Source of the DNA: Pseudolabrys sp. | Lineage (GTDB): Bacteria > Pseudomonadota > Alphaproteobacteria > Rhizobiales > Xanthobacteraceae | Direction of reading: 5' to 3' | Length of the DNA: 64,000 nucleotides | Assembly (NCBI GenBank): GCA_017849615.1 | Contig: JAFIGS010000001.1 | Span: 1-64,000, forward strand | Part shown: piece by piece, positions 1 to 64,000 of the stretch | Numbering within the stretch: position 1 is the first letter of the stretch | Layout of the letters: each line of letters opens with the position of its first letter | Translations under genes and position numbers: made by a program | Notes under the pieces: generated by a model | Seen by the model: only the letters and a program-made list of their open reading frames with translations | Told to the model about the DNA's origin: nothing | The model's database searches: none

Positions 1-290
1 CTTTCTCCGATCGCAAGGAGGGGCCGGCACCGCAAGGTGCATCTGTTGGGCGCCTCGCGGCGCTCCATTCCCTCGGCATGTCCGAGGGAGGAAGACTTGT
101 CCCCGCGAAGGCGGGGAGGAAGGCAGGCCGCCCCGGGCCTTTAAAGAGCAGGGGCGATCAATCACGACCGCTGTTTGACAATTGAAAATAAACGAGACGC
201 GCGGCGATACCGCATGCGCGCTTCTTGTCCCTCCCCCATAGCCCGTCGAAGACGGGCGTAAACGCTCATATGACCGGGAGGAATAAGCGC
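1..290. other. Non-coding left edge with boxA-like motif
   Basis: I find no convincing gene in this stretch. It contains several G+C-rich inverted repeats, for example around 101-117 (a copy of the palindromic core CCCCGCGAAGGCGGGG) and a GCCCGTC/GACGGGC hairpin at 241-257. Around 171-190 the sequence CTGTTTGACAATTGAAAATA resembles the boxA-type segment found upstream of rRNA genes in this class, but no 16S, 23S or 5S sequence follows. TTGACA at 175-180 could also be a -35 box, although no good -10 box lies at the right distance. Confidence 0.35.
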
Positions 291-318
291 AAAAAAGCCG
301 GAGCGTGGCCCCGGCTTC
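291..318 (-). terminator. Rho-independent terminator of gcrA
   Basis: Read on the minus strand this is an AGCCGGGG / CTCCGGCT stem (one G-T pair) with a five-base loop, followed by a run of T. It lies about 25 bases beyond the gcrA stop codon and is oriented to end that transcript. Confidence 0.75.
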
Positions 319-342
319 CATCGGTTCAGCGATATTGCTTCC

Positions 343-831
343 TCAGCCGCGGAACGCCGGCTTGTGACGGCGCCGATCATTGGCCGGCTGGAACGCCATG
401 CGGCAGTGCGAGCCGCAATAGGGCTGGTCGTCGGCCGCTTCACCGCCGCAGAAGAAGAAGTCCGGGCCCGACGGGTCGCCGACCGGCCAGCGGCAGGTGC
501 GCTCGTTGAGCTGCAGCAAGGTCTTGCGCTGCTCGATCGGGATCTCGAGAAGCTCCGGTTCCGGCTCGACTTCGTAGTCATAGGCGAGCGCGGTATTGCC
601 CCGCACCTGCGGCCGCTGCACCCGGATCATGTGGCCGGAGGAGCGGGCCTTGCGCGGGCGCGGCGCGCTCGACGACGGGCTCTTGGCCCGGCCGGACAGG
701 CCCAGGCGGTGAACCTTGCCGATCACGGCGTTGCGGGTGATGCCGCCCAGTTCGGCCGCGATCTGACTGGCCGACAGGCCGTCGGACCACAGTTTCTTCA
801 GATGTTCGACCCGCTCATCGGTCCAGCTCAT
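343..831 (-). CDS. gcrA: GcrA cell-cycle regulator
   Basis: This 162-residue protein begins MSWTDERVEHLKKLWSDGLS, the characteristic helix-turn-helix N-terminus of GcrA (residues 1-48, including the ASQIAAELGG and NAVIGKVHRLGL segments). After a basic linker the C-terminal part carries the conserved CRWPVGDP block and closing cysteines FFCGG and YCGSHC, matching the sigma-70-binding end of the family. In Caulobacter GcrA binds sigma-70 holoenzyme and activates promoters carrying methylated GANTC sites, linking CcrM DNA methylation to cell-cycle transcription. Length and motif order are normal. The gene is divergent from argD, and the intergenic region between them is rich in GANTC sites. Start ATG is unambiguous because the family N-terminus begins there. 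Confidence 0.96.
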   Translation of the reverse strand: MSWTDERVEHLKKLWSDGLSASQIAAELGGITRNAVIGKVHRLGLSGRAKSPSSSAPRPRKARSSGHMIRVQRPQVRGNTALAYDYEVEPEPELLEIPIEQRKTLLQLNERTCRWPVGDPSGPDFFFCGGEAADDQPYCGSHCRMAFQPANDRRRHKPAFRG

Positions 832-1351
832 GCGGCATTTCCCTCGGCAATCCAGGCCTTTGGACAGAATCCATCCCCGTCGCCCGGCACGGCTTTACCG
901 CGCCTGAACGTTTACGCTTCAGGGATGGACCAGAATTAGCTGGCGGCACGCACGATATGTCGTATCGCCTGATCAAAAAACTACACTATGGGTTGACTCG
1001 GCCGCAAGCTTTTGCCTCCCGCCAAAGTGCGCCTCCCACAGGTTTTCCTTTAGAATCCGCAACTGCGGTCATTTTGAGTCGCGAATCGGGGGCGGCGTTT
1101 CGTTTGACTTGAGGCCGGGGTGGCCTAAAATATTCAAAGTGCCGCCCGGCGAGGCGGCACATTTCGTTTCGGGCGCAGCCAGCCGGGAAAGCGCTCAGTC
1201 CAGGGGCCGGGTTCTTCGCACCCGGAGGCCGGGACGAGTTAAATCGGCGATGAATTGTCGAACGCCCTCGGTTTTTACCGCCGGGGCGTGTCGGCGTTTC
1301 TGAAACTGGCGCCCGATTGGCGTTTCGACTGTTATTGGAAAGAGACTGGCC
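832..1351. promoter_or_regulatory. gcrA/argD divergent intergenic region with GANTC sites
   Basis: The 520-base gap between divergent gcrA and argD has no supported gene. GANTC (the CcrM methylation target) occurs at 867-871, 995-999, 1053-1057, 1076-1080 and 1083-1087, that is five sites in about 220 bases upstream of gcrA. A perfect eight-base-pair hairpin (GTGCCGCC/GGCGGCAC) lies at 1139-1160, just after the predicted argD transcription start. No TTAA-N7-TTAA CtrA box was seen. Confidence 0.55.
1104..1131 (+). promoter_or_regulatory. Putative sigma-70 promoter of argD-argF
   Basis: TTGACT (1104-1109), a 16-base spacer and TAAAAT (1126-1131) give a good match to the housekeeping consensus. 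The predicted start near 1138 would make a leader of about 210 bases that opens with the 1139-1160 hairpin. Confidence 0.5.
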
Positions 1352-2563
1352 GTGAGCTCGCATCTGTTGCCGACCTATGCCCGTGTCGACCTCGCTTTCG
1401 AGCGGGGCGATGGTGTCTGGCTGGAGGCGACCAATGGCAAACGCTATCTGGATTTTACCTCCGGCGTCGCCGTCAACGCGCTCGGCCATTCGCACCCGCA
1501 CATGGTGGCCAAGCTGACCGAGCAGGCCGGCAAGCTGTGGCACACCTCGAACCTCTACCGCATCCCGGAAGGCGAGAAGCTCGCCGAGCGGCTGTGCCAG
1601 CACAGCTTCGCCGATTTCGTGTTCTTCCAGAACTCCGGCACCGAGGCGATGGAGTGCTGCATCAAGATGGCGCGGCGCTACCAGTACGCTTCCGGCAAGC
1701 CGGAGCGGAACCGCATCATCACCTTCGAGGGCGCCTTCCACGGCCGCACGCTGGCGGCGCTCGCCGCCACCGGTAACAAGAAGTATCTCGAAGGCTTCGG
1801 CCCCAACATGCAGGGCTTCGACCAGCTGCCGTTCGGCGACATCGAGGCGGTCAAGAAGGCGATCACGCCGGAAACCGCCGCCATCATCACCGAGCCGCTG
1901 ATGGGCGAGGGCGGCGTGCGCGTCGTTCCGCATGACTTCCTGCGCGCGCTTCGGAAGTTGTGCGACGACAACGGCTTGCTGCTGATCTTCGACGAAGTGC
2001 AGACCGGCGTCGGCCGCACCGGCGACCTGTTCGCCTATCAGCACACCGGCGTCACCCCCGACATCATGGGTCTCGCCAAGGCGCTGGGCGGCGGCTTCCC
2101 GATCGGCGCGTGTCTGGCTACCGCGGAAGCGGCCAAGGGCATGACCGCCGGCTCCCACGGCTCGACCTTCGGCGGCAACCAACTCGCCATGGCGGCCGGC
2201 AATGCCGTGCTCGACATCGTCGCCGACAAGGCGTTCCTCGATGAGGTGAAGCGCAAGGGCCTGCTGCTGAAACAGCGGCTCGCCGAGATCAAGGACCGCT
2301 ATTCGTCGGTGCTCGCCGAAGTGCGCGGAGAGGGCCTGCTGGTCGGTCTGCGCATGGTGCCGCCGGTCGGCGAGATGGTCGATGAGCTGCGCAACGAGGA
2401 GATGATCACGGTCGCCGCCGGCGACAATGTTGTCCGTCTCCTGCCGCCGCTCATCATCAGCGACGACGAAATCGGCGAAGCCGTGAACCGCATCGAGCGT
2501 GCCTGCGCGAAGCTGGCGAAGGCGCATCCGCGGCAGGATGGAAAGCCGGGAGCCGCCGCATGA
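1352..2563 (+). CDS. argD: Acetylornithine aminotransferase
   Basis: A 403-residue class III PLP aminotransferase that converts N-acetylglutamate semialdehyde to N-acetylornithine in arginine synthesis; members often also act on succinyl-diaminopimelate. The PLP-site motif [12 protein letters not shown] is at about residues 213-224, and the Schiff-base lysine is K243 in [11 protein letters not shown]. Full family length. The start is GTG at 1352, which gives the normal [18 protein letters not shown] opening; no in-frame ATG fits better. The gene overlaps argF by four bases (ATGA), so the two are translationally coupled. The immediate pairing with ornithine carbamoyltransferase supports ArgD over other class III aminotransferases. 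Confidence 0.95.
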
Positions 2564-3495
2564 GCGAGGCCAACAATCAGGTGAGGCACTTTCTCGATCT
2601 GACCGATATCCCGAAGCCGACGCTGAAGGAGATGATCACGCACAGCCGCGCCATGAAGGCGGCGCAGAAGCGCGGGCAGGGGCCGCGGCCGCTCGAAGGC
2701 AAGACCCTGGCGATGATCTTCGACAAGCCTTCGACCCGCACCCGCGTATCGTTCGATGTCGGCATGCGCCAGCTTGGCGGCGAGGCGATCATGCTCACCT
2801 CGCAGGAAATGCAGCTTGGCCGCGGCGAGACGCTGGCCGACACGGCGCGCGTCCTGTCGCGCTTCGTCGACGCCATCATGATCCGCACGCTGAGCCATGA
2901 AGAGGTCGCCGAAATCGCGGCCAACGCCACCGTGCCGGTGATCAACGGTCTGACGCGGCGCTCGCATCCCTGCCAGGTGCTGGCCGACGTCATGACCTTC
3001 GAGGAACATCGCGGGCCGATCACGGGCCGCACCATCGCCTGGACCGGCGACGCCAACAATGTCTGCGCCTCGCTGATGCATGCGGCCGAACGCTTCGATT
3101 TCGAATTGCGCGTGGCCTGTCCGCCGGAGCTCAAGCCGAAGAAGTGGCTGGTGGACTGGGTCAAGGCGTCCGGCGCGAAAATAAAGATCGGCGACGACCC
3201 GGAGGCGGCGGTCAAGGACGCGGACTGCGTGTTCACCGATACTTGGGTGTCGATGGGCGACCGCGAGGCCAAGCATCGCCACAACGTGCTCAAGCGCTAC
3301 CAGGTCAACGCCGCCCTGATGGCCAAGGCCAGGCCGGACGCGCTGTTCATGCACTGCCTGCCGGCGCATCGCGGCGAGGAAGTCACCGACGAGGTGATGG
3401 ATGGGCCGCAGTCGGTGGTGTTCGACGAGGCCGAGAACCGCCTGCACGCGCAGAAGGGCTTGCTCGCCTGGTGCCTGCACGCCGAGAACGCTTAA
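2560..3495 (+). CDS. argF: Ornithine carbamoyltransferase
   Basis: 311 residues. It transfers the carbamoyl group of carbamoyl phosphate to ornithine to make citrulline. Carbamoyl-phosphate-binding STRTR is at residues 58-62, the HPCQ motif follows the first domain, and the ornithine loop [11 protein letters not shown] is near the C-terminus, so both domains are complete. It starts four bases inside argD. With argD upstream and argH at 41305 in the same window, three arginine-pathway steps are present, but argG was not seen. A palindromic repeat begins seven bases after the stop codon. Confidence 0.96.
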
Positions 3496-3501
3496 CTATC
3501 C

Positions 3502-3608
3502 GTCATTCCGGGGCGCTCGCGCAGCGAGCGAACCCGGAATCCAGACGAAGGTCGCCAGAGAATGTCTCTGGATTCCGGGTTCGCGCGTTCAGCGCGCCCC
3601 GGAATGAC
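3502..3608. repeat. Palindromic intergenic repeat, family A
   Basis: An imperfect palindrome bounded by GTCATTCCGGGG and CCCCGGAATGAC, with inner arms ACCCGGAATCCAG / CTGGATTCCGGGT and two smaller hairpins (GCTCGCGCAGCGAGC, CGCGCGTTCAGCGCG). It lies between argF and hslO. The same outer arms recur at 59786-59888 and 63503-63605. It could fold as a cruciform or as an RNA hairpin protecting the argF transcript end. Confidence 0.85.
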
Positions 3609-3657
3609 GAGATCCAAGGGACTCGCGTTTCCTGCGTCGCGCCCTACATAACCCCGC

Positions 3658-4689
3658 ATGACTGAAACCAGTTTAGATCTCATGGCCAATTCCCCCGACA
3701 TTTCCCTCCCCGAGCGTGCCCCGTCCGCCGTGTCGATCGACGACGCGGTGACGCCGTTCGAGGTCGCGAGCCTCGATCTGCGCGGCCGCCTCGTGCGGCT
3801 CGGACCGATGGTCGACGAAATCCTGTCGAAACACGCCTATCCGCTGCCGGTCGCCAAGTTGCTGGGCGAAGCCATCGTGCTGACGGTGATGCTCGGCTCG
3901 GCGCTGAAAATGCAGGGCCGCTTCATCCTGCAAGCCCAGACCGACGGTCCCGTCGGCCTGCTGGTCGTGGACTACACCACCCCCGGCCACGTCCGCGCCT
4001 GCGCCCGCTACGGCGCCCCCGGTGTCGAGGCGTTGGTCGCGGCGGGCGAAGCCACCTCCGGCAATCTGCTCGGCAAGGGCCATCTCGCCATGACCATCGA
4101 TCAGGGCGAGAACACGCAGCGCTATCAGGGCCTCGTCGCGCTCGATGGCGCCTCGCTCGAGGACGCCGCGCATGAATACTTCCTGCGTTCGGAGCAGATT
4201 CCGACGCGCGTGCGTCTCGCGGTGGCCGAAGAGATCAAGCCGGGCACCGGCGCCGGCAGCCATCGCTGGCGCGCCGGCGGCGTCATGCTGCAATTCCTGC
4301 CTAAGTCGCAGACGCGCGCCCAAACGGATTTGCACCCGGGCGACGCCCCGGAAGGGCTCGAGGTCGCGCCGGTGATCGAGGATGAGGCCTGGGTGCAGGG
4401 CCGCGCGTTGCTCGAGACCGTCGAGGACATCGAGCTGATCGATCCGGACCTGTCGAGCGAGCGTTTGGCCTACCGGCTGTTCAACGAGCCCGGCGTGCGC
4501 GTGTTCAATGCGCAGGAGGTCAAGGCGAAGTGCTCGTGCTCGCGCGACGCCGTCGAGGCCATGCTCAAGAGCTTCTCGCAGGACGACCGCGACCACATGG
4601 TCGAGGACGGCCGGATTTCGGTGACCTGCGAGTTCTGCAGCTCGACCTATGTGTTCCAGCCGGAAGACGTCGGCGCCAAAGCCAACTGA
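3658..4689 (+). CDS. hslO: Redox-regulated chaperone Hsp33
   Basis: A 343-residue Hsp33. The family is a cytoplasmic holdase switched on by oxidation of four zinc-binding cysteines. Those cysteines are present as C292-x-C294 (KCSCS) and C324-x-x-C327 (CEFC) at the C-terminus. The N-terminal chaperone domain includes GPVGLLVVDY and the motif NLLGKGHLAMTID. The start at 3658 adds an acidic N-terminal leader common in alphaproteobacterial members; ATG at 3682 (MANSPDIS) is an alternative. In related genomes the gene follows argF, as here. A clear terminator follows at 4741-4780. Confidence 0.95.
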   Translation: MTETSLDLMANSPDISLPERAPSAVSIDDAVTPFEVASLDLRGRLVRLGPMVDEILSKHAYPLPVAKLLGEAIVLTVMLGSALKMQGRFILQAQTDGPVGLLVVDYTTPGHVRACARYGAPGVEALVAAGEATSGNLLGKGHLAMTIDQGENTQRYQGLVALDGASLEDAAHEYFLRSEQIPTRVRLAVAEEIKPGTGAGSHRWRAGGVMLQFLPKSQTRAQTDLHPGDAPEGLEVAPVIEDEAWVQGRALLETVEDIELIDPDLSSERLAYRLFNEPGVRVFNAQEVKAKCSCSRDAVEAMLKSFSQDDRDHMVEDGRISVTCEFCSSTYVFQPEDVGAKAN

Positions 4690-4740
4690 TCGGGCAATTA
4701 ACTCTGCGCGCGCATTAACCTTGCGGTGGATGCGATAAAA

Positions 4741-4780
4741 CGGCCCGACTCTCGGTCAGAGAGTTGGGCCGATGTTTTTT
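4741..4780 (+). terminator. Rho-independent terminator of hslO
   Basis: A 13-base-pair stem CGGCCCGACTCTC / GAGAGTTGGGCCG with a GGTCA loop is followed by ATGTTTTTT. The ATG in the T tract is the first possible start of the next open frame, which argues against using it as a translation start. Confidence 0.8.
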
Positions 4781-5575
4781 CCATCCACAGAACTCCGCTC
4801 ACCCCCGCGAAGGCGGGGGTCCAGAAAGCGAAATAACTGGGTCCCCGCTTTCGCGGGGACGAGCGGGCTATTGATGGCAGCGCTCTTCGTATCCTCGCCG
4901 ACGCTCGCGCAAACCTGCCCGGCGCCGCTCGCGAATGCACGCAAGCTCGTGCTCGTCACGCCCGTCACTCTGATAAGCACATCCGCAACGATGCGGCGCT
5001 ATACGCGTTCGGCAGCCGGCGCGTCCTGGCGTGCCGATGGCGGCCCGATCACGGCGACCATCGGCCGTAACGGCACGGCGTGGTCCAACGCGTTTCGCAA
5101 CTACGCCGTTGCCGGCGAGCCGGTGAAGGTCGATGGCGACAAGCGCGTGCCGGCCGGCATCTATCCGCTCGGCCGCAGCTTCGGTTTCGCCCCGTCGCGG
5201 CTGCGCGGCTACATGCGTATCGATGACGGCATGACCTGCGTCGACGATCCGTCTTCGCCGGCCTACAACACCATCACCTCGCGCGCGAAGGTCGGCTGGA
5301 AAGTCAGCGGCGAGAACATGTGGCGCATTCCCGAATATCGCCGCGGCCTGGTGGTCGATTATCCGACCGACCGCGCGGCCAAGGCCGGCTCCTGCATCTT
5401 CATTCATGTGCGCAAACCTGGCGCGCCCGGCACGGCCGGTTGCGTATCCCTGCCGGAAGCCGATGTCGAAGGTCTGCAGCACTTTGCCTCGGGCGGCGCG
5501 GTGCTGGCCATTGTGCCGCACGCGGCGCTTGGCCGCTTCGCGGGTTGCTTGCCGATCGAGGCGTTGCCGAACTAG
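4772..5575 (+). CDS. Secreted L,D-transpeptidase (YkuD/ErfK family)
   Basis: 267 residues from the first ATG. The C-terminal YkuD-type motif is visible: IHVRKPG (catalytic histidine) then GTAGCVSLPEAD with the nucleophilic cysteine; serine replaces the arginine that usually follows. Such enzymes form 3-3 peptidoglycan cross-links or attach proteins to the wall in the periplasm. The start is uncertain. ATG 4772 lies in the hslO terminator and translation would cross a palindromic repeat; ATG 4874 would leave only MAALFVSSPTLAQ before the mature protein, too short for a normal signal peptide. The signal seems interrupted or rebuilt by the repeat. Its stop shares an ACTAGT palindrome with the stop of convergent apaG. 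Confidence 0.75.
   Translation: MFFPSTELRSPPRRRGSRKRNNWVPAFAGTSGLLMAALFVSSPTLAQTCPAPLANARKLVLVTPVTLISTSATMRRYTRSAAGASWRADGGPITATIGRNGTAWSNAFRNYAVAGEPVKVDGDKRVPAGIYPLGRSFGFAPSRLRGYMRIDDGMTCVDDPSSPAYNTITSRAKVGWKVSGENMWRIPEYRRGLVVDYPTDRAAKAGSCIFIHVRKPGAPGTAGCVSLPEADVEGLQHFASGGAVLAIVPHAALGRFAGCLPIEALPN
4796..4865. repeat. Palindromic repeat, family B
   Basis: Outer CGCTC/GAGCG ends enclose hairpins CCCCCGCGAAGGCGGGGG and GTCCCCGCTTTCGCGGGGAC joined by a variable spacer. The repeat is entirely inside the open frame of the L,D-transpeptidase and reads through as an arginine/alanine-rich segment including VPAFAGTS, a translation typical of this repeat class. Relatives are at 27948, 47108, 55431 and 58558. 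Confidence 0.85.
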
Positions 5576-5967
5576 TTGAGAATGCGCTTGCCGCTGTGCG
5601 GCGCGTCGAGCGAGAATGCGGGGATGTCGATGTCGAAGGGCCGGCCGTCATCGGTGATCATGCCGTAGGAGCCTTCCATGAAACCCGAAGGCGTCGGCAG
5701 CGGCACGCCACTGGTATATTCATAGGATTCACCGGGCTTGAGCACCGGCTCTTCGCCCACGACGCCGGGGCCTTTCACTTCCTGCAGCCGGCCGTGGGCG
5801 TCGGTTATTCTCCAGTGCCGGGTCTTGAGCTGCACGGTCTCGTCGCTGCCGTTGACGATGTCGATCGTGTAGGCCCAGAAAAAATAGCCGCTTGCGGGCG
5901 AGGACCGGTCGGGAAGGAAGCGGGGCGTGACGGTCACCTCGATCTTGCGGGTTACGGCGCGGTACAT
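5572..5967 (-). CDS. apaG: ApaG domain protein
   Basis: 131 residues, matching the ApaG (DUF525) family: VTPRFLPDRSSPASGYFFWAYTIDIVNGSDETVQL followed by RHWRITDAHGRLQEVKGPGVVGEEPVLKPGE and a C-terminal SGVPLPTPSGFMEGSYGM. These are the conserved fibronectin-III-like fold segments. ApaG has been linked to Co2+/Mg2+ resistance and to diadenosine tetraphosphate control, but its biochemical role is unsettled. The gene converges on the L,D-transpeptidase gene with a four-base overlap at the stop codons. Start ATG at 5967 gives the standard MYRAVT opening. Confidence 0.93.
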   Translation of the reverse strand: MYRAVTRKIEVTVTPRFLPDRSSPASGYFFWAYTIDIVNGSDETVQLKTRHWRITDAHGRLQEVKGPGVVGEEPVLKPGESYEYTSGVPLPTPSGFMEGSYGMITDDGRPFDIDIPAFSLDAPHSGKRILN

Positions 5968-6060
5968 CTATATGCCTTAATTCGATACGACGATTGTTAT
6001 GGCCGTTCGCGCGACTCGCGGCGATTATGGCCGAAGCAATGGACGAAAGAAAAGCGGTCT

Positions 6061-7212
6061 ATGGCCCCGACCTCGAGCGAACGAGACCTGCGCCTCGACC
6101 TGTTCCGCGGGCTCGCCCTGTGGCTCATCTTTCTGGACCACATCCCCGCCAATGCCGTGAGCTGGGTCACGATCCGCAATTACGGCTTTTCCGACGCGAC
6201 CGAAATTTTCGTCTTCATCTCCGGTTACACCGTGGCCTTCGTCTACGGGCGGGCGATGCAGATCAACGGTTTCATCGTTGCAGGTGCGCGCGTGCTCAAG
6301 CGTGCCTGGCAGATCTATATCGCGCACGTTTTCCTGTTCGCCATCTATCTGGCCGAGATTTCCTACATCTCGCACTCGTTCGAGAACCCGCTCTTCACTG
6401 AAGAAATGGGCGTGCTGAACTTCCTGCAAAATCCGGACGTCACAATCATTCAGGCGCTGCTCCTGAAATTCAAGCCGGTAAACATGGACGTTCTGCCGCT
6501 CTACATTGTCCTGCTGGTGTTTTTCCCGCCGTTCTTGTGGCTGCTGCTGCGCTCGCCGGGCCTCGCGCTTCTGGCGTCCGGCGCGATCTATGCATTGGCC
6601 TACATTTTCAACTGGAACCTGCCGGCCTGGCCGCAGGGCGATTGGGTGTTCAATCCCTTCGCCTGGCAGTTCCTGTTCGTGTTCGGCGGCTGGTGTGCGC
6701 TGGGCGGCGCGGCCCGGTTGTCGCGCGTGATCAGTTCGCCGATCACGCTGGCGCTTGCCGTGCTCTATTTGCTGTTCGCCTTCGCCATCGTCCTGACGTG
6801 GTATTTCCCGCCGCTCGGCGCCTACGTGCCGGACATCATCAGCGACAACATCTATCCGATCGACAAGGCCGGAATGGATATCCTTCGCGTCCTGCATTTC
6901 CTGTCACTGGCCGTCATTACGGTGCGGCTGGTGCCGCGCGACTGGCCGGCTCTGAAGTCGCCTTTCTTCAGGCCAGCTATTCTGTGCGGCCAGCATTCGC
7001 TCGGCATCTTCTGTCTCGGCGTATTCCTGTCCTTCGCCGGGCACTTTATCTTCACCGAGGTCTCCAACCGGATCCCGGTCCAGTTCCTGGTCAGCGCTGC
7101 GGGCATTCTCATTATGGCCGGCGCCGCTTGGCTGATTTCGTGGTATAAACGCATCGAAAGACAGGGGCCGCGACCGCCGGTAACGAAGCCGGGTTTCGCG
7201 GGGGGCGAGTGA
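6061..7212 (+). CDS. opgC: OpgC-type membrane acyltransferase
   Basis: 383 residues with about ten hydrophobic segments. The N-terminus RDLRLDLFRGLALWLIFLDH and the following NYGFSDATEIFVFISGYTVAFVYGR are typical of the OpgC family, which adds succinyl groups to osmoregulated periplasmic glucans in Rhodobacter. The longer open frame begins far upstream, but the conserved protein starts at ATG 6061. The gene overlaps the next by one base (TGATG) and is followed by two SGNH-fold secreted proteins, a pairing that suggests acyl transfer across the membrane onto, or removal from, a periplasmic sugar polymer. The glucan synthesis genes opgGH are not in the window, so the actual acceptor is unknown. 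Confidence 0.88.
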   Translation: MAPTSSERDLRLDLFRGLALWLIFLDHIPANAVSWVTIRNYGFSDATEIFVFISGYTVAFVYGRAMQINGFIVAGARVLKRAWQIYIAHVFLFAIYLAEISYISHSFENPLFTEEMGVLNFLQNPDVTIIQALLLKFKPVNMDVLPLYIVLLVFFPPFLWLLLRSPGLALLASGAIYALAYIFNWNLPAWPQGDWVFNPFAWQFLFVFGGWCALGGAARLSRVISSPITLALAVLYLLFAFAIVLTWYFPPLGAYVPDIISDNIYPIDKAGMDILRVLHFLSLAVITVRLVPRDWPALKSPFFRPAILCGQHSLGIFCLGVFLSFAGHFIFTEVSNRIPVQFLVSAAGILIMAGAAWLISWYKRIERQGPRPPVTKPGFAGGE

Positions 7213-8000
7213 TGAAAGGACGGCAAACCGCTGTGAAAGCCGTGTCGGCTTCGGCATGCCTTGCCGCGCTATGGCTTATTGTGGGCCCCGGCGCGATGGG
7301 CGCGGCCTGGGCGGGTCCGCCGCTGAGCTGCCGCGTCGACGGCATTCCCGGCGACATGGCGTTCCCGCTGAAATTCGTCAAACAGGCGATCGGCAATAAA
7401 AAGCTATCGATTCTCGTCGTCGGCACCGGTTCGTCTCAACTCGGCGGCGCGGCGCAGAATGCCTATCCTGCGCGGCTGCAGGTGGCGCTCGCCAAGCTGC
7501 TGCCGGAGGTGGCGGTGACGGTGGCCGTGGACGTCGCCCAGAGGCGGACTGCGGCCGACATGGTTAAAACCCTGCCACCGGCCCTGGCAGCCTCGGACCC
7601 CGATCTGGTCCTGTGGCAGACGGCGACCGTCGATGCGATCCAGGCCGTAGACCCCGACCAGTTCAGCCAGGCTCTCGACAAAGGCGTCAGGCTGGCGCGC
7701 GCGGCCAAGGCGGACGTCATTTTTATAAACCCGCAGTACAGCCCTCGCACCGAGCTGGTTTTAGCCCTGGGAACCTATGTCGAAAACATGCGGTGGGTGG
7801 CGGTTCGCCAGGAAGTTCCGGTTTTCGACCGGTTCAATCTGATGAAAGCCTGGTACGAGCAGGGCACGTTTGACCTCTATTCGACGACCAAAAAACTTGA
7901 TATGGCTGGTCTTGTACATGACTGCCTCGGGCGCCTTCTGGCCGATCTCATCGTCGACGCCGCGAAGCCGGACCCGGCCGTCATCGAAAAGGGCAAATAA
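7212..8000 (+). CDS. Secreted SGNH-fold protein lacking catalytic residues
   Basis: 262 residues with an N-terminal signal (hydrophobic stretch to about residue 34, AWAG). It aligns along its length with the next gene product: VVGTGSSQLGGAAQNAYPARLQV matches its block I region, DLVLWQTATVDAI matches DLVLWQLGTNSLI, and INPQYSPR matches IDPQYAPK. However the block III asparagine is V140, and the Asp-x-x-His of block V is replaced by STTKKLDMAGL. It is therefore probably not an active esterase, unless it uses a different set of residues. ATG 7212 overlaps the opgC stop; a GTG at 7209 is also possible. It may act as a binding or scaffolding partner of the active paralogue. Confidence 0.75.
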   Translation: MKGRQTAVKAVSASACLAALWLIVGPGAMGAAWAGPPLSCRVDGIPGDMAFPLKFVKQAIGNKKLSILVVGTGSSQLGGAAQNAYPARLQVALAKLLPEVAVTVAVDVAQRRTAADMVKTLPPALAASDPDLVLWQTATVDAIQAVDPDQFSQALDKGVRLARAAKADVIFINPQYSPRTELVLALGTYVENMRWVAVRQEVPVFDRFNLMKAWYEQGTFDLYSTTKKLDMAGLVHDCLGRLLADLIVDAAKPDPAVIEKGK

Positions 8001-8021
8001 ACTGCCGCTGGGACCCAAATC

Positions 8022-8840
8022 GTGACCTACCTCGATTTCGCCGGCCGGGCGATGACATCGCTTGCCGCCGCGCTCTTGCTGTTTGTTACTCCGGCCCAAG
8101 CCGAAACAACCAAGCCGCCTTGCCGAACGCAGCAGGATCTCATCCGTCTCGGCGGATCGCTCTCGCATGTCGCGAGCAAGATCGACGCCGGCAAGCTTGT
8201 GACCGTCGTCGCCATCGGCTCGTCATCCACCGCCGGCGCCGGCGCGACATCGCCGGCCACGAGTTATCCCAGCCGCCTCGCCGTCGAATTGCAGCAGCAA
8301 TTCCCGAAAGCGCGCTTCAACGTGATCAACCAGGGCGTCAACGGCGAAGAGGTGCCGGAGATGCTGCGCCGTTTCGACGAAGCGGTCATCGCCAACAAGC
8401 CTGATCTCGTGCTCTGGCAGCTTGGCACCAATTCGCTGATCCGCGATCATCAGATGGGCGACCGCGGCGCGTCGATCCGCTCCGGTCTCGAGAAGATCCG
8501 CAACGCTGGCGCCGACGCGGTGCTGATCGATCCGCAATATGCGCCGAAGGTCATCGCCAAGCCGCTCGCGCCGCAAATGGTTGACTTCATCGCCGAGGTT
8601 TCCAAGGCGGAGAATGTCGGGCTGTTCCGTCGCTTCGAGGTGATGAAGCACTGGAGCGAAGTCGAAGGCATTCCATTCGACGCCTTCGTCATCGCGGACG
8701 GCCTGCATATGAACGACTGGGGTTATTCGTGCATGGCGCACAGCCTCGGCGTCGGCATTGCCGAGGCGGTGCAGCGTCCGATCGTGGCGGCCAAGGCCGT
8801 GGCGACGAAGACCGCGGCGCCTGCGGTGCTCGCCCCGTAG
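8022..8840 (+). CDS. Secreted SGNH/GDSL-type hydrolase
   Basis: 272 residues with a signal peptide ending near AQA (residue 27). SGNH blocks are present: AIGSSST (65-71, nucleophile serine), NQGVNGEE (103-110, oxyanion glycine), LGTNS (134-138, asparagine) and ADGLHMNDWGY (225-235, Asp-His). This predicts a periplasmic esterase or acyltransferase of the GDSL class. The start is GTG 8022, which gives a normal signal peptide. The gene lies 22 bases after its degenerate paralogue and in the opgC operon, so its substrate may be an acylated periplasmic or surface glycan. It converges on metZ with a 13-base gap. Confidence 0.85.
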   Translation: MTYLDFAGRAMTSLAAALLLFVTPAQAETTKPPCRTQQDLIRLGGSLSHVASKIDAGKLVTVVAIGSSSTAGAGATSPATSYPSRLAVELQQQFPKARFNVINQGVNGEEVPEMLRRFDEAVIANKPDLVLWQLGTNSLIRDHQMGDRGASIRSGLEKIRNAGADAVLIDPQYAPKVIAKPLAPQMVDFIAEVSKAENVGLFRRFEVMKHWSEVEGIPFDAFVIADGLHMNDWGYSCMAHSLGVGIAEAVQRPIVAAKAVATKTAAPAVLAP

Positions 8841-8853
8841 GGCGGGCGTCGCG

Positions 8854-10047
8854 TCAGACCTTTTCCAGCGCGGCCAGCAGGTCCTCGGCGATGTCGTCCG
8901 GGTGTTCGAGCCCGCATGACAGCCGCACGAGGCCGTCGCCGATGCCGAGTTCGGCGCGCTGATCCGGCGTCAGGCGCTGATGCGTCGTCGTCGTCGGATG
9001 CGTGATCAGACTCTTGGCGTCGCCGAGGTTGTTGGTGATCAGGATCAGATTGAGCGCGTTGAGGAAGCGGAACGCGCCTTCCTTGCCGCCCTTGATCTCG
9101 AAGGCGATCAGCGTCGATCCGGCCTTCATCTGCTTCTTCACGATATCGGCCTGCGGATGGTCGGCGCGACCGGGATAGATCAGCCGCGTCAGCTTGTCGT
9201 GGCCGGCGAGCTTGTCGGCGACGAACGCCGCGGTCTTGGTCTGGCGCTCGACACGCACGCTGAGCGTTTCGAGGCCCTTGAGCAGCACCCAGGCATTGAA
9301 CGGCGGCAGGGTCGGGCCGGTCTGGCGCAGCAGGTTGTGATAGTGGTCGGCGATGATTTTCTCGCTGGCGAGAATGACGCCGCCGAGCACGCGACCCTGG
9401 CCGTCAATGTGCTTGGTCGCGGAATAAACGACGACATCCGCGCCGAGCTGCAGCGGGCTCTGGTACAGCGGCGTCGCGAACACGTTATCGACGACCAGCC
9501 TGGCGCCGGCGCCATGCGCGATCTCGGCGATCGCGGCAATGTCATAGACCTCGAGCGTCGGATTGGTCGGCGTTTCCAGGAACAGAACCTTGGTCTCCTT
9601 GCGCACCGCCTTGCGCCAGGCGTCCAGATCGACGCCATCGACCAATGTGAAAGTGACGCCGAAGCGCGACAGCCAGTCCTCGATGACCCAGCGACATGAG
9701 CCGAACAAGGCCTTGGCGGCGACGATGTGATCGCCGGCCTTGACCAGCCCCATCAGCGCGTTGGTCACCGCGGCCATGCCGGTGACGGTGGCGCGTGCGG
9801 CCTCGGCGCCTTCCAGCGCGGCCATGCGCTTCTCGAACATGTCCATGGTGGGGTTCGAGTAGCGGGAATAGACGTAGCCCGGGATCTTGCCGGAGAAGCG
9901 CGCCTCGCAGTCCTCGGCGCTCTCGTAGCGGTAGCCCTGCGTCAGGTAGATTGCCTCCGACATCTCGTTGTACTGCGAGCGCAGCGTGCCGGCGTGCACC
10001 AGCCGGGTTTCGGGGCGGTAGTTCTTGGGATCGTTCGACGCCGACAT
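8854..10047 (-). CDS. metZ: O-succinylhomoserine sulfhydrylase
   Basis: 397 residues of a Cys/Met-metabolism PLP enzyme that makes homocysteine from an acylated homoserine and sulfide. The opening NYRPETRLVHAGTLRSQYNE and TQGYRYESAEDCEARF are typical of MetZ. The PLP lysine is in VVYSATKHIDGQGRVLGG, and the C-terminal block SLITHPTTTTHQRL is intact. ATG 10047 is preceded by an AGGAG ribosome-binding site; the upstream in-frame extension runs into the leader terminator and is not used. Transcription is predicted to be controlled by a SAM-II riboswitch 120 bases upstream. MetX at 56662 is a homoserine acetyltransferase, so the true substrate could be O-acetylhomoserine. Confidence 0.93.
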   Translation of the reverse strand: MSASNDPKNYRPETRLVHAGTLRSQYNEMSEAIYLTQGYRYESAEDCEARFSGKIPGYVYSRYSNPTMDMFEKRMAALEGAEAARATVTGMAAVTNALMGLVKAGDHIVAAKALFGSCRWVIEDWLSRFGVTFTLVDGVDLDAWRKAVRKETKVLFLETPTNPTLEVYDIAAIAEIAHGAGARLVVDNVFATPLYQSPLQLGADVVVYSATKHIDGQGRVLGGVILASEKIIADHYHNLLRQTGPTLPPFNAWVLLKGLETLSVRVERQTKTAAFVADKLAGHDKLTRLIYPGRADHPQADIVKKQMKAGSTLIAFEIKGGKEGAFRFLNALNLILITNNLGDAKSLITHPTTTTHQRLTPDQRAELGIGDGLVRLSCGLEHPDDIAEDLLAALEKV

Positions 10048-10086
10048 TGTGGGCTCCTTCGGCCGGACGCGACGGGCGTATGGCCA

Positions 10087-10121
10087 ATAAAAAACCGGCC
10101 GGAGGAAAGTCCTCGGCCGGG
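10087..10121 (-). terminator. Attenuator terminator in metZ leader
   Basis: On the minus strand CCCGGCCGAGGA / TCCTCCGGCCGG forms a GC-rich stem with one bulge, followed by TTTTTTATT. It lies between the SAM-II aptamer and the metZ start, the position expected of a riboswitch expression platform. Confidence 0.85.
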
Positions 10122-10167
10122 CCCATTTTGTCCTCAAGGATTGCGGAGATCCCGGGGCATCATGTTC

Positions 10168-10224
10168 GCGGCCTTTTAGCGAGTTATTTAACGTGGCTGC
10201 AAGCCGGCCGGCTCAAATGACCAC
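10168..10224 (-). promoter_or_regulatory. SAM-II riboswitch of metZ
   Basis: The minus strand reads GTGGTCATTTGAGCCGGCC, then GGCTTGCAGCCACGTTAAA and finally ACTCGCTAAAAGGCC. This is the SAM-II (metA motif) pseudoknot aptamer known from alphaproteobacteria: conserved ATTTGAG, GCTTGCAGCCACGTTAAA and CGCTAAA blocks in order. It is nearly identical to the copy before metX at 56507. SAM binding should promote the downstream terminator and lower MetZ. Confidence 0.93.
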
Positions 10225-10235
10225 GGGATAAGGGG

Positions 10236-10265
10236 CTTTTAGCGGGCTCCGCGGCTTCCCGTCAA
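10236..10265 (-). promoter_or_regulatory. Putative metZ promoter
   Basis: On the minus strand TTGACG (10265-10260), an 18-base gap and TAAAAG (10241-10236) precede the riboswitch so that transcription would begin just before the aptamer, as required. Confidence 0.5.
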
Positions 10266-10294
10266 GCGGCCGGTTGGGTTAGATCGACCCTCAG

Positions 10295-10392
10295 CCTCAT
10301 CCTGAGGAGCGCCGAAGGCGCGTCTCGAAGGATGGGCGGCGGTCGGCCTCGTCCTTCGAGACGGCCGCTATCGCGGCCTCCTCAGGACGAGG
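10295..10392. repeat. Palindromic repeat, family C
   Basis: Outer arms CCTCATCCTGAGGAG / CTCCTCAGGACGAGG and inner arms GTCTCGAAGGATG / CGTCCTTCGAGAC make a long imperfect palindrome typical of the Bradyrhizobium relatives. It ends seven bases before the dcd GTG start, so its terminal GAGG may serve as that gene's ribosome-binding site. Confidence 0.85.
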
Positions 10393-10398
10393 ATTTCG

Positions 10399-11514
10399 GT
10401 GACACTCGCCTTCGCCAAGAACGACAAGGGCATTCTGCCCGACACGATGATCGAGCAGCTCGCCGCCGACGGCGCGATCCGGCGCGAGAAGGATTTCGCG
10501 TCCGACCAGATCCAGCCGGCGAGCCTCGATCTGCGCCTCGGCGCGATGGCTTACCGCGTGCGCGCCTCGTTCCTGCCGGGCACCGCCAAGGTGTCGCAAC
10601 GTATCGACGAGCTGACGCTGCACCAGTTTCCGCTCAAGGACGGCGCCGTGCTGGAGACGGGCTGCGTCTATATCGTGCCGCTGCTCGAAAGTCTGGCGCT
10701 GCCGCCCGACGTTTCTGCCGCCGCCAATCCGAAAAGCTCGACCGGCCGTCTCGACGTTTTCACGCGAGTCATCGCCGACGAGATGCGCGGTTTCGACCGC
10801 ATCGAGGCCGGTTACACCGGCCCGCTTTATGCCGAGATTTCGCCGCGCACTTTTCCGGTGCTGGTGCGTGAAGGTTCGCGCCTGTCGCAGATACGCTTCC
10901 GCCACGGCCGCGCGCAGCTCGATGCCGAGGCGCTGAAGGCGCTGCACAAGGAACAGCGTCTGGTAGATAGCGACGACGCCGATCTGTCGGACGGCATCGC
11001 CGTGAGCGTGGATCTGTCCGGCACGATTGCCGGCGAGGGCAGGGCAGGCATCGTCGGCTACCGCGCCAAGCGCCACACCGCGGTGGTCGATGTCGAGCGC
11101 CGCGCCGGCTACAACGTCGCCGATTTCTGGGAGCCGATCGATGCGCGGCCCGATCAGCGCCTCATCCTCGATCCGGACGAGTTCTACATCCTTGCTTCCA
11201 AGGAAGCGGTGCAGGTGCCGCCCGGCTTCGCCGCCGAGATGGTGCCTTTCGATCCGTTGGTCGGCGAATTCCGCGTCCATTATGCGGGCTTCTTCGATCC
11301 CGGTTTCGGCTATGCCGGCGCTGGCGGCAAAGGCTCGCGCGCGGTGCTCGAAGTGCGCTCACGTGAGGTGCCGTTCATTCTCGAGCACGGCCAGATCGTC
11401 GGCCGCCTCGTCTACGAGACGATGCTCGGCATGCCGAAAACTTTGTATGGCCAAGGCATTGGCTCGAATTATCAGGCGCAGAGCCTGAAGCTGTCCAAGC
11501 ATTTCAAGGTCTAG
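10399..11514 (+). CDS. dcd: 2'-deoxycytidine 5'-triphosphate deaminase (long form)
   Basis: 371 residues, about twice the length of E. coli Dcd, matching the alphaproteobacterial two-domain form. The first half contains SDQIQPASLDLRLG and the active-site segment NPKSSTGRLDVFTRVIADE; the second half repeats the dUTPase-type fold with RLILDPDEFYILASKEAVQVP and HYAGFFDPGFGYAG. The enzyme converts dCTP to dUTP for thymidylate synthesis. The GTG start is supported by the family opening ILPDTMIEQL; no upstream ATG is available because the palindromic repeat ends just before. The next gene follows after 70 bases and is not obviously linked in function. Confidence 0.93.
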   Translation: MTLAFAKNDKGILPDTMIEQLAADGAIRREKDFASDQIQPASLDLRLGAMAYRVRASFLPGTAKVSQRIDELTLHQFPLKDGAVLETGCVYIVPLLESLALPPDVSAAANPKSSTGRLDVFTRVIADEMRGFDRIEAGYTGPLYAEISPRTFPVLVREGSRLSQIRFRHGRAQLDAEALKALHKEQRLVDSDDADLSDGIAVSVDLSGTIAGEGRAGIVGYRAKRHTAVVDVERRAGYNVADFWEPIDARPDQRLILDPDEFYILASKEAVQVPPGFAAEMVPFDPLVGEFRVHYAGFFDPGFGYAGAGGKGSRAVLEVRSREVPFILEHGQIVGRLVYETMLGMPKTLYGQGIGSNYQAQSLKLSKHFKV

Positions 11515-11584
11515 GCCTGCGCTGCGCCCGCGAGGAACCCGGCTCTTTGCCCCGGCTTGGTTCCGGTTAGCAGGAGATTTGCGC

Positions 11585-12184
11585 ATGAGCGAACGCCGGA
11601 AAATGGTGGCGGGCGAGCTCTACGACCCGATGGACGACGAACTCGTCGCCGCCCGTATTCGCGCGCGCAATCTGTGCCAGTTGCTGAATGCCACGGCGGA
11701 GGCCGATCAGGATACGCGCCGGCGCATCCTTCAGGAGCTGTTCGGCGCCGGCGGCGATTCCGTGTGGATGCAGCCACCGTTCTATTGCGACTACGGCAGC
11801 AACATCGAACTCGGCGAGCGCGTGTTCTTCAACTTCAACTGCGTTGTGCTCGATGTGTGCCCGGTGCGGATCGGCAGCTTCACCCTGTTCGGCCCGTCGG
11901 TGCAGATTCTCACGGCGATGCATCCGATGAATGCCGAACAGCGCCGCAAGAAAGAGTTCGCCAAGCCGATCGAGATCGGTGCCGATGTCTGGGTCGGCGG
12001 CGGCGCCATCATCCTGCCCGGCGTGCGCATCGGCGATCGCGCCGTGATCGGCGCCGGCAGCGTTGTCACCCGCGACATTCCGGACGGCGTCTTCGCGGCC
12101 GGCAATCCGTGCCGGGTGGTGCGCGAGATTACGGACGATGACGAACGGCCGAACGGCATCGCGCACCCGGCGCGGGGCGCGTGA
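11585..12184 (+). CDS. Maltose/galactoside O-acetyltransferase-like protein
   Basis: 199 residues. Residues 1-60 form the MAC domain (ERRKMVAGELYDPMDDELVAAR and following helices), then a left-handed beta-helix of hexapeptide repeats (INIELG-like turns: IELGERVFFNFNCVVLDVCPVRIG and ADVWVGGGAIILPGVRIGDRAVIGAG). The catalytic histidine is in LTAMHPMNAEQR. The family acetylates sugar hydroxyls with acetyl-CoA; the physiological acceptor is not known here. ATG 11585 has an AGGAG site eight bases upstream; a TTG two codons earlier is less likely. Confidence 0.9.
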   Translation: MSERRKMVAGELYDPMDDELVAARIRARNLCQLLNATAEADQDTRRRILQELFGAGGDSVWMQPPFYCDYGSNIELGERVFFNFNCVVLDVCPVRIGSFTLFGPSVQILTAMHPMNAEQRRKKEFAKPIEIGADVWVGGGAIILPGVRIGDRAVIGAGSVVTRDIPDGVFAAGNPCRVVREITDDDERPNGIAHPARGA

Positions 12185-12235
12185 CCGATATCAGCCTTGA
12201 AGAGATGGGCCCGGACCGGGCTACCGACCTGCGCA

Positions 12236-12688
12236 TCAATATTCGGGACCGTCGTAACCGAGCAGTTCGACATTCGTGGCCGAGCAACGGCTGCAGGTGA
12301 TATCCATCTTGCCGCCGCGCTTCAGGACGTGGATGTGCTGCTCGCTGCCGCCCAGATATTTGCGGACGTAGTCGTCGCCGTGCTTCGAGCGGCCCGACTG
12401 AAACAGATCGAAAAAGGTCAGCACTTTTCCGCAGTTCGAACAGGCGACTTTTTTCCATACGGCATAGTCGCCGGCCTTGCGCGACTTGCCGAGGAACGCG
12501 TTCAACTCCTGCAACTCTTCGGCCGAAACCTTGACGGCGTTCTTCGGGCGACGCCGCAGGCACGACCTGAATACAGGCTTGCTCACCTTGAAGAGCAAAT
12601 CCTCGGCCTGAGGTTTGGCGACATGAGCTTCAACCAGACTTTGCGCAGCGGCCGGGATGAGGCGGCTGAGGTCGACGTGAACAGTCAC
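12236..12688 (-). CDS. Zinc-ribbon protein of unknown function
   Basis: 150 residues. I do not recognise the family. Two CxxC pairs (C83/C86 in CSNC and C132/C135 in CSRC) sit 45 residues apart and should bind one zinc as a split ribbon. Between them lies a charged segment (FDLFQSGRSKHGDDYVRKYLGG). The N-terminal 60 residues are helical without clear motifs. The start is GTG 12688 with a GGGAGAG site. The gene is on the opposite strand to its neighbours and separately transcribed. Confidence 0.65.
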   Translation of the reverse strand: MTVHVDLSRLIPAAAQSLVEAHVAKPQAEDLLFKVSKPVFRSCLRRRPKNAVKVSAEELQELNAFLGKSRKAGDYAVWKKVACSNCGKVLTFFDLFQSGRSKHGDDYVRKYLGGSEQHIHVLKRGGKMDITCSRCSATNVELLGYDGPEY

Positions 12689-12878
12689 GACACTCTCCCT
12701 TGCTATGATCGACAGAGACGACCCGGGATTATGGGCTCATCGCGAGGGTGTCGGAGCGGCATGATGATGCCGCTGGGCCGGGCCGGCAGGAGCCGAATCC
12801 CGGCGACGGGAGCCCCCGATCGCGGAAACAAAGTTCCGCCTGCCGCGTTAGAGGCGTGACCAACCGCAGGGGGCATCC

Positions 12879-13136
12879 ATGAGCATCATCTGGACGATCA
12901 TCATCGGCTTCATCGCCGGCGTCGTGGCCAAGTTCATCTCGCCCGGCCCGAACGAGCCGTCCGGCTTCATCCTCACGACCGTGCTCGGCATCGTCGGCGC
13001 CTTTGTCGCCACCTGGCTCGGCCAGCAGATCGGCTGGTATCAGCCGGGACAGGCGGCCGGCTTCATCGGCGCCGTGGTCGGGGCGATCATCGTGCTGACG
13101 ATCTGGGGCATGATCTCGGGCCGCCGGCAGGGCTAA
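12879..13136 (+). CDS. GlsB/YeaQ/YmgE-family membrane protein
   Basis: 85 residues, three transmembrane helices separated by short glycine-rich turns: SIIWTIIIGFIAGVVAKFI, then GFILTTVLGIVGAFVATWLG, then GFIGAVVGAIIVLTIWG. This is the transglycosylase-associated (YeaQ/YmgE) family of small stress-induced inner-membrane proteins, whose molecular role is not established. An AGGGGG site lies six bases before ATG. Confidence 0.92.
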   Translation: MSIIWTIIIGFIAGVVAKFISPGPNEPSGFILTTVLGIVGAFVATWLGQQIGWYQPGQAAGFIGAVVGAIIVLTIWGMISGRRQG

Positions 13137-13367
13137 CTGCCCCGGCGCTGACAACGACCGTTTAACACGATGGGACAGTCCGAGGCTTTCCCGGCTGCGT
13201 TGGGGGCGTTCGGCCTGCCGATCTGGCCTCATCGGTCGACATCATCCGCGACTTCTCCCCTTCCTTTTTACCCAACCCATGGTTGCGGATGGCGTGATCG
13301 TGTATTTTCATTTGGTGGAATCAGTGAGGTGCAATCGACGTCTCGGCTTTGAACGAGGGGTTTCCCC

Positions 13368-14543
13368 ATGTCAGAAGCGATGTACCGTCTCGACCCGGAC
13401 CTTCCGCCGACCCCTGAAGAGCTGCAGAACAGGCCTCTGACGCCGGCCGAGCAGATATCGCTGCGGCGTCAGGTGACGCATCAATTCCGCGGCGGTGTCA
13501 CGCCCTATCTGAGTTCGCTGATCAAGTCCTCCGAAGCCGTCCGCAAGCAATTCGTTCCCGATTATCTGGAGGGCCTTACCTTCGGCCGCGCCGCGCCCTT
13601 CGAGGAGGGCAAGGAAAACAACGGCATATATGGCCTGGAGCGCGTCTATGCCGACCGGGCGGTGCTGACCCCGTATTTCGATTGCGCCGCCTATTGCCGG
13701 TATTGCTTCAAGAAGACGCGCACCCTCGCCGGCGACGGCCGCGTCATGACGGAAAACGATATCCAGCGGGCGCTCGCCTTCATCGCTGCCGATCGCCGCC
13801 TCGATACCGTGTTGATTACAGGCGGAGATCCGCTGGCCCGGCCGGCCATGCTGGAGGGAATACTCGACGGCGTTTCACGCATCGAGCACGTCACCAAGAT
13901 CCGCATTGGCACACGGCATATCCTGTTCGATCCGGCGCAGGTGACCGATGCGCTGTGCTCGCTTCTGGCGCGCTACAACGGCGTCAGCGTAACCGACCGC
14001 TGGCGCGGCCGCAGCGTTTCCGTCGGCGTGTCGCTCAATCATCCTGACGAACTGACGCCGGAAGTGGTCGCCGCCCTGCAGCGCATCATGCGTGCGGGCA
14101 TTTCCATTCGCGGTCAGGTGGTGCTGCTCAAGGGCATCAATGACGATGCCGGCACGCTGGGCGAACTGCTCAACCGCTTCGTGATGCTGGCGATCGTGCC
14201 GTACTATCTGTTCCACTGCATGGACGTTCTCGGCACTTATCATTTCCGTACGTCGGTGCAGAAGGGCGCTGACATACTCGCGGCGCTGGCGGCGCGCTCC
14301 GGCGTATATGCGCCAACCTATGTCTACGTGACTCCGGTCGGGAAGCATCGCGTCGGCCCCGGCACATCGTTTGATTACCGAACGATCGACGGGCGGCGCT
14401 ACATCCGCGCGGTCTCGCCATACCAGGCTGCGGATTTCCTTGCCTTCTCGGGACGGGACCGCTTGCCACCGCTGCATGAGCGGGGGCCGGACGGCCGTAT
14501 CGTCTCCCATTACCTGGACGGTAACGATGATGCCGTGGCGTGA
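13368..14543 (+). CDS. KamA-family radical SAM protein (divergent lysine 2,3-aminomutase)
   Basis: 391 residues. The radical SAM cluster motif is C106-x3-C110-x2-C113 (CAAYCRYCF), followed by TGGDPL (151-156) and the KamA-family blocks FDPAQVTDAL, SLNHPDELTPEV, RGQVVLLKGIND and HFRTSVQKG. KamA enzymes use PLP and SAM to move an amino group from C2 to C3 of lysine; EpmB does this for EF-P. Here the usual PLP-lysine loop DAPGGGGK is replaced by VTPVGKHRVGPG, with K326 as the probable PLP lysine and no aspartate before it. By recall of the clostridial enzyme that aspartate contacts the lysine side chain, so the substrate may differ. There is no C-terminal zinc region. An AGGGG site precedes the ATG. 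It heads a four-gene group with a polylysine peptide, an ATP-grasp ligase and a JmjC-type oxygenase. Confidence 0.85.
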   Translation: MSEAMYRLDPDLPPTPEELQNRPLTPAEQISLRRQVTHQFRGGVTPYLSSLIKSSEAVRKQFVPDYLEGLTFGRAAPFEEGKENNGIYGLERVYADRAVLTPYFDCAAYCRYCFKKTRTLAGDGRVMTENDIQRALAFIAADRRLDTVLITGGDPLARPAMLEGILDGVSRIEHVTKIRIGTRHILFDPAQVTDALCSLLARYNGVSVTDRWRGRSVSVGVSLNHPDELTPEVVAALQRIMRAGISIRGQVVLLKGINDDAGTLGELLNRFVMLAIVPYYLFHCMDVLGTYHFRTSVQKGADILAALAARSGVYAPTYVYVTPVGKHRVGPGTSFDYRTIDGRRYIRAVSPYQAADFLAFSGRDRLPPLHERGPDGRIVSHYLDGNDDAVA

Positions 14544-14670
14544 GCCCAGCTCCGCGCAGGCGCCGTCGTCCACGAATGTATCCACATCGGAAAGTAGCTA
14601 TTGCTTGAAATATATCTTTTTAGTTGCATGATGAGGTTGCGGTAAACCTGATGATTCGAGAGAGGAACAC

Positions 14671-14757
14671 ATGGTTGAAGCACAGACGAGAAAGCTGAAG
14701 AAAGGCGTGAAGCGGAAGAAGAAGAGCAAAGCCAAAAAGAAGAAAAAGAAGCTCTAG
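14671..14757 (+). CDS. Lysine-rich 28-residue peptide
   Basis: A short frame that an ordinary gene caller would skip. The product is 28 residues: an eight-residue head MVEAQTRK, then L-K-K-G-V-K-R-K-K-K-S-K-A, then six lysines and a final leucine; 14 lysines and two arginines in all. AGAGGA lies six bases before the ATG. The codons mix AAA and AAG, which argues against a simple-sequence artefact. It lies 127 bases after the KamA-type gene and before the ATP-grasp gene on the same strand, in a locally A+T-rich stretch. Possible roles are substrate of the flanking enzymes, a nucleic-acid-binding peptide, or a non-functional frame. No similarity search was possible. Confidence 0.6.
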   Translation: MVEAQTRKLKKGVKRKKKSKAKKKKKKL

Positions 14758-14959
14758 TTTCTGACGTCGCTGCTCCTGACAAGGTGACGCATTCGCTCCG
14801 GCAGAGCGGTCCTGCTTACCGACCTCCAAGCTCGATCGTTCTGCCGGGCTCTTGAGTGCCGAGAATGCCGATCGCGACGCGATCGATCCGGCGGTTCGCG
14901 CCGGACGTGGCGCAGGCCGCGGTTTAGCGGCGCCGTATCAGGTCACATTCCAGAAGCCC

Positions 14960-16279
14960 ATGAGCAAACGGCCGCCGCTGATCGTCTATATCGACGCGCT
15001 TGGCGCTGGGCTTTCGGAGTCGATTGCCGAAGCGGCCGCCGCGCGCGGCATTGCGACGGCGGTGATCTGTCCGCCAGGCGAGATGCGCGGCCGGCGCCAA
15101 TTCGTTTGGCGCGTGATCAGGACGCGCGATTTCAGCCTCGACAATCTGCGCCGTCTGGTGGCCGCGATAGAGCGCAGCCACAGCATTCGCGGCTTCTATT
15201 CGCTGTTCGGGCCGTTTCGCCGCGACGGATTCCTCCATGGCCATGTCGCCACGCTGGCGGCCGAGCGGGGCCTTTCGCATTCGCCGCCTTCGGCGCTGGC
15301 GGCGGCCACCAACAAATTCTTCGCGCGCTATTGCATCGGCGCCGCCGGAGTGCCGGACGTGCCGTTCGGCCTCGCCTTCGATGAAGCCTCGGCGCTGAGC
15401 GTCGCGCGCGGCATCGGCTATCCCGTCGTCCTCAAGCCGCTCACGGGCGTCGGTTCGAGCCTGATCTTCAAATGCCGCAACGATGCCGAACTGCGCAGGT
15501 TCTGGCACAAGGCCAGGCGCGAATTGCCGCGCGCTCACTACGCGCAACTTCGGATGGCCCCGCACAGCATCGCGGCGCCCTGTGGCGCGGTCTTCACGTT
15601 CGATCCGGCCCGAATGATGCTGGTCGAACGCTATCTTCCGGGTCGCGAGGCCAGCGTTGAATGCATTGTCGTCGGCGACAACGTCACGCCTCTGGTCGTC
15701 CATGACAAGCTCGACGTCGAGGAGATCACCGGTTCGGTGCTGGAGCATCTGCTGGTCGCGCCGCCGCTGCGCTTCACGCCGCGCGAGGTGAAGGCGCTGC
15801 GCAGCCACGCCGCCGCCGCGATCCGCGCGCTCGGGCTGCGTAACACTTTGTGCCACGTCGAGCTGCGCTGGGTCGATGGCGAGGGACCGCGTATTCTCGA
15901 AATCAACCCGCGCGTCGGTGCCGGCTGCGTTGCCGACAGCATTGCCACTTTCACCAATGTCGATGCCGATGCCGCGCGGCTGTCGCTCATCCTCGGCGAG
16001 CGCCCCCCGCCGGTGCGCCGGCGCAAGGCGCCGCGCCACGCGATGGTGTTCCTGTTCACGCCGCGCAGCGGCACGATCACCCGGCTCGAGGGGCTCGAGG
16101 CGGTGAACGACTGGGACGACACCGCGGTCGTCCGGGTCATGCAGGAGGTGGGCAATCGCGTCGGCGGCGACCTCGAAGAGGGCTTCGTCGCGAGCATCTG
16201 GCTGGAGGCCAAGAATGAAAAGCAGGCGCGGCAGGCTTATGCGCGCATCCGGCGGCGGGTCCGCATCGTCGTTCGTTGA
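14960..16279 (+). CDS. ATP-grasp ligase
   Basis: 439 residues from ATG 14960 (an upstream TTG at 14852 would add 36 poorly ordered residues). An N-terminal Rossmann-like region (IVYIDALGAGLSESIAEAAAARG) precedes an ATP-grasp fold: K120 in NKFFARY, K159 in YPVVLKPLTGVGSS, VERYLPGREASVE (222-234), HVELRW (299-304) and the metal-binding EINPRVG (314-320). The C-terminal 90 residues resemble the extra domain of L-amino-acid ligases (BacD class). Such enzymes activate a carboxylate as an acyl phosphate and join it to an amine, often an amino acid or peptide. The lysine peptide just upstream is an attractive but unproven amine or carboxylate donor. Its 3' end overlaps the oxygenase gene by 65 bases, implying co-translation. 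Confidence 0.85.
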   Translation: MSKRPPLIVYIDALGAGLSESIAEAAAARGIATAVICPPGEMRGRRQFVWRVIRTRDFSLDNLRRLVAAIERSHSIRGFYSLFGPFRRDGFLHGHVATLAAERGLSHSPPSALAAATNKFFARYCIGAAGVPDVPFGLAFDEASALSVARGIGYPVVLKPLTGVGSSLIFKCRNDAELRRFWHKARRELPRAHYAQLRMAPHSIAAPCGAVFTFDPARMMLVERYLPGREASVECIVVGDNVTPLVVHDKLDVEEITGSVLEHLLVAPPLRFTPREVKALRSHAAAAIRALGLRNTLCHVELRWVDGEGPRILEINPRVGAGCVADSIATFTNVDADAARLSLILGERPPPVRRRKAPRHAMVFLFTPRSGTITRLEGLEAVNDWDDTAVVRVMQEVGNRVGGDLEEGFVASIWLEAKNEKQARQAYARIRRRVRIVVR

Positions 16280-16976
16280 TGGCGGCGATATCCTCCGCAC
16301 GCTGTTCGGTGTGAAACGCGACGCGTTCCTGCGGCGGTTCGGCGGCCGGCGGCATGTCTGCCGCCACGGTCCGCGCCGCCGCTTTCTGGGTCTGCTTGGC
16401 GAGGCGCTGGTTCCCGATATGCGCGCGCTGGCGAAACTGGCGCTGCCCTATGGTCGCGATCTCGGCGCCATCATCTACGACGATCGCGGCGTGCTCGGCA
16501 TGCGCGGGCTCGGCCGCCGCGAACGGGCGCGGATCGACACGCCGGGCGGCATCTATTTTTTCCGGAAATTCGACGAGCGGTTCGAGGAGGTACAGCGCCT
16601 GCGCAGATCGCTGTGCGATGCGCTCGGCTCGCGGCCGAGCGGCGCCCGCATCAGCGCGACGCTGCAGAACCGCAACGCGCTGCTGCCGCGCCACTGCGAT
16701 CGCACCGACGTCTTCATTCTCCAGCTCTTCGGAAGCCGCCGATGGCGGTTGCAGCAGAACAGCGATCCGCCCGCCGGCCTTCACGCGCTGGTGCGCACGC
16801 CGGCGCACCTGCGCAAGGGGTGGAGCGCGGATTTCAAGGGCCCGAGTCCGGTAGTGACGCTCAAGCCGGGCTCGGCGCTATATGTACCGCGCGGCTGTTG
16901 GCACGAGACGCAGTCCTCGGGCCCGTCGCTGGCGCTGGTCATCACCGTTTCGCCGCTTGGAAAGCGCGGCCGCTAG
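16215..16976 (+). CDS. JmjC/cupin_4-type putative 2-oxoglutarate oxygenase
   Basis: 253 residues. The cupin core has H160-x-D162 (RHCDRTDVFILQLFGSRRWRL) and the distal H230 in YVPRGCWHET, the iron triad expected of JmjC/MINA53/YcfD-like oxygenases. That H-x-D plus DVF-x-LQ-x-x-G-x-RRW arrangement is characteristic of the ribosomal-oxygenase-like cupin_4 family, which hydroxylates protein residues. The N-terminal 60 residues are basic. ATG 16215 lies inside the ATP-grasp gene; translation is probably coupled. A hydroxylase next to a KamA protein and a ligase repeats the enzyme types that act on EF-P, though EpmC itself is a different fold. Substrate unknown. Confidence 0.75.
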   Translation: MKSRRGRLMRASGGGSASSFVDGGDILRTLFGVKRDAFLRRFGGRRHVCRHGPRRRFLGLLGEALVPDMRALAKLALPYGRDLGAIIYDDRGVLGMRGLGRRERARIDTPGGIYFFRKFDERFEEVQRLRRSLCDALGSRPSGARISATLQNRNALLPRHCDRTDVFILQLFGSRRWRLQQNSDPPAGLHALVRTPAHLRKGWSADFKGPSPVVTLKPGSALYVPRGCWHETQSSGPSLALVITVSPLGKRGR

Positions 16977-16998
16977 CCCCGCGCATCGGTCGGCGCCC

Positions 16999-17028
16999 TT
17001 GCCGCGCCACCCCGGCTTTGGCTATGGT
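16999..17028 (+). promoter_or_regulatory. Possible promoter of tRNA-Gly
   Basis: TTGCCG (16999-17004), 18 bases, then TATGGT (17023-17028), placing the start about ten bases before the tRNA. Confidence 0.35.
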
Positions 17029-17038
17029 CCCGCCCGAC

Positions 17039-17112
17039 GCGGGCGTAGTTCAATGGTAGAACGGCAGCTTCCCAAGCTGCATACGAGGGTTCGATTCCCT
17101 TCGCCCGCTCCA
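17039..17112 (+). tRNA. tRNA-Gly (CCC)
   Basis: A full cloverleaf: acceptor GCGGGCG/CGCCCGC, D arm with GTTCAATGGTAGAAC, anticodon stem GCAGC/GCTGC around the loop TTCCCAA (anticodon CCC), and T arm GAGGGTTCGATTCCCTT. The CCA end is encoded. It reads glycine codon GGG. It lies 62 bases after the oxygenase gene. Confidence 0.97.
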
Positions 17113-17157
17113 GCCCGGCTTAACCTCTCGTTTGCCGTCCGCCGCTACCATCGCGGC

Positions 17158-17424
17158 ATGTATGCGCGCGTCGCCATCATTGTTGCCGCTCTCATGGGCT
17201 CCGTCGGCGTTGCCTCGGCGGCCGATCTCGCCGCCGACGCCGGTTTCGGCGACTGCAACTGCGGCTCCGACATGATCGTGGTCTACGATTCCGAGCCGGG
17301 CGTCGTCACACGCCGGTGGAAGTCGGATTGCGATTGCCGCTATGTGCGGGATCCGCAGCGACCCTATCGCATGGCGGACCCTGGCCCGCGCTACGAGTCG
17401 CTTCGGGACCCCTGGCGGCGCTAG
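17158..17424 (+). CDS. Small secreted cysteine-pair protein
   Basis: 88 residues with a clear signal peptide (YARVAIIVAALMGSVGVASA, cleavage near residue 21-22). The mature part has two CxC pairs, C33/C35 and C58/C60, suitable for disulfides or metal, and an arginine/proline-rich tail. Family not recognised; no catalytic motif. No strong ribosome-binding site is visible before ATG 17158. It converges on the transglutaminase-like peptidase gene with a five-base gap. Confidence 0.6.
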   Translation: MYARVAIIVAALMGSVGVASAADLAADAGFGDCNCGSDMIVVYDSEPGVVTRRWKSDCDCRYVRDPQRPYRMADPGPRYESLRDPWRR

Positions 17425-17429
17425 GACGC

Positions 17430-18215
17430 TTAGCTGAAGTTCGCGGCAGCCACGAACCGTCCATCCAGCCCCGCGTCGCGCACCGGCGCCGGCCTCGGTG
17501 CATCCTCGCCCAGGGCGATCAGAGCCCTCAGCGGCGCCTGCGCATCCGTGACCAGCATCATGCTGCGATTGTCGAGAATGAGCCATTCGCCGTCGATGCG
17601 CGCCGCGGCGACGGCGTGGTCTTCGCCGATGCGGGCATCATGGACGATGACGAGCCTGAGGTCGGCGGCGCTCATGCCGGCCTCGCGCAGGGCCGCATAC
17701 TTGGCGATGGCGTAATCCTCGCAATCGCCGCGGCCCGACGCGAAGGTCATCAGGGGCGACTGCCAGACATCGGCAAGGCCGAACTGCGCGCTGTCGCGCG
17801 TAAAGCGGATGGCCAGATTGACGGCGCGGTTGATCAGCGCGGCGCGGGTGCGTCCGGTCTCGCCGCGCACGGAATCGACGATCGACAGAAAACGCGCGGT
17901 CGAAGACGGGCAGACCTCCGGCATCCGCCGGCACATCGTAATGGCGCGCGCCTCGACAGTGATGAGGGCCTGCAGGCTCTGCCATTTTACGGCCATGGCC
18001 TGCGCCGACGGCTCGGGAAGCGCCGGGCGCGTCAGGCCGAAAGGCGCGGCAACCGTGGCGGGCGTCTCGGCCGGGATGTCCAACGGCGCCAGCGCCGTCT
18101 GCAAAGGAAGCGCGACGGACTCCGCGCGCGCCTTTTGATGACACGCGCAGAACACAATCACGCCAAGCACGGCGACCAGAAAAAGCCAGGCCCGCCACTG
18201 CGACCGGACAACCAT
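17430..18215 (-). CDS. Transglutaminase-like cysteine peptidase (BTLCP family)
   Basis: 261 residues with an N-terminal membrane anchor or signal (WLFLVAVLGVIVFCAC). The BTLCP/DUF920 core follows: RGDCEDYAIAKYAAL with the catalytic cysteine, RIGEDHAVAAARI with the histidine, and WLILDNRSMML with the aspartate. LapG, a relative, is a periplasmic protease that releases large type I-secreted adhesins. The window also holds a type I secretion operon with a large surface protein starting about 1.5 kb away at 19719, so processing of that substrate is a reasonable hypothesis, though no TAAG/PAAG cleavage linker was identified. Confidence 0.88.
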   Translation of the reverse strand: MVVRSQWRAWLFLVAVLGVIVFCACHQKARAESVALPLQTALAPLDIPAETPATVAAPFGLTRPALPEPSAQAMAVKWQSLQALITVEARAITMCRRMPEVCPSSTARFLSIVDSVRGETGRTRAALINRAVNLAIRFTRDSAQFGLADVWQSPLMTFASGRGDCEDYAIAKYAALREAGMSAADLRLVIVHDARIGEDHAVAAARIDGEWLILDNRSMMLVTDAQAPLRALIALGEDAPRPAPVRDAGLDGRFVAAANFS

Positions 18216-18444
18216 CGAACGCCCCTGTCGGAGCGCCGCGCCGGTTGTTGTTGGCCGGTGTCGGTCCGCTCCCGGGACCAGCGATAAAAGGTGAGGCTCT
18301 GCAGCCCGGTTAAATACAAAGTTCCGGCGCGAATACTTTGAGGCGCAGCGTCAATACGGGCGCACGGAATTGTCTCAATTTTTAAACAACGGCAACGAAA
18401 GATTCATCGTGAAGAAACGGCAAACGCGCGCGCCGCGGCCGGCT

Positions 18445-19263
18445 TCAAAGATCGATGATCTGCCCCTCACGCGCGGTCAGCGTGCCGGGGCGGGCGTCGG
18501 CGGCATCGGCGGCGAGCGCATCCATGAAATCGTCGTCATGCGAGGGATCGTGGTGAAACAGACAGAGCGTCTTGGCGCCGGCCTCGTTCGCAAGCTTGAC
18601 GCCGCGATTCCAGGTCGAGTGGCCCCAGGTCTCGCGCGTCCTGATTTCGTCCTCGGTGAAGGTCGCATCGTAAACGATGAGGTCCGCATTGCGCGCCAGC
18701 GCCACCAGTTCGCGATCGCGCTTGCCGGGAAAGCCGGACGTGTCGCTGATCAGCGCGAACACCTTGCCGTTGTATTCCAGGCGATAGCCGCTGGCGCCGT
18801 CGGGATGATCGAGCGGCGCGGTGTGCAACGTGATGCCGGGATGCGGCCGGAGCACGTCGCCGGAGACGAAATCATGATAGGCGATCCCGGCCATGAAAAT
18901 CTCGACTTCGACCGGAAACAGCGGCGAACTCATGATCTTGCGCATCACCTGCTCGACGCTGCCGTCGGGCAGCAGGTTGCCCGCCCAGATGCCCACCTTG
19001 TAGCCATCGACGAAGAACGGCGCGAAGAACGGCAGGCCGGTGACATGGTCGAGATGGCAGTGGGTGAGGAAGATGTCGGCCTGGCGGCGCGCGGCGTCCT
19101 TCACCAAAGCATTGCCGAGCGGCCGAAGGCCGGTGCCGGCGTCGAAGATCAGGAGATGGTCGCCGCAGTGCACCTCGATGCAGGGTGTATTGCCGCCGTA
19201 GCGAATGGTGTCGGCGCCCGGGCAGGCGATGCTGCCCCTCACGCCCCAGAACCGCACGCGCAT
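18445..19263 (-). CDS. Metallo-beta-lactamase-fold hydrolase
   Basis: 272 residues. The metal-binding motif is THCHLDHVTG (HxHxDH) near residues 87-96, with further ligands in APLDHPDG and SDTSG, and a C-terminal LFHHDPSHDD. The opening MRVRFWGVRGSIACPGADTIRYGGNTPC is typical of a subfamily often next to signalling genes. Substrate unknown; a cyclic nucleotide or phosphodiester is possible given the fold, but nothing in the sequence settles it. Start ATG is firm from the conserved N-terminus. Confidence 0.9.
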   Translation of the reverse strand: MRVRFWGVRGSIACPGADTIRYGGNTPCIEVHCGDHLLIFDAGTGLRPLGNALVKDAARRQADIFLTHCHLDHVTGLPFFAPFFVDGYKVGIWAGNLLPDGSVEQVMRKIMSSPLFPVEVEIFMAGIAYHDFVSGDVLRPHPGITLHTAPLDHPDGASGYRLEYNGKVFALISDTSGFPGKRDRELVALARNADLIVYDATFTEDEIRTRETWGHSTWNRGVKLANEAGAKTLCLFHHDPSHDDDFMDALAADAADARPGTLTAREGQIIDL

Positions 19264-19718
19264 GGAGTTCGCCGCCCTTCCGTCGTTTCTTCGAATCGTT
19301 GGCCCCGCATCCTAGGCGGAACACTCAGGAGCCGCGAGGTGACGATGGCGACTGTGCCGCGCGACGGCCCGCCGCGATGTGACCCCCATCCTTGACAGAC
19401 GGCCGCCTGCATGCACGTCGGCGCGACGGCCCGTGGAAAATGGCGCCGCAGGCGGCCGCATCGGCGCCGGCGACCAGGATCCTCATAAGTTGCGGGTTTC
19501 GGCGCCTGCGCGCGCGGTTCCCATTTGGTCAGGATCGCGCCGTTTGCCTCGCCAATTAATGATATTTCGGCGATTTCGGGGATTTTTCACGCGATTTCAC
19601 GGCGGATATACTATAAACAACTTCCTAACGGGCCGGCCTGCGGGCGTCCTCCTGCGAGGGACGTACGCGAGAAGGATGGTATTCCAATCTATTGGTGGCC
19701 GGCGGGGCGGTCAGGGGC
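19264..19718. other. Intergenic region upstream of type I secretion operon
   Basis: No supported gene in these 455 bases. The part near 19550-19625 is markedly A+T-rich compared with the rest and holds the best promoter candidate; the remainder shows nothing I can interpret. Confidence 0.5.
19584..19612 (+). promoter_or_regulatory. Putative promoter of the secretion operon
   Basis: TTTTCA (19584-19589), 17 bases, TATACT (19607-19612) in an A+T-rich island, about 105 bases upstream of the first gene. Confidence 0.4.
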
Positions 19719-22643
19719 ATGTTACGCGAAACCGACGTGTTCGACGCGCGAGGCTTCTCGTTTGCCGAATTCGGCGAACAGAAGGCGCCGGCGCTTGTCA
19801 CGGTGGCGCACGGTCCGCAGGGCGCATCCGCCACGATTGCCGACGCGCATCTGCTGTTCAATTCGGACTTCACCCGCAGCGGCAACGATCTGCATATTGA
19901 CGGCCGCGACGGCGACCGCGCCATCGTGCGGGACTATTTCGGCAGCGGCGAACGTGTCGCGCTTTTGTCCGGCGACGGCGCCCGCATCTCGCCCGATCTC
20001 GTCGAGGCGCTGACCAGGTCGGTCGCGCCGCATCAATACGCGCAGGCTGCGGCGCCGGTGCCTGCCGCCAGCGATGCCGTCGGCCGCGTCGTCACCGCCA
20101 GTCCGGACTCCACCATCCTGCGCAACGGCGTGCCTGTTGCGGTAGGCCCCGGCGATCCCGTGCTGCGCGCCGATGTGCTGCAGACCGCGCGCGGCACCAT
20201 GGCCGTCACCTTCAACGACGGCTCGACGCTGAACCTGACCGCGAACACGCGCATCGTCGTCAGCGAATTCATCTACGCGCCGAACGGCACCGGCAACTCG
20301 CAACTGCTCGATCTGGTGCAGGGCTCGCTGACCTTCATTTCCGGCGAGGTCGCGCACAGCGGCAACATGAGCATCGGCACGCCGGTCGCGACGATGGGCA
20401 TCCGTGGCACGGTCGGCGGCGTCACCACGGCGAGCGACGGCACCGTGCAGTTCTACGTGTCGCAGAGCGCGACCGGCGCGGTCATCATCAATCAGCAGGG
20501 CCAGATCATCGCCAATGTGGTGCAGGACGGCCCGCTGATCGTCATTCGTCCGGTCGGGCCGCTGCAGATCATCGCCGAGGAGATCCAGAAATCGCCGGCG
20601 CAACTGGCCGTCGAGCTGCAGGCGCTGCAGCAGATCGTCAACATCAAGGCGGTCGGCGACCAGCTTCTTCAGCAGTTCTTCCAGCCGCAACAGCAGCAGC
20701 AGGGTCCCAACCCCCAATCGGGCGGACCGCACACGACCATTCCGTCCGACGACAAGCTCAAGATCACTTTGTTCACGGACGATGCCACGGGCGGCAACGG
20801 CCCGACGCCGCCGGCGACCCATGCGGTCATCGAGCAGGTTCTGCACGATCATGGCGCGCCGCCGGTCAACGTCAGCGTGCCGCTTCCCGTCAACCTGCCC
20901 CCGGTCACCTTCGCGCCGCTGTCGGTGACCACCGCGGAAGACACCCCGCTTGTCTTCAGCGGCGCCAAAGCGATTTCCGTCATCGACAATGACAGTTCGA
21001 CGCTCACGGTCACCCTGTCGGTGACCCATGGCGTGCTGGCGCTCGGCAGCCTTGCCGGCCTGACGTTCAGCGCGGGCGGCACCGGCCTCGCCAGCATGAC
21101 CTTCAGCGGCTCGCCGGCGGCGATCGCCGCCGCGCTCAACGGCCTCACTTACACGCCGTCGCAGGACTATTTCGGCCCCGCGGCCCTGAGCATCACCAAG
21201 ACCGACGGCAATTCCGCGCCGACCACGACAACGGTGGCGCTCGATGTCACGCCGGTCAACGATGCGCCGGTCTTCGATTCCGGGACTTATAATTTCTCGA
21301 TTACGGGGAATCTGTGTGCCGGTGCAACGGTAGGCACCGTCAACGCGACCGACGTCGATAGCGCTACGTTGGTGTACGCAATCGTGTCCGGCAACGACGA
21401 TGGTCTGTTTTCGGTCGACAGCCATGGCCACGTCGTCACGACCGGCCCGGCCGGCTACTATTCACTCGGCAGCCGCGATCTCGTGGTTTCGGCGACGGAT
21501 TCCGATGGGCTGTCCGCCACGACAGCCGTCCATATCGGCATCGATTTAACCGGCAATCCCGTCTATCAAACGTTGGCGTCGAGCGAAGGCACCTCGGTCA
21601 AGATTTCGCAGTATGGTGCGACCAACGGGTTCGAATTCGCCGGCGGTGGAAATGTGACGACGCCGGGGACCCCGGAAGACCGCATTGTCCTCGGCTTCAC
21701 CTTCGACAGCCAGTCCTACGTCGTTCATCAATCGCCGATGATGGATGACGCGACGATGACGCCGGTGTCGGCCCATGCTTATTCGCAGGACAACGTCAAT
21801 TATTTCTCGACGACGTTATCTGCCGGTCATGGTGTGACTCTGACCCAGACGATTGGGCTCGGCACGAACGCCAACTACTTCACCACCGATATCGTCGTTT
21901 ACAATGGCAGTGGCTCGGCGTTAAGCGATCTGCGTTTCTTGCGCAATATCGATCCCGACCAGGACGTTGCCGGGTACGGCAGCTTTTCAACCTCGAATGA
22001 CGTGCTGCAAAATCCGACAAACGGCGCTCCCGTTGCGGCGGTATCCGCCGTCGGCCCGTATTCCCACGTGTCGGTTGTTCTGGTGGCGGACGGGAGCGGC
22101 TGGCGTGCTTCAGCGCCTCCAGGCCTCGTCCATTCCGATCCGTATGACAGCAGCGTGTATTCCAACCCTGCCGATCCGAACGGCGCAATCGGAGACCGCG
22201 GCATCACGCTCGTCTACGACGGCGGCACGCTGGCGGCTGGGGCCAGCCTTCACGTGAGCTACATCACGACCGCCAATGTGGCGACCACGGGCGCCAACGC
22301 GCTGGTGGGTACGGCCGGCAACAATGTCATCGACGGTCTCGGTGGTGGCGATCTCATGTTCGGGCTTGCGGGGGCGGACACCTTCGCCTTCAAACCAAGC
22401 TATGGTGCGGCGACGGTCGCCGACTTTTCCGGTCATGCCGGGCAAGGCGATGTCATCGACCTCAGCGGCTTCGCATTCGCCGACTTCAACGCCTTCACGG
22501 CTGCGGTGACGATCCACGATATCGGCACGGGTGGCGACCACAGCACAAAGATCGATTTTGGCAATGGCGACACGCTGACTCTCGCCCACGTCGACCCAAC
22601 GCACCTGACGGCTGCCGATTTCATCTTCCACCCGTTAGTATAA
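19719..22643 (+). CDS. Large FecR-domain, cadherin-like, RTX-type secreted protein
   Basis: 974 residues from ATG 19719 (TTG 19692 possible). An N-terminal region of about 75 residues is followed by a FecR-like domain (GRVVTASPDSTILRNG, MAVTFNDGSTLNLTANTRIVV, TPVATMGIRGTVGGV), a glutamine-rich linker, a cadherin/Ig-like repeat ending DVTPVNDAPVFDSGTYNF and a second one, a beta-rich region of about 230 residues, and a C-terminal NALVGTAGNNVIDGLGGGD-type calcium-binding segment ending in hydrophobic residues. Absence of a signal peptide, the RTX-like tail and the ABC/HlyD genes just downstream mark it as the substrate of the type I system. Probable role: surface or matrix adhesin. Confidence 0.85.
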   Translation: MLRETDVFDARGFSFAEFGEQKAPALVTVAHGPQGASATIADAHLLFNSDFTRSGNDLHIDGRDGDRAIVRDYFGSGERVALLSGDGARISPDLVEALTRSVAPHQYAQAAAPVPAASDAVGRVVTASPDSTILRNGVPVAVGPGDPVLRADVLQTARGTMAVTFNDGSTLNLTANTRIVVSEFIYAPNGTGNSQLLDLVQGSLTFISGEVAHSGNMSIGTPVATMGIRGTVGGVTTASDGTVQFYVSQSATGAVIINQQGQIIANVVQDGPLIVIRPVGPLQIIAEEIQKSPAQLAVELQALQQIVNIKAVGDQLLQQFFQPQQQQQGPNPQSGGPHTTIPSDDKLKITLFTDDATGGNGPTPPATHAVIEQVLHDHGAPPVNVSVPLPVNLPPVTFAPLSVTTAEDTPLVFSGAKAISVIDNDSSTLTVTLSVTHGVLALGSLAGLTFSAGGTGLASMTFSGSPAAIAAALNGLTYTPSQDYFGPAALSITKTDGNSAPTTTTVALDVTPVNDAPVFDSGTYNFSITGNLCAGATVGTVNATDVDSATLVYAIVSGNDDGLFSVDSHGHVVTTGPAGYYSLGSRDLVVSATDSDGLSATTAVHIGIDLTGNPVYQTLASSEGTSVKISQYGATNGFEFAGGGNVTTPGTPEDRIVLGFTFDSQSYVVHQSPMMDDATMTPVSAHAYSQDNVNYFSTTLSAGHGVTLTQTIGLGTNANYFTTDIVVYNGSGSALSDLRFLRNIDPDQDVAGYGSFSTSNDVLQNPTNGAPVAAVSAVGPYSHVSVVLVADGSGWRASAPPGLVHSDPYDSSVYSNPADPNGAIGDRGITLVYDGGTLAAGASLHVSYITTANVATTGANALVGTAGNNVIDGLGGGDLMFGLAGADTFAFKPSYGAATVADFSGHAGQGDVIDLSGFAFADFNAFTAAVTIHDIGTGGDHSTKIDFGNGDTLTLAHVDPTHLTAADFIFHPLV

Positions 22644-22652
22644 TATCGGCTG

Positions 22653-24410
22653 ATGCAAGCCGGACACCGGTCACCCAAACCCCGTTCCGAACTCTCGGCT
22701 GCGCTCGCGGCTTGCCGCGGCGCATTCATCGGCACCGGGCTGATCTCGGGCATGAGCAACATCCTCATGCTCACCGGCGCGCTGTTCATGCTCGAGGTCT
22801 ATGACCGCGTGCTGCCGAGCCGCAGCGTGCCGACTTTGGTCGGCCTCCTCGTCCTCGTCGTGGTGCTGTTCGCGGCGCTCGGCGTGCTCGATGCGATCCG
22901 CGCCCGCATTCTCGCCCGCGTCGGCGCCGCGCTCGACGAATCCCTGAGCGGCCGCGTTTATGACACCCTCGTGCGCGTGCCGTTGCGCATCGGCACGCGC
23001 GGCGACGGCAACCAGCCTCTGCGGGACCTCGACGCCGTGCGCTCTTATTTGTCCGGGCTCGGTCCGGTGGCGCTGTTCGACCTGCCGTGGATTCCGCTCT
23101 ATCTCGTCATCTGCTTCATCTTCCATCCGCTGATCGGCCTCACCGCGCTCGTAGGCGCGCTCATCCTCATCGCGCTGACCGTGGCCACCGAGATGCTGAC
23201 GCAGGCGCCGTCGAAGGCGACGATGGAAGCCGCCGCCGCGCGCAGCAACATCGCCGAGGCGAGCCGGCGCAATGCCGAGGTGCTGATCGCCATGGGCATG
23301 CTGCCGCGCCTCGCCTCGCGCTGGGCCAGGGCGAACCGCGACTATCTGGCGAACCAGCAGCACACCAGCGACATCGGCAGCGGTCTCGGCTCGGCCTCGA
23401 AGGTGCTGCGCATGCTGCTGCAGTCCGGGGTGCTCGCGGTCGGCGCCTGGCTGGTCATCAACCAGCAGGCGACGGCGGGCATCATCATCGCCGGCTCGAT
23501 CCTGAGCGCGCGGGCGCTGGCGCCGGTCGATCTCGCCATCGCCAGTTGGAAAGGTTTCGTTGCCGCGCGGCAGAGCTGGAAGCGGCTGAACAATTTGCTC
23601 GAGGCGATGCCGGCGCAGCCGCCGCCGATGGCGCTGCCAGCGCCGTCGCACCGGCTGGCCGTGGACGGCATTGCCGCCACCGCGCCCGGCACCGGCAAGG
23701 TGCTGGTGCAGGAGGTCGCCTTCAAGCTGGAGGCCGGGCAGGGGCTCGGCATCATCGGCCCGAGCGGCTCGGGCAAGTCGTCGCTGGCGCGGGTGCTGGT
23801 CGGCGTCTGGCCGTCGGCGCGCGGCAAGGTTCGCCTCGACGGCGCCGCGGTCGACCAGTGGTCGCCGGAGCAACTGGGGCCGCATATCGGCTACCTGCCG
23901 CAGGACGTCGAACTGCTCGCCGGCACCGTGGCGGAGAACATCGCGCGCTTCGAGGACAAGCCGGACGCCGAAGCCGTCATTGCTGCCGCCAAAGCCGTCG
24001 GCGTCCACGACATGATCGTCGCGCTGCCGCAGGGCTACGAGACACCGGTCGGCGAGCACGGCGACGCGCTGTCGGCGGGGCAGGCGCAGCGTGTGGCGCT
24101 GGCCCGCGCGGTCTATCGCGATCCGTTTCTGGTGGTGCTCGACGAGCCGAACTCGCATCTCGACTCCGAGGGCGACAGCGCGCTCACGCGCGCCATCCTC
24201 GGCGTTCGCGAGCGCAAGGGCATCGTCATCGTCATCGCGCATAGGCCGAGCGCGATCGCCGGCGTCGATCAGATTCTCGTGCTCAATCAGGGCCGCGTGC
24301 AGGCGCTCGGCCCGAAGGACGAAGTGCTGGCGAAGGTGCTGCAACGCCCGCCGGGAGTAACGGCAGCAACGCCGCTTACGGCTCGCTCGGAAGGCGGGGC
24401 CAGCGCATGA
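22653..24410 (+). CDS. Type I secretion ABC transporter (PrtD/HlyB type)
   Basis: 585 residues. Six membrane segments (about residues 30-310, beginning GLISGMSNILMLTGALFMLEVYDRVLPSRS, the PrtD hallmark) precede the ATPase domain with Walker A GPSGSGKSS (about 369), signature SAGQAQR (about 475) and Walker B LVVLDEP (about 492). There is no N-terminal C39 peptidase-like domain, as is usual for RTX/adhesin exporters of the PrtD group. It should energise export of the upstream FecR/RTX protein. It starts ten bases after that gene and overlaps the adaptor gene by four bases. Confidence 0.93.
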   Translation: MQAGHRSPKPRSELSAALAACRGAFIGTGLISGMSNILMLTGALFMLEVYDRVLPSRSVPTLVGLLVLVVVLFAALGVLDAIRARILARVGAALDESLSGRVYDTLVRVPLRIGTRGDGNQPLRDLDAVRSYLSGLGPVALFDLPWIPLYLVICFIFHPLIGLTALVGALILIALTVATEMLTQAPSKATMEAAAARSNIAEASRRNAEVLIAMGMLPRLASRWARANRDYLANQQHTSDIGSGLGSASKVLRMLLQSGVLAVGAWLVINQQATAGIIIAGSILSARALAPVDLAIASWKGFVAARQSWKRLNNLLEAMPAQPPPMALPAPSHRLAVDGIAATAPGTGKVLVQEVAFKLEAGQGLGIIGPSGSGKSSLARVLVGVWPSARGKVRLDGAAVDQWSPEQLGPHIGYLPQDVELLAGTVAENIARFEDKPDAEAVIAAAKAVGVHDMIVALPQGYETPVGEHGDALSAGQAQRVALARAVYRDPFLVVLDEPNSHLDSEGDSALTRAILGVRERKGIVIVIAHRPSAIAGVDQILVLNQGRVQALGPKDEVLAKVLQRPPGVTAATPLTARSEGGASA

Positions 24411-25723
24411 ACACGCAGCCCGTGACGGATTCCGCGGCGCGCGCCTCGATCCGGCGCCACCTCGTCGTCGGCCTGATGATCGTCATCCTGCTCGGCGGCG
24501 GCGTCGGCGGCTGGGCGGCGACGGTGAAGCTGTCGGGCGCGCTGATCGCGCAAGGCTCGGTCGTGGTCGATCAGAATGTGCAAAAGGTGCAGCACCCCAC
24601 CGGCGGCATCGTCGGCGAGTTGCGCGTGCGCGACGGCGACCACGTCAAGGCCGGCGACGTCCTGGTGCGGCTCGACGAAACGGTGATGCGGGCCAACCTC
24701 GCCATCGTCTCCAAGGGTCTCGATCAGCAACTGGCGCGCAAGGCCCGGCTCGAAGCCGAGCGCGACGGCGCCGACGCCATCGCCTTCGCGCCGGATCTGG
24801 TCGCGCGCGGCAAGGATCCCGATATCGCCGCCACGCTGGCGAGCGAGCAGAAACTGTTCGAATTGCGCCGCACCGAGCGCACCGGCCAGAAGGCGCAGCT
24901 CGGCCAGCGCGTCGCGCAGCTCGAGCAGGAGATCGGCGGCATTGAGGCGCAGCAGGCCGCCAAGGCGCAGGAGATCGATCTGATCGGCCGCGAACTGGCC
25001 GGCGTTCGCGATCTCTACAACAAGAACCTCGTGCAGCTCTCGCGCCTCACCCAACTCGAGCGCGAAATGGCGCGGCTCGGCGGCGAGCGCGCGCAACTGC
25101 TGGCGGTGGCGGCGCAGTCGCGCGGCAAGATCGCCGAGATCCGCTTGCAGATAATCCAGATCGACCAGAACCTGTCGAGTGAGGTCGCCAAGGAACTGCG
25201 CGAAACCGACGGCAAGATCGGCGAGTTCGTCGAGCGCAAGATCACCGCCGAGGACCAGCTCCGCCGCATCGACATTCGCGCGCCGCAGGCGGGCTTCGTG
25301 TTCCAGCGGGCGGTGCATACGATCGGCGGCGTCATCACGGCGTCCGACCCGATCATGTACATCGTGCCGGATAATGACCGGCTGCAGGTCGAGGCCAAGG
25401 TGCAGCCGCAGGACATCGCCCAGGTCAAGGTCGGCCAGCACGCGGTGCTGCGCTTCTCGGCCTTCAACACGCGCACGACGCCCGAAATCGACGGCGAGGT
25501 GACGCGCGTGTCGGCCGATACCTCGACCGACCAGCGCACGGGCGCGAGCTATTACACCATCCGTATCGGCCTGCCGCCCGAGGAACTGAAGAAGCTCGGC
25601 GAATTGAAGCTGCTGCCGGGCATGCCGGTCGAGGCTTTCGTGCAGACCGGCGAGCGCACCGTCATTTCCTATCTGATGAAGCCGCTTTACGATCAGTTCA
25701 TGCGCGCTTTCCGCGAGAAGTGA
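24407..25723 (+). CDS. HlyD-family periplasmic adaptor
   Basis: 438 residues. One N-terminal membrane helix (LVVGLMIVILLGGGVGGWAA), a biotinyl-lipoyl-like half motif (VQHPTGGIVGELRVRDGDHVKAGDVLVRLD), a long coiled coil (about residues 140-300) and a C-terminal beta-barrel with IYIVPDNDRLQVEAKVQPQDI-like segment. It bridges the ABC protein to an outer-membrane TolC-type channel, which is not encoded in the window. Translation is coupled to the ABC gene (ATGA). Confidence 0.92.
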   Translation: MNTQPVTDSAARASIRRHLVVGLMIVILLGGGVGGWAATVKLSGALIAQGSVVVDQNVQKVQHPTGGIVGELRVRDGDHVKAGDVLVRLDETVMRANLAIVSKGLDQQLARKARLEAERDGADAIAFAPDLVARGKDPDIAATLASEQKLFELRRTERTGQKAQLGQRVAQLEQEIGGIEAQQAAKAQEIDLIGRELAGVRDLYNKNLVQLSRLTQLEREMARLGGERAQLLAVAAQSRGKIAEIRLQIIQIDQNLSSEVAKELRETDGKIGEFVERKITAEDQLRRIDIRAPQAGFVFQRAVHTIGGVITASDPIMYIVPDNDRLQVEAKVQPQDIAQVKVGQHAVLRFSAFNTRTTPEIDGEVTRVSADTSTDQRTGASYYTIRIGLPPEELKKLGELKLLPGMPVEAFVQTGERTVISYLMKPLYDQFMRAFREK

Positions 25724-25725
25724 GC

Positions 25726-27936
25726 ATGAGGATCATCCGCCGCTTCGGTCGCTGGTTCGGCGTCGGCCGCGCGGTCAGCTTTGTCCTGCTCGGCGCGCTC
25801 GTGATGCTGCGCATCGCCGACCCGGCGCCGCTCGAGGCCCTGCGCAGCCGCACTTTCGATCTCTACCAGCGCATCAAGCCGCGCGAGGCGGCGCTGCGGC
25901 CGGCGGTCATCGTCGATATCGACGAAGCCAGCCTCAAGGCCCATGGGCAATGGCCGTGGCCGCGGACCCTGCTGGCCGATCTCAACACGAAGCTGACGCG
26001 CCTCGGCGCGGCGGTGATCGCCTACGACATCATCTTCGCCGAGCCGGACCGCATGTCGCCGGGCATCGCCGCCGGCAGCTTCCGCAATCTCGACCCGGCG
26101 ACGCGCGAGGAATTGCGCAAGCTGCCCGACAACGACGCGGTGTTCGCCGAGGCCATGCGCGCTTCGCGAGTCGTGCTCGGCGAGTCGGGGCATCATCTGC
26201 CGGACGGCGCGGCCAAGCCGCCGCCGGTCGGCTTCGCTATGATCGGCCCCGATCCGCGCCGCGTGCTGCTGAACTATCCCGGCCTCATCGGCAATCTGCC
26301 GGTGCTGGAGCAGGCGGCCGCGGGCCGCGGCATGCTGACCATGCAGCCCGAGCCCGACGGCATCGTGCGCCGCGTGCCGATGCTGATGATCGCGCAGGAC
26401 ACGCTGATGCCGGCGATGACGCTGGACATGCTGCGCGTGGTGACGCGCGCGACTGCGTTCCGCGTCAACAGCGACGCCGCCGGCGTGCGCAGCGTGGCCA
26501 TTCCCGCGCTGGACATCCCGACCGACGGGCAGGGCCAGCTCTGGCTTCATTTCGCGCCTTATGACGCCAATCGCTATGTATCGGCAAAGGACGTGCTCGA
26601 CGGCCGCGTGCCGCCCGAGCGCATCGCCCGCAAACTGGTGCTGGTCGGCACCTCCTCGGTGGGGCTGCGCGACATCAAGGCGACGCCGATCGATCCGGCG
26701 ATGTCCGGCGTCGAGGTCCATGCCCAGGTGCTTGAAAGCATCCTGTCGAAATCGGCGCTGGCGCGGCCCGGCTACGCCATTGGCGCCGAACTGGTGACCG
26801 CCGTGCTGTTCGGGCTCGCCATCATCGCGCTCGGCCCGATCCTCGGCGCGGCGACCATGGTCGGTCTCGGCGCGCTGGTCTCGGCCGCGATCCTGGGCGG
26901 CTCGTGGTACCTGTTCGCGCAGCAGCGCATGATGCTCGATGCCACCTTTCCGCTGCTCGCCACGTTTCTGATCTACCTGACGCTGATTTTCACCAACTAC
27001 TTTCGCGAACAGTTGCAGCGTCACCGCATCCGCACCGCATTCGGGCAGTATCTGTCGCCGGAGCTGGTGTCCGAACTGGCGCAGTCGCACGAGACGCTGA
27101 CGCTCGGCGGCGAGGACCGCAACATGTCCATCATGTTCTCGGATGTGCGCGGCTTCACCACCATTTCCGAGTTGTACAAGGACGATCCGCAGGGCCTTAC
27201 CACCCTGATGAACAATTTTCTCACGCCGCTGACCAACGCCATCATCGATAATCACGGCACCATCGACAAATATATCGGCGACGCCATCATGGCGTTCTGG
27301 AACGCGCCGCTCACCGACAAGGACCACGAGGTCCATGCCTGCGCCGCCGCGCTGGAGATGCTGCGCCGTGTCGAGGTCCTGAACGAACAGCGGGAGAAGA
27401 GCGCCGCCGCGAGCGGCCAGCGCTTCATTCCGATCAAGATCGGTATCGGCATCAACACCGGCCGCTGCGTTGTGGGTAATATGGGCTCGGACCTGCGCTT
27501 CAACTATTCGGTGCTCGGCGATTGCGTCAATCTCGCCTCGCGCCTCGAGGGCCAGTCCAAGAATTACGGCGTCGGCATCATCATCGGCAGCAGCACGGCG
27601 AAAGCGATCGGCGATAATTTCGCTACGCTGGAGCTCGACATGATCACGGTGAAGGGCAAGACCGAGCCGGAAACGGTCTATACCGTGCTCGGCGCCGCCG
27701 ACGTGGCGCGCAGCGAAGCCTATCTGCAAGCGCGGGCGGTGTTCGGCGAGATGCTGGCGGCCTACCGCCAGCAGGATTTCGATGCCGCCGAAAAGACGAT
27801 TCTGCGCTGCCGCGAGGCCGCCGGCCCGTTCGGCCTCGACCGGCTGGTCGATATTTACACCTTGCGCATCGCCGGCTTTCAGAAGGAAGCGCCCCCGGCG
27901 GACTGGAACGGCGTCTTCGCGCTGGAGACGAAGTAG
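25726..27936 (+). CDS. CHASE2-domain adenylate cyclase
   Basis: 736 residues. N-terminal membrane helix, an extracytoplasmic CHASE2 sensor (about 50-350, with RPAVIVDIDEASLKAHGQWPWPR), two to three membrane helices (about 345-425) and a class III cyclase domain: FSDVRGFTTISE (about 471) and DKYIGDAIMAFWNAP give the two metal aspartates and the purine-selecting lysine, and VLGDCVNLASRLEG the second specificity segment. The pattern predicts cAMP synthesis. Its start overlaps the HlyD stop codon, so it belongs to the secretion operon and may report envelope or substrate state. GTG 25720 is an alternative start. Confidence 0.92.
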   Translation: MRIIRRFGRWFGVGRAVSFVLLGALVMLRIADPAPLEALRSRTFDLYQRIKPREAALRPAVIVDIDEASLKAHGQWPWPRTLLADLNTKLTRLGAAVIAYDIIFAEPDRMSPGIAAGSFRNLDPATREELRKLPDNDAVFAEAMRASRVVLGESGHHLPDGAAKPPPVGFAMIGPDPRRVLLNYPGLIGNLPVLEQAAAGRGMLTMQPEPDGIVRRVPMLMIAQDTLMPAMTLDMLRVVTRATAFRVNSDAAGVRSVAIPALDIPTDGQGQLWLHFAPYDANRYVSAKDVLDGRVPPERIARKLVLVGTSSVGLRDIKATPIDPAMSGVEVHAQVLESILSKSALARPGYAIGAELVTAVLFGLAIIALGPILGAATMVGLGALVSAAILGGSWYLFAQQRMMLDATFPLLATFLIYLTLIFTNYFREQLQRHRIRTAFGQYLSPELVSELAQSHETLTLGGEDRNMSIMFSDVRGFTTISELYKDDPQGLTTLMNNFLTPLTNAIIDNHGTIDKYIGDAIMAFWNAPLTDKDHEVHACAAALEMLRRVEVLNEQREKSAAASGQRFIPIKIGIGINTGRCVVGNMGSDLRFNYSVLGDCVNLASRLEGQSKNYGVGIIIGSSTAKAIGDNFATLELDMITVKGKTEPETVYTVLGAADVARSEAYLQARAVFGEMLAAYRQQDFDAAEKTILRCREAAGPFGLDRLVDIYTLRIAGFQKEAPPADWNGVFALETK

Positions 27937-27947
27937 GGCGGGGTGGG

Positions 27948-28030
27948 TCGTTATCGCCCGCGAAAGCGGGCGATCCAGTAATCACACCCTTTGAGAAAGT
28001 GCTGGATGCCCCGCTTTCGCGCGGCATGAC
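27948..28030. repeat. Palindromic repeat, family B
   Basis: Hairpin CGCCCGCGAAAGCGGGCG followed by ATCCAG, a spacer, CTGGAT and CCCGCTTTCGCG near GCATGAC. It separates the convergent cyclase and sugar-kinase genes and may act as a terminator in both directions. Confidence 0.8.
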
Positions 28031-28043
28031 AGGTCCGTGCGCC

Positions 28044-28997
28044 TTAACGCGCGGCGCCCCCAATCTCCGCAATCTCCACCTTCGGCAATAGCCGCTCCAC
28101 GTCGCCGGCGCGGCACAGTTCGGTGCCGGGGCTCATTACCGCGGCGGTGCCGGCGGCGACAGCCACACGGAACGCCTCGCCCTCCGATTGCCCTTGCGCC
28201 AATGCCCAGACAAGGCCGCCGAGAAAGCTGTCGCCGGCGCCGACCGCGCTGACCACTTCGATCTGCAGCGGCTTCGATTTGAGGGCGCGCTCTTTCGTCA
28301 CCAGCATGGCGCCGTCGCCGCCGAGGGTCAGCGCGACCATCTTCACGCGGCCGTCGTCGATCAGCGCACGGCAGGCCGCGACGCAGGCCGCATCGCTGTC
28401 GAGCTTGTGGCCGGTGAATTCGCTCAACTCGTTGAGGTTCGGCTTGATGATGTCCACGCCGTCGGCGATCGACGCCTTCAGCGCGTCGCCGGACGTATCG
28501 ACCACGGAGCGGGCGCCGAGCTTGCGCGCCTCACGAAAGACGCGGGCAAAGAAATCGTCGGGCACGCCGGGCGGAATGCTGCCGCTGGCGACGACGAAGG
28601 ACGGCTTGCGCTCGAGCGACGTCAGACGGTGAAGGCAGGCCTCCCATTCGGCGCGGTGCAGCGACGAGCCCGGCAGCACGAAGCGAAACTGGTCGCCGCT
28701 CGTGGTTTCGTAGGCCGTGAAATTCTCGCGCGTTTCGACATGCGACGGCGTCGCGATGCTGGGGATGCCCTCGCGGTCCAGCAGCTTCTGCAGCAGCTTG
28801 CCGATGGCGCCGCCGGCCGGATAGATCGCCGTCACGTCGCCGCCCAGTCGGCAGGCGACGCGCGCGACATTGATGCCGCCGCCGCCCGGATCGCGCTTGG
28901 GCGACGTGCAGCGCATCTTCCGCGTCGGTTCGACGCGCTCGACGTCGACAAAGATATCGACGGCGGGATTGATGGTGACAGTCACGATGTCGGGCAT
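28044..28997 (-). CDS. PfkB-family sugar-phosphate kinase (1- or 6-phosphofructokinase type)
   Basis: 317 residues of the ribokinase/PfkB fold. N-terminal VTVTINPAVDIFVDVERVEPTRK, the GGGGINVARV glycine motif, and the C-terminal anion hole VVSAVGAGDSFLGG with catalytic aspartate. This combination is typical of E. coli PfkB (phosphofructokinase-2), FruK and tagatose-6-phosphate kinase; sequence alone does not settle which. ATG 28997 matches the family start; the 18-residue upstream extension is not conserved-looking. It stands alone between a palindromic repeat and a small unknown gene. Confidence 0.88.
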   Translation of the reverse strand: MPDIVTVTINPAVDIFVDVERVEPTRKMRCTSPKRDPGGGGINVARVACRLGGDVTAIYPAGGAIGKLLQKLLDREGIPSIATPSHVETRENFTAYETTSGDQFRFVLPGSSLHRAEWEACLHRLTSLERKPSFVVASGSIPPGVPDDFFARVFREARKLGARSVVDTSGDALKASIADGVDIIKPNLNELSEFTGHKLDSDAACVAACRALIDDGRVKMVALTLGGDGAMLVTKERALKSKPLQIEVVSAVGAGDSFLGGLVWALAQGQSEGEAFRVAVAAGTAAVMSPGTELCRAGDVERLLPKVEIAEIGGAAR

Positions 28998-29182
28998 GAC
29001 GAGGCCTCGTGCTGGCGGGACAGCGACGAAACGCCGGGCGCGATCCGTCATGCGGTGCAGATAGGCACTGCCTCACGCTTCGCCAATCGCGTTGTCTGGG
29101 CCGGCGCGCGGCGTCTGCCGCGCATCAACGTCAAGCGGCGGCCTTGCGTTCCGCGGCATGACCGCGTCCCGGCCGCCCGAAA

Positions 29183-29470
29183 TCAGTCGAGGCTGGCCTG
29201 GGTGCTTTGCTCGGCGTCGTAGATCGACACCTGGACCACCGGAAACGACTTCTTGATCGCCTGGCCGGCGCGCTGCGCATCTTCGAGCGCCGCGAAAGTC
29301 GCCTTGGTCTGACGGTCAACCTGGAGCCGATAGCGAGCCATGGCCGGCCGCGCCTGACCTGCGCGCGTCACTTCTGGCTCGGGCGCCTTGTCCTTCTTCG
29401 GCATGTTGATCGTGGCTGGCCGCGTCACGTCTTTGGTGGCCCGGAGCGGTTTCCGGACTTCTGCTTCCAT
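29183..29470 (-). CDS. Small basic protein of unknown function
   Basis: 95 residues. ATG 29470 has an AGGGG site upstream. The first half is basic and disordered-looking (KDVTRPATINMPKKDKAPEPEV), the second half (ARYRLQVDRQTKATFAALEDAQRAGQAIKKSFPVVQVSIYDAE) looks like a small alpha/beta domain resembling the SPOR-like or DUF-type modules that follow a disordered linker. I do not recognise the family. It is transcribed on its own between the sugar kinase and the deacetylase. Confidence 0.55.
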   Translation of the reverse strand: MEAEVRKPLRATKDVTRPATINMPKKDKAPEPEVTRAGQARPAMARYRLQVDRQTKATFAALEDAQRAGQAIKKSFPVVQVSIYDAEQSTQASLD

Positions 29471-29623
29471 CGGGTAGCCCCTGTTGTTCGGAGGAGGCCT
29501 CGCGGGGACGATTCGATCTGCGGGCCTGAACGGAGTCTGCGCCCAATCGGCGGTTAAAGGCAAGCGGCCTGCGCGGGGCTATCCAGAGGCGCGGGCGCGG
29601 CGTGGTCGCGGCCAATCTGTGCC

Positions 29624-29666
29624 AAAAAAGGAACCGGCCGCGCCTTTGCCGAGCGCGGCCGGTTCC
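29624..29666 (-). terminator. Terminator of deacetylase gene
   Basis: On the minus strand GGAACCGGCCGCGC / GCGCGGCCGGTTCC forms a 14-base-pair stem followed by TTTTTT. It lies about 30 bases beyond the deacetylase stop codon. Confidence 0.85.
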
Positions 29667-29696
29667 GATCGAAGCCGATCCGCGCGCGAGGCGGGA

Positions 29697-30593
29697 TCAG
29701 TTTTCCTTGATGGTCTTGATCACGCTCGACATCGGCAGGGCGTTCTCCATGCCGCCGCCGATTTCCTTCATGACCATGTCGACATATTCCTTCTTCGGCT
29801 CGGTCGGGGTCTTGCCGGTGATCTGCACGACCTTGTAGCCGCCGTCCTTGAGACGCTTGAGCAGTTCGGGAGTCGCCGCGGCGGTCGCCGGCTGGAAGTC
29901 GTGCATCAGGATGATGCCCTTGCCGGTCTTCTCGAGCTTCTTCATCACATTGGCGATGACCTGCTCCGGCTTGCGCGTGCGGAAGTCGAAGGAGTCGAGG
30001 TCGGTCGAGAACATGCTGACGTTGCGATCGGCGAGGTACTTCATCATTTCCGGCGGATGACGCAGAGCCGGGAAGCGGAAGAACGGCGGCACCGGCTTGT
30101 TGCCCAGCGCGATGCTGACCGCGGCGAGGCCCTTTTCGAACTCGGCGACGGCTTCTTCCTGAGTCATGCGCGACAGGTCCTTGTGCGACCAGGTGTGCGA
30201 GCCGATGGTGTGACCTTCGGCGGCAACGCGCTTGAGAATTTCCGGATGCCAGCCGGCGTGCTTGCCGATGGCGAAGAACAGCGCCTTCGTGCACTGGTCG
30301 GCCAGCGCCTTCAGCACCGCCGGCGTGTGGCCCGGCCACGGACCGTCGTCGAAGGTCAGCACGACTTCCTTGTCGCGCAGGAAGTCATAAGCCTTGAAGT
30401 GCTCGAAACCGAAACCCGGCGCGCCCGTGGTGTCGATCTCGACGACACGGGTGACGCCCAGCGCATTCGGGTTGTCGCATTTCGCCGCCGTGGCGGCCGG
30501 CGCCGGGGCGTTCTGGGCCCAGGCCGCCGTGCCCGTGGCGGACAAGGTAGCGGCGACGAGAAGGGCCATGGCGGTACGCATAGACAGCTCCAT
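29697..30593 (-). CDS. Secreted polysaccharide deacetylase (NodB domain)
   Basis: 298 residues with a signal peptide ending AWAQ (about residue 27). The carbohydrate esterase 4 motifs are TFDDGPWPGHT (catalytic and metal aspartates, about 80-90), HTWSHKDLS (metal histidines), RFPALRHPPEM and a C-terminal LMHDFQP. The family removes N- or O-acetyl groups from chitin, peptidoglycan or exopolysaccharide. No nod genes are nearby, so a cell-wall or exopolysaccharide role is more likely than Nod-factor synthesis. ATG at residue 5 (MRTAMALL) is an equally good start. Confidence 0.9.
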   Translation of the reverse strand: MELSMRTAMALLVAATLSATGTAAWAQNAPAPAATAAKCDNPNALGVTRVVEIDTTGAPGFGFEHFKAYDFLRDKEVVLTFDDGPWPGHTPAVLKALADQCTKALFFAIGKHAGWHPEILKRVAAEGHTIGSHTWSHKDLSRMTQEEAVAEFEKGLAAVSIALGNKPVPPFFRFPALRHPPEMMKYLADRNVSMFSTDLDSFDFRTRKPEQVIANVMKKLEKTGKGIILMHDFQPATAAATPELLKRLKDGGYKVVQITGKTPTEPKKEYVDMVMKEIGGGMENALPMSSVIKTIKEN

Positions 30594-30836
30594 AGGGAGA
30601 GAATTACTTAATGATGCCGAAGGGCATTCATTGCGGCTTTAACCTTTTGAGTCAACGGAACTGCCAAAAACCCGCCATTTTTGCGCCCCGCGAACGCAAC
30701 ATGGTTAATACGAGGCGCGTCCGCCCGCCTCATTGCGGGGAGCGGCGATCCGCAATATGTAATTTGGTACCGCGGACGGCCATTTCGAGTGCCAAATGAG
30801 GATTTGGTTTCGAGCGGTGTTCCGATAGGGGCCGAT

Positions 30837-30995
30837 ATGCCGGTGACTGCGACAAGCTCGACGATTCCGTGGTCCGCGCTGGTGCTCGCACTGGCCGGCG
30901 GCGTCCTGCTCGCCGCCACCATTGGCCTGTGGGTTTATTTCGGTAGCGCCGTTTTCTTCGAGATGGTGCGTGCCGGTTTCGCGGCATGCTTCTAG
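30837..30995 (+). CDS. Small single-helix membrane protein
   Basis: 52 residues with one membrane helix (WSALVLALAGGVLLAATIGLW and on), an AGGGG site six bases before ATG and a stop 40 bases before the SCO gene. Function unknown; the position suggests co-transcription with the copper chaperone and a possible minor role in oxidase assembly. Confidence 0.5.
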   Translation: MPVTATSSTIPWSALVLALAGGVLLAATIGLWVYFGSAVFFEMVRAGFAACF

Positions 30996-31035
30996 AGCAG
31001 GCCCGATCCTCTCTTTCACGGAAATTTCATCGCCG

Positions 31036-31638
31036 ATGACGACGTCCCGCTCCACTCACCTGCTGCTCGTGCTGGCTGCTTTTCTCACGGGCTTGTGCGT
31101 CTTTCTCGGCGCGCTGTGGTACGCGACCGGCAATTTCGGCAACAATGCCGTCGCGACCGCGTCGGCGGTCGGCGGCCCGTTCAAGCTGATCGATCAGAAC
31201 GGCCAGCCGATTACCGACGAGAATTTCAAGGGCAAGCCGCTGCTGGTGTTCTTCGGCTTCACGCATTGCCCTGACGTCTGCCCGACGACATTGTTCGAAG
31301 TGTCGGAGATGTTCCGCGCGCTCGGCAAGGATGCCGATCGGGCCAACGCCTTGTTCATCTCGGTCGATCCCGAGCGCGATACGCCGGCGATCATGAAGGA
31401 CTATCTGTCGAGCTTCGATCCGCGGCTTACCGCCGCGACCGGTGACCGCGCGTCGATCGAGGCGGCGGAAAAGGCCTACCGGGTCTATTCGAAGAAGATC
31501 CCGACCAAGGGCGACGACTACACGATGGATCACACCGCCATCGTCTATCTCATGGACAAGCAGGGCCGCTTCGTCGCGCCGTTCAACCTCAAGCGCTCGC
31601 CGCAAGAGGCGGCCGACGATCTGCGGAAGTTCCTGTAG
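31036..31638 (+). CDS. SCO1/SenC-family copper chaperone
   Basis: 200 residues. A membrane anchor (LLLVLAAFLTGLCVFLGALWY) is followed by a thioredoxin-like domain with the copper ligands HCPDVCP (CxxxC) and the distal histidine in YTMDHTAIVYLMD. SCO proteins deliver copper to the CuA site of cytochrome oxidase and can act as thiol-disulfide reductases. Full family length. Its last 50 bases overlap the antiparallel glycosyltransferase gene. Confidence 0.94.
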   Translation: MTTSRSTHLLLVLAAFLTGLCVFLGALWYATGNFGNNAVATASAVGGPFKLIDQNGQPITDENFKGKPLLVFFGFTHCPDVCPTTLFEVSEMFRALGKDADRANALFISVDPERDTPAIMKDYLSSFDPRLTAATGDRASIEAAEKAYRVYSKKIPTKGDDYTMDHTAIVYLMDKQGRFVAPFNLKRSPQEAADDLRKFL

Positions 31639-33460
31639 CCCCATTGATCGTCGGCAGGCGGCCGTCTCTCTTGGCCGCGCCAAGATCGCGGTCGAGACCG
31701 GCCAGCGCCTGCGCCACGCGCGCGGCGCGATGCGAGGCGCGCGCGAGACCATGCTCGGTCTTTTCCCAGGCGAACGGCGCAGCGAATAACTGATACAGCG
31801 CGCGCCAGGCCGCGAGCGACAGCAGCAGCCAGTGCAGCGGCGTCAGCGCCAGCACCCAGGCCGACGCGCGCAGGCCGCGGCGCGACAACCCGACCCATCC
31901 GATCGCGACCGACGTCAGATAACCGAGTGCCGCCGTGGCCGCGTAAAGCGTGATGGCGAGGTGATCCACGCCCGATGCCCCGAAGAGCGTCGATGCGATG
32001 AGCGCCGCCGCGAACAGCGGATGCATCAGCGCCGCCAGCACATTGCCGCCGACGACGAGATGAAAGCCGGCAAAGCCCGCCGGCCCGAGCTGCCGCAGCA
32101 GCGTCGCCGGCTTGCGCGTATGCACCAGCCAGGTCTGCATCCAGCCTTTGAACCAGCGCGAGCGCTGGCGCAGCCACGGCTTGAGCCGCGCCGGTGCCTC
32201 CTCGTACGTGGTGGAGTCGATCATGCCGGTGCGATAGCCGAGCCGCGCCAGCCGCATGCCGAGATCGGCGTCTTCGGTGACGTTGAAAGGATCCCAGGCT
32301 CCGGCCTCGCGCAGGGTCTTGGTGTGGAAGTGGTTGGATGAGCCGCCGAGCGGCAGCGGCAATCCCATCGTCGCCAGGCCCGGCATGAACACGTCGAACT
32401 GCCCGGCATATTCGGCGGTGAAATAGCCGGAGAGCCAGCCGTCTTCGGTATTGTCGACGCATAGTCGCGCCTGCACGCAGGCCAGGTTTGCCGGCCCGGC
32501 CAGAAAGGCCTGCAGCGCCACGCGCAACTGACCCGGATCGGGCCGGTCTTCGGCGTCATAGATCACGGTGTAGGTGCCGCGGGCAAAGGGCAGCGCGACA
32601 TTGAGCGCCTTGGGCTTGGTGCGGGGCCCTTGCGGCGGCACCGGCAGGACGGTGATCGGAAATTTCGGCTTGGCGGTGTCGAGCGCGGCCCGGGTATCGC
32701 CGTCGTCGGCTTCCACCGCGACGACGACGTCGAGTTTTTCCGGCGGGTAATCCAGCCGCCCGATCGCCGCCAGCAGCCCGGCGACCGACGCAGCTTCGCG
32801 GTAGAGCGCGGCGATGATCGTGTAAACCGGCAGGGCGCTGTCCGGCAGGGGGCGTGGGGGCGGCGGCGCCCGCCCGCCGATGATGGCGCCGGCGAGGCGC
32901 AGCGCCAGCCACGCCCCGAATACGGACGACAACAGGACACCTGTCGCCATTGTCGCGGCCGCCGGCGCGGCAACCATCGCCGCCGCGACAGGCACGATGG
33001 CGGCGGCCAGCACGAAGCCGCAGCGGCGGCGCAGGCCCCAGCGGGCCGACTGCATCGGCCGGCGCGCGGCGAGGTCGCCGGTTGCGGCCTCGACCAAGGC
33101 CGGCCCGGCGCGCAGCAGGAAGCGGTTGAAGCGATCGGTCGTGGTGATGCGAACCCGCGCGGCCGCTGCCGGATCGCGTCGGGCAAATTCGATCAGCCTC
33201 CCAATCGCCGGTCCGCGGGGTGCGATAACGAGAACCGGCGCGCCGTCATCGCCGCGCAGCGGCAGCAGGCCCGTGGCCGCCGCGGCGACAAAGGACCTGT
33301 CGTCGTGCGGGCAGTCGGCGCGCGGCGTGGCGTCGAGCGGCAGAAAGGCAATGCCGATATCCGCCGCCAGGGCGCGCAGGCGGCTTTCCTCGTCGCCGGC
33401 GAGCCTGTCAGGCGCCGCCTGCGCCCGGCTGGGCGCCCGTATCCCGAGAGCAGGCGTCAT
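31589..33460 (-). CDS. Membrane glycosyltransferase, GT2 family
   Basis: 623 residues. The N-terminal 130 residues (EESRLRALAADIGIAFLPLDA and following) resemble the N-domain of type II secretion ATPases that often precedes GT2 domains. Two membrane helices (about 150-200) lead to a processive GT2 core: VVAVEADDGDT, VIYDAEDRPDP, VTEDADLGMRLARLGYR and RQRSRWFKGWMQT. Four to five C-terminal helices follow. The D, DxD, TED and QxxRW set predicts inverting polymerisation of a beta-glycan, as in cellulose or curdlan synthases. ATG 33460 has a GGGGGA site. The acceptor and sugar are not evident. Confidence 0.88.
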   Translation of the reverse strand: MTPALGIRAPSRAQAAPDRLAGDEESRLRALAADIGIAFLPLDATPRADCPHDDRSFVAAAATGLLPLRGDDGAPVLVIAPRGPAIGRLIEFARRDPAAAARVRITTTDRFNRFLLRAGPALVEAATGDLAARRPMQSARWGLRRRCGFVLAAAIVPVAAAMVAAPAAATMATGVLLSSVFGAWLALRLAGAIIGGRAPPPPRPLPDSALPVYTIIAALYREAASVAGLLAAIGRLDYPPEKLDVVVAVEADDGDTRAALDTAKPKFPITVLPVPPQGPRTKPKALNVALPFARGTYTVIYDAEDRPDPGQLRVALQAFLAGPANLACVQARLCVDNTEDGWLSGYFTAEYAGQFDVFMPGLATMGLPLPLGGSSNHFHTKTLREAGAWDPFNVTEDADLGMRLARLGYRTGMIDSTTYEEAPARLKPWLRQRSRWFKGWMQTWLVHTRKPATLLRQLGPAGFAGFHLVVGGNVLAALMHPLFAAALIASTLFGASGVDHLAITLYAATAALGYLTSVAIGWVGLSRRGLRASAWVLALTPLHWLLLSLAAWRALYQLFAAPFAWEKTEHGLARASHRAARVAQALAGLDRDLGAAKRDGRLPTINGATGTSADRRPPLAASA

Positions 33461-33588
33461 TGTCCCCCACGCACGTAACACACGCCACAATCGGAATTAC
33501 CACGAATACAACCTTTTGGCGAGGGTCTGTGCGGTGCAGTCGGAACCGCTCTGGCCCCCACCGGGGCGGGGTGGTAAGAGGCCGCACC

Positions 33589-33783
33589 ATGTCGGATTTC
33601 CTCTCCCATTTCGCCGTTCCCGCCGCGATCATCGCCGTCGGGGTCGTGCTGGTGCTCGGCCTCATCAACATGATGAGGGGCGGCTCGCCGAACCGCTCTC
33701 AGAAGCTGATGCGGCTGCGCGTCCTGCTGCAATTCGTCGCCATCGTTGTCATCATGGCGACAATCTGGGTGATGCGCGGCTGA
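33589..33783 (+). CDS. HIG1/twin-transmembrane domain protein
   Basis: 64 residues with two membrane helices (VPAAIIAVGVVLVLGLINM and VLLQFVAIVVIMATIWVM) joined by the basic loop GGSPNRSQKLMRLRV. This is the hypoxia-induced-gene-1 twin-helix domain; in other proteobacteria small members associate with cytochrome oxidase. It starts 40 bases before the cobalamin adenosyltransferase gene and probably shares its transcript. Confidence 0.85.
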   Translation: MSDFLSHFAVPAAIIAVGVVLVLGLINMMRGGSPNRSQKLMRLRVLLQFVAIVVIMATIWVMRG

Positions 33784-33823
33784 AGCGCCGCCCTGTCGTC
33801 CACGATCCGATGAGAGGGCTCGA

Positions 33824-34396
33824 ATGGTCGTCCTGAACCGCATCTACACCCGCACCGGCGACGACGGCACGACCGCGCTCGGCTCCGGCGACCGGCGCAA
33901 GAAATACGATCTGCGCGTCGAGGCTTATGGCACGCTGGACGAGGTCAATTCCGTCATCGGGCTGGTGCGCCTGCACACCGCCGCCGATCCGGCGCTCGAT
34001 GCCGGTCTTGGCCACATCCAGAACGACCTGTTCGATGTCGAAGCGGATCTTTGCCTTGCCGAGAAAGGGCCGGGCGGGGCGCGGCTGACGGTGACCGATG
34101 CGCAGGTGGAATGGCTCGAGCACGAAATCGACCGGCTCAATGCCGATCTGGCGCCGCTCAAATCCTTCATCCTTCCCGGCGGCAGCGCGGCGTCGGCTTA
34201 CCTGCACCTTGCGCGCACCGTGTGCCGGCGCGCCGAGCGCATCATGGTCGAGCTGCGCGACACCGATCAGGACGGCGTCTCGGAACCTTCGCTGAAATAC
34301 GTCAACCGGCTCTCCGATTATCTGTTCGTGGCCGGCCGCTACGCCAACGACAAGGGCGCCAGCGACGTGCTGTGGGCCCCCGGCAAGAACCGTTAG
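33824..34396 (+). CDS. pduO: PduO-type cob(I)alamin adenosyltransferase
   Basis: 190 residues. Characteristic motifs: RIYTRTGDDGTTALGSGDRRKK (ATP-binding N-terminus), VEAYGTLDEVNSVIG, and the C-terminal RTVCRRAERIMVELRD and LKYVNRLSDYLFVAGRYAN. The enzyme transfers adenosyl from ATP to cob(I)yrinate or cob(I)alamin to make the coenzyme. Complete length; ATG at 33824. Adenosylcobalamin would serve methylmalonyl-CoA mutase or ribonucleotide reductase elsewhere in the genome. Confidence 0.95.
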   Translation: MVVLNRIYTRTGDDGTTALGSGDRRKKYDLRVEAYGTLDEVNSVIGLVRLHTAADPALDAGLGHIQNDLFDVEADLCLAEKGPGGARLTVTDAQVEWLEHEIDRLNADLAPLKSFILPGGSAASAYLHLARTVCRRAERIMVELRDTDQDGVSEPSLKYVNRLSDYLFVAGRYANDKGASDVLWAPGKNR

Positions 34397-34513
34397 GGCG
34401 GATCGATAATTGCGCCTCGGCCAGCCATAACCGCTGAGACGTTGACAGGCCAATACTGCGGCCATTAGCTAGCGGCCGCATTCCACCAGATGGCTCCGAC
34501 CGGGAAAGACACA

Positions 34514-35263
34514 ATGAAAATTCTCGTGCCCGTTAAGCGGGTTGTCGACTACAACGTGAAAATCCGCGTCAAGGCGGACGGCTCCGGCGTCGAGCTTGCC
34601 AACATCAAGATGTCGATGAACCCCTTCGACGAGATCGCTGTCGAGGAAGCCATTCGCCTCAAGGAAGCCGGCAAGGCCGCCGAAATCGTGGTGGTGTCGA
34701 TCGGGCCGCAGCAGGCCTCGGAGACCATCCGCACCGGTCTTGCCATGGGCGCCGATCGCGGCATCCTGGTGAAGGCCGACGGTGTGGTCGAGCCGCTCGC
34801 AGTCGCGAAAATCCTCAAGAGCATCGTCGAAGCCGAGCAGCCCGGTCTTGTGATCATGGGCAAGCAGGCGATCGACGACGACTCCAACCAGACCGGCCAG
34901 ATGCTCGCCGCCTTGCTCGGCTGGTCGCAGGGCACTTTCGCCTCCAAGCTCGCCATCGACGGCGACAGCGTCTCCGTGACGCGCGAAGTCGACGGCGGCC
35001 TGCAGACCGTGAAGCTCAAGGGCCCGGCCATCGTCACCACCGATCTGCGTCTCAATGAGCCGCGCTACGCTTCGCTGCCGAACATCATGAAGGCGAAGAA
35101 GAAGCCGATCGAGGAAAAGACCGCGGCGGATTACGGCGTCGATGTGAAGCCGCGCCTCGAAATCATCAAGACCGCCGAGCCGTCGGGCCGCAAGGCCGGC
35201 GTCAAGGTCGGCTCTGTCGCTGAACTCGTCTCCAAGCTCAAGAACGAGGCGGGAGTTATCTGA
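34514..35263 (+). CDS. etfB: Electron transfer flavoprotein beta subunit
   Basis: 249 residues from ATG 34514 (an 8-residue upstream extension is not needed). [20 protein letters not shown] and [18 protein letters not shown] are standard ETF-beta N-terminal sequences; [26 protein letters not shown] and [23 protein letters not shown] complete it. Forms the AMP-binding subunit that accepts electrons from acyl-CoA dehydrogenases. It is two bases from etfA. Confidence 0.97.
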
Positions 35264-35265
35264 TC

Positions 35266-36210
35266 ATGGCCACGCTTCTTCTCGCCGAGCACGACAACAA
35301 GTCGCTCAAGGACGCTACCCACAAGGCGCTCACCGCAGCCAAGGCGCTGGGCGGCGACGTCCACGTTCTCGTCGCCGGCAAGGACGCCAAGGCCGCGGCC
35401 GACGCCGCGGCCAAGCTCGACGGCGTGGCCAAGGTGCTGCTCGCCGATGCGCCGGCCTACGAGCATGCGCTCGCCGAGCCGCTCGCGGCGCTGATCGTGT
35501 CGCTCGCCGGTTCGTACGACGCCTTCGTGGCGCCGGCCACGACCTCGGGCAAGAACGTGATGCCGCGCGTCGCCGCGTTGCTCGACGTCATGCAGATCTC
35601 GGAAATCACCAAGGTGATCGCGCCCGACACCTTCGAGCGCCCGATCTATGCCGGCAACGCCATCCAGACGGTGAAGTCGCTGGACGCCAAGAAGGTCATC
35701 ACCGTGCGCACCTCGACCTTCCAGGCGGCGGGCGAGGGCGGCTCGGCTTCGGTCGAGAGCGCCGCGGCCGCGGCCGATCCGGCGGTGTCGTCTTTCGTCG
35801 GCGAAGAGTTGTCGAAGTCGGATCGTCCGGAACTGACCTCGGCCAAGGTCATCATCTCCGGCGGCCGCGCGATGCAGAACCGCGAGAACTTCACCAAGTA
35901 TATCGAGCCGGTTGCTGACAAGCTCGGTGCGGCGATGGGCGCCTCGCGCGCCGCCGTCGATGCCGGCTATGCTCCCAACGATTGGCAGGTGGGCCAGACC
36001 GGCAAGGTCGTGGCGCCGGAACTGTACATCGCCGTCGGTATCTCGGGCGCGATCCAGCATCTGGCCGGCATGAAGGACTCCAAGGTCATCGTCGCCATCA
36101 ACAAGGACGAAGAGGCGCCGATCTTCCAGGTCGCCGATTACGGCCTGGTCGCCGACCTCTACACGGCGTTGCCGGAATTGGCCGAGGAACTGGGCAAATC
36201 CGGCCGTTGA
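35266..36210 (+). CDS. etfA: Electron transfer flavoprotein alpha subunit
   Basis: 314 residues. The C-terminal FAD-binding domain is complete: [68 protein letters not shown] and [19 protein letters not shown]. With EtfB it carries electrons from acyl-CoA dehydrogenases to ETF-ubiquinone oxidoreductase. The third gene of the group, a 3-hydroxyacyl-CoA dehydrogenase, fits fatty-acid or butyryl-CoA oxidation. Confidence 0.97.
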
Positions 36211-36379
36211 TGAGACGGCCGCCGCCGTTTTCGGAATGCGTGTTCAGCGCCGGGTCATGACGGCTATGGTCCCCTTGGGGCTGTGGCGTCTTGTTCCGGT
36301 GGCGCCGCGCCCCGGTTCGGCGTAAATACGGGACTGGATGGGGTTGCCCCGCCGGGCACAACAAGAAATCGGATCAGCA

Positions 36380-37261
36380 ATGGGCGTCACTATCAAGACT
36401 GTCGGGGTAATTGGTGCGGGTCAGATGGGCAACGGCATCGCCCATGTCTGCGCGCTCGCCGGCTTCGACGTGAAGCTCAACGATATCTCGCCCGATCGCA
36501 TCAAGGCCGGCATGGCCACGATCAACGGCAACATGGCCCGTCAGGTCTCGAAGAAGACCATTTCGGAAGACGAGCGAAAGGCCGCGCTCGGCCGCATCGG
36601 CGCCGCCGAGACGTTCGAGGATCTCGGCGCCTGCGACCTCGTCATCGAATCGGCGATCGAGAAGGAAGAGGCCAAGCGCAAGATTTTCGCCGACCTGTGT
36701 CCGGCGCTGAAGCCCGAGGCCATCGTCGCCTCCAACACGTCATCGATTTCGATCACGCGGCTGGCGTCCTCGACCGATCGGCCGGAGCGCTTCATCGGCA
36801 TCCATTTCATGAATCCGGTGCCGCTGATGGAGCTCGTCGAGCTGATCCGCGGCATCGCCACGGATGACGGCACCTTCGAGGCCAGCAAGACCTTCGTCTC
36901 CAAGCTGCACAAGACCATCGCGGTGTCGGAAGACTTCCCGGCCTTCATCGTCAACCGCATCCTGCTGCCGATGATCAACGAGGCGATCTACACGCTGTAC
37001 GAAGGCGTCGGCAACGTCGAGGCGATCGACACCGCCATGCGCCTCGGCGCGCATCATCCGATGGGCCCGCTCGAATTGGCCGACTTCATCGGCCTCGACA
37101 CCTGCCTGTCGGTGATGCAGGTCCTGCACGAGGGCCTCGCCGACTCCAAGTATCGTCCGTGCCCGCTGCTGGTGAAGTATGTCGAAGCCGGCTGGCTCGG
37201 CCGCAAGACGCAGCGCGGTTTCTACGACTACCGCGGCGACAAGCCGGTCCCGACGCGCTGA
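36380..37261 (+). CDS. 3-hydroxybutyryl-CoA dehydrogenase
   Basis: 293 residues. The NAD-binding motif GVIGAGQMGNGIAHV is at the N-terminus, the catalytic SSISITRLAS...GIHFMNPVPLMELVE segment follows, and the C-terminal helical domain ends GWLGRKTQRGFYDY. The size and motifs match short-chain 3-hydroxyacyl-CoA dehydrogenases (PaaH/HbdA class). ATG 36380 gives the standard N-terminus. It lies 170 bases from etfA, probably in the same or an adjacent transcript. Confidence 0.93.
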   Translation: MGVTIKTVGVIGAGQMGNGIAHVCALAGFDVKLNDISPDRIKAGMATINGNMARQVSKKTISEDERKAALGRIGAAETFEDLGACDLVIESAIEKEEAKRKIFADLCPALKPEAIVASNTSSISITRLASSTDRPERFIGIHFMNPVPLMELVELIRGIATDDGTFEASKTFVSKLHKTIAVSEDFPAFIVNRILLPMINEAIYTLYEGVGNVEAIDTAMRLGAHHPMGPLELADFIGLDTCLSVMQVLHEGLADSKYRPCPLLVKYVEAGWLGRKTQRGFYDYRGDKPVPTR

Positions 37262-37325
37262 GTTTTTCAGTCGCTGCTTCGCGATCCGCGCCGTAGTATC
37301 GCGCGGGTTAGCTCTGGGGGCTTCT

Positions 37326-38222
37326 GTGCCGGTCATGTTCAGGCCCGCGCGCGCCGATGAACTGCACCGGCTGCAGGCGCTGGTCGTCGCCAGCATCAAC
37401 GATCTCACCGTGCGGCACGGATTCGGCGAACTGGCCTCGGTTCGTCCTCCGACTTTTCAGGAGTTCATGTTCAACGACGATCCCGGCGGTTTTTTCGTCG
37501 CCGAGGACGACGGCGACATTGTCGGTTACGCGTTTAGCTGGGCTTGCGGCGATCTCTGGTTCCTGGCGGAGTTATTCATCGCACCACGCCTGCAGGGGAG
37601 CGGCATTGGACGCGAACTGCTGCGGCGGACGCTTCGGCACGCCGATCAGGCGGGTGCGACGATGCGCGCGCTCGTTACGTTCACCTTCAATACGGTCTCG
37701 CAAGGTCTTTACATCCGGCACGGCATGTTTCCGCGCCTGCCGCTCTCCATGTTCACCGTTGAGCGCAAGACGCTGACGAAATCCGTTTCCGGCAAACAAC
37801 TCGAATTCAGGCAAGCTGGCCCGACGGACGTGGTCGTCATGGCCAGCTTCGATAAAAGCGCCTTGGGCGTCGCCCGCGAAAATCACCACAGGTGTCTGCT
37901 CAACGATCCGGCGATGCGCGGGTTTCTGCTCAGCGACGGCGGTACATGCGTCGGCTATGCCTATGTCGCGCAGACCGGGCATGTCGGTCCTCTGGCTGTA
38001 ATCGACAGCCGGCTCATGGGCCCGGCTTTTGAGGGTGCGCTCAGAATTGCGGCCGATGGCGCATGGGCCCAGTTGTCTGCGTTCCTGCCCGGCTCGTGCG
38101 AGGCTTCGCTTCGCATTGCCGCCGAGCACCGCATGCGGATCGCGCTCCCCATGGTGCTGGTGTCAAATCGCGCGTTCGGTGCGTGGGACCGCTACCTGCC
38201 GCGCAACCCCGGTTTTCTGTGA
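37326..38222 (+). CDS. Tandem GNAT-domain acetyltransferase
   Basis: 298 residues. The first half is a recognisable GNAT domain: DDGDIVGYAF, LWFLAELFIAPRLQGSGIGRELLRRTLRHA and the RHGMFPRLP tail. The second half (from about residue 150: LEFRQAGPTDVVVMASFDK ... GYAYVAQTGHVGPLAVID) has the shape of a second, degenerate GNAT domain with no visible acetyl-CoA pyrophosphate loop. GTG 37326 is five bases from a GGGGG site; ATG 37335 is the alternative. Substrate unknown. Confidence 0.75.
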   Translation: MPVMFRPARADELHRLQALVVASINDLTVRHGFGELASVRPPTFQEFMFNDDPGGFFVAEDDGDIVGYAFSWACGDLWFLAELFIAPRLQGSGIGRELLRRTLRHADQAGATMRALVTFTFNTVSQGLYIRHGMFPRLPLSMFTVERKTLTKSVSGKQLEFRQAGPTDVVVMASFDKSALGVARENHHRCLLNDPAMRGFLLSDGGTCVGYAYVAQTGHVGPLAVIDSRLMGPAFEGALRIAADGAWAQLSAFLPGSCEASLRIAAEHRMRIALPMVLVSNRAFGAWDRYLPRNPGFL

Positions 38223-38243
38223 GCGCCGGCGGTAGGTTTCTCC

Positions 38244-38879
38244 TCACGCCGCGGCGGACGCTCGTTGCGGCGCGGCGTCTTTCCAGCACGGCAGCGCCGT
38301 GACGCGGCCGAACCAGTCGGCCAGCTTCGGATAATCGGCTAGCGGCATGCCGGCGGGCTCGAAATAGACCAAAGGTCCGGCGACCGAGAAGTCGGCGAGC
38401 GTGAGCGCATCGCCGACGATGTAACGCTGTCTGCCCAGATGCGCGTTCAGCACCCTGGCGTCGCGCGCGAAGTTATCGAGCGCGCGCGCCACCGCCGCCT
38501 CGTCCGGCGGGCCGAGACCGACGACCTGCTTGACGAGGCGTTCGAACACCAGCGGCACGCAGGAATCCTTCTCCCAATGTGACAGCGTCCAGCTTTGCCA
38601 GCGCATGATGTCGGCGCGGATGCGCAGGTCGTCGGGCCACAAGGCGTTCGGCTTGCGCCCGGCGAGATACTGGATGATCGCCGTCGTCTCCCACAGCGCG
38701 AAGTCGCCGTCGACGAGCGTCGGCGTGCGCCCGGTCGGGTTGATCGCCAGGTAGTCCGGCGCGCGCTGTGCGCCCTTGGTCAGATCGACGATGTCGAGCG
38801 CGAGCGGAATGCCAAGCTGCGCGGCCACGGCGCGCACCACCCAGGTGCGCGGCGATGGAGCAAATCCGTAAAGCTTCAT
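38244..38879 (-). CDS. Glutathione S-transferase
   Basis: 211 residues. Thioredoxin-like N-domain with LYGFAPSPRTWVVRAVAAQLGIP, INPTGRTPTLVDGDFALWETTAIIQYLA (glutathione-binding ExxAI), and an all-helical C-domain with VGDALTLADFSVAG. ATG 38879 has a GAGGAG site. It is the last gene of an operon led by ArsR and SRPBCC-VOC genes, which suggests a detoxification context, but the substrate is unknown. Confidence 0.92.
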   Translation of the reverse strand: MKLYGFAPSPRTWVVRAVAAQLGIPLALDIVDLTKGAQRAPDYLAINPTGRTPTLVDGDFALWETTAIIQYLAGRKPNALWPDDLRIRADIMRWQSWTLSHWEKDSCVPLVFERLVKQVVGLGPPDEAAVARALDNFARDARVLNAHLGRQRYIVGDALTLADFSVAGPLVYFEPAGMPLADYPKLADWFGRVTALPCWKDAAPQRASAAA

Positions 38880-38893
38880 GTCCGTCTCCTCGT

Positions 38894-39733
38894 TCACATC
38901 GGCTTTGGCGTCAGCCAGGCGACCACCGCGCCGCCCGGCTGCTGCAGCACGGCCATGCGGCCGACGCCGGGAATGTCCTTCGGCGGCCGGCCTTCCCCGG
39001 CGCCCGCTGCCAGGGCGGCCTTGAGCCGCGCATCGACGTCATCGACGGCGATGTAGGTGAGCCAGTGCTCCGGCGCGCCCTTGCACTGCGGGTCGGCGTT
39101 CAGATCGAAGATGCCGCCGATGCGCTCGTCGCCCTTCTTGATGATCCAGTAGGTGAAGTCCGGCATCGGGCTGGCTTCAAAGGTCCAGCCGAGCGTCGTG
39201 CCGAGGAAGCGCTTGGCGCCTTCGACGTCATGTGTGTTGAGTTCGTTCCACACGAACTTGCCATGCGGCGGCGCCATGCCGTCGGTGTGCAGGAAGGTTT
39301 CCAGCTTGAGCAGCGTGCCGGTCCAGCCCTGGTTGTGGCGGTCGCGCGCGGCTTCGTCGAAGAACTGCTCGTGCAGCAGCGTCATCAGCGAACCGTCGCC
39401 GTCCGGCTTGATGGTTACGGTGACGAGCGACTCGCGCTCGGGCGTCGAATGCCAGGCCCAGGTGAAGACGAGTTTCTCGTCACGCACGATGGTGCGATAG
39501 ACGCCGCCGACATTGTGCTCCTCGCCGTCGGCGATCATCCGGATGTCGTAGCGCCCGCCTTCGCGTAAGTCGGCGCTGGCCTCGCAACGGGTCACGTTCG
39601 CCGGACCCATCCAGCGAATCATTTTTTGCGGGTCGGTCCATGCGGCGAAGACTTTCGCCGGGGCGACGCTGAAGCGGCGCTTGATGGTGAGGCTTGGCGC
39701 GCTAGCTGATCTGGGGGCGACGGCGGTGTCCAT
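38894..39733 (-). CDS. SRPBCC (AHSA1)-VOC fusion protein
   Basis: 279 residues. The N-terminal half is an AHSA1/SRPBCC domain (LTIKRRFSVAPAKVFAAWTDPQKMIRWMGPAN ... LLHEQFFDEAARDRHNQGWTGTL), normally a stand-alone protein next to ArsR genes. The C-terminal half is a VOC domain (FVWNELNTHDVEGAKRFLGTTLGWTFE ... VDDVDARLKAALAAGAGEG ... AVLQQPGGAVVAWLTPK) similar to PhnB/glyoxalase-like proteins. The two are fused in one frame. ATG 39733 is chosen by the domain start. The gene overlaps the ArsR gene by 115 bases in another frame. Function unknown. Confidence 0.85.
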   Translation of the reverse strand: MDTAVAPRSASAPSLTIKRRFSVAPAKVFAAWTDPQKMIRWMGPANVTRCEASADLREGGRYDIRMIADGEEHNVGGVYRTIVRDEKLVFTWAWHSTPERESLVTVTIKPDGDGSLMTLLHEQFFDEAARDRHNQGWTGTLLKLETFLHTDGMAPPHGKFVWNELNTHDVEGAKRFLGTTLGWTFEASPMPDFTYWIIKKGDERIGGIFDLNADPQCKGAPEHWLTYIAVDDVDARLKAALAAGAGEGRPPKDIPGVGRMAVLQQPGGAVVAWLTPKPM

Positions 39734-40062
39734 GCATCGTTCTCCAATAAGGCTTCGAGTTGATCGAGGCGCTCGGTCCAGAACCGCTGGTAGCGGTTGA
39801 GCCACGCATTGGCTTCCTGCATCGGCCCGGCATTGAGGCGGCACGACACGACGCGGCCGTTCTTCTCCCGCGCGACGAGGCCGGCGTCCCTGAGCACGTC
39901 GAGGTGCTTCATGATCGCCGGCAGCGACATGGCGAAGGGCTTGGCCAGATCGCTGACGCTGACCGCCTCGCTTTCGCTCAGCCGCGCCAGCAGCGCGCGC
40001 CGGGTGGGGTCGGCGAGGGCGGCGAAGGTGCGGTCGAGCGCGGCGGGTAAATACTGAACCAT
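39619..40062 (-). CDS. ArsR-family transcriptional repressor
   Basis: 147 residues. Winged helix-turn-helix: LDRTFAALADPTRRALLARLSESEAVSVSDLAKPFAMSLPAIMKHLDVLRDAGLVAREKNGRVVSCRL. The usual metal-binding CxC of ArsR/SmtB is absent, so the signal is probably not a metal. The last 35 residues are a low-complexity extension encoded where the next gene begins in another frame. It is the first gene of the operon with the SRPBCC-VOC and GST genes and probably represses it. ATG 40062 by the family start. Confidence 0.9.
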   Translation of the reverse strand: MVQYLPAALDRTFAALADPTRRALLARLSESEAVSVSDLAKPFAMSLPAIMKHLDVLRDAGLVAREKNGRVVSCRLNAGPMQEANAWLNRYQRFWTERLDQLEALLENDAWTPPSPPDQLARQASPSSAASASPRRKSSPHGPTRKK

Positions 40063-40180
40063 GTGGTTAAGTATAGGTGCGTGAGCGGGTGCGTCAAGAG
40101 GGCGCGGTAGGTTGTGTCGCCGTGAAAATTCCCGTTTACCGCTACGGTCTAGGCTTGCCTTCGCTCGCAAAGGAGGCGGC

Positions 40181-40519
40181 ATGGTCAAGTTCGGTGTGCA
40201 GTTGGGCTGGAATACGCAGGCGTCGGCGTATCAGAACATCCAGGCGCAGCGGGCCAGCATGGCGCGCTACCTCGGTTCGGCGCAGTCGTCGATCAATGCC
40301 GTCGGTTCGGCGCTGGCCGGCGCGGCCACGAACCAGATTACAGGCCTCGCCAATATCGCCGCGCAGCGGGCGATGAACCGCATCAAGGCACAGTTGCAGA
40401 CCGTGATGATGTCGCGGGACAAGCAGCTCGCCGATGCCCAGGCGACCTTGCAGGCGACACAAAAGACGGCGAATTCGACCCCGTCGCTCCCCGGCAGCGT
40501 GCTGAATATGTCGGCCTGA
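40181..40519 (+). CDS. Small alanine/glutamine-rich protein of unknown function
   Basis: 112 residues with a perfect AGGAGG site before ATG 40181. It is predicted helical throughout: MVKFGVQLGWNTQASAYQNIQ, then an Ala/Gln-rich helix, and a disordered tail. No signal peptide or membrane segment. The helical pattern resembles structural or flagellar accessory proteins, but I cannot identify a family. It sits between an ArsR operon and the TlpA gene, each on the minus strand. Confidence 0.55.
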   Translation: MVKFGVQLGWNTQASAYQNIQAQRASMARYLGSAQSSINAVGSALAGAATNQITGLANIAAQRAMNRIKAQLQTVMMSRDKQLADAQATLQATQKTANSTPSLPGSVLNMSA

Positions 40520-40526
40520 GCCGCGC

Positions 40527-41228
40527 TCAGCCGCCTTGCTTGGCGCCTTCCTTGGCGCCGGCGATGGCGGCGTCGATCATCCTGATCGCATCGTCGCTGG
40601 CCCAGTGGGCGGGCCCGGCCAAAGTGCCGATTTCGCAGCCCTTGCTGTCGATCAGCATGGTGGTCGGCATGCCGAAGGCGCGGCCTGCGGCCTTCAATTC
40701 CTGAAACGCGCGGGCTTCCGGATCGGCGTAGTAAGCGAGGCCGTCGATGCCGACTTCCTTGAGCCAGGCTTTCGGCTTCTCCGGATCGCGGGTGTCGATA
40801 TTGACCGCCACCACCTGGAAATCGCCGCCGCCCTTCTTCTTCTCCAGCGCCTCGAGCGTCGGCATTTCCTCGCGGCAGGGCGTGCACCAGGTCGCCCACA
40901 GGTTCAGCAGCACGGTCTTGCCGCGGAAGTCGTCGATGGTTTTTGTCGCACCGGAGGCGTCCTTGAACGCGAAAGCCGGCACCTTGAGCGGCGTCTTGGC
41001 CATGCTCACGGCTGCGACCTCGCCGCGCGCCAGCGGCGTCATCTGGCGGGCCAGATCGACCGTGGCCTGGCAGGCCGCATTGGCGCCGGTGGCCGCGGAC
41101 GGGGCTTTGTTGCCTATCAGGGTGCTGATCCCGTATATCCCGCCCAGCCCGACGGCCACGCCGGCAATGCCTCCCGCCAGAACCAGGGCGACGCGTTTCT
41201 TGGCGAGGGTGCGGGCGGCTTCTGTCAT
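40527..41228 (-). CDS. tlpA: TlpA-family thiol-disulfide oxidoreductase
   Basis: 233 residues with a membrane anchor (VALVLAGGIAGVAVGLGGIYGI) and a thioredoxin fold containing LWATWCTPCREEMPTLEAL (CxxC) plus the cis-proline segment GMPTTMLIDSKG. In Bradyrhizobium TlpA reduces Cox assembly factors and SCO-type proteins, making it a periplasmic partner for cytochrome oxidase biogenesis. It is divergent from argH, a neighbourhood typical of Rhizobiales. Confidence 0.92.
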   Translation of the reverse strand: MTEAARTLAKKRVALVLAGGIAGVAVGLGGIYGISTLIGNKAPSAATGANAACQATVDLARQMTPLARGEVAAVSMAKTPLKVPAFAFKDASGATKTIDDFRGKTVLLNLWATWCTPCREEMPTLEALEKKKGGGDFQVVAVNIDTRDPEKPKAWLKEVGIDGLAYYADPEARAFQELKAAGRAFGMPTTMLIDSKGCEIGTLAGPAHWASDDAIRMIDAAIAGAKEGAKQGG

Positions 41229-41304
41229 GATCGGCTTCGCATTCGGCAGGTTGGTTATGACGTCACAGCGCAGAGTTTAGAGCGACACAGTTTAGAGCGG
41301 CACA

Positions 41305-42696
41305 ATGAGCAACAAAATGTGGGGCGGGCGTTTTACCACGGGTCCCGACGCCATCATGGAGGAAATCAACGCCTCCATCGACTTCGACCGACATCTCTAC
41401 CGCCAGGACATTGCCGCCTCCAAGGCCCATGCGGACATGCTGGCCAAGCAAGGCATCATTGCGGCGGACGATGCGCAAAAGATCGCTCACGGTCTAGACA
41501 CGATCCTGTCAGAAATCGAGGGCGGCAAATTCGCCTTCAAGCGCGCGCTCGAAGACATCCACATGAACGTCGAGAGCCGGCTCACCGACATGATCGGCGC
41601 GCCGGCCGGCCGCCTGCACACCGCGCGCTCGCGCAACGATCAGGTCGCGACCGATTTCAAGCTCTGGGTCCGCGACACCATCGACACGCTCGATGCGGCG
41701 CTGACCCTGTATCAGATCGCGCTCGCCGAGCGGGCGCTCGAGCACGCCGCGACCGTGATGCCCGGCTTCACGCATCTGCAGACCGCTCAGCCGGTCACCT
41801 TCGGCCATCATCTGCTGGCTTACGTCGAGATGGCGGGCCGCGACCGCGGCCGCTTTGCCGATGCGCGCAAGCGTCTCAATGAATCGCCGCTCGGCTCCGG
41901 CGCGCTCGCGGGCACCTCGTTCGATCTCGACCGCGACATGACCGCGGCCTCGCTCGGTTTCGACCGGCCGACCGCGAACTCGCTCGATGCCGTGTCGGAT
42001 CGCGACTTCGCGCTGGAGACGCTCGCCGCCGCCTCGATCACGGCGATGCATCTGTCGCGTTTCGCCGAAGAGATCATCATCTGGACCTCGCCGCTCACCG
42101 GCCTCGTCAAGCTGTCGGATAAATTCACGACCGGCTCGTCGATCATGCCGCAAAAGCGGAATCCGGACGCCGCCGAACTGGTGCGCGCCAAGACCGGCCG
42201 CATCATTGGCGCGCTCAACGGCCTGCTCATTGTCATGAAGGGCCTGCCGCTCGCTTATGCCAAGGACATGCAGGAGGACAAGGAAGGCGTGATGGACGCT
42301 CTGTCCGCGCTTTCCCTCGCCATCGCGGCCATGACCGGCATGGTCAACGATCTCGTGCCCGACGCCGCGAAGATGAAGAAGGCCGCCGGCGACGGATACG
42401 CCACCGCCACCGATCTTGCCGACTGGCTGGTGCGCAGCTTCAACATACCGTTCCGCGAGGCGCATCACATCACCGGCAAGATTGTCGCCGCCGCCTCGGC
42501 CAAGGGCGTGCCGCTGCACCGCCTGTCGCTCGAGGAGATGAAGGCCGTCGAACCGAAGATCACGGACGACGTGTTCAGCGTGCTGTCGGTGGATCGTTCG
42601 GTGAAGAGCCGCGTCAGCTACGGCGGCACCGCACCGAAAAATGTGAAGGCCCAGGCCAAGAAGTGGCTGAAGAAGCTGGCCAAAGAACGCGCCTGA
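41305..42696 (+). CDS. argH: Argininosuccinate lyase
   Basis: 463 residues. Standard signatures: [61 protein letters not shown] and the family signature [23 protein letters not shown] with catalytic serine. It cleaves argininosuccinate to arginine and fumarate, the last step of arginine synthesis, and is the third arginine gene in the window. The start is ATG 41305; TlpA is divergent. A short lipoprotein gene and lysA follow. Confidence 0.97.
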
Positions 42697-42762
42697 GGAA
42701 GAGGCGGCCCAGATTGGCCTTGTTTTGCCGATTTGCTATGGTCGCGCCGTGTCGAGGAGTGA

Positions 42763-43056
42763 ATGTCTTTGAAAGCTTTGCCTTTGAGCCTTAAGTCCGA
42801 GCGTGCCTATCTTCGCCTTGCCCTCGTCGGCGCGCTGGTCGCGTCGCTGGGGCTTGCCGCCTGCGGCCGCAAGGGCCCGCTCGATCCGCCGCCGAGCGCC
42901 TCGGCCGCCGATGTGCCCGCGGAGCAGCCGAAGCAATCGACGCTCAACCCGATGACTGTGTCGCCGATGGGCGGCTCAAGCCAGGGCGGCGGCAACATGC
43001 TCGAGACGCCGAAAGGGCCGAAGAAAAGCATTCCGCTCGACGTCCTGTTGAACTAG
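42763..43056 (+). CDS. lptM: LPS translocon maturation chaperone LptM-like lipoprotein
   Basis: 97 residues. A lipoprotein signal with lipobox LAACGRKGPL (cysteine about residue 34) is followed by a disordered Pro/Ser-rich tail. Small lipoproteins starting C-G-R-K/Q-K-G-P-L between argH and lysA are the LptM (YifL) family, which in E. coli helps mature the LptDE outer-membrane translocon. The order argH-lptM-lysA is as expected, 20 bases before lysA. Confidence 0.88.
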   Translation: MSLKALPLSLKSERAYLRLALVGALVASLGLAACGRKGPLDPPPSASAADVPAEQPKQSTLNPMTVSPMGGSSQGGGNMLETPKGPKKSIPLDVLLN

Positions 43057-43076
43057 TTGCCGCGCGCCCGTCAGCC

Positions 43077-44342
43077 ATGAACCATTTCGATTACCGCGAC
43101 GGCGTCCTCCACGCCGAGGACGTCAACCTCGTGACGCTGGCCGCCGAAGTCGGCACGCCGTTCTATTGCTATTCGACGGCGACGCTCGAGCGTCACTACA
43201 AGGTGTTCGCGGCCGCCTTCGCCGATACCGACGCGCTGATCTGTTACGCGATGAAGGCCAATTCCAACCAGGCCGTCATCAGGACGCTGGCCAAGCTCGG
43301 CGCCGGCGCCGATGTCGTCTCCGGCGGCGAATTGAAGCGCGCCCGCGCCGCCGGTATTCCGGCCGACAAGATCATGTTCTCCGGCGTCGGCAAGACCGCG
43401 GACGAGCTGGCGCTGGCGATCGACGAAGGCATCTTCTGTATCAATGTCGAGTCCGAGCCCGAGCTCGATCTCTTGTCGCAGGTCGCGGCGTCCAAGGGCC
43501 GCACCGCGCATGTCTCGGTGCGCGTCAATCCCGACGTCGACGCCAAGACGCACCACAAGATCGCGACTGGAAAGTCCGAGAACAAGTTCGGCATTCCGAT
43601 CAGCCGCGCGCGCGATGTCTATACGCATGCGTCGAAGCTCAAGGGCATCGAGGTGTCCGGCGTCGACATGCATATCGGCAGCCAGATCACCGACCTCGAT
43701 CCGTTCAGCAATGCCTTCGCGCTGATGGCCGAGTTCGTGCGCGAGCTGCGCGCCGACGGCCACACCATCTCGCATGTCGATTTCGGCGGCGGGTTGGGCA
43801 TTCCCTATCGCGACGACAACGAGCCGCCGCCGCTGCCCGACGCCTATGCCGACGTGGTCAAGCGCGCGGTCAAGAATCTCGGCTGCCGTTTGATTTTCGA
43901 GCCGGGCCGCCTGCTGGTCGGCAATGCCGGTATCCTCGTCACCAGCGTGCTGTTCGTGAAGCACGGCGAGGCCAAGCACTTCGTCATCGTCGACGCGGCG
44001 ATGAACGATCTCATCCGCCCGACCTTGTATGAGGCCTATCACGCTATCCGCCCGGTCACCGCGCCGGGGGCCTCGGCCAGGCGCATCCGCGCCGATATTG
44101 TCGGTCCGGTCTGCGAGAGCGGCGACTTCCTCGGCCTCGACCGCGAAATGGCCGAGCCGCGCAGCGGCGACCTCATGGCGGTGATGACCGCCGGCGCCTA
44201 CGGCGCGGTGCAGGCGGGAACCTACAATACGCGGGCTCTGGTGCCCGAAGTGCTGGTCAAGGGCGCCGATTGGGCCGTGGTTCGTCCCCGCCTTGAAGTT
44301 GACCAAATAATCGCGCTCGATCGCGTTCCGGGCTGGCTCTGA
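43077..44342 (+). CDS. lysA: Diaminopimelate decarboxylase
   Basis: 421 residues, fold-type III PLP enzyme. PLP lysine K60 in ICYAMKANSNQAV, phosphate-binding HVDFGGGLGIPY and the second-subunit motif VGPVCESGDFLGLDRE with catalytic cysteine. It decarboxylates meso-diaminopimelate to L-lysine. Full length; it closes the argH-lptM-lysA run, and the TIGR02302 gene follows after 143 bases. Confidence 0.97.
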   Translation: MNHFDYRDGVLHAEDVNLVTLAAEVGTPFYCYSTATLERHYKVFAAAFADTDALICYAMKANSNQAVIRTLAKLGAGADVVSGGELKRARAAGIPADKIMFSGVGKTADELALAIDEGIFCINVESEPELDLLSQVAASKGRTAHVSVRVNPDVDAKTHHKIATGKSENKFGIPISRARDVYTHASKLKGIEVSGVDMHIGSQITDLDPFSNAFALMAEFVRELRADGHTISHVDFGGGLGIPYRDDNEPPPLPDAYADVVKRAVKNLGCRLIFEPGRLLVGNAGILVTSVLFVKHGEAKHFVIVDAAMNDLIRPTLYEAYHAIRPVTAPGASARRIRADIVGPVCESGDFLGLDREMAEPRSGDLMAVMTAGAYGAVQAGTYNTRALVPEVLVKGADWAVVRPRLEVDQIIALDRVPGWL

Positions 44343-44485
44343 CCGCCGATTTGCCGGCTCCGGCCGCGTGAAGCGCCTGACATTCTTGTTACCTGGCGCG
44401 GGCCTTGCTTGCTGATAGGCTCCGGGAACGTGTTAGCCTCGTCGCTGACGAGATTCTTTGGCCCCGGTAGCGACACGGAGCGCCT

Positions 44486-47095
44486 TTGGACGAACAGGAC
44501 TCTTCGAACGCGAGGGACTCTGCAAAGGGTCACGACGCGTCGCACCCGGCGCGGCTGATGCTGGCGCGCGCCGTCAAGCGCGCGCGGGGCAGCCTGCTGT
44601 GGGAGCGGGTGTGGCCGGCGCTGGCGCTGCTGGCGACCGCGCTCGGCCTGTTCCTCGCATTGTCCTGGGCCGGCCTGTGGCTGGCGCTGCCGCCGCTCGG
44701 ACGCATCATCGGCCTTGTCGTCTTCGCGCTGCTGTTCCTCGTCGCCGCGGTGCCGCTGCTGCGGCTGCGCACGCCGAGCGAGCGCGAGGGCCTGCGCCGT
44801 CTCGATGCCGGCAGCGGCGCCGTGCATCGCCCGGCCACCTCGATCGCGGACCAGATGTCCGCCAACCGCGACGATCCGGTCGCCCAGGCTTTGTGGCAGG
44901 CCCATCTCGAACGCGCGCTGCTGTCGGCCAAGTCGCTGAAGGCCGGCTGGCCGCAGCCGAAATTATCGCTGCGCGATCCGATGGCGCTGCGCGCGCTGGT
45001 GCTGCTGCTGGTCGCCGCGACCTTCGTCTCCGCCGGCAGCGAGCGCGTCAAGCGCGTCACCGCCGCCTTCGACTGGAAGGGCGCGGTCGCGCCGGCCAAT
45101 TTCCGCATCGACGCCTGGGTGACGCCGCCGAACTACACGGGCCGTCCGCCGGTGATGTTGCCCGGTGTGCGGCCGGGCGAAACCGCGCCGGTCGATCTCG
45201 CCGCCGCGCCGATTTCGGTGCCGGCCGGTAGCCAGCTCGTCGTTCGCTCGACCGGCAAGGTGTCGTTCGACATCGAGCGCGCCGGCGGTATCGAGGACGT
45301 GCCGCTCGATCTGAAGACGGCGCTGCCCGCCGGCACCGAGGAGCGCCGCTTCGTCATCAAGACCGACGGCAAGGTGACCTTGCACGGCGCTTCTTCGACC
45401 GATCCGGTGTGGAGCTTCACCGCCATTCCCGATCGCGCGCCGACCGTGGAATTGACCAAGGATCCGGAGCGGCAGGCGCGCGGCGCGCTCCGGCTCGATT
45501 ACAAGATGGAAGACGATTACGGCATCGTCGAAGGCAAGGCGATCTTCGCGCTCAAGGAAGACAAGGCCGCGGAAGGCGACAACCCGCAAACGAAGCGCCG
45601 GGCGCTGTTCGATGCACCGCAGTTTCCGCTGACACTGCCGCAGGCGCGCACGCGCGCCGGCACCGCGCAGACGACGCAGGACCTCACCGAAAATCCATGG
45701 GCCGGCAGCGCCGTGACGCTGACGCTCACCGTGCGCGACGAAGCGGGCAATATCGGCGAAAGCCAGCCGCGCGATGTCACATTGCCGCAGCGCGTTTTCG
45801 TCAAGCCGCTGGCGCGCGCGCTCGTCGAGCAGCGCCGCATCCTTGCGCTCGACGCCAACGACCGGCCGCTGGTACTGGCCGCGCTCGATGCGCTGGCGAT
45901 CGCGCCGGAACGGTTCACGCCGGAGGCCGGCGTCTATCTCGGCCTGCGCTCGATCTATTTCGATCTGCGAAACGCCAAGTCGGATGACCAGTTGCGCGAT
46001 GTCGTCGGCCGGCTGTGGCAGATGGCGCTGCAGATCGAGGACGGCAATGTCAGCCAGGCCGAGCAGCAGTTGCGCCAGGCGCAGGACGCGCTGCGCGAGG
46101 CGCTCGAGCGCGGCGCCAGCGACGAAGAACTCAAGAAGCTGATGGATAATCTGCGCGCCGCGATGGACAAGTTCCTGCAGGCGCTGGCCGAGGAGATGCG
46201 CAAGAATCCGCAGGCGCAGCAGCGCCCGCTCGACCGCAACACGCAGATGCTGAGCCAGCGCGATCTCAAGAGCATGCTCGATCGCATGGAGCAGATGGCG
46301 CGGCAGGGCAATCGCGACGCCGCCAAGCAGTTGCTCGATCAGTTGCAGCAGATGATGGAAAATCTGCAGATGGCCCGTCCCGGCGCCGATCAGGACCAGG
46401 GCGATCAGGATATGAATTCCGCGCTCGACGAACTGAGCGACATGATCCGCAAGCAGCAGCAGCTCCGCGACAAGACCTTCAAGGAAGGCCAGAACCAGCG
46501 TCGTCCGCAGCGCGGTCAACGCGGCCAGCAAGGTCAGCAGGGCGACCGCCAGATGGGCGATCTGCGCCAGGACCAGCAGGCGCTCAAGGATCGTCTCAAC
46601 AAGCTGCTGGAGCAATTGAAGCAGCGCGGCATGGGCCAGCAGCCGGGCCAGAAGGGTGAAGGCCAGGAGCAGGGCGATCAGGATGGCCCCGGTCAGCAGC
46701 TCGGCGATGCCGGCGAGGCGATGGGCGAGGCCGAGGGCAATCTCGGCGAGGGCGACGCGGACGGCGCCGTCGACAGCCAGGGCCGCGCGCTGGAAGCGAT
46801 GCGCAAGGGCGCGCAAGGTCTGGCGCAGCAAATGCAGGAAGGACAGGGCCAGGCAGGTCCCGGTCCCAACGGCCAGCCCGGCCGCGGCCGTCAGCGCGCC
46901 GAGCAGAACACCGATCCGCTCGGCCGTCCGCTGCGCGGCCGCGACTACGGCGACGACACCACGGTGAAGGTGCCGGGCGAAATCGATACCCAGCGCGCCC
47001 GCCGCATTCTCGAGGAGTTGCGCAAGCGTTTCGGCGAGGGCTTCCGCCCGCAGCTCGAGCTCGATTACATCGAGCGCCTGCTCAAGGATTTCTAG
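44486..47095 (+). CDS. TIGR02302-family membrane protein
   Basis: 869 residues. Two N-terminal membrane helices (ALALLATALGLFLALSWAGLWLALPPL and VFALLFLVAAVPLL), a long periplasmic-type domain beginning RRLDAGSGAVHRPATSIADQMSANRDDPVAQALWQAHLERA, and a C-terminal third dominated by Gln/Gly repeats and coiled coil (about 560-830), ending with RPQLELDYIERLLKDF. This is the DUF4175/TIGR02302 family of Rhizobiales; its function is not known, though it is often near lysA as here. TTG or ATG start is approximate; the open frame begins at 44486. Confidence 0.88.
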   Translation: MDEQDSSNARDSAKGHDASHPARLMLARAVKRARGSLLWERVWPALALLATALGLFLALSWAGLWLALPPLGRIIGLVVFALLFLVAAVPLLRLRTPSEREGLRRLDAGSGAVHRPATSIADQMSANRDDPVAQALWQAHLERALLSAKSLKAGWPQPKLSLRDPMALRALVLLLVAATFVSAGSERVKRVTAAFDWKGAVAPANFRIDAWVTPPNYTGRPPVMLPGVRPGETAPVDLAAAPISVPAGSQLVVRSTGKVSFDIERAGGIEDVPLDLKTALPAGTEERRFVIKTDGKVTLHGASSTDPVWSFTAIPDRAPTVELTKDPERQARGALRLDYKMEDDYGIVEGKAIFALKEDKAAEGDNPQTKRRALFDAPQFPLTLPQARTRAGTAQTTQDLTENPWAGSAVTLTLTVRDEAGNIGESQPRDVTLPQRVFVKPLARALVEQRRILALDANDRPLVLAALDALAIAPERFTPEAGVYLGLRSIYFDLRNAKSDDQLRDVVGRLWQMALQIEDGNVSQAEQQLRQAQDALREALERGASDEELKKLMDNLRAAMDKFLQALAEEMRKNPQAQQRPLDRNTQMLSQRDLKSMLDRMEQMARQGNRDAAKQLLDQLQQMMENLQMARPGADQDQGDQDMNSALDELSDMIRKQQQLRDKTFKEGQNQRRPQRGQRGQQGQQGDRQMGDLRQDQQALKDRLNKLLEQLKQRGMGQQPGQKGEGQEQGDQDGPGQQLGDAGEAMGEAEGNLGEGDADGAVDSQGRALEAMRKGAQGLAQQMQEGQGQAGPGPNGQPGRGRQRAEQNTDPLGRPLRGRDYGDDTTVKVPGEIDTQRARRILEELRKRFGEGFRPQLELDYIERLLKDF

Positions 47096-47107
47096 TTGCC
47101 GAAGGCG

Positions 47108-47135
47108 GTCATCGTCCGCTTTCGCGGACGATGAC
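47108..47135. repeat. Palindromic hairpin between convergent genes, family B core
   Basis: A perfect 12-base-pair hairpin GTCATCGTCCGC / GCGGACGATGAC around TTTC, between the TIGR02302 gene and the convergent zinc-ribbon gene. It probably acts as a bidirectional terminator or is a minimal copy of the family B repeat. Confidence 0.8.
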
Positions 47136-47143
47136 GGACGAAA

Positions 47144-48115
47144 TTACTTCCCGCCGGCGGCATCCTGCGCCGTGAAGAAGCGCACCAGGATATCGGCGGC
47201 GTTGGCCGGCGGCGCCGCCAGCCGGCTGGTGAAGGCGGCGCTTTCGCCGGGGCCGAGCAGCGAGCGCGGCGGTTGCATGGTCCAGGTATAGACTTCCTGG
47301 CCGGTCGCGGTGCGCGCGGCAAAGCGCAGGCGCGGGACATCGACCGCCTTGCGCGACGTGTTGACGATGCGGCCCTCGACGATCAGCATCGAGACGCCGT
47401 CGCTCGTCTCTTTCGAGATGGCGATGCCTTCGAATTCAAGGTTGCGCAGATTGACCGGCAGGCCGATCGCCGCGAACAGCGACGCCGTCTGCGGCAGGTG
47501 GCGCACGATCTCGCTGCGGCCCCCGATGATGGCGATGTTGAGCGCGAACAGCGCCAGCACGATGACGACCCAGCGCGACTTGCGGCTGTCTTTCTTGAGC
47601 CTGGACTTGAGCCGCGCGCGGCGCGCGGTGAAGCTGGCGCCGTCCTCGGCGTCGTGCGGCTCCGGGCCGCTGAGGAAGGCGTTGCCGCCGTCGGTGTAGG
47701 CATCGTGATCGTGCGGCGCCAGTGGCGGCGCGTCGCCGATGGTGATCGTGTCGGGCAGGGCGGTGCCAGGCTCGAAGGCAGGCTCCGCATGCGCGATGTC
47801 CGGCGGCGGTGCTTCCGCGTCGAACGAAGGCGGCTCCGCGGTGAAGGGCGACTCGGCGCGCGGCAGATGAGCGGGCGGGGCCGGTGCTTCGTCGAAGGCC
47901 GGCGGTGGCGGGCTGGCGGGGCCTTTGGCCTCGGCTTCGGCCTCGGCGATGACACTGTCCACGAAAGCCGACACGCTCGGCGGACCGGCCGGCTTGCTCG
48001 GGCTGGCGAACCAGGTCGCCTTGCAACGCGCGCAGCGCACCGCGCGCCCGGTCGGGCCCACCGAGGCCGGGTCGATCATGTAAGACGTTGCGCAGGTCGG
48101 ACAGACGATCAACAT
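47144..48115 (-). CDS. Zinc-ribbon membrane protein (DUF3426-type)
   Basis: 323 residues. An N-terminal MJ0042-type zinc ribbon (LIVCPTCATSYMIDPASVG ... RCARCKATW), a Pro/Ala-rich linker, one membrane helix (RWVVIVLALFALNIAIIG) and a C-terminal beta domain (LEFEGIAISKETSDGVSMLIVEGRIVN ... YTWTMQPPRSLLGPGESAAFTSRL) of the DUF3426 type. It is the divergent neighbour of ftsEX, an arrangement kept across Rhizobiales, but its function is not known. Confidence 0.88.
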   Translation of the reverse strand: MLIVCPTCATSYMIDPASVGPTGRAVRCARCKATWFASPSKPAGPPSVSAFVDSVIAEAEAEAKGPASPPPPAFDEAPAPPAHLPRAESPFTAEPPSFDAEAPPPDIAHAEPAFEPGTALPDTITIGDAPPLAPHDHDAYTDGGNAFLSGPEPHDAEDGASFTARRARLKSRLKKDSRKSRWVVIVLALFALNIAIIGGRSEIVRHLPQTASLFAAIGLPVNLRNLEFEGIAISKETSDGVSMLIVEGRIVNTSRKAVDVPRLRFAARTATGQEVYTWTMQPPRSLLGPGESAAFTSRLAAPPANAADILVRFFTAQDAAGGK

Positions 48116-48194
48116 ACGTTTCTGCGGCTTTTCGTGCAGTTCCGACCCTACCAGCCGACCGTTAATGGACCGGAAACCATGCGATACCGCGGGG

Positions 48195-48226
48195 CAGGGC
48201 CTGGGCCCCTAAAAGCCCGGGCCCTG
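48195..48226. other. Strong hairpin between zinc-ribbon gene and ftsE
   Basis: CAGGGCCTGGGC / GCCCGGGCCCTG gives a 12-base-pair stem (one G-T) around CCCTAAAA. It lies in the 259-base divergent region, with no T tract, so a terminator role is unlikely; it may be a regulator site or leader structure. Confidence 0.45.
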
Positions 48227-48374
48227 GCCTATGGCGGCGCGCTGATTCTCCTGTAAAACGTGGAGTTATCGGGACGCGACCGGCCCTCGGGGGCTGGCAG
48301 GCCGGTCACAGGACCTATCGGGCCGGGCTGAAACGCCGCCGGCGGCGGCAGAAGAATCAGAAGCGGAGGCCGGT

Positions 48375-49034
48375 GTGGTCCGATTCGAAAATGTGGGATT
48401 GCGCTATGGGCTCGGCCCCGAGGTTCTGCGCGACCTTACCTTCCGCATTGAGCCGCATTCCTTCCAGTTCCTGACCGGCCCCTCAGGGGCCGGCAAGACC
48501 TCGCTGTTGAAACTCCTGTTCCTGTCGCTGCGGCCGACCCGCGGCCTCATCACGCAGTTCGGCCACGATGTTGCGACACTGTCCAAGGACGCGGTGGCGA
48601 CCTTGCGCCGGCGCATCGGCATCGTGTTCCAGGATTTCCGGCTGCTCGACCACATGACGACCTACGAGAATGTCGCGCTGCCGCTGCGCGTGATGGGCCG
48701 CCCCGAGGAAAGCTACCGCGACGAGGTGATGGAGCTCCTGAACTGGGTCGATCTCGGCGATCGCATGTGGGCGCTGCCGCCGGTCCTGTCCGGCGGCGAG
48801 AAGCAGCGCGCCGCCATCGCCCGCGCCGTGATCGCGCGGCCGCAACTGCTGCTCGCCGACGAGCCGACCGGCAATGTCGATCCGCCGCTGGCGCAGCGCC
48901 TGCTGCGGCTCTTCATCGAGCTCAACAAGTCGGGCACGTCGGTCGTGATCGCGACGCACGACATCGCCCTGATGGATCAATACGACGCCCGCCGTCTCGT
49001 GCTGCACGACGGCCGGCTGCACATCTACGATTGA
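48375..49034 (+). CDS. ftsE: Cell-division ATP-binding protein FtsE
   Basis: 219 residues. Walker A GPSGAGKTS (about 36-44), Q-loop FQDFRLLDHMTTYENV, signature LSGGEKQR and Walker B LLLADEPTGNVDP are intact. FtsE with FtsX forms an ABC-type complex at the septum that activates peptidoglycan hydrolases. Start GTG 48375 gives the usual MVRFENVGLRYG opening. FtsX follows after six bases. Confidence 0.97.
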   Translation: MVRFENVGLRYGLGPEVLRDLTFRIEPHSFQFLTGPSGAGKTSLLKLLFLSLRPTRGLITQFGHDVATLSKDAVATLRRRIGIVFQDFRLLDHMTTYENVALPLRVMGRPEESYRDEVMELLNWVDLGDRMWALPPVLSGGEKQRAAIARAVIARPQLLLADEPTGNVDPPLAQRLLRLFIELNKSGTSVVIATHDIALMDQYDARRLVLHDGRLHIYD

Positions 49035-49040
49035 TGCCCC

Positions 49041-50006
49041 ATGGCCGTCGCTGACAACATCGATGCCGGGACGACCGCGCCGCCGCGTTTCGCGGTGCCG
49101 ATGCGGCCGCGCTACGAGACGCCGCTGGTGCCGCGCAATTCGATCGCCGGCCGCGCGCTGATCGCGGTCGTGGCCATCATGACGTTCCTGGCGTCGCTGA
49201 CGACTGGCGCCGTGATCCTGGTCGGCCAGGCGGCCGGCGAATGGCAGGCCGACGTCGCGCGCGAAGTCACCATCCAGGTGGTGCCGGCGCCCGGGCGCGA
49301 TACCGATGCGACGGTGGCCAAGGCGGCGTCGGTTGCGCAATCCTTTCCCGGCATTGCCAATGTGCGCGTGTTCTCGAAAGAAGAGTCGTCCAGGTTGCTC
49401 GAGCCGTGGCTCGGCAGCGGTATGAGCCTCGGCGATCTGCCGGTGCCGCGGCTGATCGTGGTGCGGCTCGCATCTGGCGAGAGCGTCGACATGGCGCGGC
49501 TCAGAAGTCAGCTCGCCGAGCAGGCCCCCGGCGCGACGCTCGACGATCATCGCGGCTGGATCGAGCGCATGCGGGCGATGGCCGGTACGGTCGTCGGCGG
49601 CGGCATCGTCATCCTCGTTCTGATGCTGGCGGCCACCGTCCTGTCGGTGACATTCGCGACGCGCGGCGCGATGGCGACCAACCGCAACGTCATCGAGGTG
49701 CTGCATCTGGTCGGCGCCAAGAACAACTTCATCGCCGGCAATTTCCAGCGCCACTTCCTGGTGATGGGCCTGCAGGGCGGCCTGATCGGCGGCGGCGCCG
49801 CGGTGGTACTGTTCGCCCTCGCCGCGCTGATCGGCTACTTCACCACCGGTACCGCCGGCGGCGATCAGAGCGCGGCCTTGTTCGGCTCGTTTTCACTCGG
49901 ACTTTTCGGGTATCTCGCGGTGCTCGCCCAGATCGCGCTCAGCGCCGTCGTGACCGCGCTGACATCGCGGCACACCGTCAACAGCACCCTCGAGGCGATC
50001 GACTAG
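49041..50006 (+). CDS. ftsX: Cell-division permease FtsX
   Basis: 321 residues with four membrane helices: about 44-66, 180-205, 235-260 and 280-310. A periplasmic domain between helices 1 and 2 contains AREVTIQVVPAPGRDTDATVAKAASVAQSF and VFSKEESSRLLEPWLGSG; LHLVGAKNNFIAGNFQRHFLVMGLQGG is the conserved cytoplasmic coupling segment. It forms a membrane complex with FtsE and recruits amidase activators. A YdcF-like gene follows after about 90 bases. Confidence 0.95.
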   Translation: MAVADNIDAGTTAPPRFAVPMRPRYETPLVPRNSIAGRALIAVVAIMTFLASLTTGAVILVGQAAGEWQADVAREVTIQVVPAPGRDTDATVAKAASVAQSFPGIANVRVFSKEESSRLLEPWLGSGMSLGDLPVPRLIVVRLASGESVDMARLRSQLAEQAPGATLDDHRGWIERMRAMAGTVVGGGIVILVLMLAATVLSVTFATRGAMATNRNVIEVLHLVGAKNNFIAGNFQRHFLVMGLQGGLIGGGAAVVLFALAALIGYFTTGTAGGDQSAALFGSFSLGLFGYLAVLAQIALSAVVTALTSRHTVNSTLEAID

Positions 50007-50097
50007 ATTTCGAATGTATCTGCGCCGGTTTTTGCGCGTGGATTGCGGCCCGCCATAGTGCTATGCCGTCCCCGGCCTGAATGGATTTCGAGACGCT

Positions 50098-50709
50098 ATG
50101 TTAGCTGGCTTCGTCCGCTGGATCGGCTTCCTGACCGTCACTGTCGCGATCGTCGGCGCGATCGCGCTGACCGGTGGCTTCTTCTGGTTTGCCGCCAAGA
50201 TCGCGGATGGCGAGGTCACGCTCGACCGCAAGGCCGAAGGCATCGTCGCGCTGACCGGCGCTGCCGCCCGCATCCCGGACGCCATCGAACTCCTGGCGTC
50301 CGGGCGCGGCAAGCGCCTGCTCATCACCGGCGTCCACCGCGCCACCTCGGCGACCGAGATTGCGCGATTGACGCCGCTCTATTTGAAGTATTTCGACTGC
50401 TGCATCGACCTCGACCGCTCGGCGCTGAACACTTTCGGCAACGCGCTGGAGACCAAGCGCTGGACGCGCGAGCACAATTTCACGTCACTGATCATCGTGA
50501 CGTCGAACTGGCACATGCCGCGCGCCTTGGCCGAGATCGCCCATCAACTGCCGGACGTGACGCTGATCCCCTATCCGGTCATTTCGGAGAAGGTGCGCAC
50601 CGAGCCGTGGTGGGAAAGCGTCAGCACCGCGCGCTTTCTCGTCGCCGAGTATCTGAAGTATCTGTTCGCGCTGGCGCGTATGGGCCTCGACCCCGATCCC
50701 AACTCCTAA
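50098..50709 (+). CDS. YdcF/DUF218 membrane-linked protein
   Basis: 203 residues. One N-terminal membrane helix followed by the DUF218 (YdcF/ElyC) domain: GIVALTGAAARIPDAIELLASGRGKRLLITG, NTFGNALETKRWTREHNFTSLIIVTSNWHMPRALAEIAHQL. The family includes E. coli ElyC, linked to lipid-carrier-dependent envelope assembly. Position between ftsX and an acyltransferase gene is conserved-looking and fits an envelope role. Confidence 0.9.
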   Translation: MLAGFVRWIGFLTVTVAIVGAIALTGGFFWFAAKIADGEVTLDRKAEGIVALTGAAARIPDAIELLASGRGKRLLITGVHRATSATEIARLTPLYLKYFDCCIDLDRSALNTFGNALETKRWTREHNFTSLIIVTSNWHMPRALAEIAHQLPDVTLIPYPVISEKVRTEPWWESVSTARFLVAEYLKYLFALARMGLDPDPNS

Positions 50710-50722
50710 GGACACCCGGCCC

Positions 50723-51472
50723 GTGCTAATCATCCGCTCGGTACTGTTCAACGTCGCGTTCTACCTGAACACGCTGATCCTGATGATCATCGCGCTGCCG
50801 ACCTTTTTTATGCCGTACTGGGGCATCGTCGGGATCGCCAAGATCTGGGGCAAGATCAATTTGTGGCTGCTGCGCGTCATCGTTGGCATCAAGGTTGACT
50901 TCCGCGGCCTCGAGAAGATTCCGAAAGGTCCGTTGCTGGTCGCCTCCAAGCATCAGTCCGCCTGGGAAACCTTCGTCATCCTGTCGCTGTTCGAGAACCC
51001 GCTCTACATCCTCAAGCGCGAACTGCAGTGGATCCCGATTTTCGGCTGGTTCACCATCAAGGCCCGCAGCGTGCCGGTGAACCGCGGCGGCGGCGCCGCG
51101 GCCCTGCGCGCCATGACGGCCCGGGCCCGCCACGAGATCATGCAGAACCGGCAGCTCATTATTTTTCCGGAAGGCACCCGGCGCGCCGCCGGCGCCGAGC
51201 CACGCTACAAGTTTGGCATCGCGCATCTTTATGCCGGCGCCAATGTGCCGTGCCTCCCCATCGCGCTGAATTCCGGCCTGTTTTGGCCGCGCCGCACCTT
51301 TTTGCGCTATCCGGGCACGGTGATCGTCGAGATCTGCGATGTCATTCCGCCCGGACTCGATCAGGATACGTTCTTCGCCACCTTGCAGGACCGCATCGAA
51401 ACTGCGACCGCGCGGCTGATCGAGGAAGGCCGGCGGGAGCTAGGGGCAGATCCCGTAATCAGCCGCCCTTGA
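50723..51472 (+). CDS. 1-acyl-sn-glycerol-3-phosphate acyltransferase-like protein
   Basis: 249 residues. N-terminal membrane helix, then ASKHQSAWETFVILSLF (acyltransferase motif I; the usual HX4D is HX4E here, as I recall for this subfamily), PVNRGGGAAALRAM, IIFPEGTRRAAGAEPRYKFGIAHLY (motif III) and a VPCLPIALNSGLFWPRR segment. It acylates lysophosphatidate or a related lipid. Its stop overlaps the convergent cyclotransferase gene by 14 bases. Confidence 0.9.
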   Translation: MLIIRSVLFNVAFYLNTLILMIIALPTFFMPYWGIVGIAKIWGKINLWLLRVIVGIKVDFRGLEKIPKGPLLVASKHQSAWETFVILSLFENPLYILKRELQWIPIFGWFTIKARSVPVNRGGGAAALRAMTARARHEIMQNRQLIIFPEGTRRAAGAEPRYKFGIAHLYAGANVPCLPIALNSGLFWPRRTFLRYPGTVIVEICDVIPPGLDQDTFFATLQDRIETATARLIEEGRRELGADPVISRP

Positions 51473-52007
51473 GCTGCTGCGCGAGGAGGTGAAGGCCGCG
51501 GTCGCGCACGCCCATGGTCTCCAGCTCTTCGACGGTGGCGATGACGTAGTCGCGGTTGGCGCCTGAGCGGCCATGGCCCTGGCGGCAATAATGCAGTTGC
51601 TCGGCGGTGGTGAGATTGCCGGCATATTGCTCATGGCCGCGATCGACGATGTAGCACAGCGCGCGCACGTTCTGGCGCGGATCGTCGTCGAGCCAGACCT
51701 GCCGCCAGGCTTCGAGATAGACCATGGTGACCTGCTCGCGCTCGCGCAGATAGGCGACGGTCTGCTCGCGCTTGTCGGCGGCCACGCGGTAGGCGATGCC
51801 GCGGCAGTTGCCGCCGCGATCGAGCCCGAGCACAAGGCCCGGCTTCTCTGGTGTGCCGCGATGAACGAAAGAATAGACGCAGAGTGCGCGGTGGGCGCCG
51901 ACGAGGCGCGCCTTGCGCCGCTCCAGCGCGTCGAAGCCGGGCCGCCACATCAGCGAGCCGTAGGCGAAGACCCAGAGATCGCCGCTGTCGGGGGAGGGCG
52001 CCGTCAT
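51459..52007 (-). CDS. ChaC-like gamma-glutamylcyclotransferase
   Basis: 182 residues. Opening LWVFAYGSLMWRPGFDALERRKARLVGAHRALCVYSFVHRGTPEKPGLVLGLDRGGNCRGIAYRV has the ChaC substrate loop YGSLMW and conserved cysteine/glutamate positions. Family members cleave glutathione to 5-oxoproline and Cys-Gly. Complete length; ATG 52007 matches the family start. Confidence 0.92.
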   Translation of the reverse strand: MTAPSPDSGDLWVFAYGSLMWRPGFDALERRKARLVGAHRALCVYSFVHRGTPEKPGLVLGLDRGGNCRGIAYRVAADKREQTVAYLREREQVTMVYLEAWRQVWLDDDPRQNVRALCYIVDRGHEQYAGNLTTAEQLHYCRQGHGRSGANRDYVIATVEELETMGVRDRGLHLLAQQLKGG

Positions 52008-52217
52008 CTGCGAGGGTGTACCGCAAGTGGTTCGAACCGGGGCGGGCGCGTAGCAGTCTGCCGGTCCGGGCGCAATGGGGGCGTCCTGCCCGAAACTTTA
52101 GGCGGTGCGGCGCGTTCGCCCCTTGCGTTCGCGTCCGATCCTGCGCACAACGGCCGCTGCGGTGGCTCACGCGCGAGGCGTTAAACCGCCGCAATTTACA
52201 GGTTTTTCGATCCTGCC

Positions 52218-53345
52218 ATGACCCTCGACTCGCCCCCCCGCCGTTCGTCGTCGCGGCGCTATGTCGTGATGATCGTTCTGGTCGCCCTGCTGATCGGCGG
52301 CTGGTCCGTGTTCTGGTACGTGGCGGCGGGCAAGGCGCAGGCGACGCTCGACGGCTGGCGCGCCCGCGAGGCCAAGGCCGGCCGCACTTTCGCCTGCGGC
52401 GCCGAGGATTTCGGCGGCTTCCCGTTCCGCTTCGAGTTCAGGTGCAGCGACGCGCTCGCGCAGGTGAAAAGCAGCCGCATCCCCTTCGAGGCGAAGACCA
52501 AGGGCGTGACCCTGGTCTCCCAGGTCTACGACCCCACGCTGCTGATCGGCGAGTATCAGGGGCCGCTAACGTTATCCGCCCCCGGCGGTCCGGCCGAGTT
52601 GACCGCCAACTGGCAGCTCTTTCAGTCCAGCTTGCGCGGCACGCCCACCCGGCCGGAGCGGCTGTCGCTGTCATTCGAACGGCCCGCCTTCGACGTGCTC
52701 GACGCCGGCACTGCGCGTCCGGTGCTGCGCGCCGAACATCTCGAGCTGCACGGCCGTCTGGCCGAGGGCATGGTCACCAGCAAGCCGGTGGTCGAGGTGG
52801 CGCTGAGCACGCGGGGCGCCTTCGCGCCGGGCGTTCGCGCCTTCTCGGTCCAGCCGGTCGATGCCGTGGTCGCCATGACCTTGCGCGGGCTCAACGACTT
52901 CACGCCGAAGCCGTGGTCCGAGCGCTTCCAGGAAATCGCCGCCAATGGCGGCAAGATCGACATCACCGACGCGCGGCTGGTCAAGGGCGAGACCCTGGCG
53001 GTCGGCTCCGGCACGCTGACCGTCGCCGCGACCGGCCGCCTGCAGGGCGAGCTGAAGCTGACGGTGGCCGGCCTCGAGCCGTTCCTGAAATCCATCGACG
53101 CGCAGAATCTGGTGCAGGCCGCGCCGACCATGGACAAGCTGGCCAATGCGCTCGACCGCTTCTCGCCGGGGCTCGGCCAGGCGGCCAAGCAGCAGCTCGG
53201 CGCCAATCTGTCGACCGGCATCAACATGCTCGGCCAGCAGACCACGCTCGAAGGCCGCCCGGCGGTGGCGCTGCCGCTGCGCGTCGACGCCGGCCGCGTC
53301 TATCTCGGCCCGATCCCGATCGGCGAGACGCCGCCGCTGTTCTGA
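52218..53345 (+). CDS. DUF2125-domain protein
   Basis: 375 residues with a single N-terminal membrane helix (VVMIVLVALLIGGWSVFWYVA) and a large beta-rich extracytoplasmic domain beginning CGAEDFGGFPFRFEFRCSDA, typical of the DUF2125 family of Rhizobiales. No catalytic motif is visible. It abuts the convergent tyrC gene stop to stop without a gap. Confidence 0.85.
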   Translation: MTLDSPPRRSSSRRYVVMIVLVALLIGGWSVFWYVAAGKAQATLDGWRAREAKAGRTFACGAEDFGGFPFRFEFRCSDALAQVKSSRIPFEAKTKGVTLVSQVYDPTLLIGEYQGPLTLSAPGGPAELTANWQLFQSSLRGTPTRPERLSLSFERPAFDVLDAGTARPVLRAEHLELHGRLAEGMVTSKPVVEVALSTRGAFAPGVRAFSVQPVDAVVAMTLRGLNDFTPKPWSERFQEIAANGGKIDITDARLVKGETLAVGSGTLTVAATGRLQGELKLTVAGLEPFLKSIDAQNLVQAAPTMDKLANALDRFSPGLGQAAKQQLGANLSTGINMLGQQTTLEGRPAVALPLRVDAGRVYLGPIPIGETPPLF

Positions 53346-54314
53346 TTATTCGTCCGCTGCGTAGGGCTTGGGCAGCGGCTCCGGCGGCAGGTTCTGATGG
53401 CTGCGGCCGAAATCCGGCGCCGGCGAATCCTGGCCGATCTGCACGATGCCCTTGCGGATCGCGCGCGTGCGCGTGAAGTGCTCGAACAAGGTGTCGCCGT
53501 CGCCGTTGCGGATCGCCTTGGTGAGCAGGGCGATATCCTCGTTGAAGCGGCCGAGCATCTCCAGCACCGCGTCCTTGTTGGTGACGAAGATGTCGCGCCA
53601 CATCGTCGGATCGGACGCCGCGATACGCGTGAAGTCGCGGAAGCCGCCGGCCGAGAATTTCAGCACTTCCGAGCGCGTCACGGTCTCGAGTTCGTCGGCC
53701 GTGCCGACGATCGTGTAGGCGATGAGATGCGGCAGATGGCTGGTCACCGCGAGCACGAGGTCGTGGTGGTCCGGCGCCATGGTTTCGACATTGGCGCCGA
53801 GCAGCTTCCAGAACGCCGCGAGTTTGTCGACCGCGGCCTGATCCTGCCCCGGCGGCGGCGTCAGGATGCACCAGCGGTTGACGAAGAGCTCGGCGAAGCC
53901 GGCATCGGGGCCCGAATACTCGGTGCCTGCGACCGGATGCGCCGGCACGAAATGCACGCCTTTCGGAATATGCGGGCCCATGTCGCGCACGATCGAGCCC
54001 TTCACCGAGCCGACGTCGGACACGGTCGCGCCGGGCGCGAGATGTGGCGCGATCTCCTTCGCCACCGCGCCGCAGGCGCCGACGGGAATACAGACGATGA
54101 CGAGGTCGGCGCCCTCGACCGCGGCCGCCGCCGTCTCGACCACCTGATCGACGAGGCCGAGTTCGGCGACACGCTTGCGTGTCGCCTCGGAGCGGGCGGT
54201 GGCGACGATCGAGCCGACCGCGCCCTGCGCCCTGGCGGCGCGCGCAATCGACGAGCCGATCAGGCCGACACCGATGAGGGCGAGGCGATTGTAGAGAGGC
54301 GCCGGTTTGTTCAC
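53346..54314 (-). CDS. tyrC: Prephenate/arogenate dehydrogenase
   Basis: 322 residues. NAD-binding [49 protein letters not shown] and catalytic-histidine region [12 protein letters not shown] are all present. It makes tyrosine precursors. The start GTG at 54314 overlaps the hisC stop (GTGA), so translation is coupled. In the hisC-tyrC order typical of this class it follows the chorismate-mutase gene. Whether prephenate or arogenate is preferred cannot be read from sequence. Confidence 0.93.
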
Positions 54315-55414
54315 GCCGTCTTCCCCGTGAACTCCTTGAGCGCGGCGACAACGAGCTTGTTGGCTTCCTCGGTGCCGATGGTCATGCGCAGGCAGTTCGG
54401 CAGGCCGTAGCCGGCGACGCGGCGCAGAATGATGCCGCGCCTGGTCAGGAACGCGTCGGCGTCGGCCGCGGTCTTGCCTTTGTTCTCCGGGAAATGGATC
54501 AACACGAAATTGCCGACGCTCGGCGTCACCTTCAGGCCGAGCTTGGCGATTTCTTCGCTGACCCAGCCGAGCCACTGGTTGTTGTGCGCGACGGACTTCT
54601 CGAGATGCGCGGCGTCTTCGATCGCGGCGACGCCGGCCTTGATCGCGGCCGAGTTGACGTTGAACGGGCTGCGCACGCGGTTGAGCACATCGACGATGTT
54701 CTCGGGGCCATAGAGCCAGCCGAGGCGCACCGCGGCAAGGCCGTGGATCTTCGAGAAGGTGCGGCACATCACGACGTTTTCGGACGTCGCCACCAGTTCG
54801 ATGCCGGCCTCGTAGTCGTTGCGCTGCACGTATTCGGCATAGGCGGCGTCGAGCACGAGGATGACGTTGCCCGGCAGCGCCTTGTGCAGGCGCTTGACCT
54901 CATCGAACGGCACATAGGTGCCGGTCGGGTTGTTCGGGTTGGCGAGGAAGACGATGCGTGTACGCGGCGTCACGGCCGCGATCATGGCATCGATATCCGC
55001 GGTGAAATCCTTCTCCGGCACCGCGATCGGCTTGGCGCCGCGGCTGAGCGAATAGATCGGATACATCAGGAAGCCGTATTGCGAGTACACGACTTCATCG
55101 CCGTCGGTCAGGTAAGCCTGCGCCAGCATGTTCAGAAGGTCGTCGGAGCCGGCGCCGCAGACGAGGCGTGCCGGATCGAGCCCGTAAACGCGGCCGATGG
55201 CGTTGCGCAGTTCGGTCACCGAGCCGTCCGGATAATCCTCCAGTTTGCTGCCCGCGGCCTGATAGGCGGCGAGCGCTTTCGGCGAGGGGCCGAGCGGGCT
55301 CTCGTTCGACGACAGCTTGTAGATCTTGTCCACGCCGGGCGCGCTGCTCTTGCCGGGGACATAAGGCGCGATGTCGAGCACGCCGGGACGCGGAACGGGA
55401 CGGTTTGCAGTCAT
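54311..55414 (-). CDS. hisC: Histidinol-phosphate/aromatic aminotransferase
   Basis: 367 residues, PLP class I/II. Motifs: [74 protein letters not shown] and [20 protein letters not shown] with the PLP lysine. Such enzymes act on histidinol phosphate and often on aromatic 2-oxo acids, as the location between chorismate mutase and tyrC suggests. ATG 55414 has a GAGG site; the four-residue upstream extension from TTG is not needed. Confidence 0.93.
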
Positions 55415-55430
55415 GGTCAGCCTCAATTTT

Positions 55431-55505
55431 CGTCATGCCCCGCGAAGGCGGGGCATCCAGCAAGTGCCTTAAGAGCTGGGTTGCCCGCTTTCGCGGGCAA
55501 TGACG
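55431..55505. repeat. Palindromic repeat, family B
   Basis: CGTCATGCCCCGCGAAGGCGGGGCATCCAG and the complementary CTGGGTTGCCCGCTTTCGCGGGCAATGACG form a bipartite palindrome 17 bases upstream of hisC and 12 bases after the chorismate-mutase stop, inside the minus-strand operon. Confidence 0.85.
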
Positions 55506-55517
55506 CCGTGGGTATTG

Positions 55518-56366
55518 TCAGGCCTTGTCGGCGGCAACCGTATAGCGGGTTGCGTGGCTGCCGACGAGAGCCATCGAACGGACGGTGGCGCCGGCCTTGC
55601 CGAGGTGCTGGGCGACCTCATGGATGGTGCTGCCGCCGCTCGGCAGGGTGACGAGCAGCGCCGCGCCGTCGAAGGCGCGGTCCGGCACCGCCAGGAATTC
55701 GGCCAGCGTGGTCAGGGTCTGCGCCGCCTTGGCGCTCCAGCCGGACACGCGGACGCTCCAGACCTCGACCTCGGTGGCGCGAGCATCGTCGGCGACGCGG
55801 GAAATAACGAACACCGGCAACGCCGCCGGGTGGTCATGGCGCTCGACGAAGGGCAGGCGGGCGATGATCTTCGGCGCCGCGTCGAATTCGAGCGCGGTCC
55901 ACCACGCACCGGCGCTGACCGACGAAATCACCGGCACCAGACCGAGATCGCCGCGCGATTCCGACACCGCGGCGACGACGCCGGCCGCGCCCATATGCGG
56001 GACCAGCGGCACGGTGAAGCCAAAATGAAAGCGCGCGGAGTCACGCATCTGCGCGTCGCCGGCCGAGAAGTCGGCATGGGCGGCGAAGTTCTGCTGCACG
56101 TAGGTGAAAGTCGCGATGATGACGCGCCAGATGCTCTCGACGGTATCGAGCGGCAGGATGCCTTTGTGGCGCTCGGCCAGGCGGCGCATCATCTGCGCCT
56201 CGCGCATCGGGCGGAAAGCCGAGCCGCTCTCCTGACTCTTCTTGACCTCGATCAGCCGGTCGATGATGTCGCCCCGCTCCATCAGGAGCTGGTGCATGGT
56301 CTCGTCGATGCGGTCGATCTCCTGCCGGAGCGCGGCCAGGTCGATGGGTTTGGGCGGTGTGCTCAT
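55518..56366 (-). CDS. Chorismate mutase with degenerate prephenate-dehydratase-like domain
   Basis: 282 residues. Residues 1-95 are an AroQ-type chorismate mutase (AALRQEIDRIDETMHQLLMERGDIIDRLIEVKK, RPMREAQMMRRLAERHKG, FTYVQQNF), with the active-site arginines R14 and R31, lysine K42/K43, R52 and Q91. The C-terminal 180 residues have the outline of prephenate dehydratase (VAAVSESRGDLGLVPVISS resembles the DYGVVPIENS block) but lack the catalytic TRF motif, with VFVISR in its place, and lack an ACT domain. It probably only isomerises chorismate to prephenate. ATG 56366; the longer upstream frame includes the divergent promoter region and is not used. Confidence 0.85.
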   Translation of the reverse strand: MSTPPKPIDLAALRQEIDRIDETMHQLLMERGDIIDRLIEVKKSQESGSAFRPMREAQMMRRLAERHKGILPLDTVESIWRVIIATFTYVQQNFAAHADFSAGDAQMRDSARFHFGFTVPLVPHMGAAGVVAAVSESRGDLGLVPVISSVSAGAWWTALEFDAAPKIIARLPFVERHDHPAALPVFVISRVADDARATEVEVWSVRVSGWSAKAAQTLTTLAEFLAVPDRAFDGAALLVTLPSGGSTIHEVAQHLGKAGATVRSMALVGSHATRYTVAADKA

Positions 56367-56467
56367 GGGCGGCATTGATAGGAAAGACGGGCCAGAAAGG
56401 CAAAGAAAACATGAACTTGTTGGGACGAAGGCGGCCGCCCACCCGGCCTTGCGGTGGCGGTCCCGGC

Positions 56468-56496
56468 TTGACGCGGCGGGGGTCGGGGAATAGGTA
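56468..56496 (+). promoter_or_regulatory. Putative metX promoter
   Basis: TTGACG (56468-56473), 17 bases and TAGGTA (56491-56496) place the start near 56503, just before the SAM-II aptamer. Confidence 0.45.
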
Positions 56497-56506
56497 AAAG
56501 GCACTT

Positions 56507-56566
56507 CGTGGTCATTTGAGCCGGCCGGCTTGCAGCCACGTTAAACAACTCGCTAAACAGGCCGGG
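56507..56566 (+). promoter_or_regulatory. SAM-II riboswitch of metX-metW
   Basis: The aptamer blocks GTCATTTGAGCCGGCCGG, CTTGCAGCCACGTTAAA, and CTCGCTAAACAGGCCGG match the SAM-II consensus and are nearly identical to the metZ copy at 10168. The TAAA near the 3' side belongs to the SAM pocket and pseudoknot. A terminator follows at 56580. Confidence 0.95.
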
Positions 56567-56579
56567 GAACATCAAGGGT

Positions 56580-56612
56580 CCCGGCCGAACCTTCGTTCAG
56601 GCCGGGTTTTTT
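56580..56612 (+). terminator. Attenuator terminator in metX leader
   Basis: CCCGGCCGAAC / GTTCAGGCCGGG with a CTTC loop is followed by TTTTTT. It stands between the aptamer and the metX start, so it should end transcription when SAM is bound. Confidence 0.88.
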
Positions 56613-56661
56613 ATGGCCTGATGTGTCCGGGAGGCTGCCCCCGCGGCGGCCGTGTTCAAGA

Positions 56662-57867
56662 ATGAACGTCAAGCCTGACGAGGCGAATCTGGCGCGCGAT
56701 CAGATCGTCCGCGATGCCGACAATCCGCGTGACTCCATCGTCGCCCGCTTCGGCGCCGACAAGCCGCTCAAGCTCGATGCGGGCGTCGATCTGTCGCCGT
56801 TTCAAATCGCTTACACGACTTATGGCACGCTGAACGCGGACCGCTCCAATGCGGTACTGATCTGCCACGCGCTGACCGGCGACCAGCACGTTAACAATGT
56901 CCACCCGGTGACCGGCAAGAATGGCTGGTGGGAGACCTTGATCGGCCCCGGCAAGCCGATCGACACCGAGCGCTACTTCATCATCTGCACCAACGTGCTC
57001 GGCGGCTGCATGGGCACCACCGGACCAGCCTCGACCAATCCGGCGACCGGCAAGCCCTGGGGCCTCGATTTTCCCGTCATCACCATTCGCGACATGGTGC
57101 GCGCGCAGGCCATGCTGCTCGACCATCTCGGTATCGAGACCCTGTTCGCCGTGGTCGGCGGCTCGATGGGCGGCATGCAGGTGCTGCAATGGGCGGCGAG
57201 TTATCCGCAGCGCGTCTTCGCCGCATTGCCGATCGCCACCGCGACGCGGCACTCGGCGCAGAACATCGCGTTCCACGAAGTCGGCCGCCAGGCGATCATG
57301 GCCGACCCGGAATGGAAGGGTGGGCGCTATCACCTCGAAGGCGCCAATCCGCGCCGCGGCCTCGCGGTCGCGCGGATGGGCGCGCACATCACTTACCTCT
57401 CGGACGCGGCGCTGCATCGCAAGTTCGGCCGCAATTTCCAGAATCGTGAGCGGGCAACGTTTTCATTCGACGCCGACTTCCAGGTCGAAAGCTATCTGCG
57501 CCATCAGGGCATTTCCTTCGTCGAGCGCTTCGACGCCAACTCCTATCTCTATCTGACGCGCGCGATGGATTACTTCGATCTCGCCGCCGACAATGGCGGC
57601 GTGCTCGCCCATGCTTTCAGGGACACGCCGACGCGCTTCTGCGTGATCTCCTTCACCAGCGACTGGCTGTTCCCGACGCCGGAATCGCGGGCCACCGTGC
57701 ACGCGCTGAACGCGGCGAAGGCGCGCGTATCCTTCGCCGAGATCGTCACCGATAAGGGTCACGACGCCTTCCTGCTCGACGAGCCGGAAATGTTCGGCAT
57801 CGTGCGCGGCTTCCTCGACGGCGCCGGCAAGGCGCGCGGGCTGCCCTGGATTTCGGCGAAGAAATAA
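56662..57867 (+). CDS. metX: Homoserine O-acetyltransferase
   Basis: 401 residues from ATG 56662, an alpha/beta hydrolase. [13 protein letters not shown], the nucleophile elbow [15 protein letters not shown] (catalytic serine) and the C-terminal [15 protein letters not shown] (histidine) complete the triad with an aspartate in FTSDWLFP. It acetylates homoserine with acetyl-CoA, though some alphaproteobacterial relatives use succinyl-CoA. The longer frame (GTG 56623) begins inside the leader and is less likely. MetW follows in the same transcript. Confidence 0.94.
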
Positions 57868-57900
57868 TCCGGCAAGATCGGAAAAAGATCGGCACACGTC

Positions 57901-58548
57901 ATGAGCGACAGAAAATTCACCCGGCAGAATGGCAACGGCGCCGTCGCGCGCGTCGATCTCATGCTGGTCAGCGAAATGGTGGAGCGCAACGCCAAGGTGC
58001 TGGACGTCGGCTGCGGCGACGGCGAGCTGCTGCAGATCCTCGCCGATATCCGCAACGTCGACGGCCGCGGCATCGAATTGTCGCGCGAGGGCGTCAACGA
58101 ATGCGTCGCCAAGGGTCTTGCCGTGATCCAGGGCGACGCCGACACCGATCTTGCCGACTATCCGGACGATGCCTTCGATTACGTCATTCTGTCGCAGACG
58201 CTGCAGGCGACGCGACAGCCGCGCGTCGTGCTCGAACACATGCTGCGCATCGGCCGCAACGCCATCGTCTCGTTTCCGAATTTTGGGCACTGGTCGGTTC
58301 GCATGCAGTTGCTGTTCGAGGGGCATATGCCGCGCACCGACATCCTGCCCTATAGCTGGTACGACACGCCGAACATTCATCACTGCACGATCAAGGACTT
58401 CGTGCAGCTCTGCCAGACCGTCGGCATTTCGATCGACAAGGCGGTGGCGCTGAATGCCTGGGGCTCGCCGCTTCGCCTCAACGCGCCGTGGTGGTTCTGG
58501 AACTTGTTCGGGCAGCAGGGCGTGTTTCTGCTCAGCCGGAAGGGCTGA
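57901..58548 (+). CDS. metW: Methionine biosynthesis protein MetW
   Basis: 215 residues, SAM-dependent methyltransferase fold: AKVLDVGCGDGELLQILADIRNVDGRGIELS and DYVILSQTLQATRQPRVVLEHML, plus SFPNFGHWSVRMQLLFEGHMPRTD. MetW supports MetX in making homoserine esters, in some species as a complex. It is 33 bases after metX. The second SAM riboswitch therefore covers both. Confidence 0.95.
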   Translation: MSDRKFTRQNGNGAVARVDLMLVSEMVERNAKVLDVGCGDGELLQILADIRNVDGRGIELSREGVNECVAKGLAVIQGDADTDLADYPDDAFDYVILSQTLQATRQPRVVLEHMLRIGRNAIVSFPNFGHWSVRMQLLFEGHMPRTDILPYSWYDTPNIHHCTIKDFVQLCQTVGISIDKAVALNAWGSPLRLNAPWWFWNLFGQQGVFLLSRKG

Positions 58549-58557
58549 ACAGTCCGT

Positions 58558-58640
58558 TGTCATCGTCCGCGAAGGCGGACGATCCAGCTTTTTTGACGAC
58601 CGGAACGTGCTGGGTCCTCCGCCTTCGCGGAGGACGACAG
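58558..58640. repeat. Palindromic repeat, family B
   Basis: TGTCATCGTCCGCGAAGGCGGACGATCCAG, a variable spacer, and CTGGGTCCTCCGCCTTCGCGGAGGACGACAG. It follows the metW stop by ten bases and may serve as terminator or stabiliser. Confidence 0.85.
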
Positions 58641-58800
58641 GGTCACACGCATGGTTAAACCGCGCGCGTTCACCATCCCGCTTCACCATGTCGTTTCACC
58701 GTTAATTCAAACGGATCATTTGCTGAAAATTGTTCGTGCTATTCCCGAGGCACGAGTCAGCGCGGCATGCCGCGCCAAGAACATTTCGGGGAATGACGTC

Positions 58801-59775
58801 ATGCGTAACCTGCGGATGGTGCTCGCGCTCGGCAGCGTCGCGCTCGTTGCATTCTGCGAACCGGCTCTCAGCCAGCCTCAGGGCAAGCCGAAGGCCGCGC
58901 AGCAGCAGGCCAAGCAAACCAAGAACAAGGCGCTCGCCCATCGCGCGCAGCGCGAAGCCAATGCCAATCGTCTGCGCAGCACGGCGATCTCCGCGCCGCC
59001 CAAGGCGCCGCTCACCGGCTGGCCGGCGCTGGTGCGCGAGGCGCGCAAGTATATGGGCACCAATCCGACCGCGCGTGACCGCTTGTGGTGCGCGACCTTC
59101 ATGAACATGGTTCTGGCCAAGGTGGGATACAGCGGCACGAATTCGGACGCCGCGCGCTCCTTTGCGCAGTATGGCCGGCGCATTCACGAGCCGCGTATCG
59201 GCGCCATCGCCGTGCTCACGCGCGGCAAGAATGGCGGCCATGTCGGCGTCGTCTCCGGTATGGACCCGAGCGGCAACCCGATCATCATTTCCGGCAATCA
59301 CGGCCGCAAGGTCGGCGAGGCGATCTATCCGCGTTCGCGCGTCATCGCCTACGTCATGCCGACCGACGAGCGCGCGCCGACGCAGTTCGCCGCGCGCAGC
59401 GCTGCGCCGAAGGCTGACGACAAGGAACTGGATTCTCCCATCGCCGAACTGCTCGCCGTGATCGAGTCGGAATACAACGCCAAGGGCCGCCCGCAGGGCA
59501 CGGGTCCGCAGCCGCGTCCGGTGCCGCCGTCGCAGGCGCGCCGCGATGTCCACCTCGATCCGGCGCTCGCCGAGTTCCTCGGCCTCAAGGAACGCGCGCC
59601 GGCGGGCAAGCCGCGTCCGGTGCCGCAGCCGGAGACGGCGCGTCCGCAACCCGTGCCCCAGGTCTCGCGCATGCCGGTGATGCAGCGCCCTGCGCCGACG
59701 CAGCCGCGTGAATTGCGTGTCGAACAACGCGCGCCGGGCCGTGTGGCCTCGAACGGCCTCATGGTTGCGCGCTGA
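58801..59775 (+). CDS. Secreted NlpC/P60- or CHAP-like peptidase (TIGR02594-like)
   Basis: 324 residues with a signal peptide (RNLRMVLALGSVALVAFCEPALSQ). The catalytic triad pattern is visible: LWCATFMN (cysteine), NGGHVGVVSGM (histidine) and ISGNHGRKVGEA (asparagine), as in the TIGR02594 family of CHAP-like amidases. A proline-rich C-terminal half (from about residue 220) is disordered. It probably cleaves peptidoglycan stem peptides. ATG 58801 gives the signal; a longer upstream frame is unneeded. Confidence 0.85.
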   Translation: MRNLRMVLALGSVALVAFCEPALSQPQGKPKAAQQQAKQTKNKALAHRAQREANANRLRSTAISAPPKAPLTGWPALVREARKYMGTNPTARDRLWCATFMNMVLAKVGYSGTNSDAARSFAQYGRRIHEPRIGAIAVLTRGKNGGHVGVVSGMDPSGNPIIISGNHGRKVGEAIYPRSRVIAYVMPTDERAPTQFAARSAAPKADDKELDSPIAELLAVIESEYNAKGRPQGTGPQPRPVPPSQARRDVHLDPALAEFLGLKERAPAGKPRPVPQPETARPQPVPQVSRMPVMQRPAPTQPRELRVEQRAPGRVASNGLMVAR

Positions 59776-59785
59776 AATTGCTTCA

Positions 59786-59888
59786 GTCATTCCGGACGCC
59801 GCGACAGCGGCGATCCGGAATCCATACGCCGCAGCACCGGGGATATGGATTCCGGGCTCGCGGCCTTCCGGCCGCGCCCCGGAATGAC
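59786..59888. repeat. Palindromic repeat, family A
   Basis: GTCATTCCGGACGCC ... inner arms ATCCGGAATCCATA / TATGGATTCCGGG and GCGGCCTTCCGGCCGC, ending CCCCGGAATGAC. It lies between the secreted peptidase and the convergent MOSC gene. Confidence 0.85.
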
Positions 59889-59891
59889 AGG

Positions 59892-60683
59892 TCAAAGCAG
59901 CGCGTTGACTTTCAACGCGTCGCCCTCGGCGATGTCGCCGCCCTCCATCACCTCGGCGTAGACGCCGCAATCCATGTGATTGAAGTTCTGCATCAGCGCT
60001 TTCGGGATATTGAGGTCGCGCGCGGCGGCGACCGGATCGACATTGGTCGCGGCGCAGCGGACGATGCGCTTGACCACCTTGAGCCGTGCCTTGGGCCCGA
60101 TGGCGATTTCCTGGTTGAGCAGGTCGAATTCGCGCCAGGCCGGCCAGCCGGTGACATGAAGGTTGCCGCGGAAGCGCAGCGGGTCGATCGGCTGCCCGAT
60201 CGCGCTTTCGATGGCGGCGACCGAGGCGAGGTTGATGATCGAGACCACCTTCTTGGCGACGTCGGAGAAACTGTGGGGGCCGCCCGGCGCGCCTTCGCCG
60301 GACTGCACCTTGGGTGGGCCGTTGAGTTCCGCCGGCATGAACCTGCGGAAAAAGGCCTCGACGGCCAGCCGGCCGTCCTTGGTCCGTAGGTCGGCGCGGA
60401 CCGCCTCGCGGCCCTCGTGCTGGATGGTGAGGGTGTGGGTCGCGTCGTCGTAACGCGTGCGCAGGCTGGCAAGCCGCTCGTTGCGCATCAGCATCAAGAA
60501 GCGCGTCTTGGGGAAGTAGGACGGCGCGGCGGGGTCGAAACCGGTCGGGCCGTTCTCGATGGCGAAGAGCCGGTCGCCGGGCAGGGTCAGGCCCGGGGTC
60601 AGGTGGACTTGCGGCAATTTCTGCGGCGACAGGCCTTTAACGGGATAGCGGTAGATGGCGTTTATAACGGCCTGATCGCTCAT
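59892..60683 (-). CDS. MOSC-domain protein (molybdenum-cofactor sulfurase C-terminal-like)
   Basis: 263 residues. N-terminal beta-barrel VINAIYRYPVKGLSPQKLPQVHLTPGLTLPGDRLFAIENG and a C-terminal MOSC region with GRLAVEAFFRRFMP, RFRGNLHVTGWPAWREFDLLNQEIAIG, CAATNVDPVAA. The conserved cysteine of this family is in VRCAATNVDP. Members handle sulfur or nitrogen reductions with molybdenum cofactor; the substrate is unknown. Start ATG 60683. Confidence 0.9.
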   Translation of the reverse strand: MSDQAVINAIYRYPVKGLSPQKLPQVHLTPGLTLPGDRLFAIENGPTGFDPAAPSYFPKTRFLMLMRNERLASLRTRYDDATHTLTIQHEGREAVRADLRTKDGRLAVEAFFRRFMPAELNGPPKVQSGEGAPGGPHSFSDVAKKVVSIINLASVAAIESAIGQPIDPLRFRGNLHVTGWPAWREFDLLNQEIAIGPKARLKVVKRIVRCAATNVDPVAAARDLNIPKALMQNFNHMDCGVYAEVMEGGDIAEGDALKVNALL

Positions 60684-60751
60684 GGAATTCTTCCGAGAAA
60701 ACCGGTGTCGCCGGAAAGGGTTAAGTCTGACCTATATCAAGCCGCGGGGCT

Positions 60752-60781
60752 CTTCAAACCGGCAAAATGGCACCCACATAT
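60752..60781 (+). promoter_or_regulatory. Possible sigma-32 promoter of clpB
   Basis: CTTCAA (60752-60757), 15 bases and CCCACATAT (60773-60781) resemble the alphaproteobacterial heat-shock consensus CTTGAA and CNCCNATNT. Heat-shock control of clpB is well known in the family; the match is suggestive only. Confidence 0.4.
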
Positions 60782-60812
60782 GGTTCAACAGGCCGCCGTC
60801 AGGGGCCTGAAG

Positions 60813-60859
60813 AAGCATGACCCCGAAAGTGGATACCGGTTTTCGGATCAGGTCATGCT
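60813..60859. repeat. Palindromic repeat, family D, in clpB leader
   Basis: AAGCATGACCCCGAAA ... TTTTCGGATCAGGTCATGCTC: outer arms GCATGACC/GGTCATGC and inner arms CCGAAA/TTTCGG. This element, here in a 5' leader, recurs in many Rhizobiales intergenic regions. It lies 42 bases before the clpB ATG. Confidence 0.8.
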
Positions 60860-60901
60860 CGTCAAAGAGCCGGCGCCTTCAAGGGCCGAGGGAGTTAGAC
60901 G

Positions 60902-63496
<2,595 letters not shown>

Positions 63497-63502
63497 GACT
63501 CT

Positions 63503-63605
63503 GTCGTTCCGGGGCGTCGCTCTTGCGGCGAGCCCGGAACCCATAACCCACGTGTGTGAATATGGATTCCGGGCTCGCGGCCTTGCGGCCGCGCCCCGGA
63601 ATGAC
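63503..63605. repeat. Palindromic repeat, family A
   Basis: GTCGTTCCGGGGCG ... arms GAGCCCGGAACCCATA / TATGGATTCCGGGCTC and GCGGCCTTGCGGCCGC, ending CCCCGGAATGAC. It fills the gap between convergent clpB and the helicase gene. Confidence 0.85.
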
Positions 63606-63611
63606 GGTGTT

Positions 63612-64000
63612 CTACTTCCACATCCCCCGCATCTTGGCACCGAGATCGACCGGCGCGCGCTGCGGCTGCGCGCCTGCTGCTGCCGCACGAGGCGGCGGCC
63701 AGGAGCGGTTATCGAAGTGCTTCAGCATTGCATTGGGAATGAAGCGGGTGCGCTGGGCATAGACGTGGCGGTCGCCGCTTGAATGCTGGCCGTGGGTGAA
63801 GAAGCGCTGCGGCACCATCAGGTGCAACTGATCGCGTGCGCGTGTCATTGCCACATAGAGCAGGCGGCGCTCTTCCTCGATCTCGGTCGTCGAGCCGGTC
63901 GATAAATCCGACGGCAGGCAGCCATCGACGGTGTTCAAAAGATAAACCGAATTCCATTCCTGGCCCTTGGCCGAATGGATGGTCGAGAGGATGAGATAGT
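63612..64000 (-). CDS. UvrD/PcrA-type helicase, C-terminal end (5' end outside window)
   Basis: Only the last about 129 residues are in the window; the reading frame continues past position 64000. It contains STIHSAKGQEWNSVYLLN (helicase motif V, read from the very edge) and TEIEEERRLLYVAMTRARDQLHL (motif VI). These define a superfamily 1 DNA helicase of the UvrD/Rep group. A basic, proline/alanine-rich C-tail follows. Function: DNA unwinding in repair; the exact family cannot be given from the fragment. Confidence 0.88.
   Translation of the reverse strand, partial: YLILSTIHSAKGQEWNSVYLLNTVDGCLPSDLSTGSTTEIEEERRLLYVAMTRARDQLHLMVPQRFFTHGQHSSGDRHVYAQRTRFIPNAMLKHFDNRSWPPPRAAAAGAQPQRAPVDLGAKMRGMWK

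What the first reader, a model, noticed from the sequence alone, without database searches (positions are those of the whole stretch)
13368..16976. Candidate undescribed modification system: KamA-like radical SAM, polylysine peptide, ATP-grasp ligase and JmjC-type oxygenase
Seen: on one strand, within 3.6 kb, are a divergent lysine-2,3-aminomutase-like protein (CAAYCRYC), a 28-residue peptide with 14 lysines, an ATP-grasp ligase with ATP and metal motifs intact, and a cupin_4 oxygenase with H160-x-D162 and H230. The last two overlap by 65 bases. Known: EF-P is modified by an EpmB aminomutase (KamA family), an EpmA ligase and an EpmC hydroxylase, the same three reaction types. Inference: the flanking enzymes may act on the lysine peptide, for example beta-lysine formation, peptide or amino-acid ligation, and hydroxylation, giving an unusual ribosomal peptide product. 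None of the enzymes here is an Epm orthologue by sequence, so only the logic is shared.
Basis: partly seen in the sequence, partly recalled or inferred. Interest (0 to 1): 0.85.

Follow-up and report, generated by a model that had tools for sequence, protein, structure and literature searches.

The report
Three-enzyme amino-acid-tailoring cassette, Pbo-like
A bacterium carries a small block of three enzyme genes that probably build an unusual modified dipeptide, a stripped-down cousin of a cassette known from a plant-pathogen gene cluster; the lysine-rich mini-protein beside them is probably not their target.

Summary
In detail: a divergent KamA-type radical SAM gene (13368-14543), a 28-residue peptide with 14 lysines (14671-14757), an ATP-grasp amino-acid ligase (best start 14960) and a JmjC_2 oxygenase (16215-16976). 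In three congeners this block is absent: ymgE and tRNA-Gly lie 66-67 bp apart, against 3,902 bp here, so the genes came or went as one unit.

The same order is published as pboFGHI of Pseudomonas syringae. None of the five has a lysine-rich short ORF in the row. Both Asp positions that hold lysine in lysine aminomutase are replaced here (M285, V321) and absent from the five relatives. Lysine-rich mini-genes ending KKKKL occur elsewhere in the genus without these enzymes.

Best reading: a minimal small-molecule cassette (beta-amino acid formation, ligation, hydroxylation) in which a JmjC enzyme takes PboH's place. Substrates and product are inferred. Against: the window's KamA protein is not closest to the PboF-type by identity, and the window's exact gene set was found nowhere else.

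The parts
13368..14543 (+). kam: divergent KamA-type radical SAM protein, 391 aa; CxxxCxxC C106/C110/C113; probable PLP lysine K326; Asp293 and Asp330 of lysine 2,3-aminomutase replaced by M285 and V321
   Evidence: residue roles recalled
14671..14757 (+). 28-aa peptide with 14 Lys; real-looking ORF with purine-rich upstream stretch; probably a separate mini-gene, not shown to be part of the pathway
   Evidence: genus-wide K-rich mini-genes
14605..14632 (+). promoter-like pair of hexamers upstream of the peptide (1 found, 0.6 expected by chance, so weak)
14960..16279 (+). lig: ATP-grasp / L-amino-acid-ligase-like protein, 439 aa from ATG 14960 (475 aa from TTG 14852)
   Evidence: tree and clade test
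16215..16976 (+). jmj: JmjC_2 (cupin_4) oxygenase, 253 aa, H160-x-D162 and H230; overlaps lig by 65 bp
13137..16985 (.). block absent from the same site in three congeners (boundaries approximate)
12879..13136 (+). ymgE-like conserved left neighbour of the empty site
17039..17112 (+). tRNA-Gly(CCC), conserved right neighbour of the empty site

Best explanation
A laterally mobile, minimal small-molecule cassette of three enzymes. Inferred route: the KamA-type radical SAM/PLP protein shifts the alpha-amino group of a non-basic, probably hydrophobic amino acid to give a beta-amino acid; the ATP-grasp ligase joins it to a second amino acid as a dipeptide; the JmjC_2 oxygenase hydroxylates the amino acid or the dipeptide. 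It is a variant of the KamA-like / ligase / 2OG-oxygenase / MFS row found in Burkholderia and published as pboFGHI of Pseudomonas syringae, with a JmjC enzyme in place of the PF10014 oxygenase and no adjacent exporter. Shown: gene content, intact catalytic motifs, presence or absence as a block, conserved gene order around the closest ligases, a ligase-oxygenase fusion in one genome, loss of both lysine-binding Asp positions. Inferred: substrates, order of steps, product. The lysine-rich peptide is most likely a separate mini-gene.
For: The 5 strongest ligase homologues found (L044, L048, L059, L060, L061; E 5e-47 or better) each have a KamA-like gene directly before and a PF10014-type oxygenase directly after, then an MFS gene (Pfam run on L044 only, the others by tblastn to its proteins). 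None of the 10 loci with weaker ligase matches (L004, L042, L043, L045, L062-L067) has a kam match; three of these hold under 4 kb. In L061 ligase and oxygenase are one 695-aa frame. The window ligase is sister to the PboG-type in the tree (88/88, not starred) and grouping it with six other ligases is rejected (p-AU 0.004). Of 18 correctly read KamA-family rows, only the window and the 5 PboF-type lack Asp at both LAM positions 293 and 330. The block is absent in 3 of 3 congener sites read. Kitasatospora (annotated blsG) and Thioflavicoccus carry KamA-family genes near ATP-grasp genes in biosynthetic surroundings.
Against: The window KamA is more like BlsG (37%) and AblA-like proteins (30-36%) than the PboF-type (27-29%); its tree branch is very long and none of three placements is rejected (p-AU 0.139, 0.351, 0.241). 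An Asp (D286) lies next to M285, so a shifted contact cannot be excluded. LAM Arg134, which holds the substrate carboxylate (recalled), is Lys here. No second genome with the window's kam-lig-jmj set was found. No exporter is adjacent. Pbo protein sequences were not compared directly, only order and domains from the paper. The JmjC_2 relatives best known are ribosomal-protein hydroxylases.
Confidence: 0.6

Rival explanations
1. One reading: the enzymes modify the 28-residue lysine peptide (beta-lysine formation, ligation, hydroxylation) to give a ribosomal peptide product.
For: The peptide lies between kam and lig inside the inserted block and is not a composition artefact. Some ATP-grasp enzymes and JmjC_2 oxygenases act on peptides or proteins (recalled; PDB matches are protein hydroxylases). 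A JmjC_2 relative on a Rahnella plasmid lies near PqqD-like and asnB genes.
Against: No lysine-rich short ORF in the 5 related rows. Lysine-binding Asp positions lost. The ligase belongs with amino-acid ligases (LAL_C2) and with PboG-type proteins. K-rich mini-genes exist in 11 of 35 genus genomes, own included, while no kam or lig orthologue was found in the 35 congeners searched.
Confidence: 0.12
2. The enzymes modify a translation protein, as EpmA/EpmB/EpmC act on EF-P, with the JmjC protein as a ribosomal oxygenase.
For: JmjC_2 matches are MINA53 and NO66; the KamA family contains EpmB.
Against: EpmB model 138 bits against a cut-off of 369. The ligase is ATP-grasp, not a lysyl-tRNA-synthetase-like EpmA (EpmA fold recalled). 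At 253 aa the JmjC protein ends just after the JmjC domain, against 341-467 residues for the better PDB matches. The block is absent in congeners, odd for a core translation function.
Confidence: 0.08
3. Three enzymes that arrived together but do not act in one pathway.
For: No second copy of exactly this set was found in the genome samples searched.
Against: lig and jmj overlap by 65 bp; the order KamA-ligase-oxygenase recurs beside the closest ligases.
Confidence: 0.12
4. A blasticidin-like or diaminopropionate-type conjugate: the KamA protein is an arginine-aminomutase-like enzyme and the ligase attaches its product to another small molecule.
For: Best tblastn identity among the fetched KamA proteins is to the annotated BlsG of Kitasatospora (37%); the shortened loop before the PLP lysine is shared with BlsG.
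Against: Both BlsG rows keep Asp293, the window does not; no nucleoside or NRPS genes flank the block.
Confidence: 0.08

Closest known systems
pboF-pboG-pboH(-pboI) of the Pbo cluster, Pseudomonas syringae pv. phaseolicola (PMC8473136)
   Same: Gene order and enzyme kinds: lysine-2,3-aminomutase-like radical SAM, L-amino-acid-ligase-like ATP-grasp, Fe oxygenase (Table 1 of the paper). Patchy, horizontally moved distribution.
   Different: Pbo has 16 genes with NRPS and PKS parts and MFS genes; its oxygenase is an isoleucine-hydroxylase-like 2OG-Fe dioxygenase, here a JmjC_2 protein with no BLAST similarity worth the name to the Burkholderia PF10014 one (E 1.3). Pbo sequences themselves were not compared.
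KamA-like / ligase / PF10014 / MFS row of Burkholderia cenocepacia (L044) and B. anthina (L048)
   Same: Ligase homologous over nearly its whole length (about 30%), KamA-like upstream, oxygenase downstream overlapping or abutting the ligase.
   Different: MFS gene present; kam-lig gap 47 bp instead of 416 bp; different oxygenase family; no K-rich peptide.
BlsG arginine 2,3-aminomutase with the ATP-grasp gene of an annotated blasticidin-type cluster (Kitasatospora, L047)
   Same: KamA family, shortened PLP-lysine loop, ATP-grasp ligase in the same cluster.
   Different: Keeps Asp293; nucleoside pathway genes around it.
EpmA/EpmB/EpmC modification of EF-P
   Same: Three reaction types are similar in name (recalled).
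   Different: None of the three is an orthologue: EpmB model far below its cut-off; ATP-grasp, not an EpmA-type fold.

Membership tests
PboFGH-type cassette | KamA-like gene directly followed by an LAL-like ATP-grasp gene | tested here: met
   but with a 416-bp gap holding the K-peptide ORF
PboFGH-type cassette | ligase related to the PboG-type above other ligases | tested here: met
   sister in the tree, 88/88, not starred; alternative with six other ligases rejected p-AU 0.004. PboG-type here means the Burkholderia, G990, G1008 and G996 rows, not PboG itself
PboFGH-type cassette | KamA protein in the PboF-type clade | tested here: inconclusive
   p-AU 0.139 for the joint clade; long branch; lower identity than to BlsG
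PboFGH-type cassette | PF10014 2OG-Fe dioxygenase as third gene | tested here: not met
   third gene is JmjC_2 PF08007; no BLAST relation. So: works like it, not filed as a full member
PboFGH-type cassette | adjacent MFS gene | tested here: not met
   tRNA-Gly and a C93 peptidase gene follow
Lysine 2,3-aminomutase | Asp293 and Asp330 for the lysine side-chain amino group | tested here: not met
   M285 and V321 by ungapped alignment to 2a5h; roles recalled
KamA family radical SAM | CxxxCxxC and PLP lysine | tested here: met
   C106, C110, C113; K326 aligned with the PLP lysine region, loop two residues shorter
EpmB | NCBIfam TIGR03821 cut-off | tested here: not met
   138.2 against 369.3 bits
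L-amino acid ligase | ATP-grasp plus LAL C-terminal domain | tested here: met
   ATP-grasp_4 and LAL_C2 above cut-off, the latter by 0.5 bit
JmjC_2 oxygenase | Pfam cut-off and HxD...H metal triad | tested here: met
   57.2 against 22 bits; H160, D162, H230
RiPP precursor plus maturases | precursor peptide conserved beside the enzymes | tested here: not met
   0 of 5 related rows have a short ORF of 12-80 aa with at least 33% Lys; but these rows differ in oxygenase

The most novel reading that the evidence does not exclude
The block is the smallest known form of the Pbo-type logic: a KamA-family enzyme that rearranges a hydrophobic amino acid, a ligase that makes a beta-amino-acid dipeptide, and a JmjC_2 oxygenase recruited from protein hydroxylation to act on a free amino acid or dipeptide. 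It would yield a new class of hydroxylated beta-dipeptides, possibly signals or antimetabolites.
Probability: 0.35. Interest if true: 0.65.

Novelty: new variant of a known kind. Interest (0 to 1): 0.48.

Why it matters
The KamA-ligase-oxygenase trio of the Pbo cluster has been described only by domain, and its product is unknown in the papers seen (PMC8473136, PMC11278893). A three-gene version without NRPS or PKS parts, in a bacterium with no known link to that toxin, would let the chemistry of the trio be tested directly. If the KamA protein accepts a hydrophobic amino acid, it widens what this enzyme family is known to do; a JmjC_2 enzyme on a dipeptide would widen that family too.

Tried and rejected
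Peptide as substrate: rejected as the leading view on three counts (related rows lack it, Asp positions lost, K-rich mini-genes elsewhere in the genus). A homologous origin of the window peptide and the MAKRKKKA...KKKKL mini-genes is not shown: they share the C-terminal part and the CTC-TAG end, 77% over 61 bases, but not the conserved leader, and AAG runs align easily.

Promoter-like site before the peptide: 1 against 0.6 expected, so not used as evidence.

KamA phylogeny: inconclusive. In one search three rows (L025, L026, L034) were read in the wrong frame or strand and were dropped from the residue count; L048 was read from an internal Met but covers the sites shown. PboF-type rows align M or P to position 285 depending on the alignment; Asp in neither.

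Searches that led nowhere: genome-contig scan, 134 pattern matches, 1 relative (B. anthina), with narrow patterns, so absence there says little. Viral contigs: none. JmjC in 289 class genomes: own only at E 1e-18. Ligase profile in 303 genomes of the class of G990 and 49 of its family: only G990 itself at E 1e-30. Literature: ten searches found no paper on this gene set other than the Pbo papers. That covers an open-licence library only.

Structure predictions: JmjC mean pLDDT 32, KamA 51; too poor, no fold search made.
Full report
What is there. On the + strand the window holds kam (13368-14543), a 28-aa lysine-rich ORF (14671-14757), lig (14960-16279, or from TTG 14852) and jmj (16215-16976), followed by tRNA-Gly(CCC) at 17039-17112. 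kam passes the Radical_SAM model and matches lysine 2,3-aminomutase 2a5h at E 3.2e-40, but reaches no NCBIfam cut-off: lysine-2,3-aminomutase-like TIGR03822 194.8 of 396, KamA subfamily 171.6 of 199.2, EpmB 138.2 of 369.3 bits. lig passes ATP-grasp_4 and, by half a bit, LAL_C2; jmj passes JmjC_2 and keeps H160-x-D162 and H230. The lysine peptide is a composition outlier, not chance: 1 such ORF in the window, 0 in each of 40 simulated windows.

The block came or went as a unit. The neighbour gene 11579-12184 has matches at E 1e-30 in 6 of 35 genus genomes, own included. Three of the five others, those with 81-84% identity, were fetched. In all three, ymgE is followed by tRNA-Gly after 66, 66 and 67 bp, against 3,902 bp in the window (sequences). 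Beyond the tRNA the same genes continue in two of them (L082, L083); in L084 they do not. Among 60 genomes searched (own, 35 congeners, 24 of the order), 51 gave some ligase match at E 0.001, but outside the own genome the best is E 1.4e-9, in one of the same order; the best in a congener is E 2.9e-5, short pieces of other ATP-grasp proteins. For kam, 42 of 60 matched, the best outside the own genome at 35% identity, E 9.5e-47; the congener rows put in the tree group with the own genome's second, AblA-like copy. So the 35 congeners searched showed no kam or lig orthologue.

The same logic elsewhere. A tblastn of the ligase against plasmids gave one strong place, in a 3.2-Mb Burkholderia cenocepacia replicon (E 1e-31). 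There the genes run KamA-like (6397-7587 of L044), ligase, PF10014 2OG-Fe dioxygenase, MFS. A profile of the two ligases found three more among 398 genomes of the phylum (G990, G1008, G996; E 7.5e-133 or better) and a scan of genome contigs found B. anthina. All five loci show the same row; L044/L048 and L059/L060 are close pairs, so these are about three independent lines. In G996 ligase and oxygenase are one 695-aa frame, which ties the oxygenase to the ligase's substrate or product. The 10 loci with weaker ligase matches show no kam match, three of them holding under 4 kb. Samples of the order (347 genomes), class (385), the class of G990 (303) and its family (49) gave no further strong match. 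The row is rare and patchy.

Literature. One paper of the library fits: the Pbo cluster of Pseudomonas syringae pv. phaseolicola (PMC8473136; I saw the outline and abstract, part 2 of 6 of the text, the figures-and-tables section and passages). Its Table 1 gives pboE MFS, pboF lysine-2,3-aminomutase-like radical SAM, pboG L-amino-acid-ligase-like ATP-grasp, pboH isoleucine-4-hydroxylase-like 2OG-Fe dioxygenase, pboI MFS. Polar mutants in the pboA operon, pboG included, made no phaseolotoxin; the authors propose an unknown secondary metabolite that takes part in regulation. A 2024 review (PMC11278893, passages only) adds no product. I did not compare Pbo protein sequences; the match is one of order and domains.

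Phylogeny and active site. The window ligase is sister to the five PboG-type ligases (88/88, not starred), and grouping it with six other ligases is rejected, p-AU 0.004. The window KamA sits on a very long branch; joining it to PboF-type, BlsG or AblA-like rows is not rejected (p-AU 0.139, 0.351, 0.241), and by identity it is nearer BlsG (37%) than PboF-type (27-29%). So for kam the tie rests on position and active site, not descent. By the ungapped HMMER alignment to 2a5h, Asp293 is M285 and Asp330 is V321. Of 18 correctly read rows, 12 keep Asp293 and 10 keep Asp330; the 6 without either are the window and the five PboF-type. The roles of these residues, of Arg134 (Lys115 here) and of Lys337 (K326 here) are recalled. 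D286 lies next to M285 and could stand in. The reading that the pocket is hydrophobic and not for lysine is therefore an inference, though it agrees with an isoleucine-hydroxylase-like partner in Pbo.

The lysine peptide. None of the five related rows has a short ORF of 12-80 aa with at least 33% Lys in the stretches searched; their kam-lig gaps are 30, 30, 47, 47 and 53 bp, against 416 bp here. A search of 35 genus genomes with a pattern for four Lys codons, Leu and a stop gave 15 matches in 12 genomes, against 2 for the reversed control pattern. Eleven are mini-genes of 16-22 aa of the type MAKRKKKA...KKKKL with a conserved leader and Shine-Dalgarno-like AGGAGG, in 11 genomes including the own one on another contig; three are longer proteins with poly-Lys tails; one is the window peptide. 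All 15 end in CTC-TAG. The window peptide shares the tail but not the leader. It may be a diverged member or a convergent one; either way lysine-rich peptides in this genus do not need these enzymes.

Mechanism and verdict. The best account is a minimal Pbo-like small-molecule cassette: KamA makes a beta-amino acid, the ligase makes a dipeptide, the JmjC enzyme hydroxylates. JmjC_2 relatives of known function hydroxylate proteins (PDB hits MINA53 E 3.1e-10, NO66), so a protein target cannot be excluded; but this protein is 253 aa, against 341-467 residues for the better PDB matches. No second kam-lig-jmj block was found, no exporter is adjacent and no product is known.

Noticed in passing
G000:C12:5140-5205 (L106) and L093-L097, L099-L103: Mini-genes of 16-22 aa, MAKRKKKA...KKKKL, with a conserved leader (CCCGCCATGTTACATGGCTAGGAGGGCAGCA type) in 11 of 35 genus genomes, own included. 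Function unknown; too small for most annotation pipelines.
   Followed up: partly
L061 5173-7260 (-): One 695-aa frame joins the ATP-grasp ligase and the PF10014 oxygenase in genome G996.
   Followed up: partly
window 12236-12688 (-): A 150-aa ORF without a Pfam match lies in a stretch of the window (about 12135-12820) that does not align with the same site of three congeners; possibly a second small insertion.
   Followed up: no
L113 (Rahnella aquatilis plasmid) 4410-9849: A JmjC_2 relative lies in a row with PqqD-like, methyltransferase, MFS and asnB genes, which looks like a small peptide-product cluster.
   Followed up: no
L046 (Thioflavicoccus mobilis plasmid) 5884-11365: KamA-family gene beside an ATP-grasp gene, an ornithine-cyclodeaminase-like gene, sbnA-like and diaminobutyrate transaminase genes: another KamA plus ATP-grasp biosynthetic row on a conjugative plasmid.
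   Followed up: no
L110 (Azospirillum argentinense plasmid) 1-8220: Annotated arginine 2,3-aminomutase beside NRPS, PKS, TauD-family dioxygenase and aminotransferase genes.
   Followed up: no
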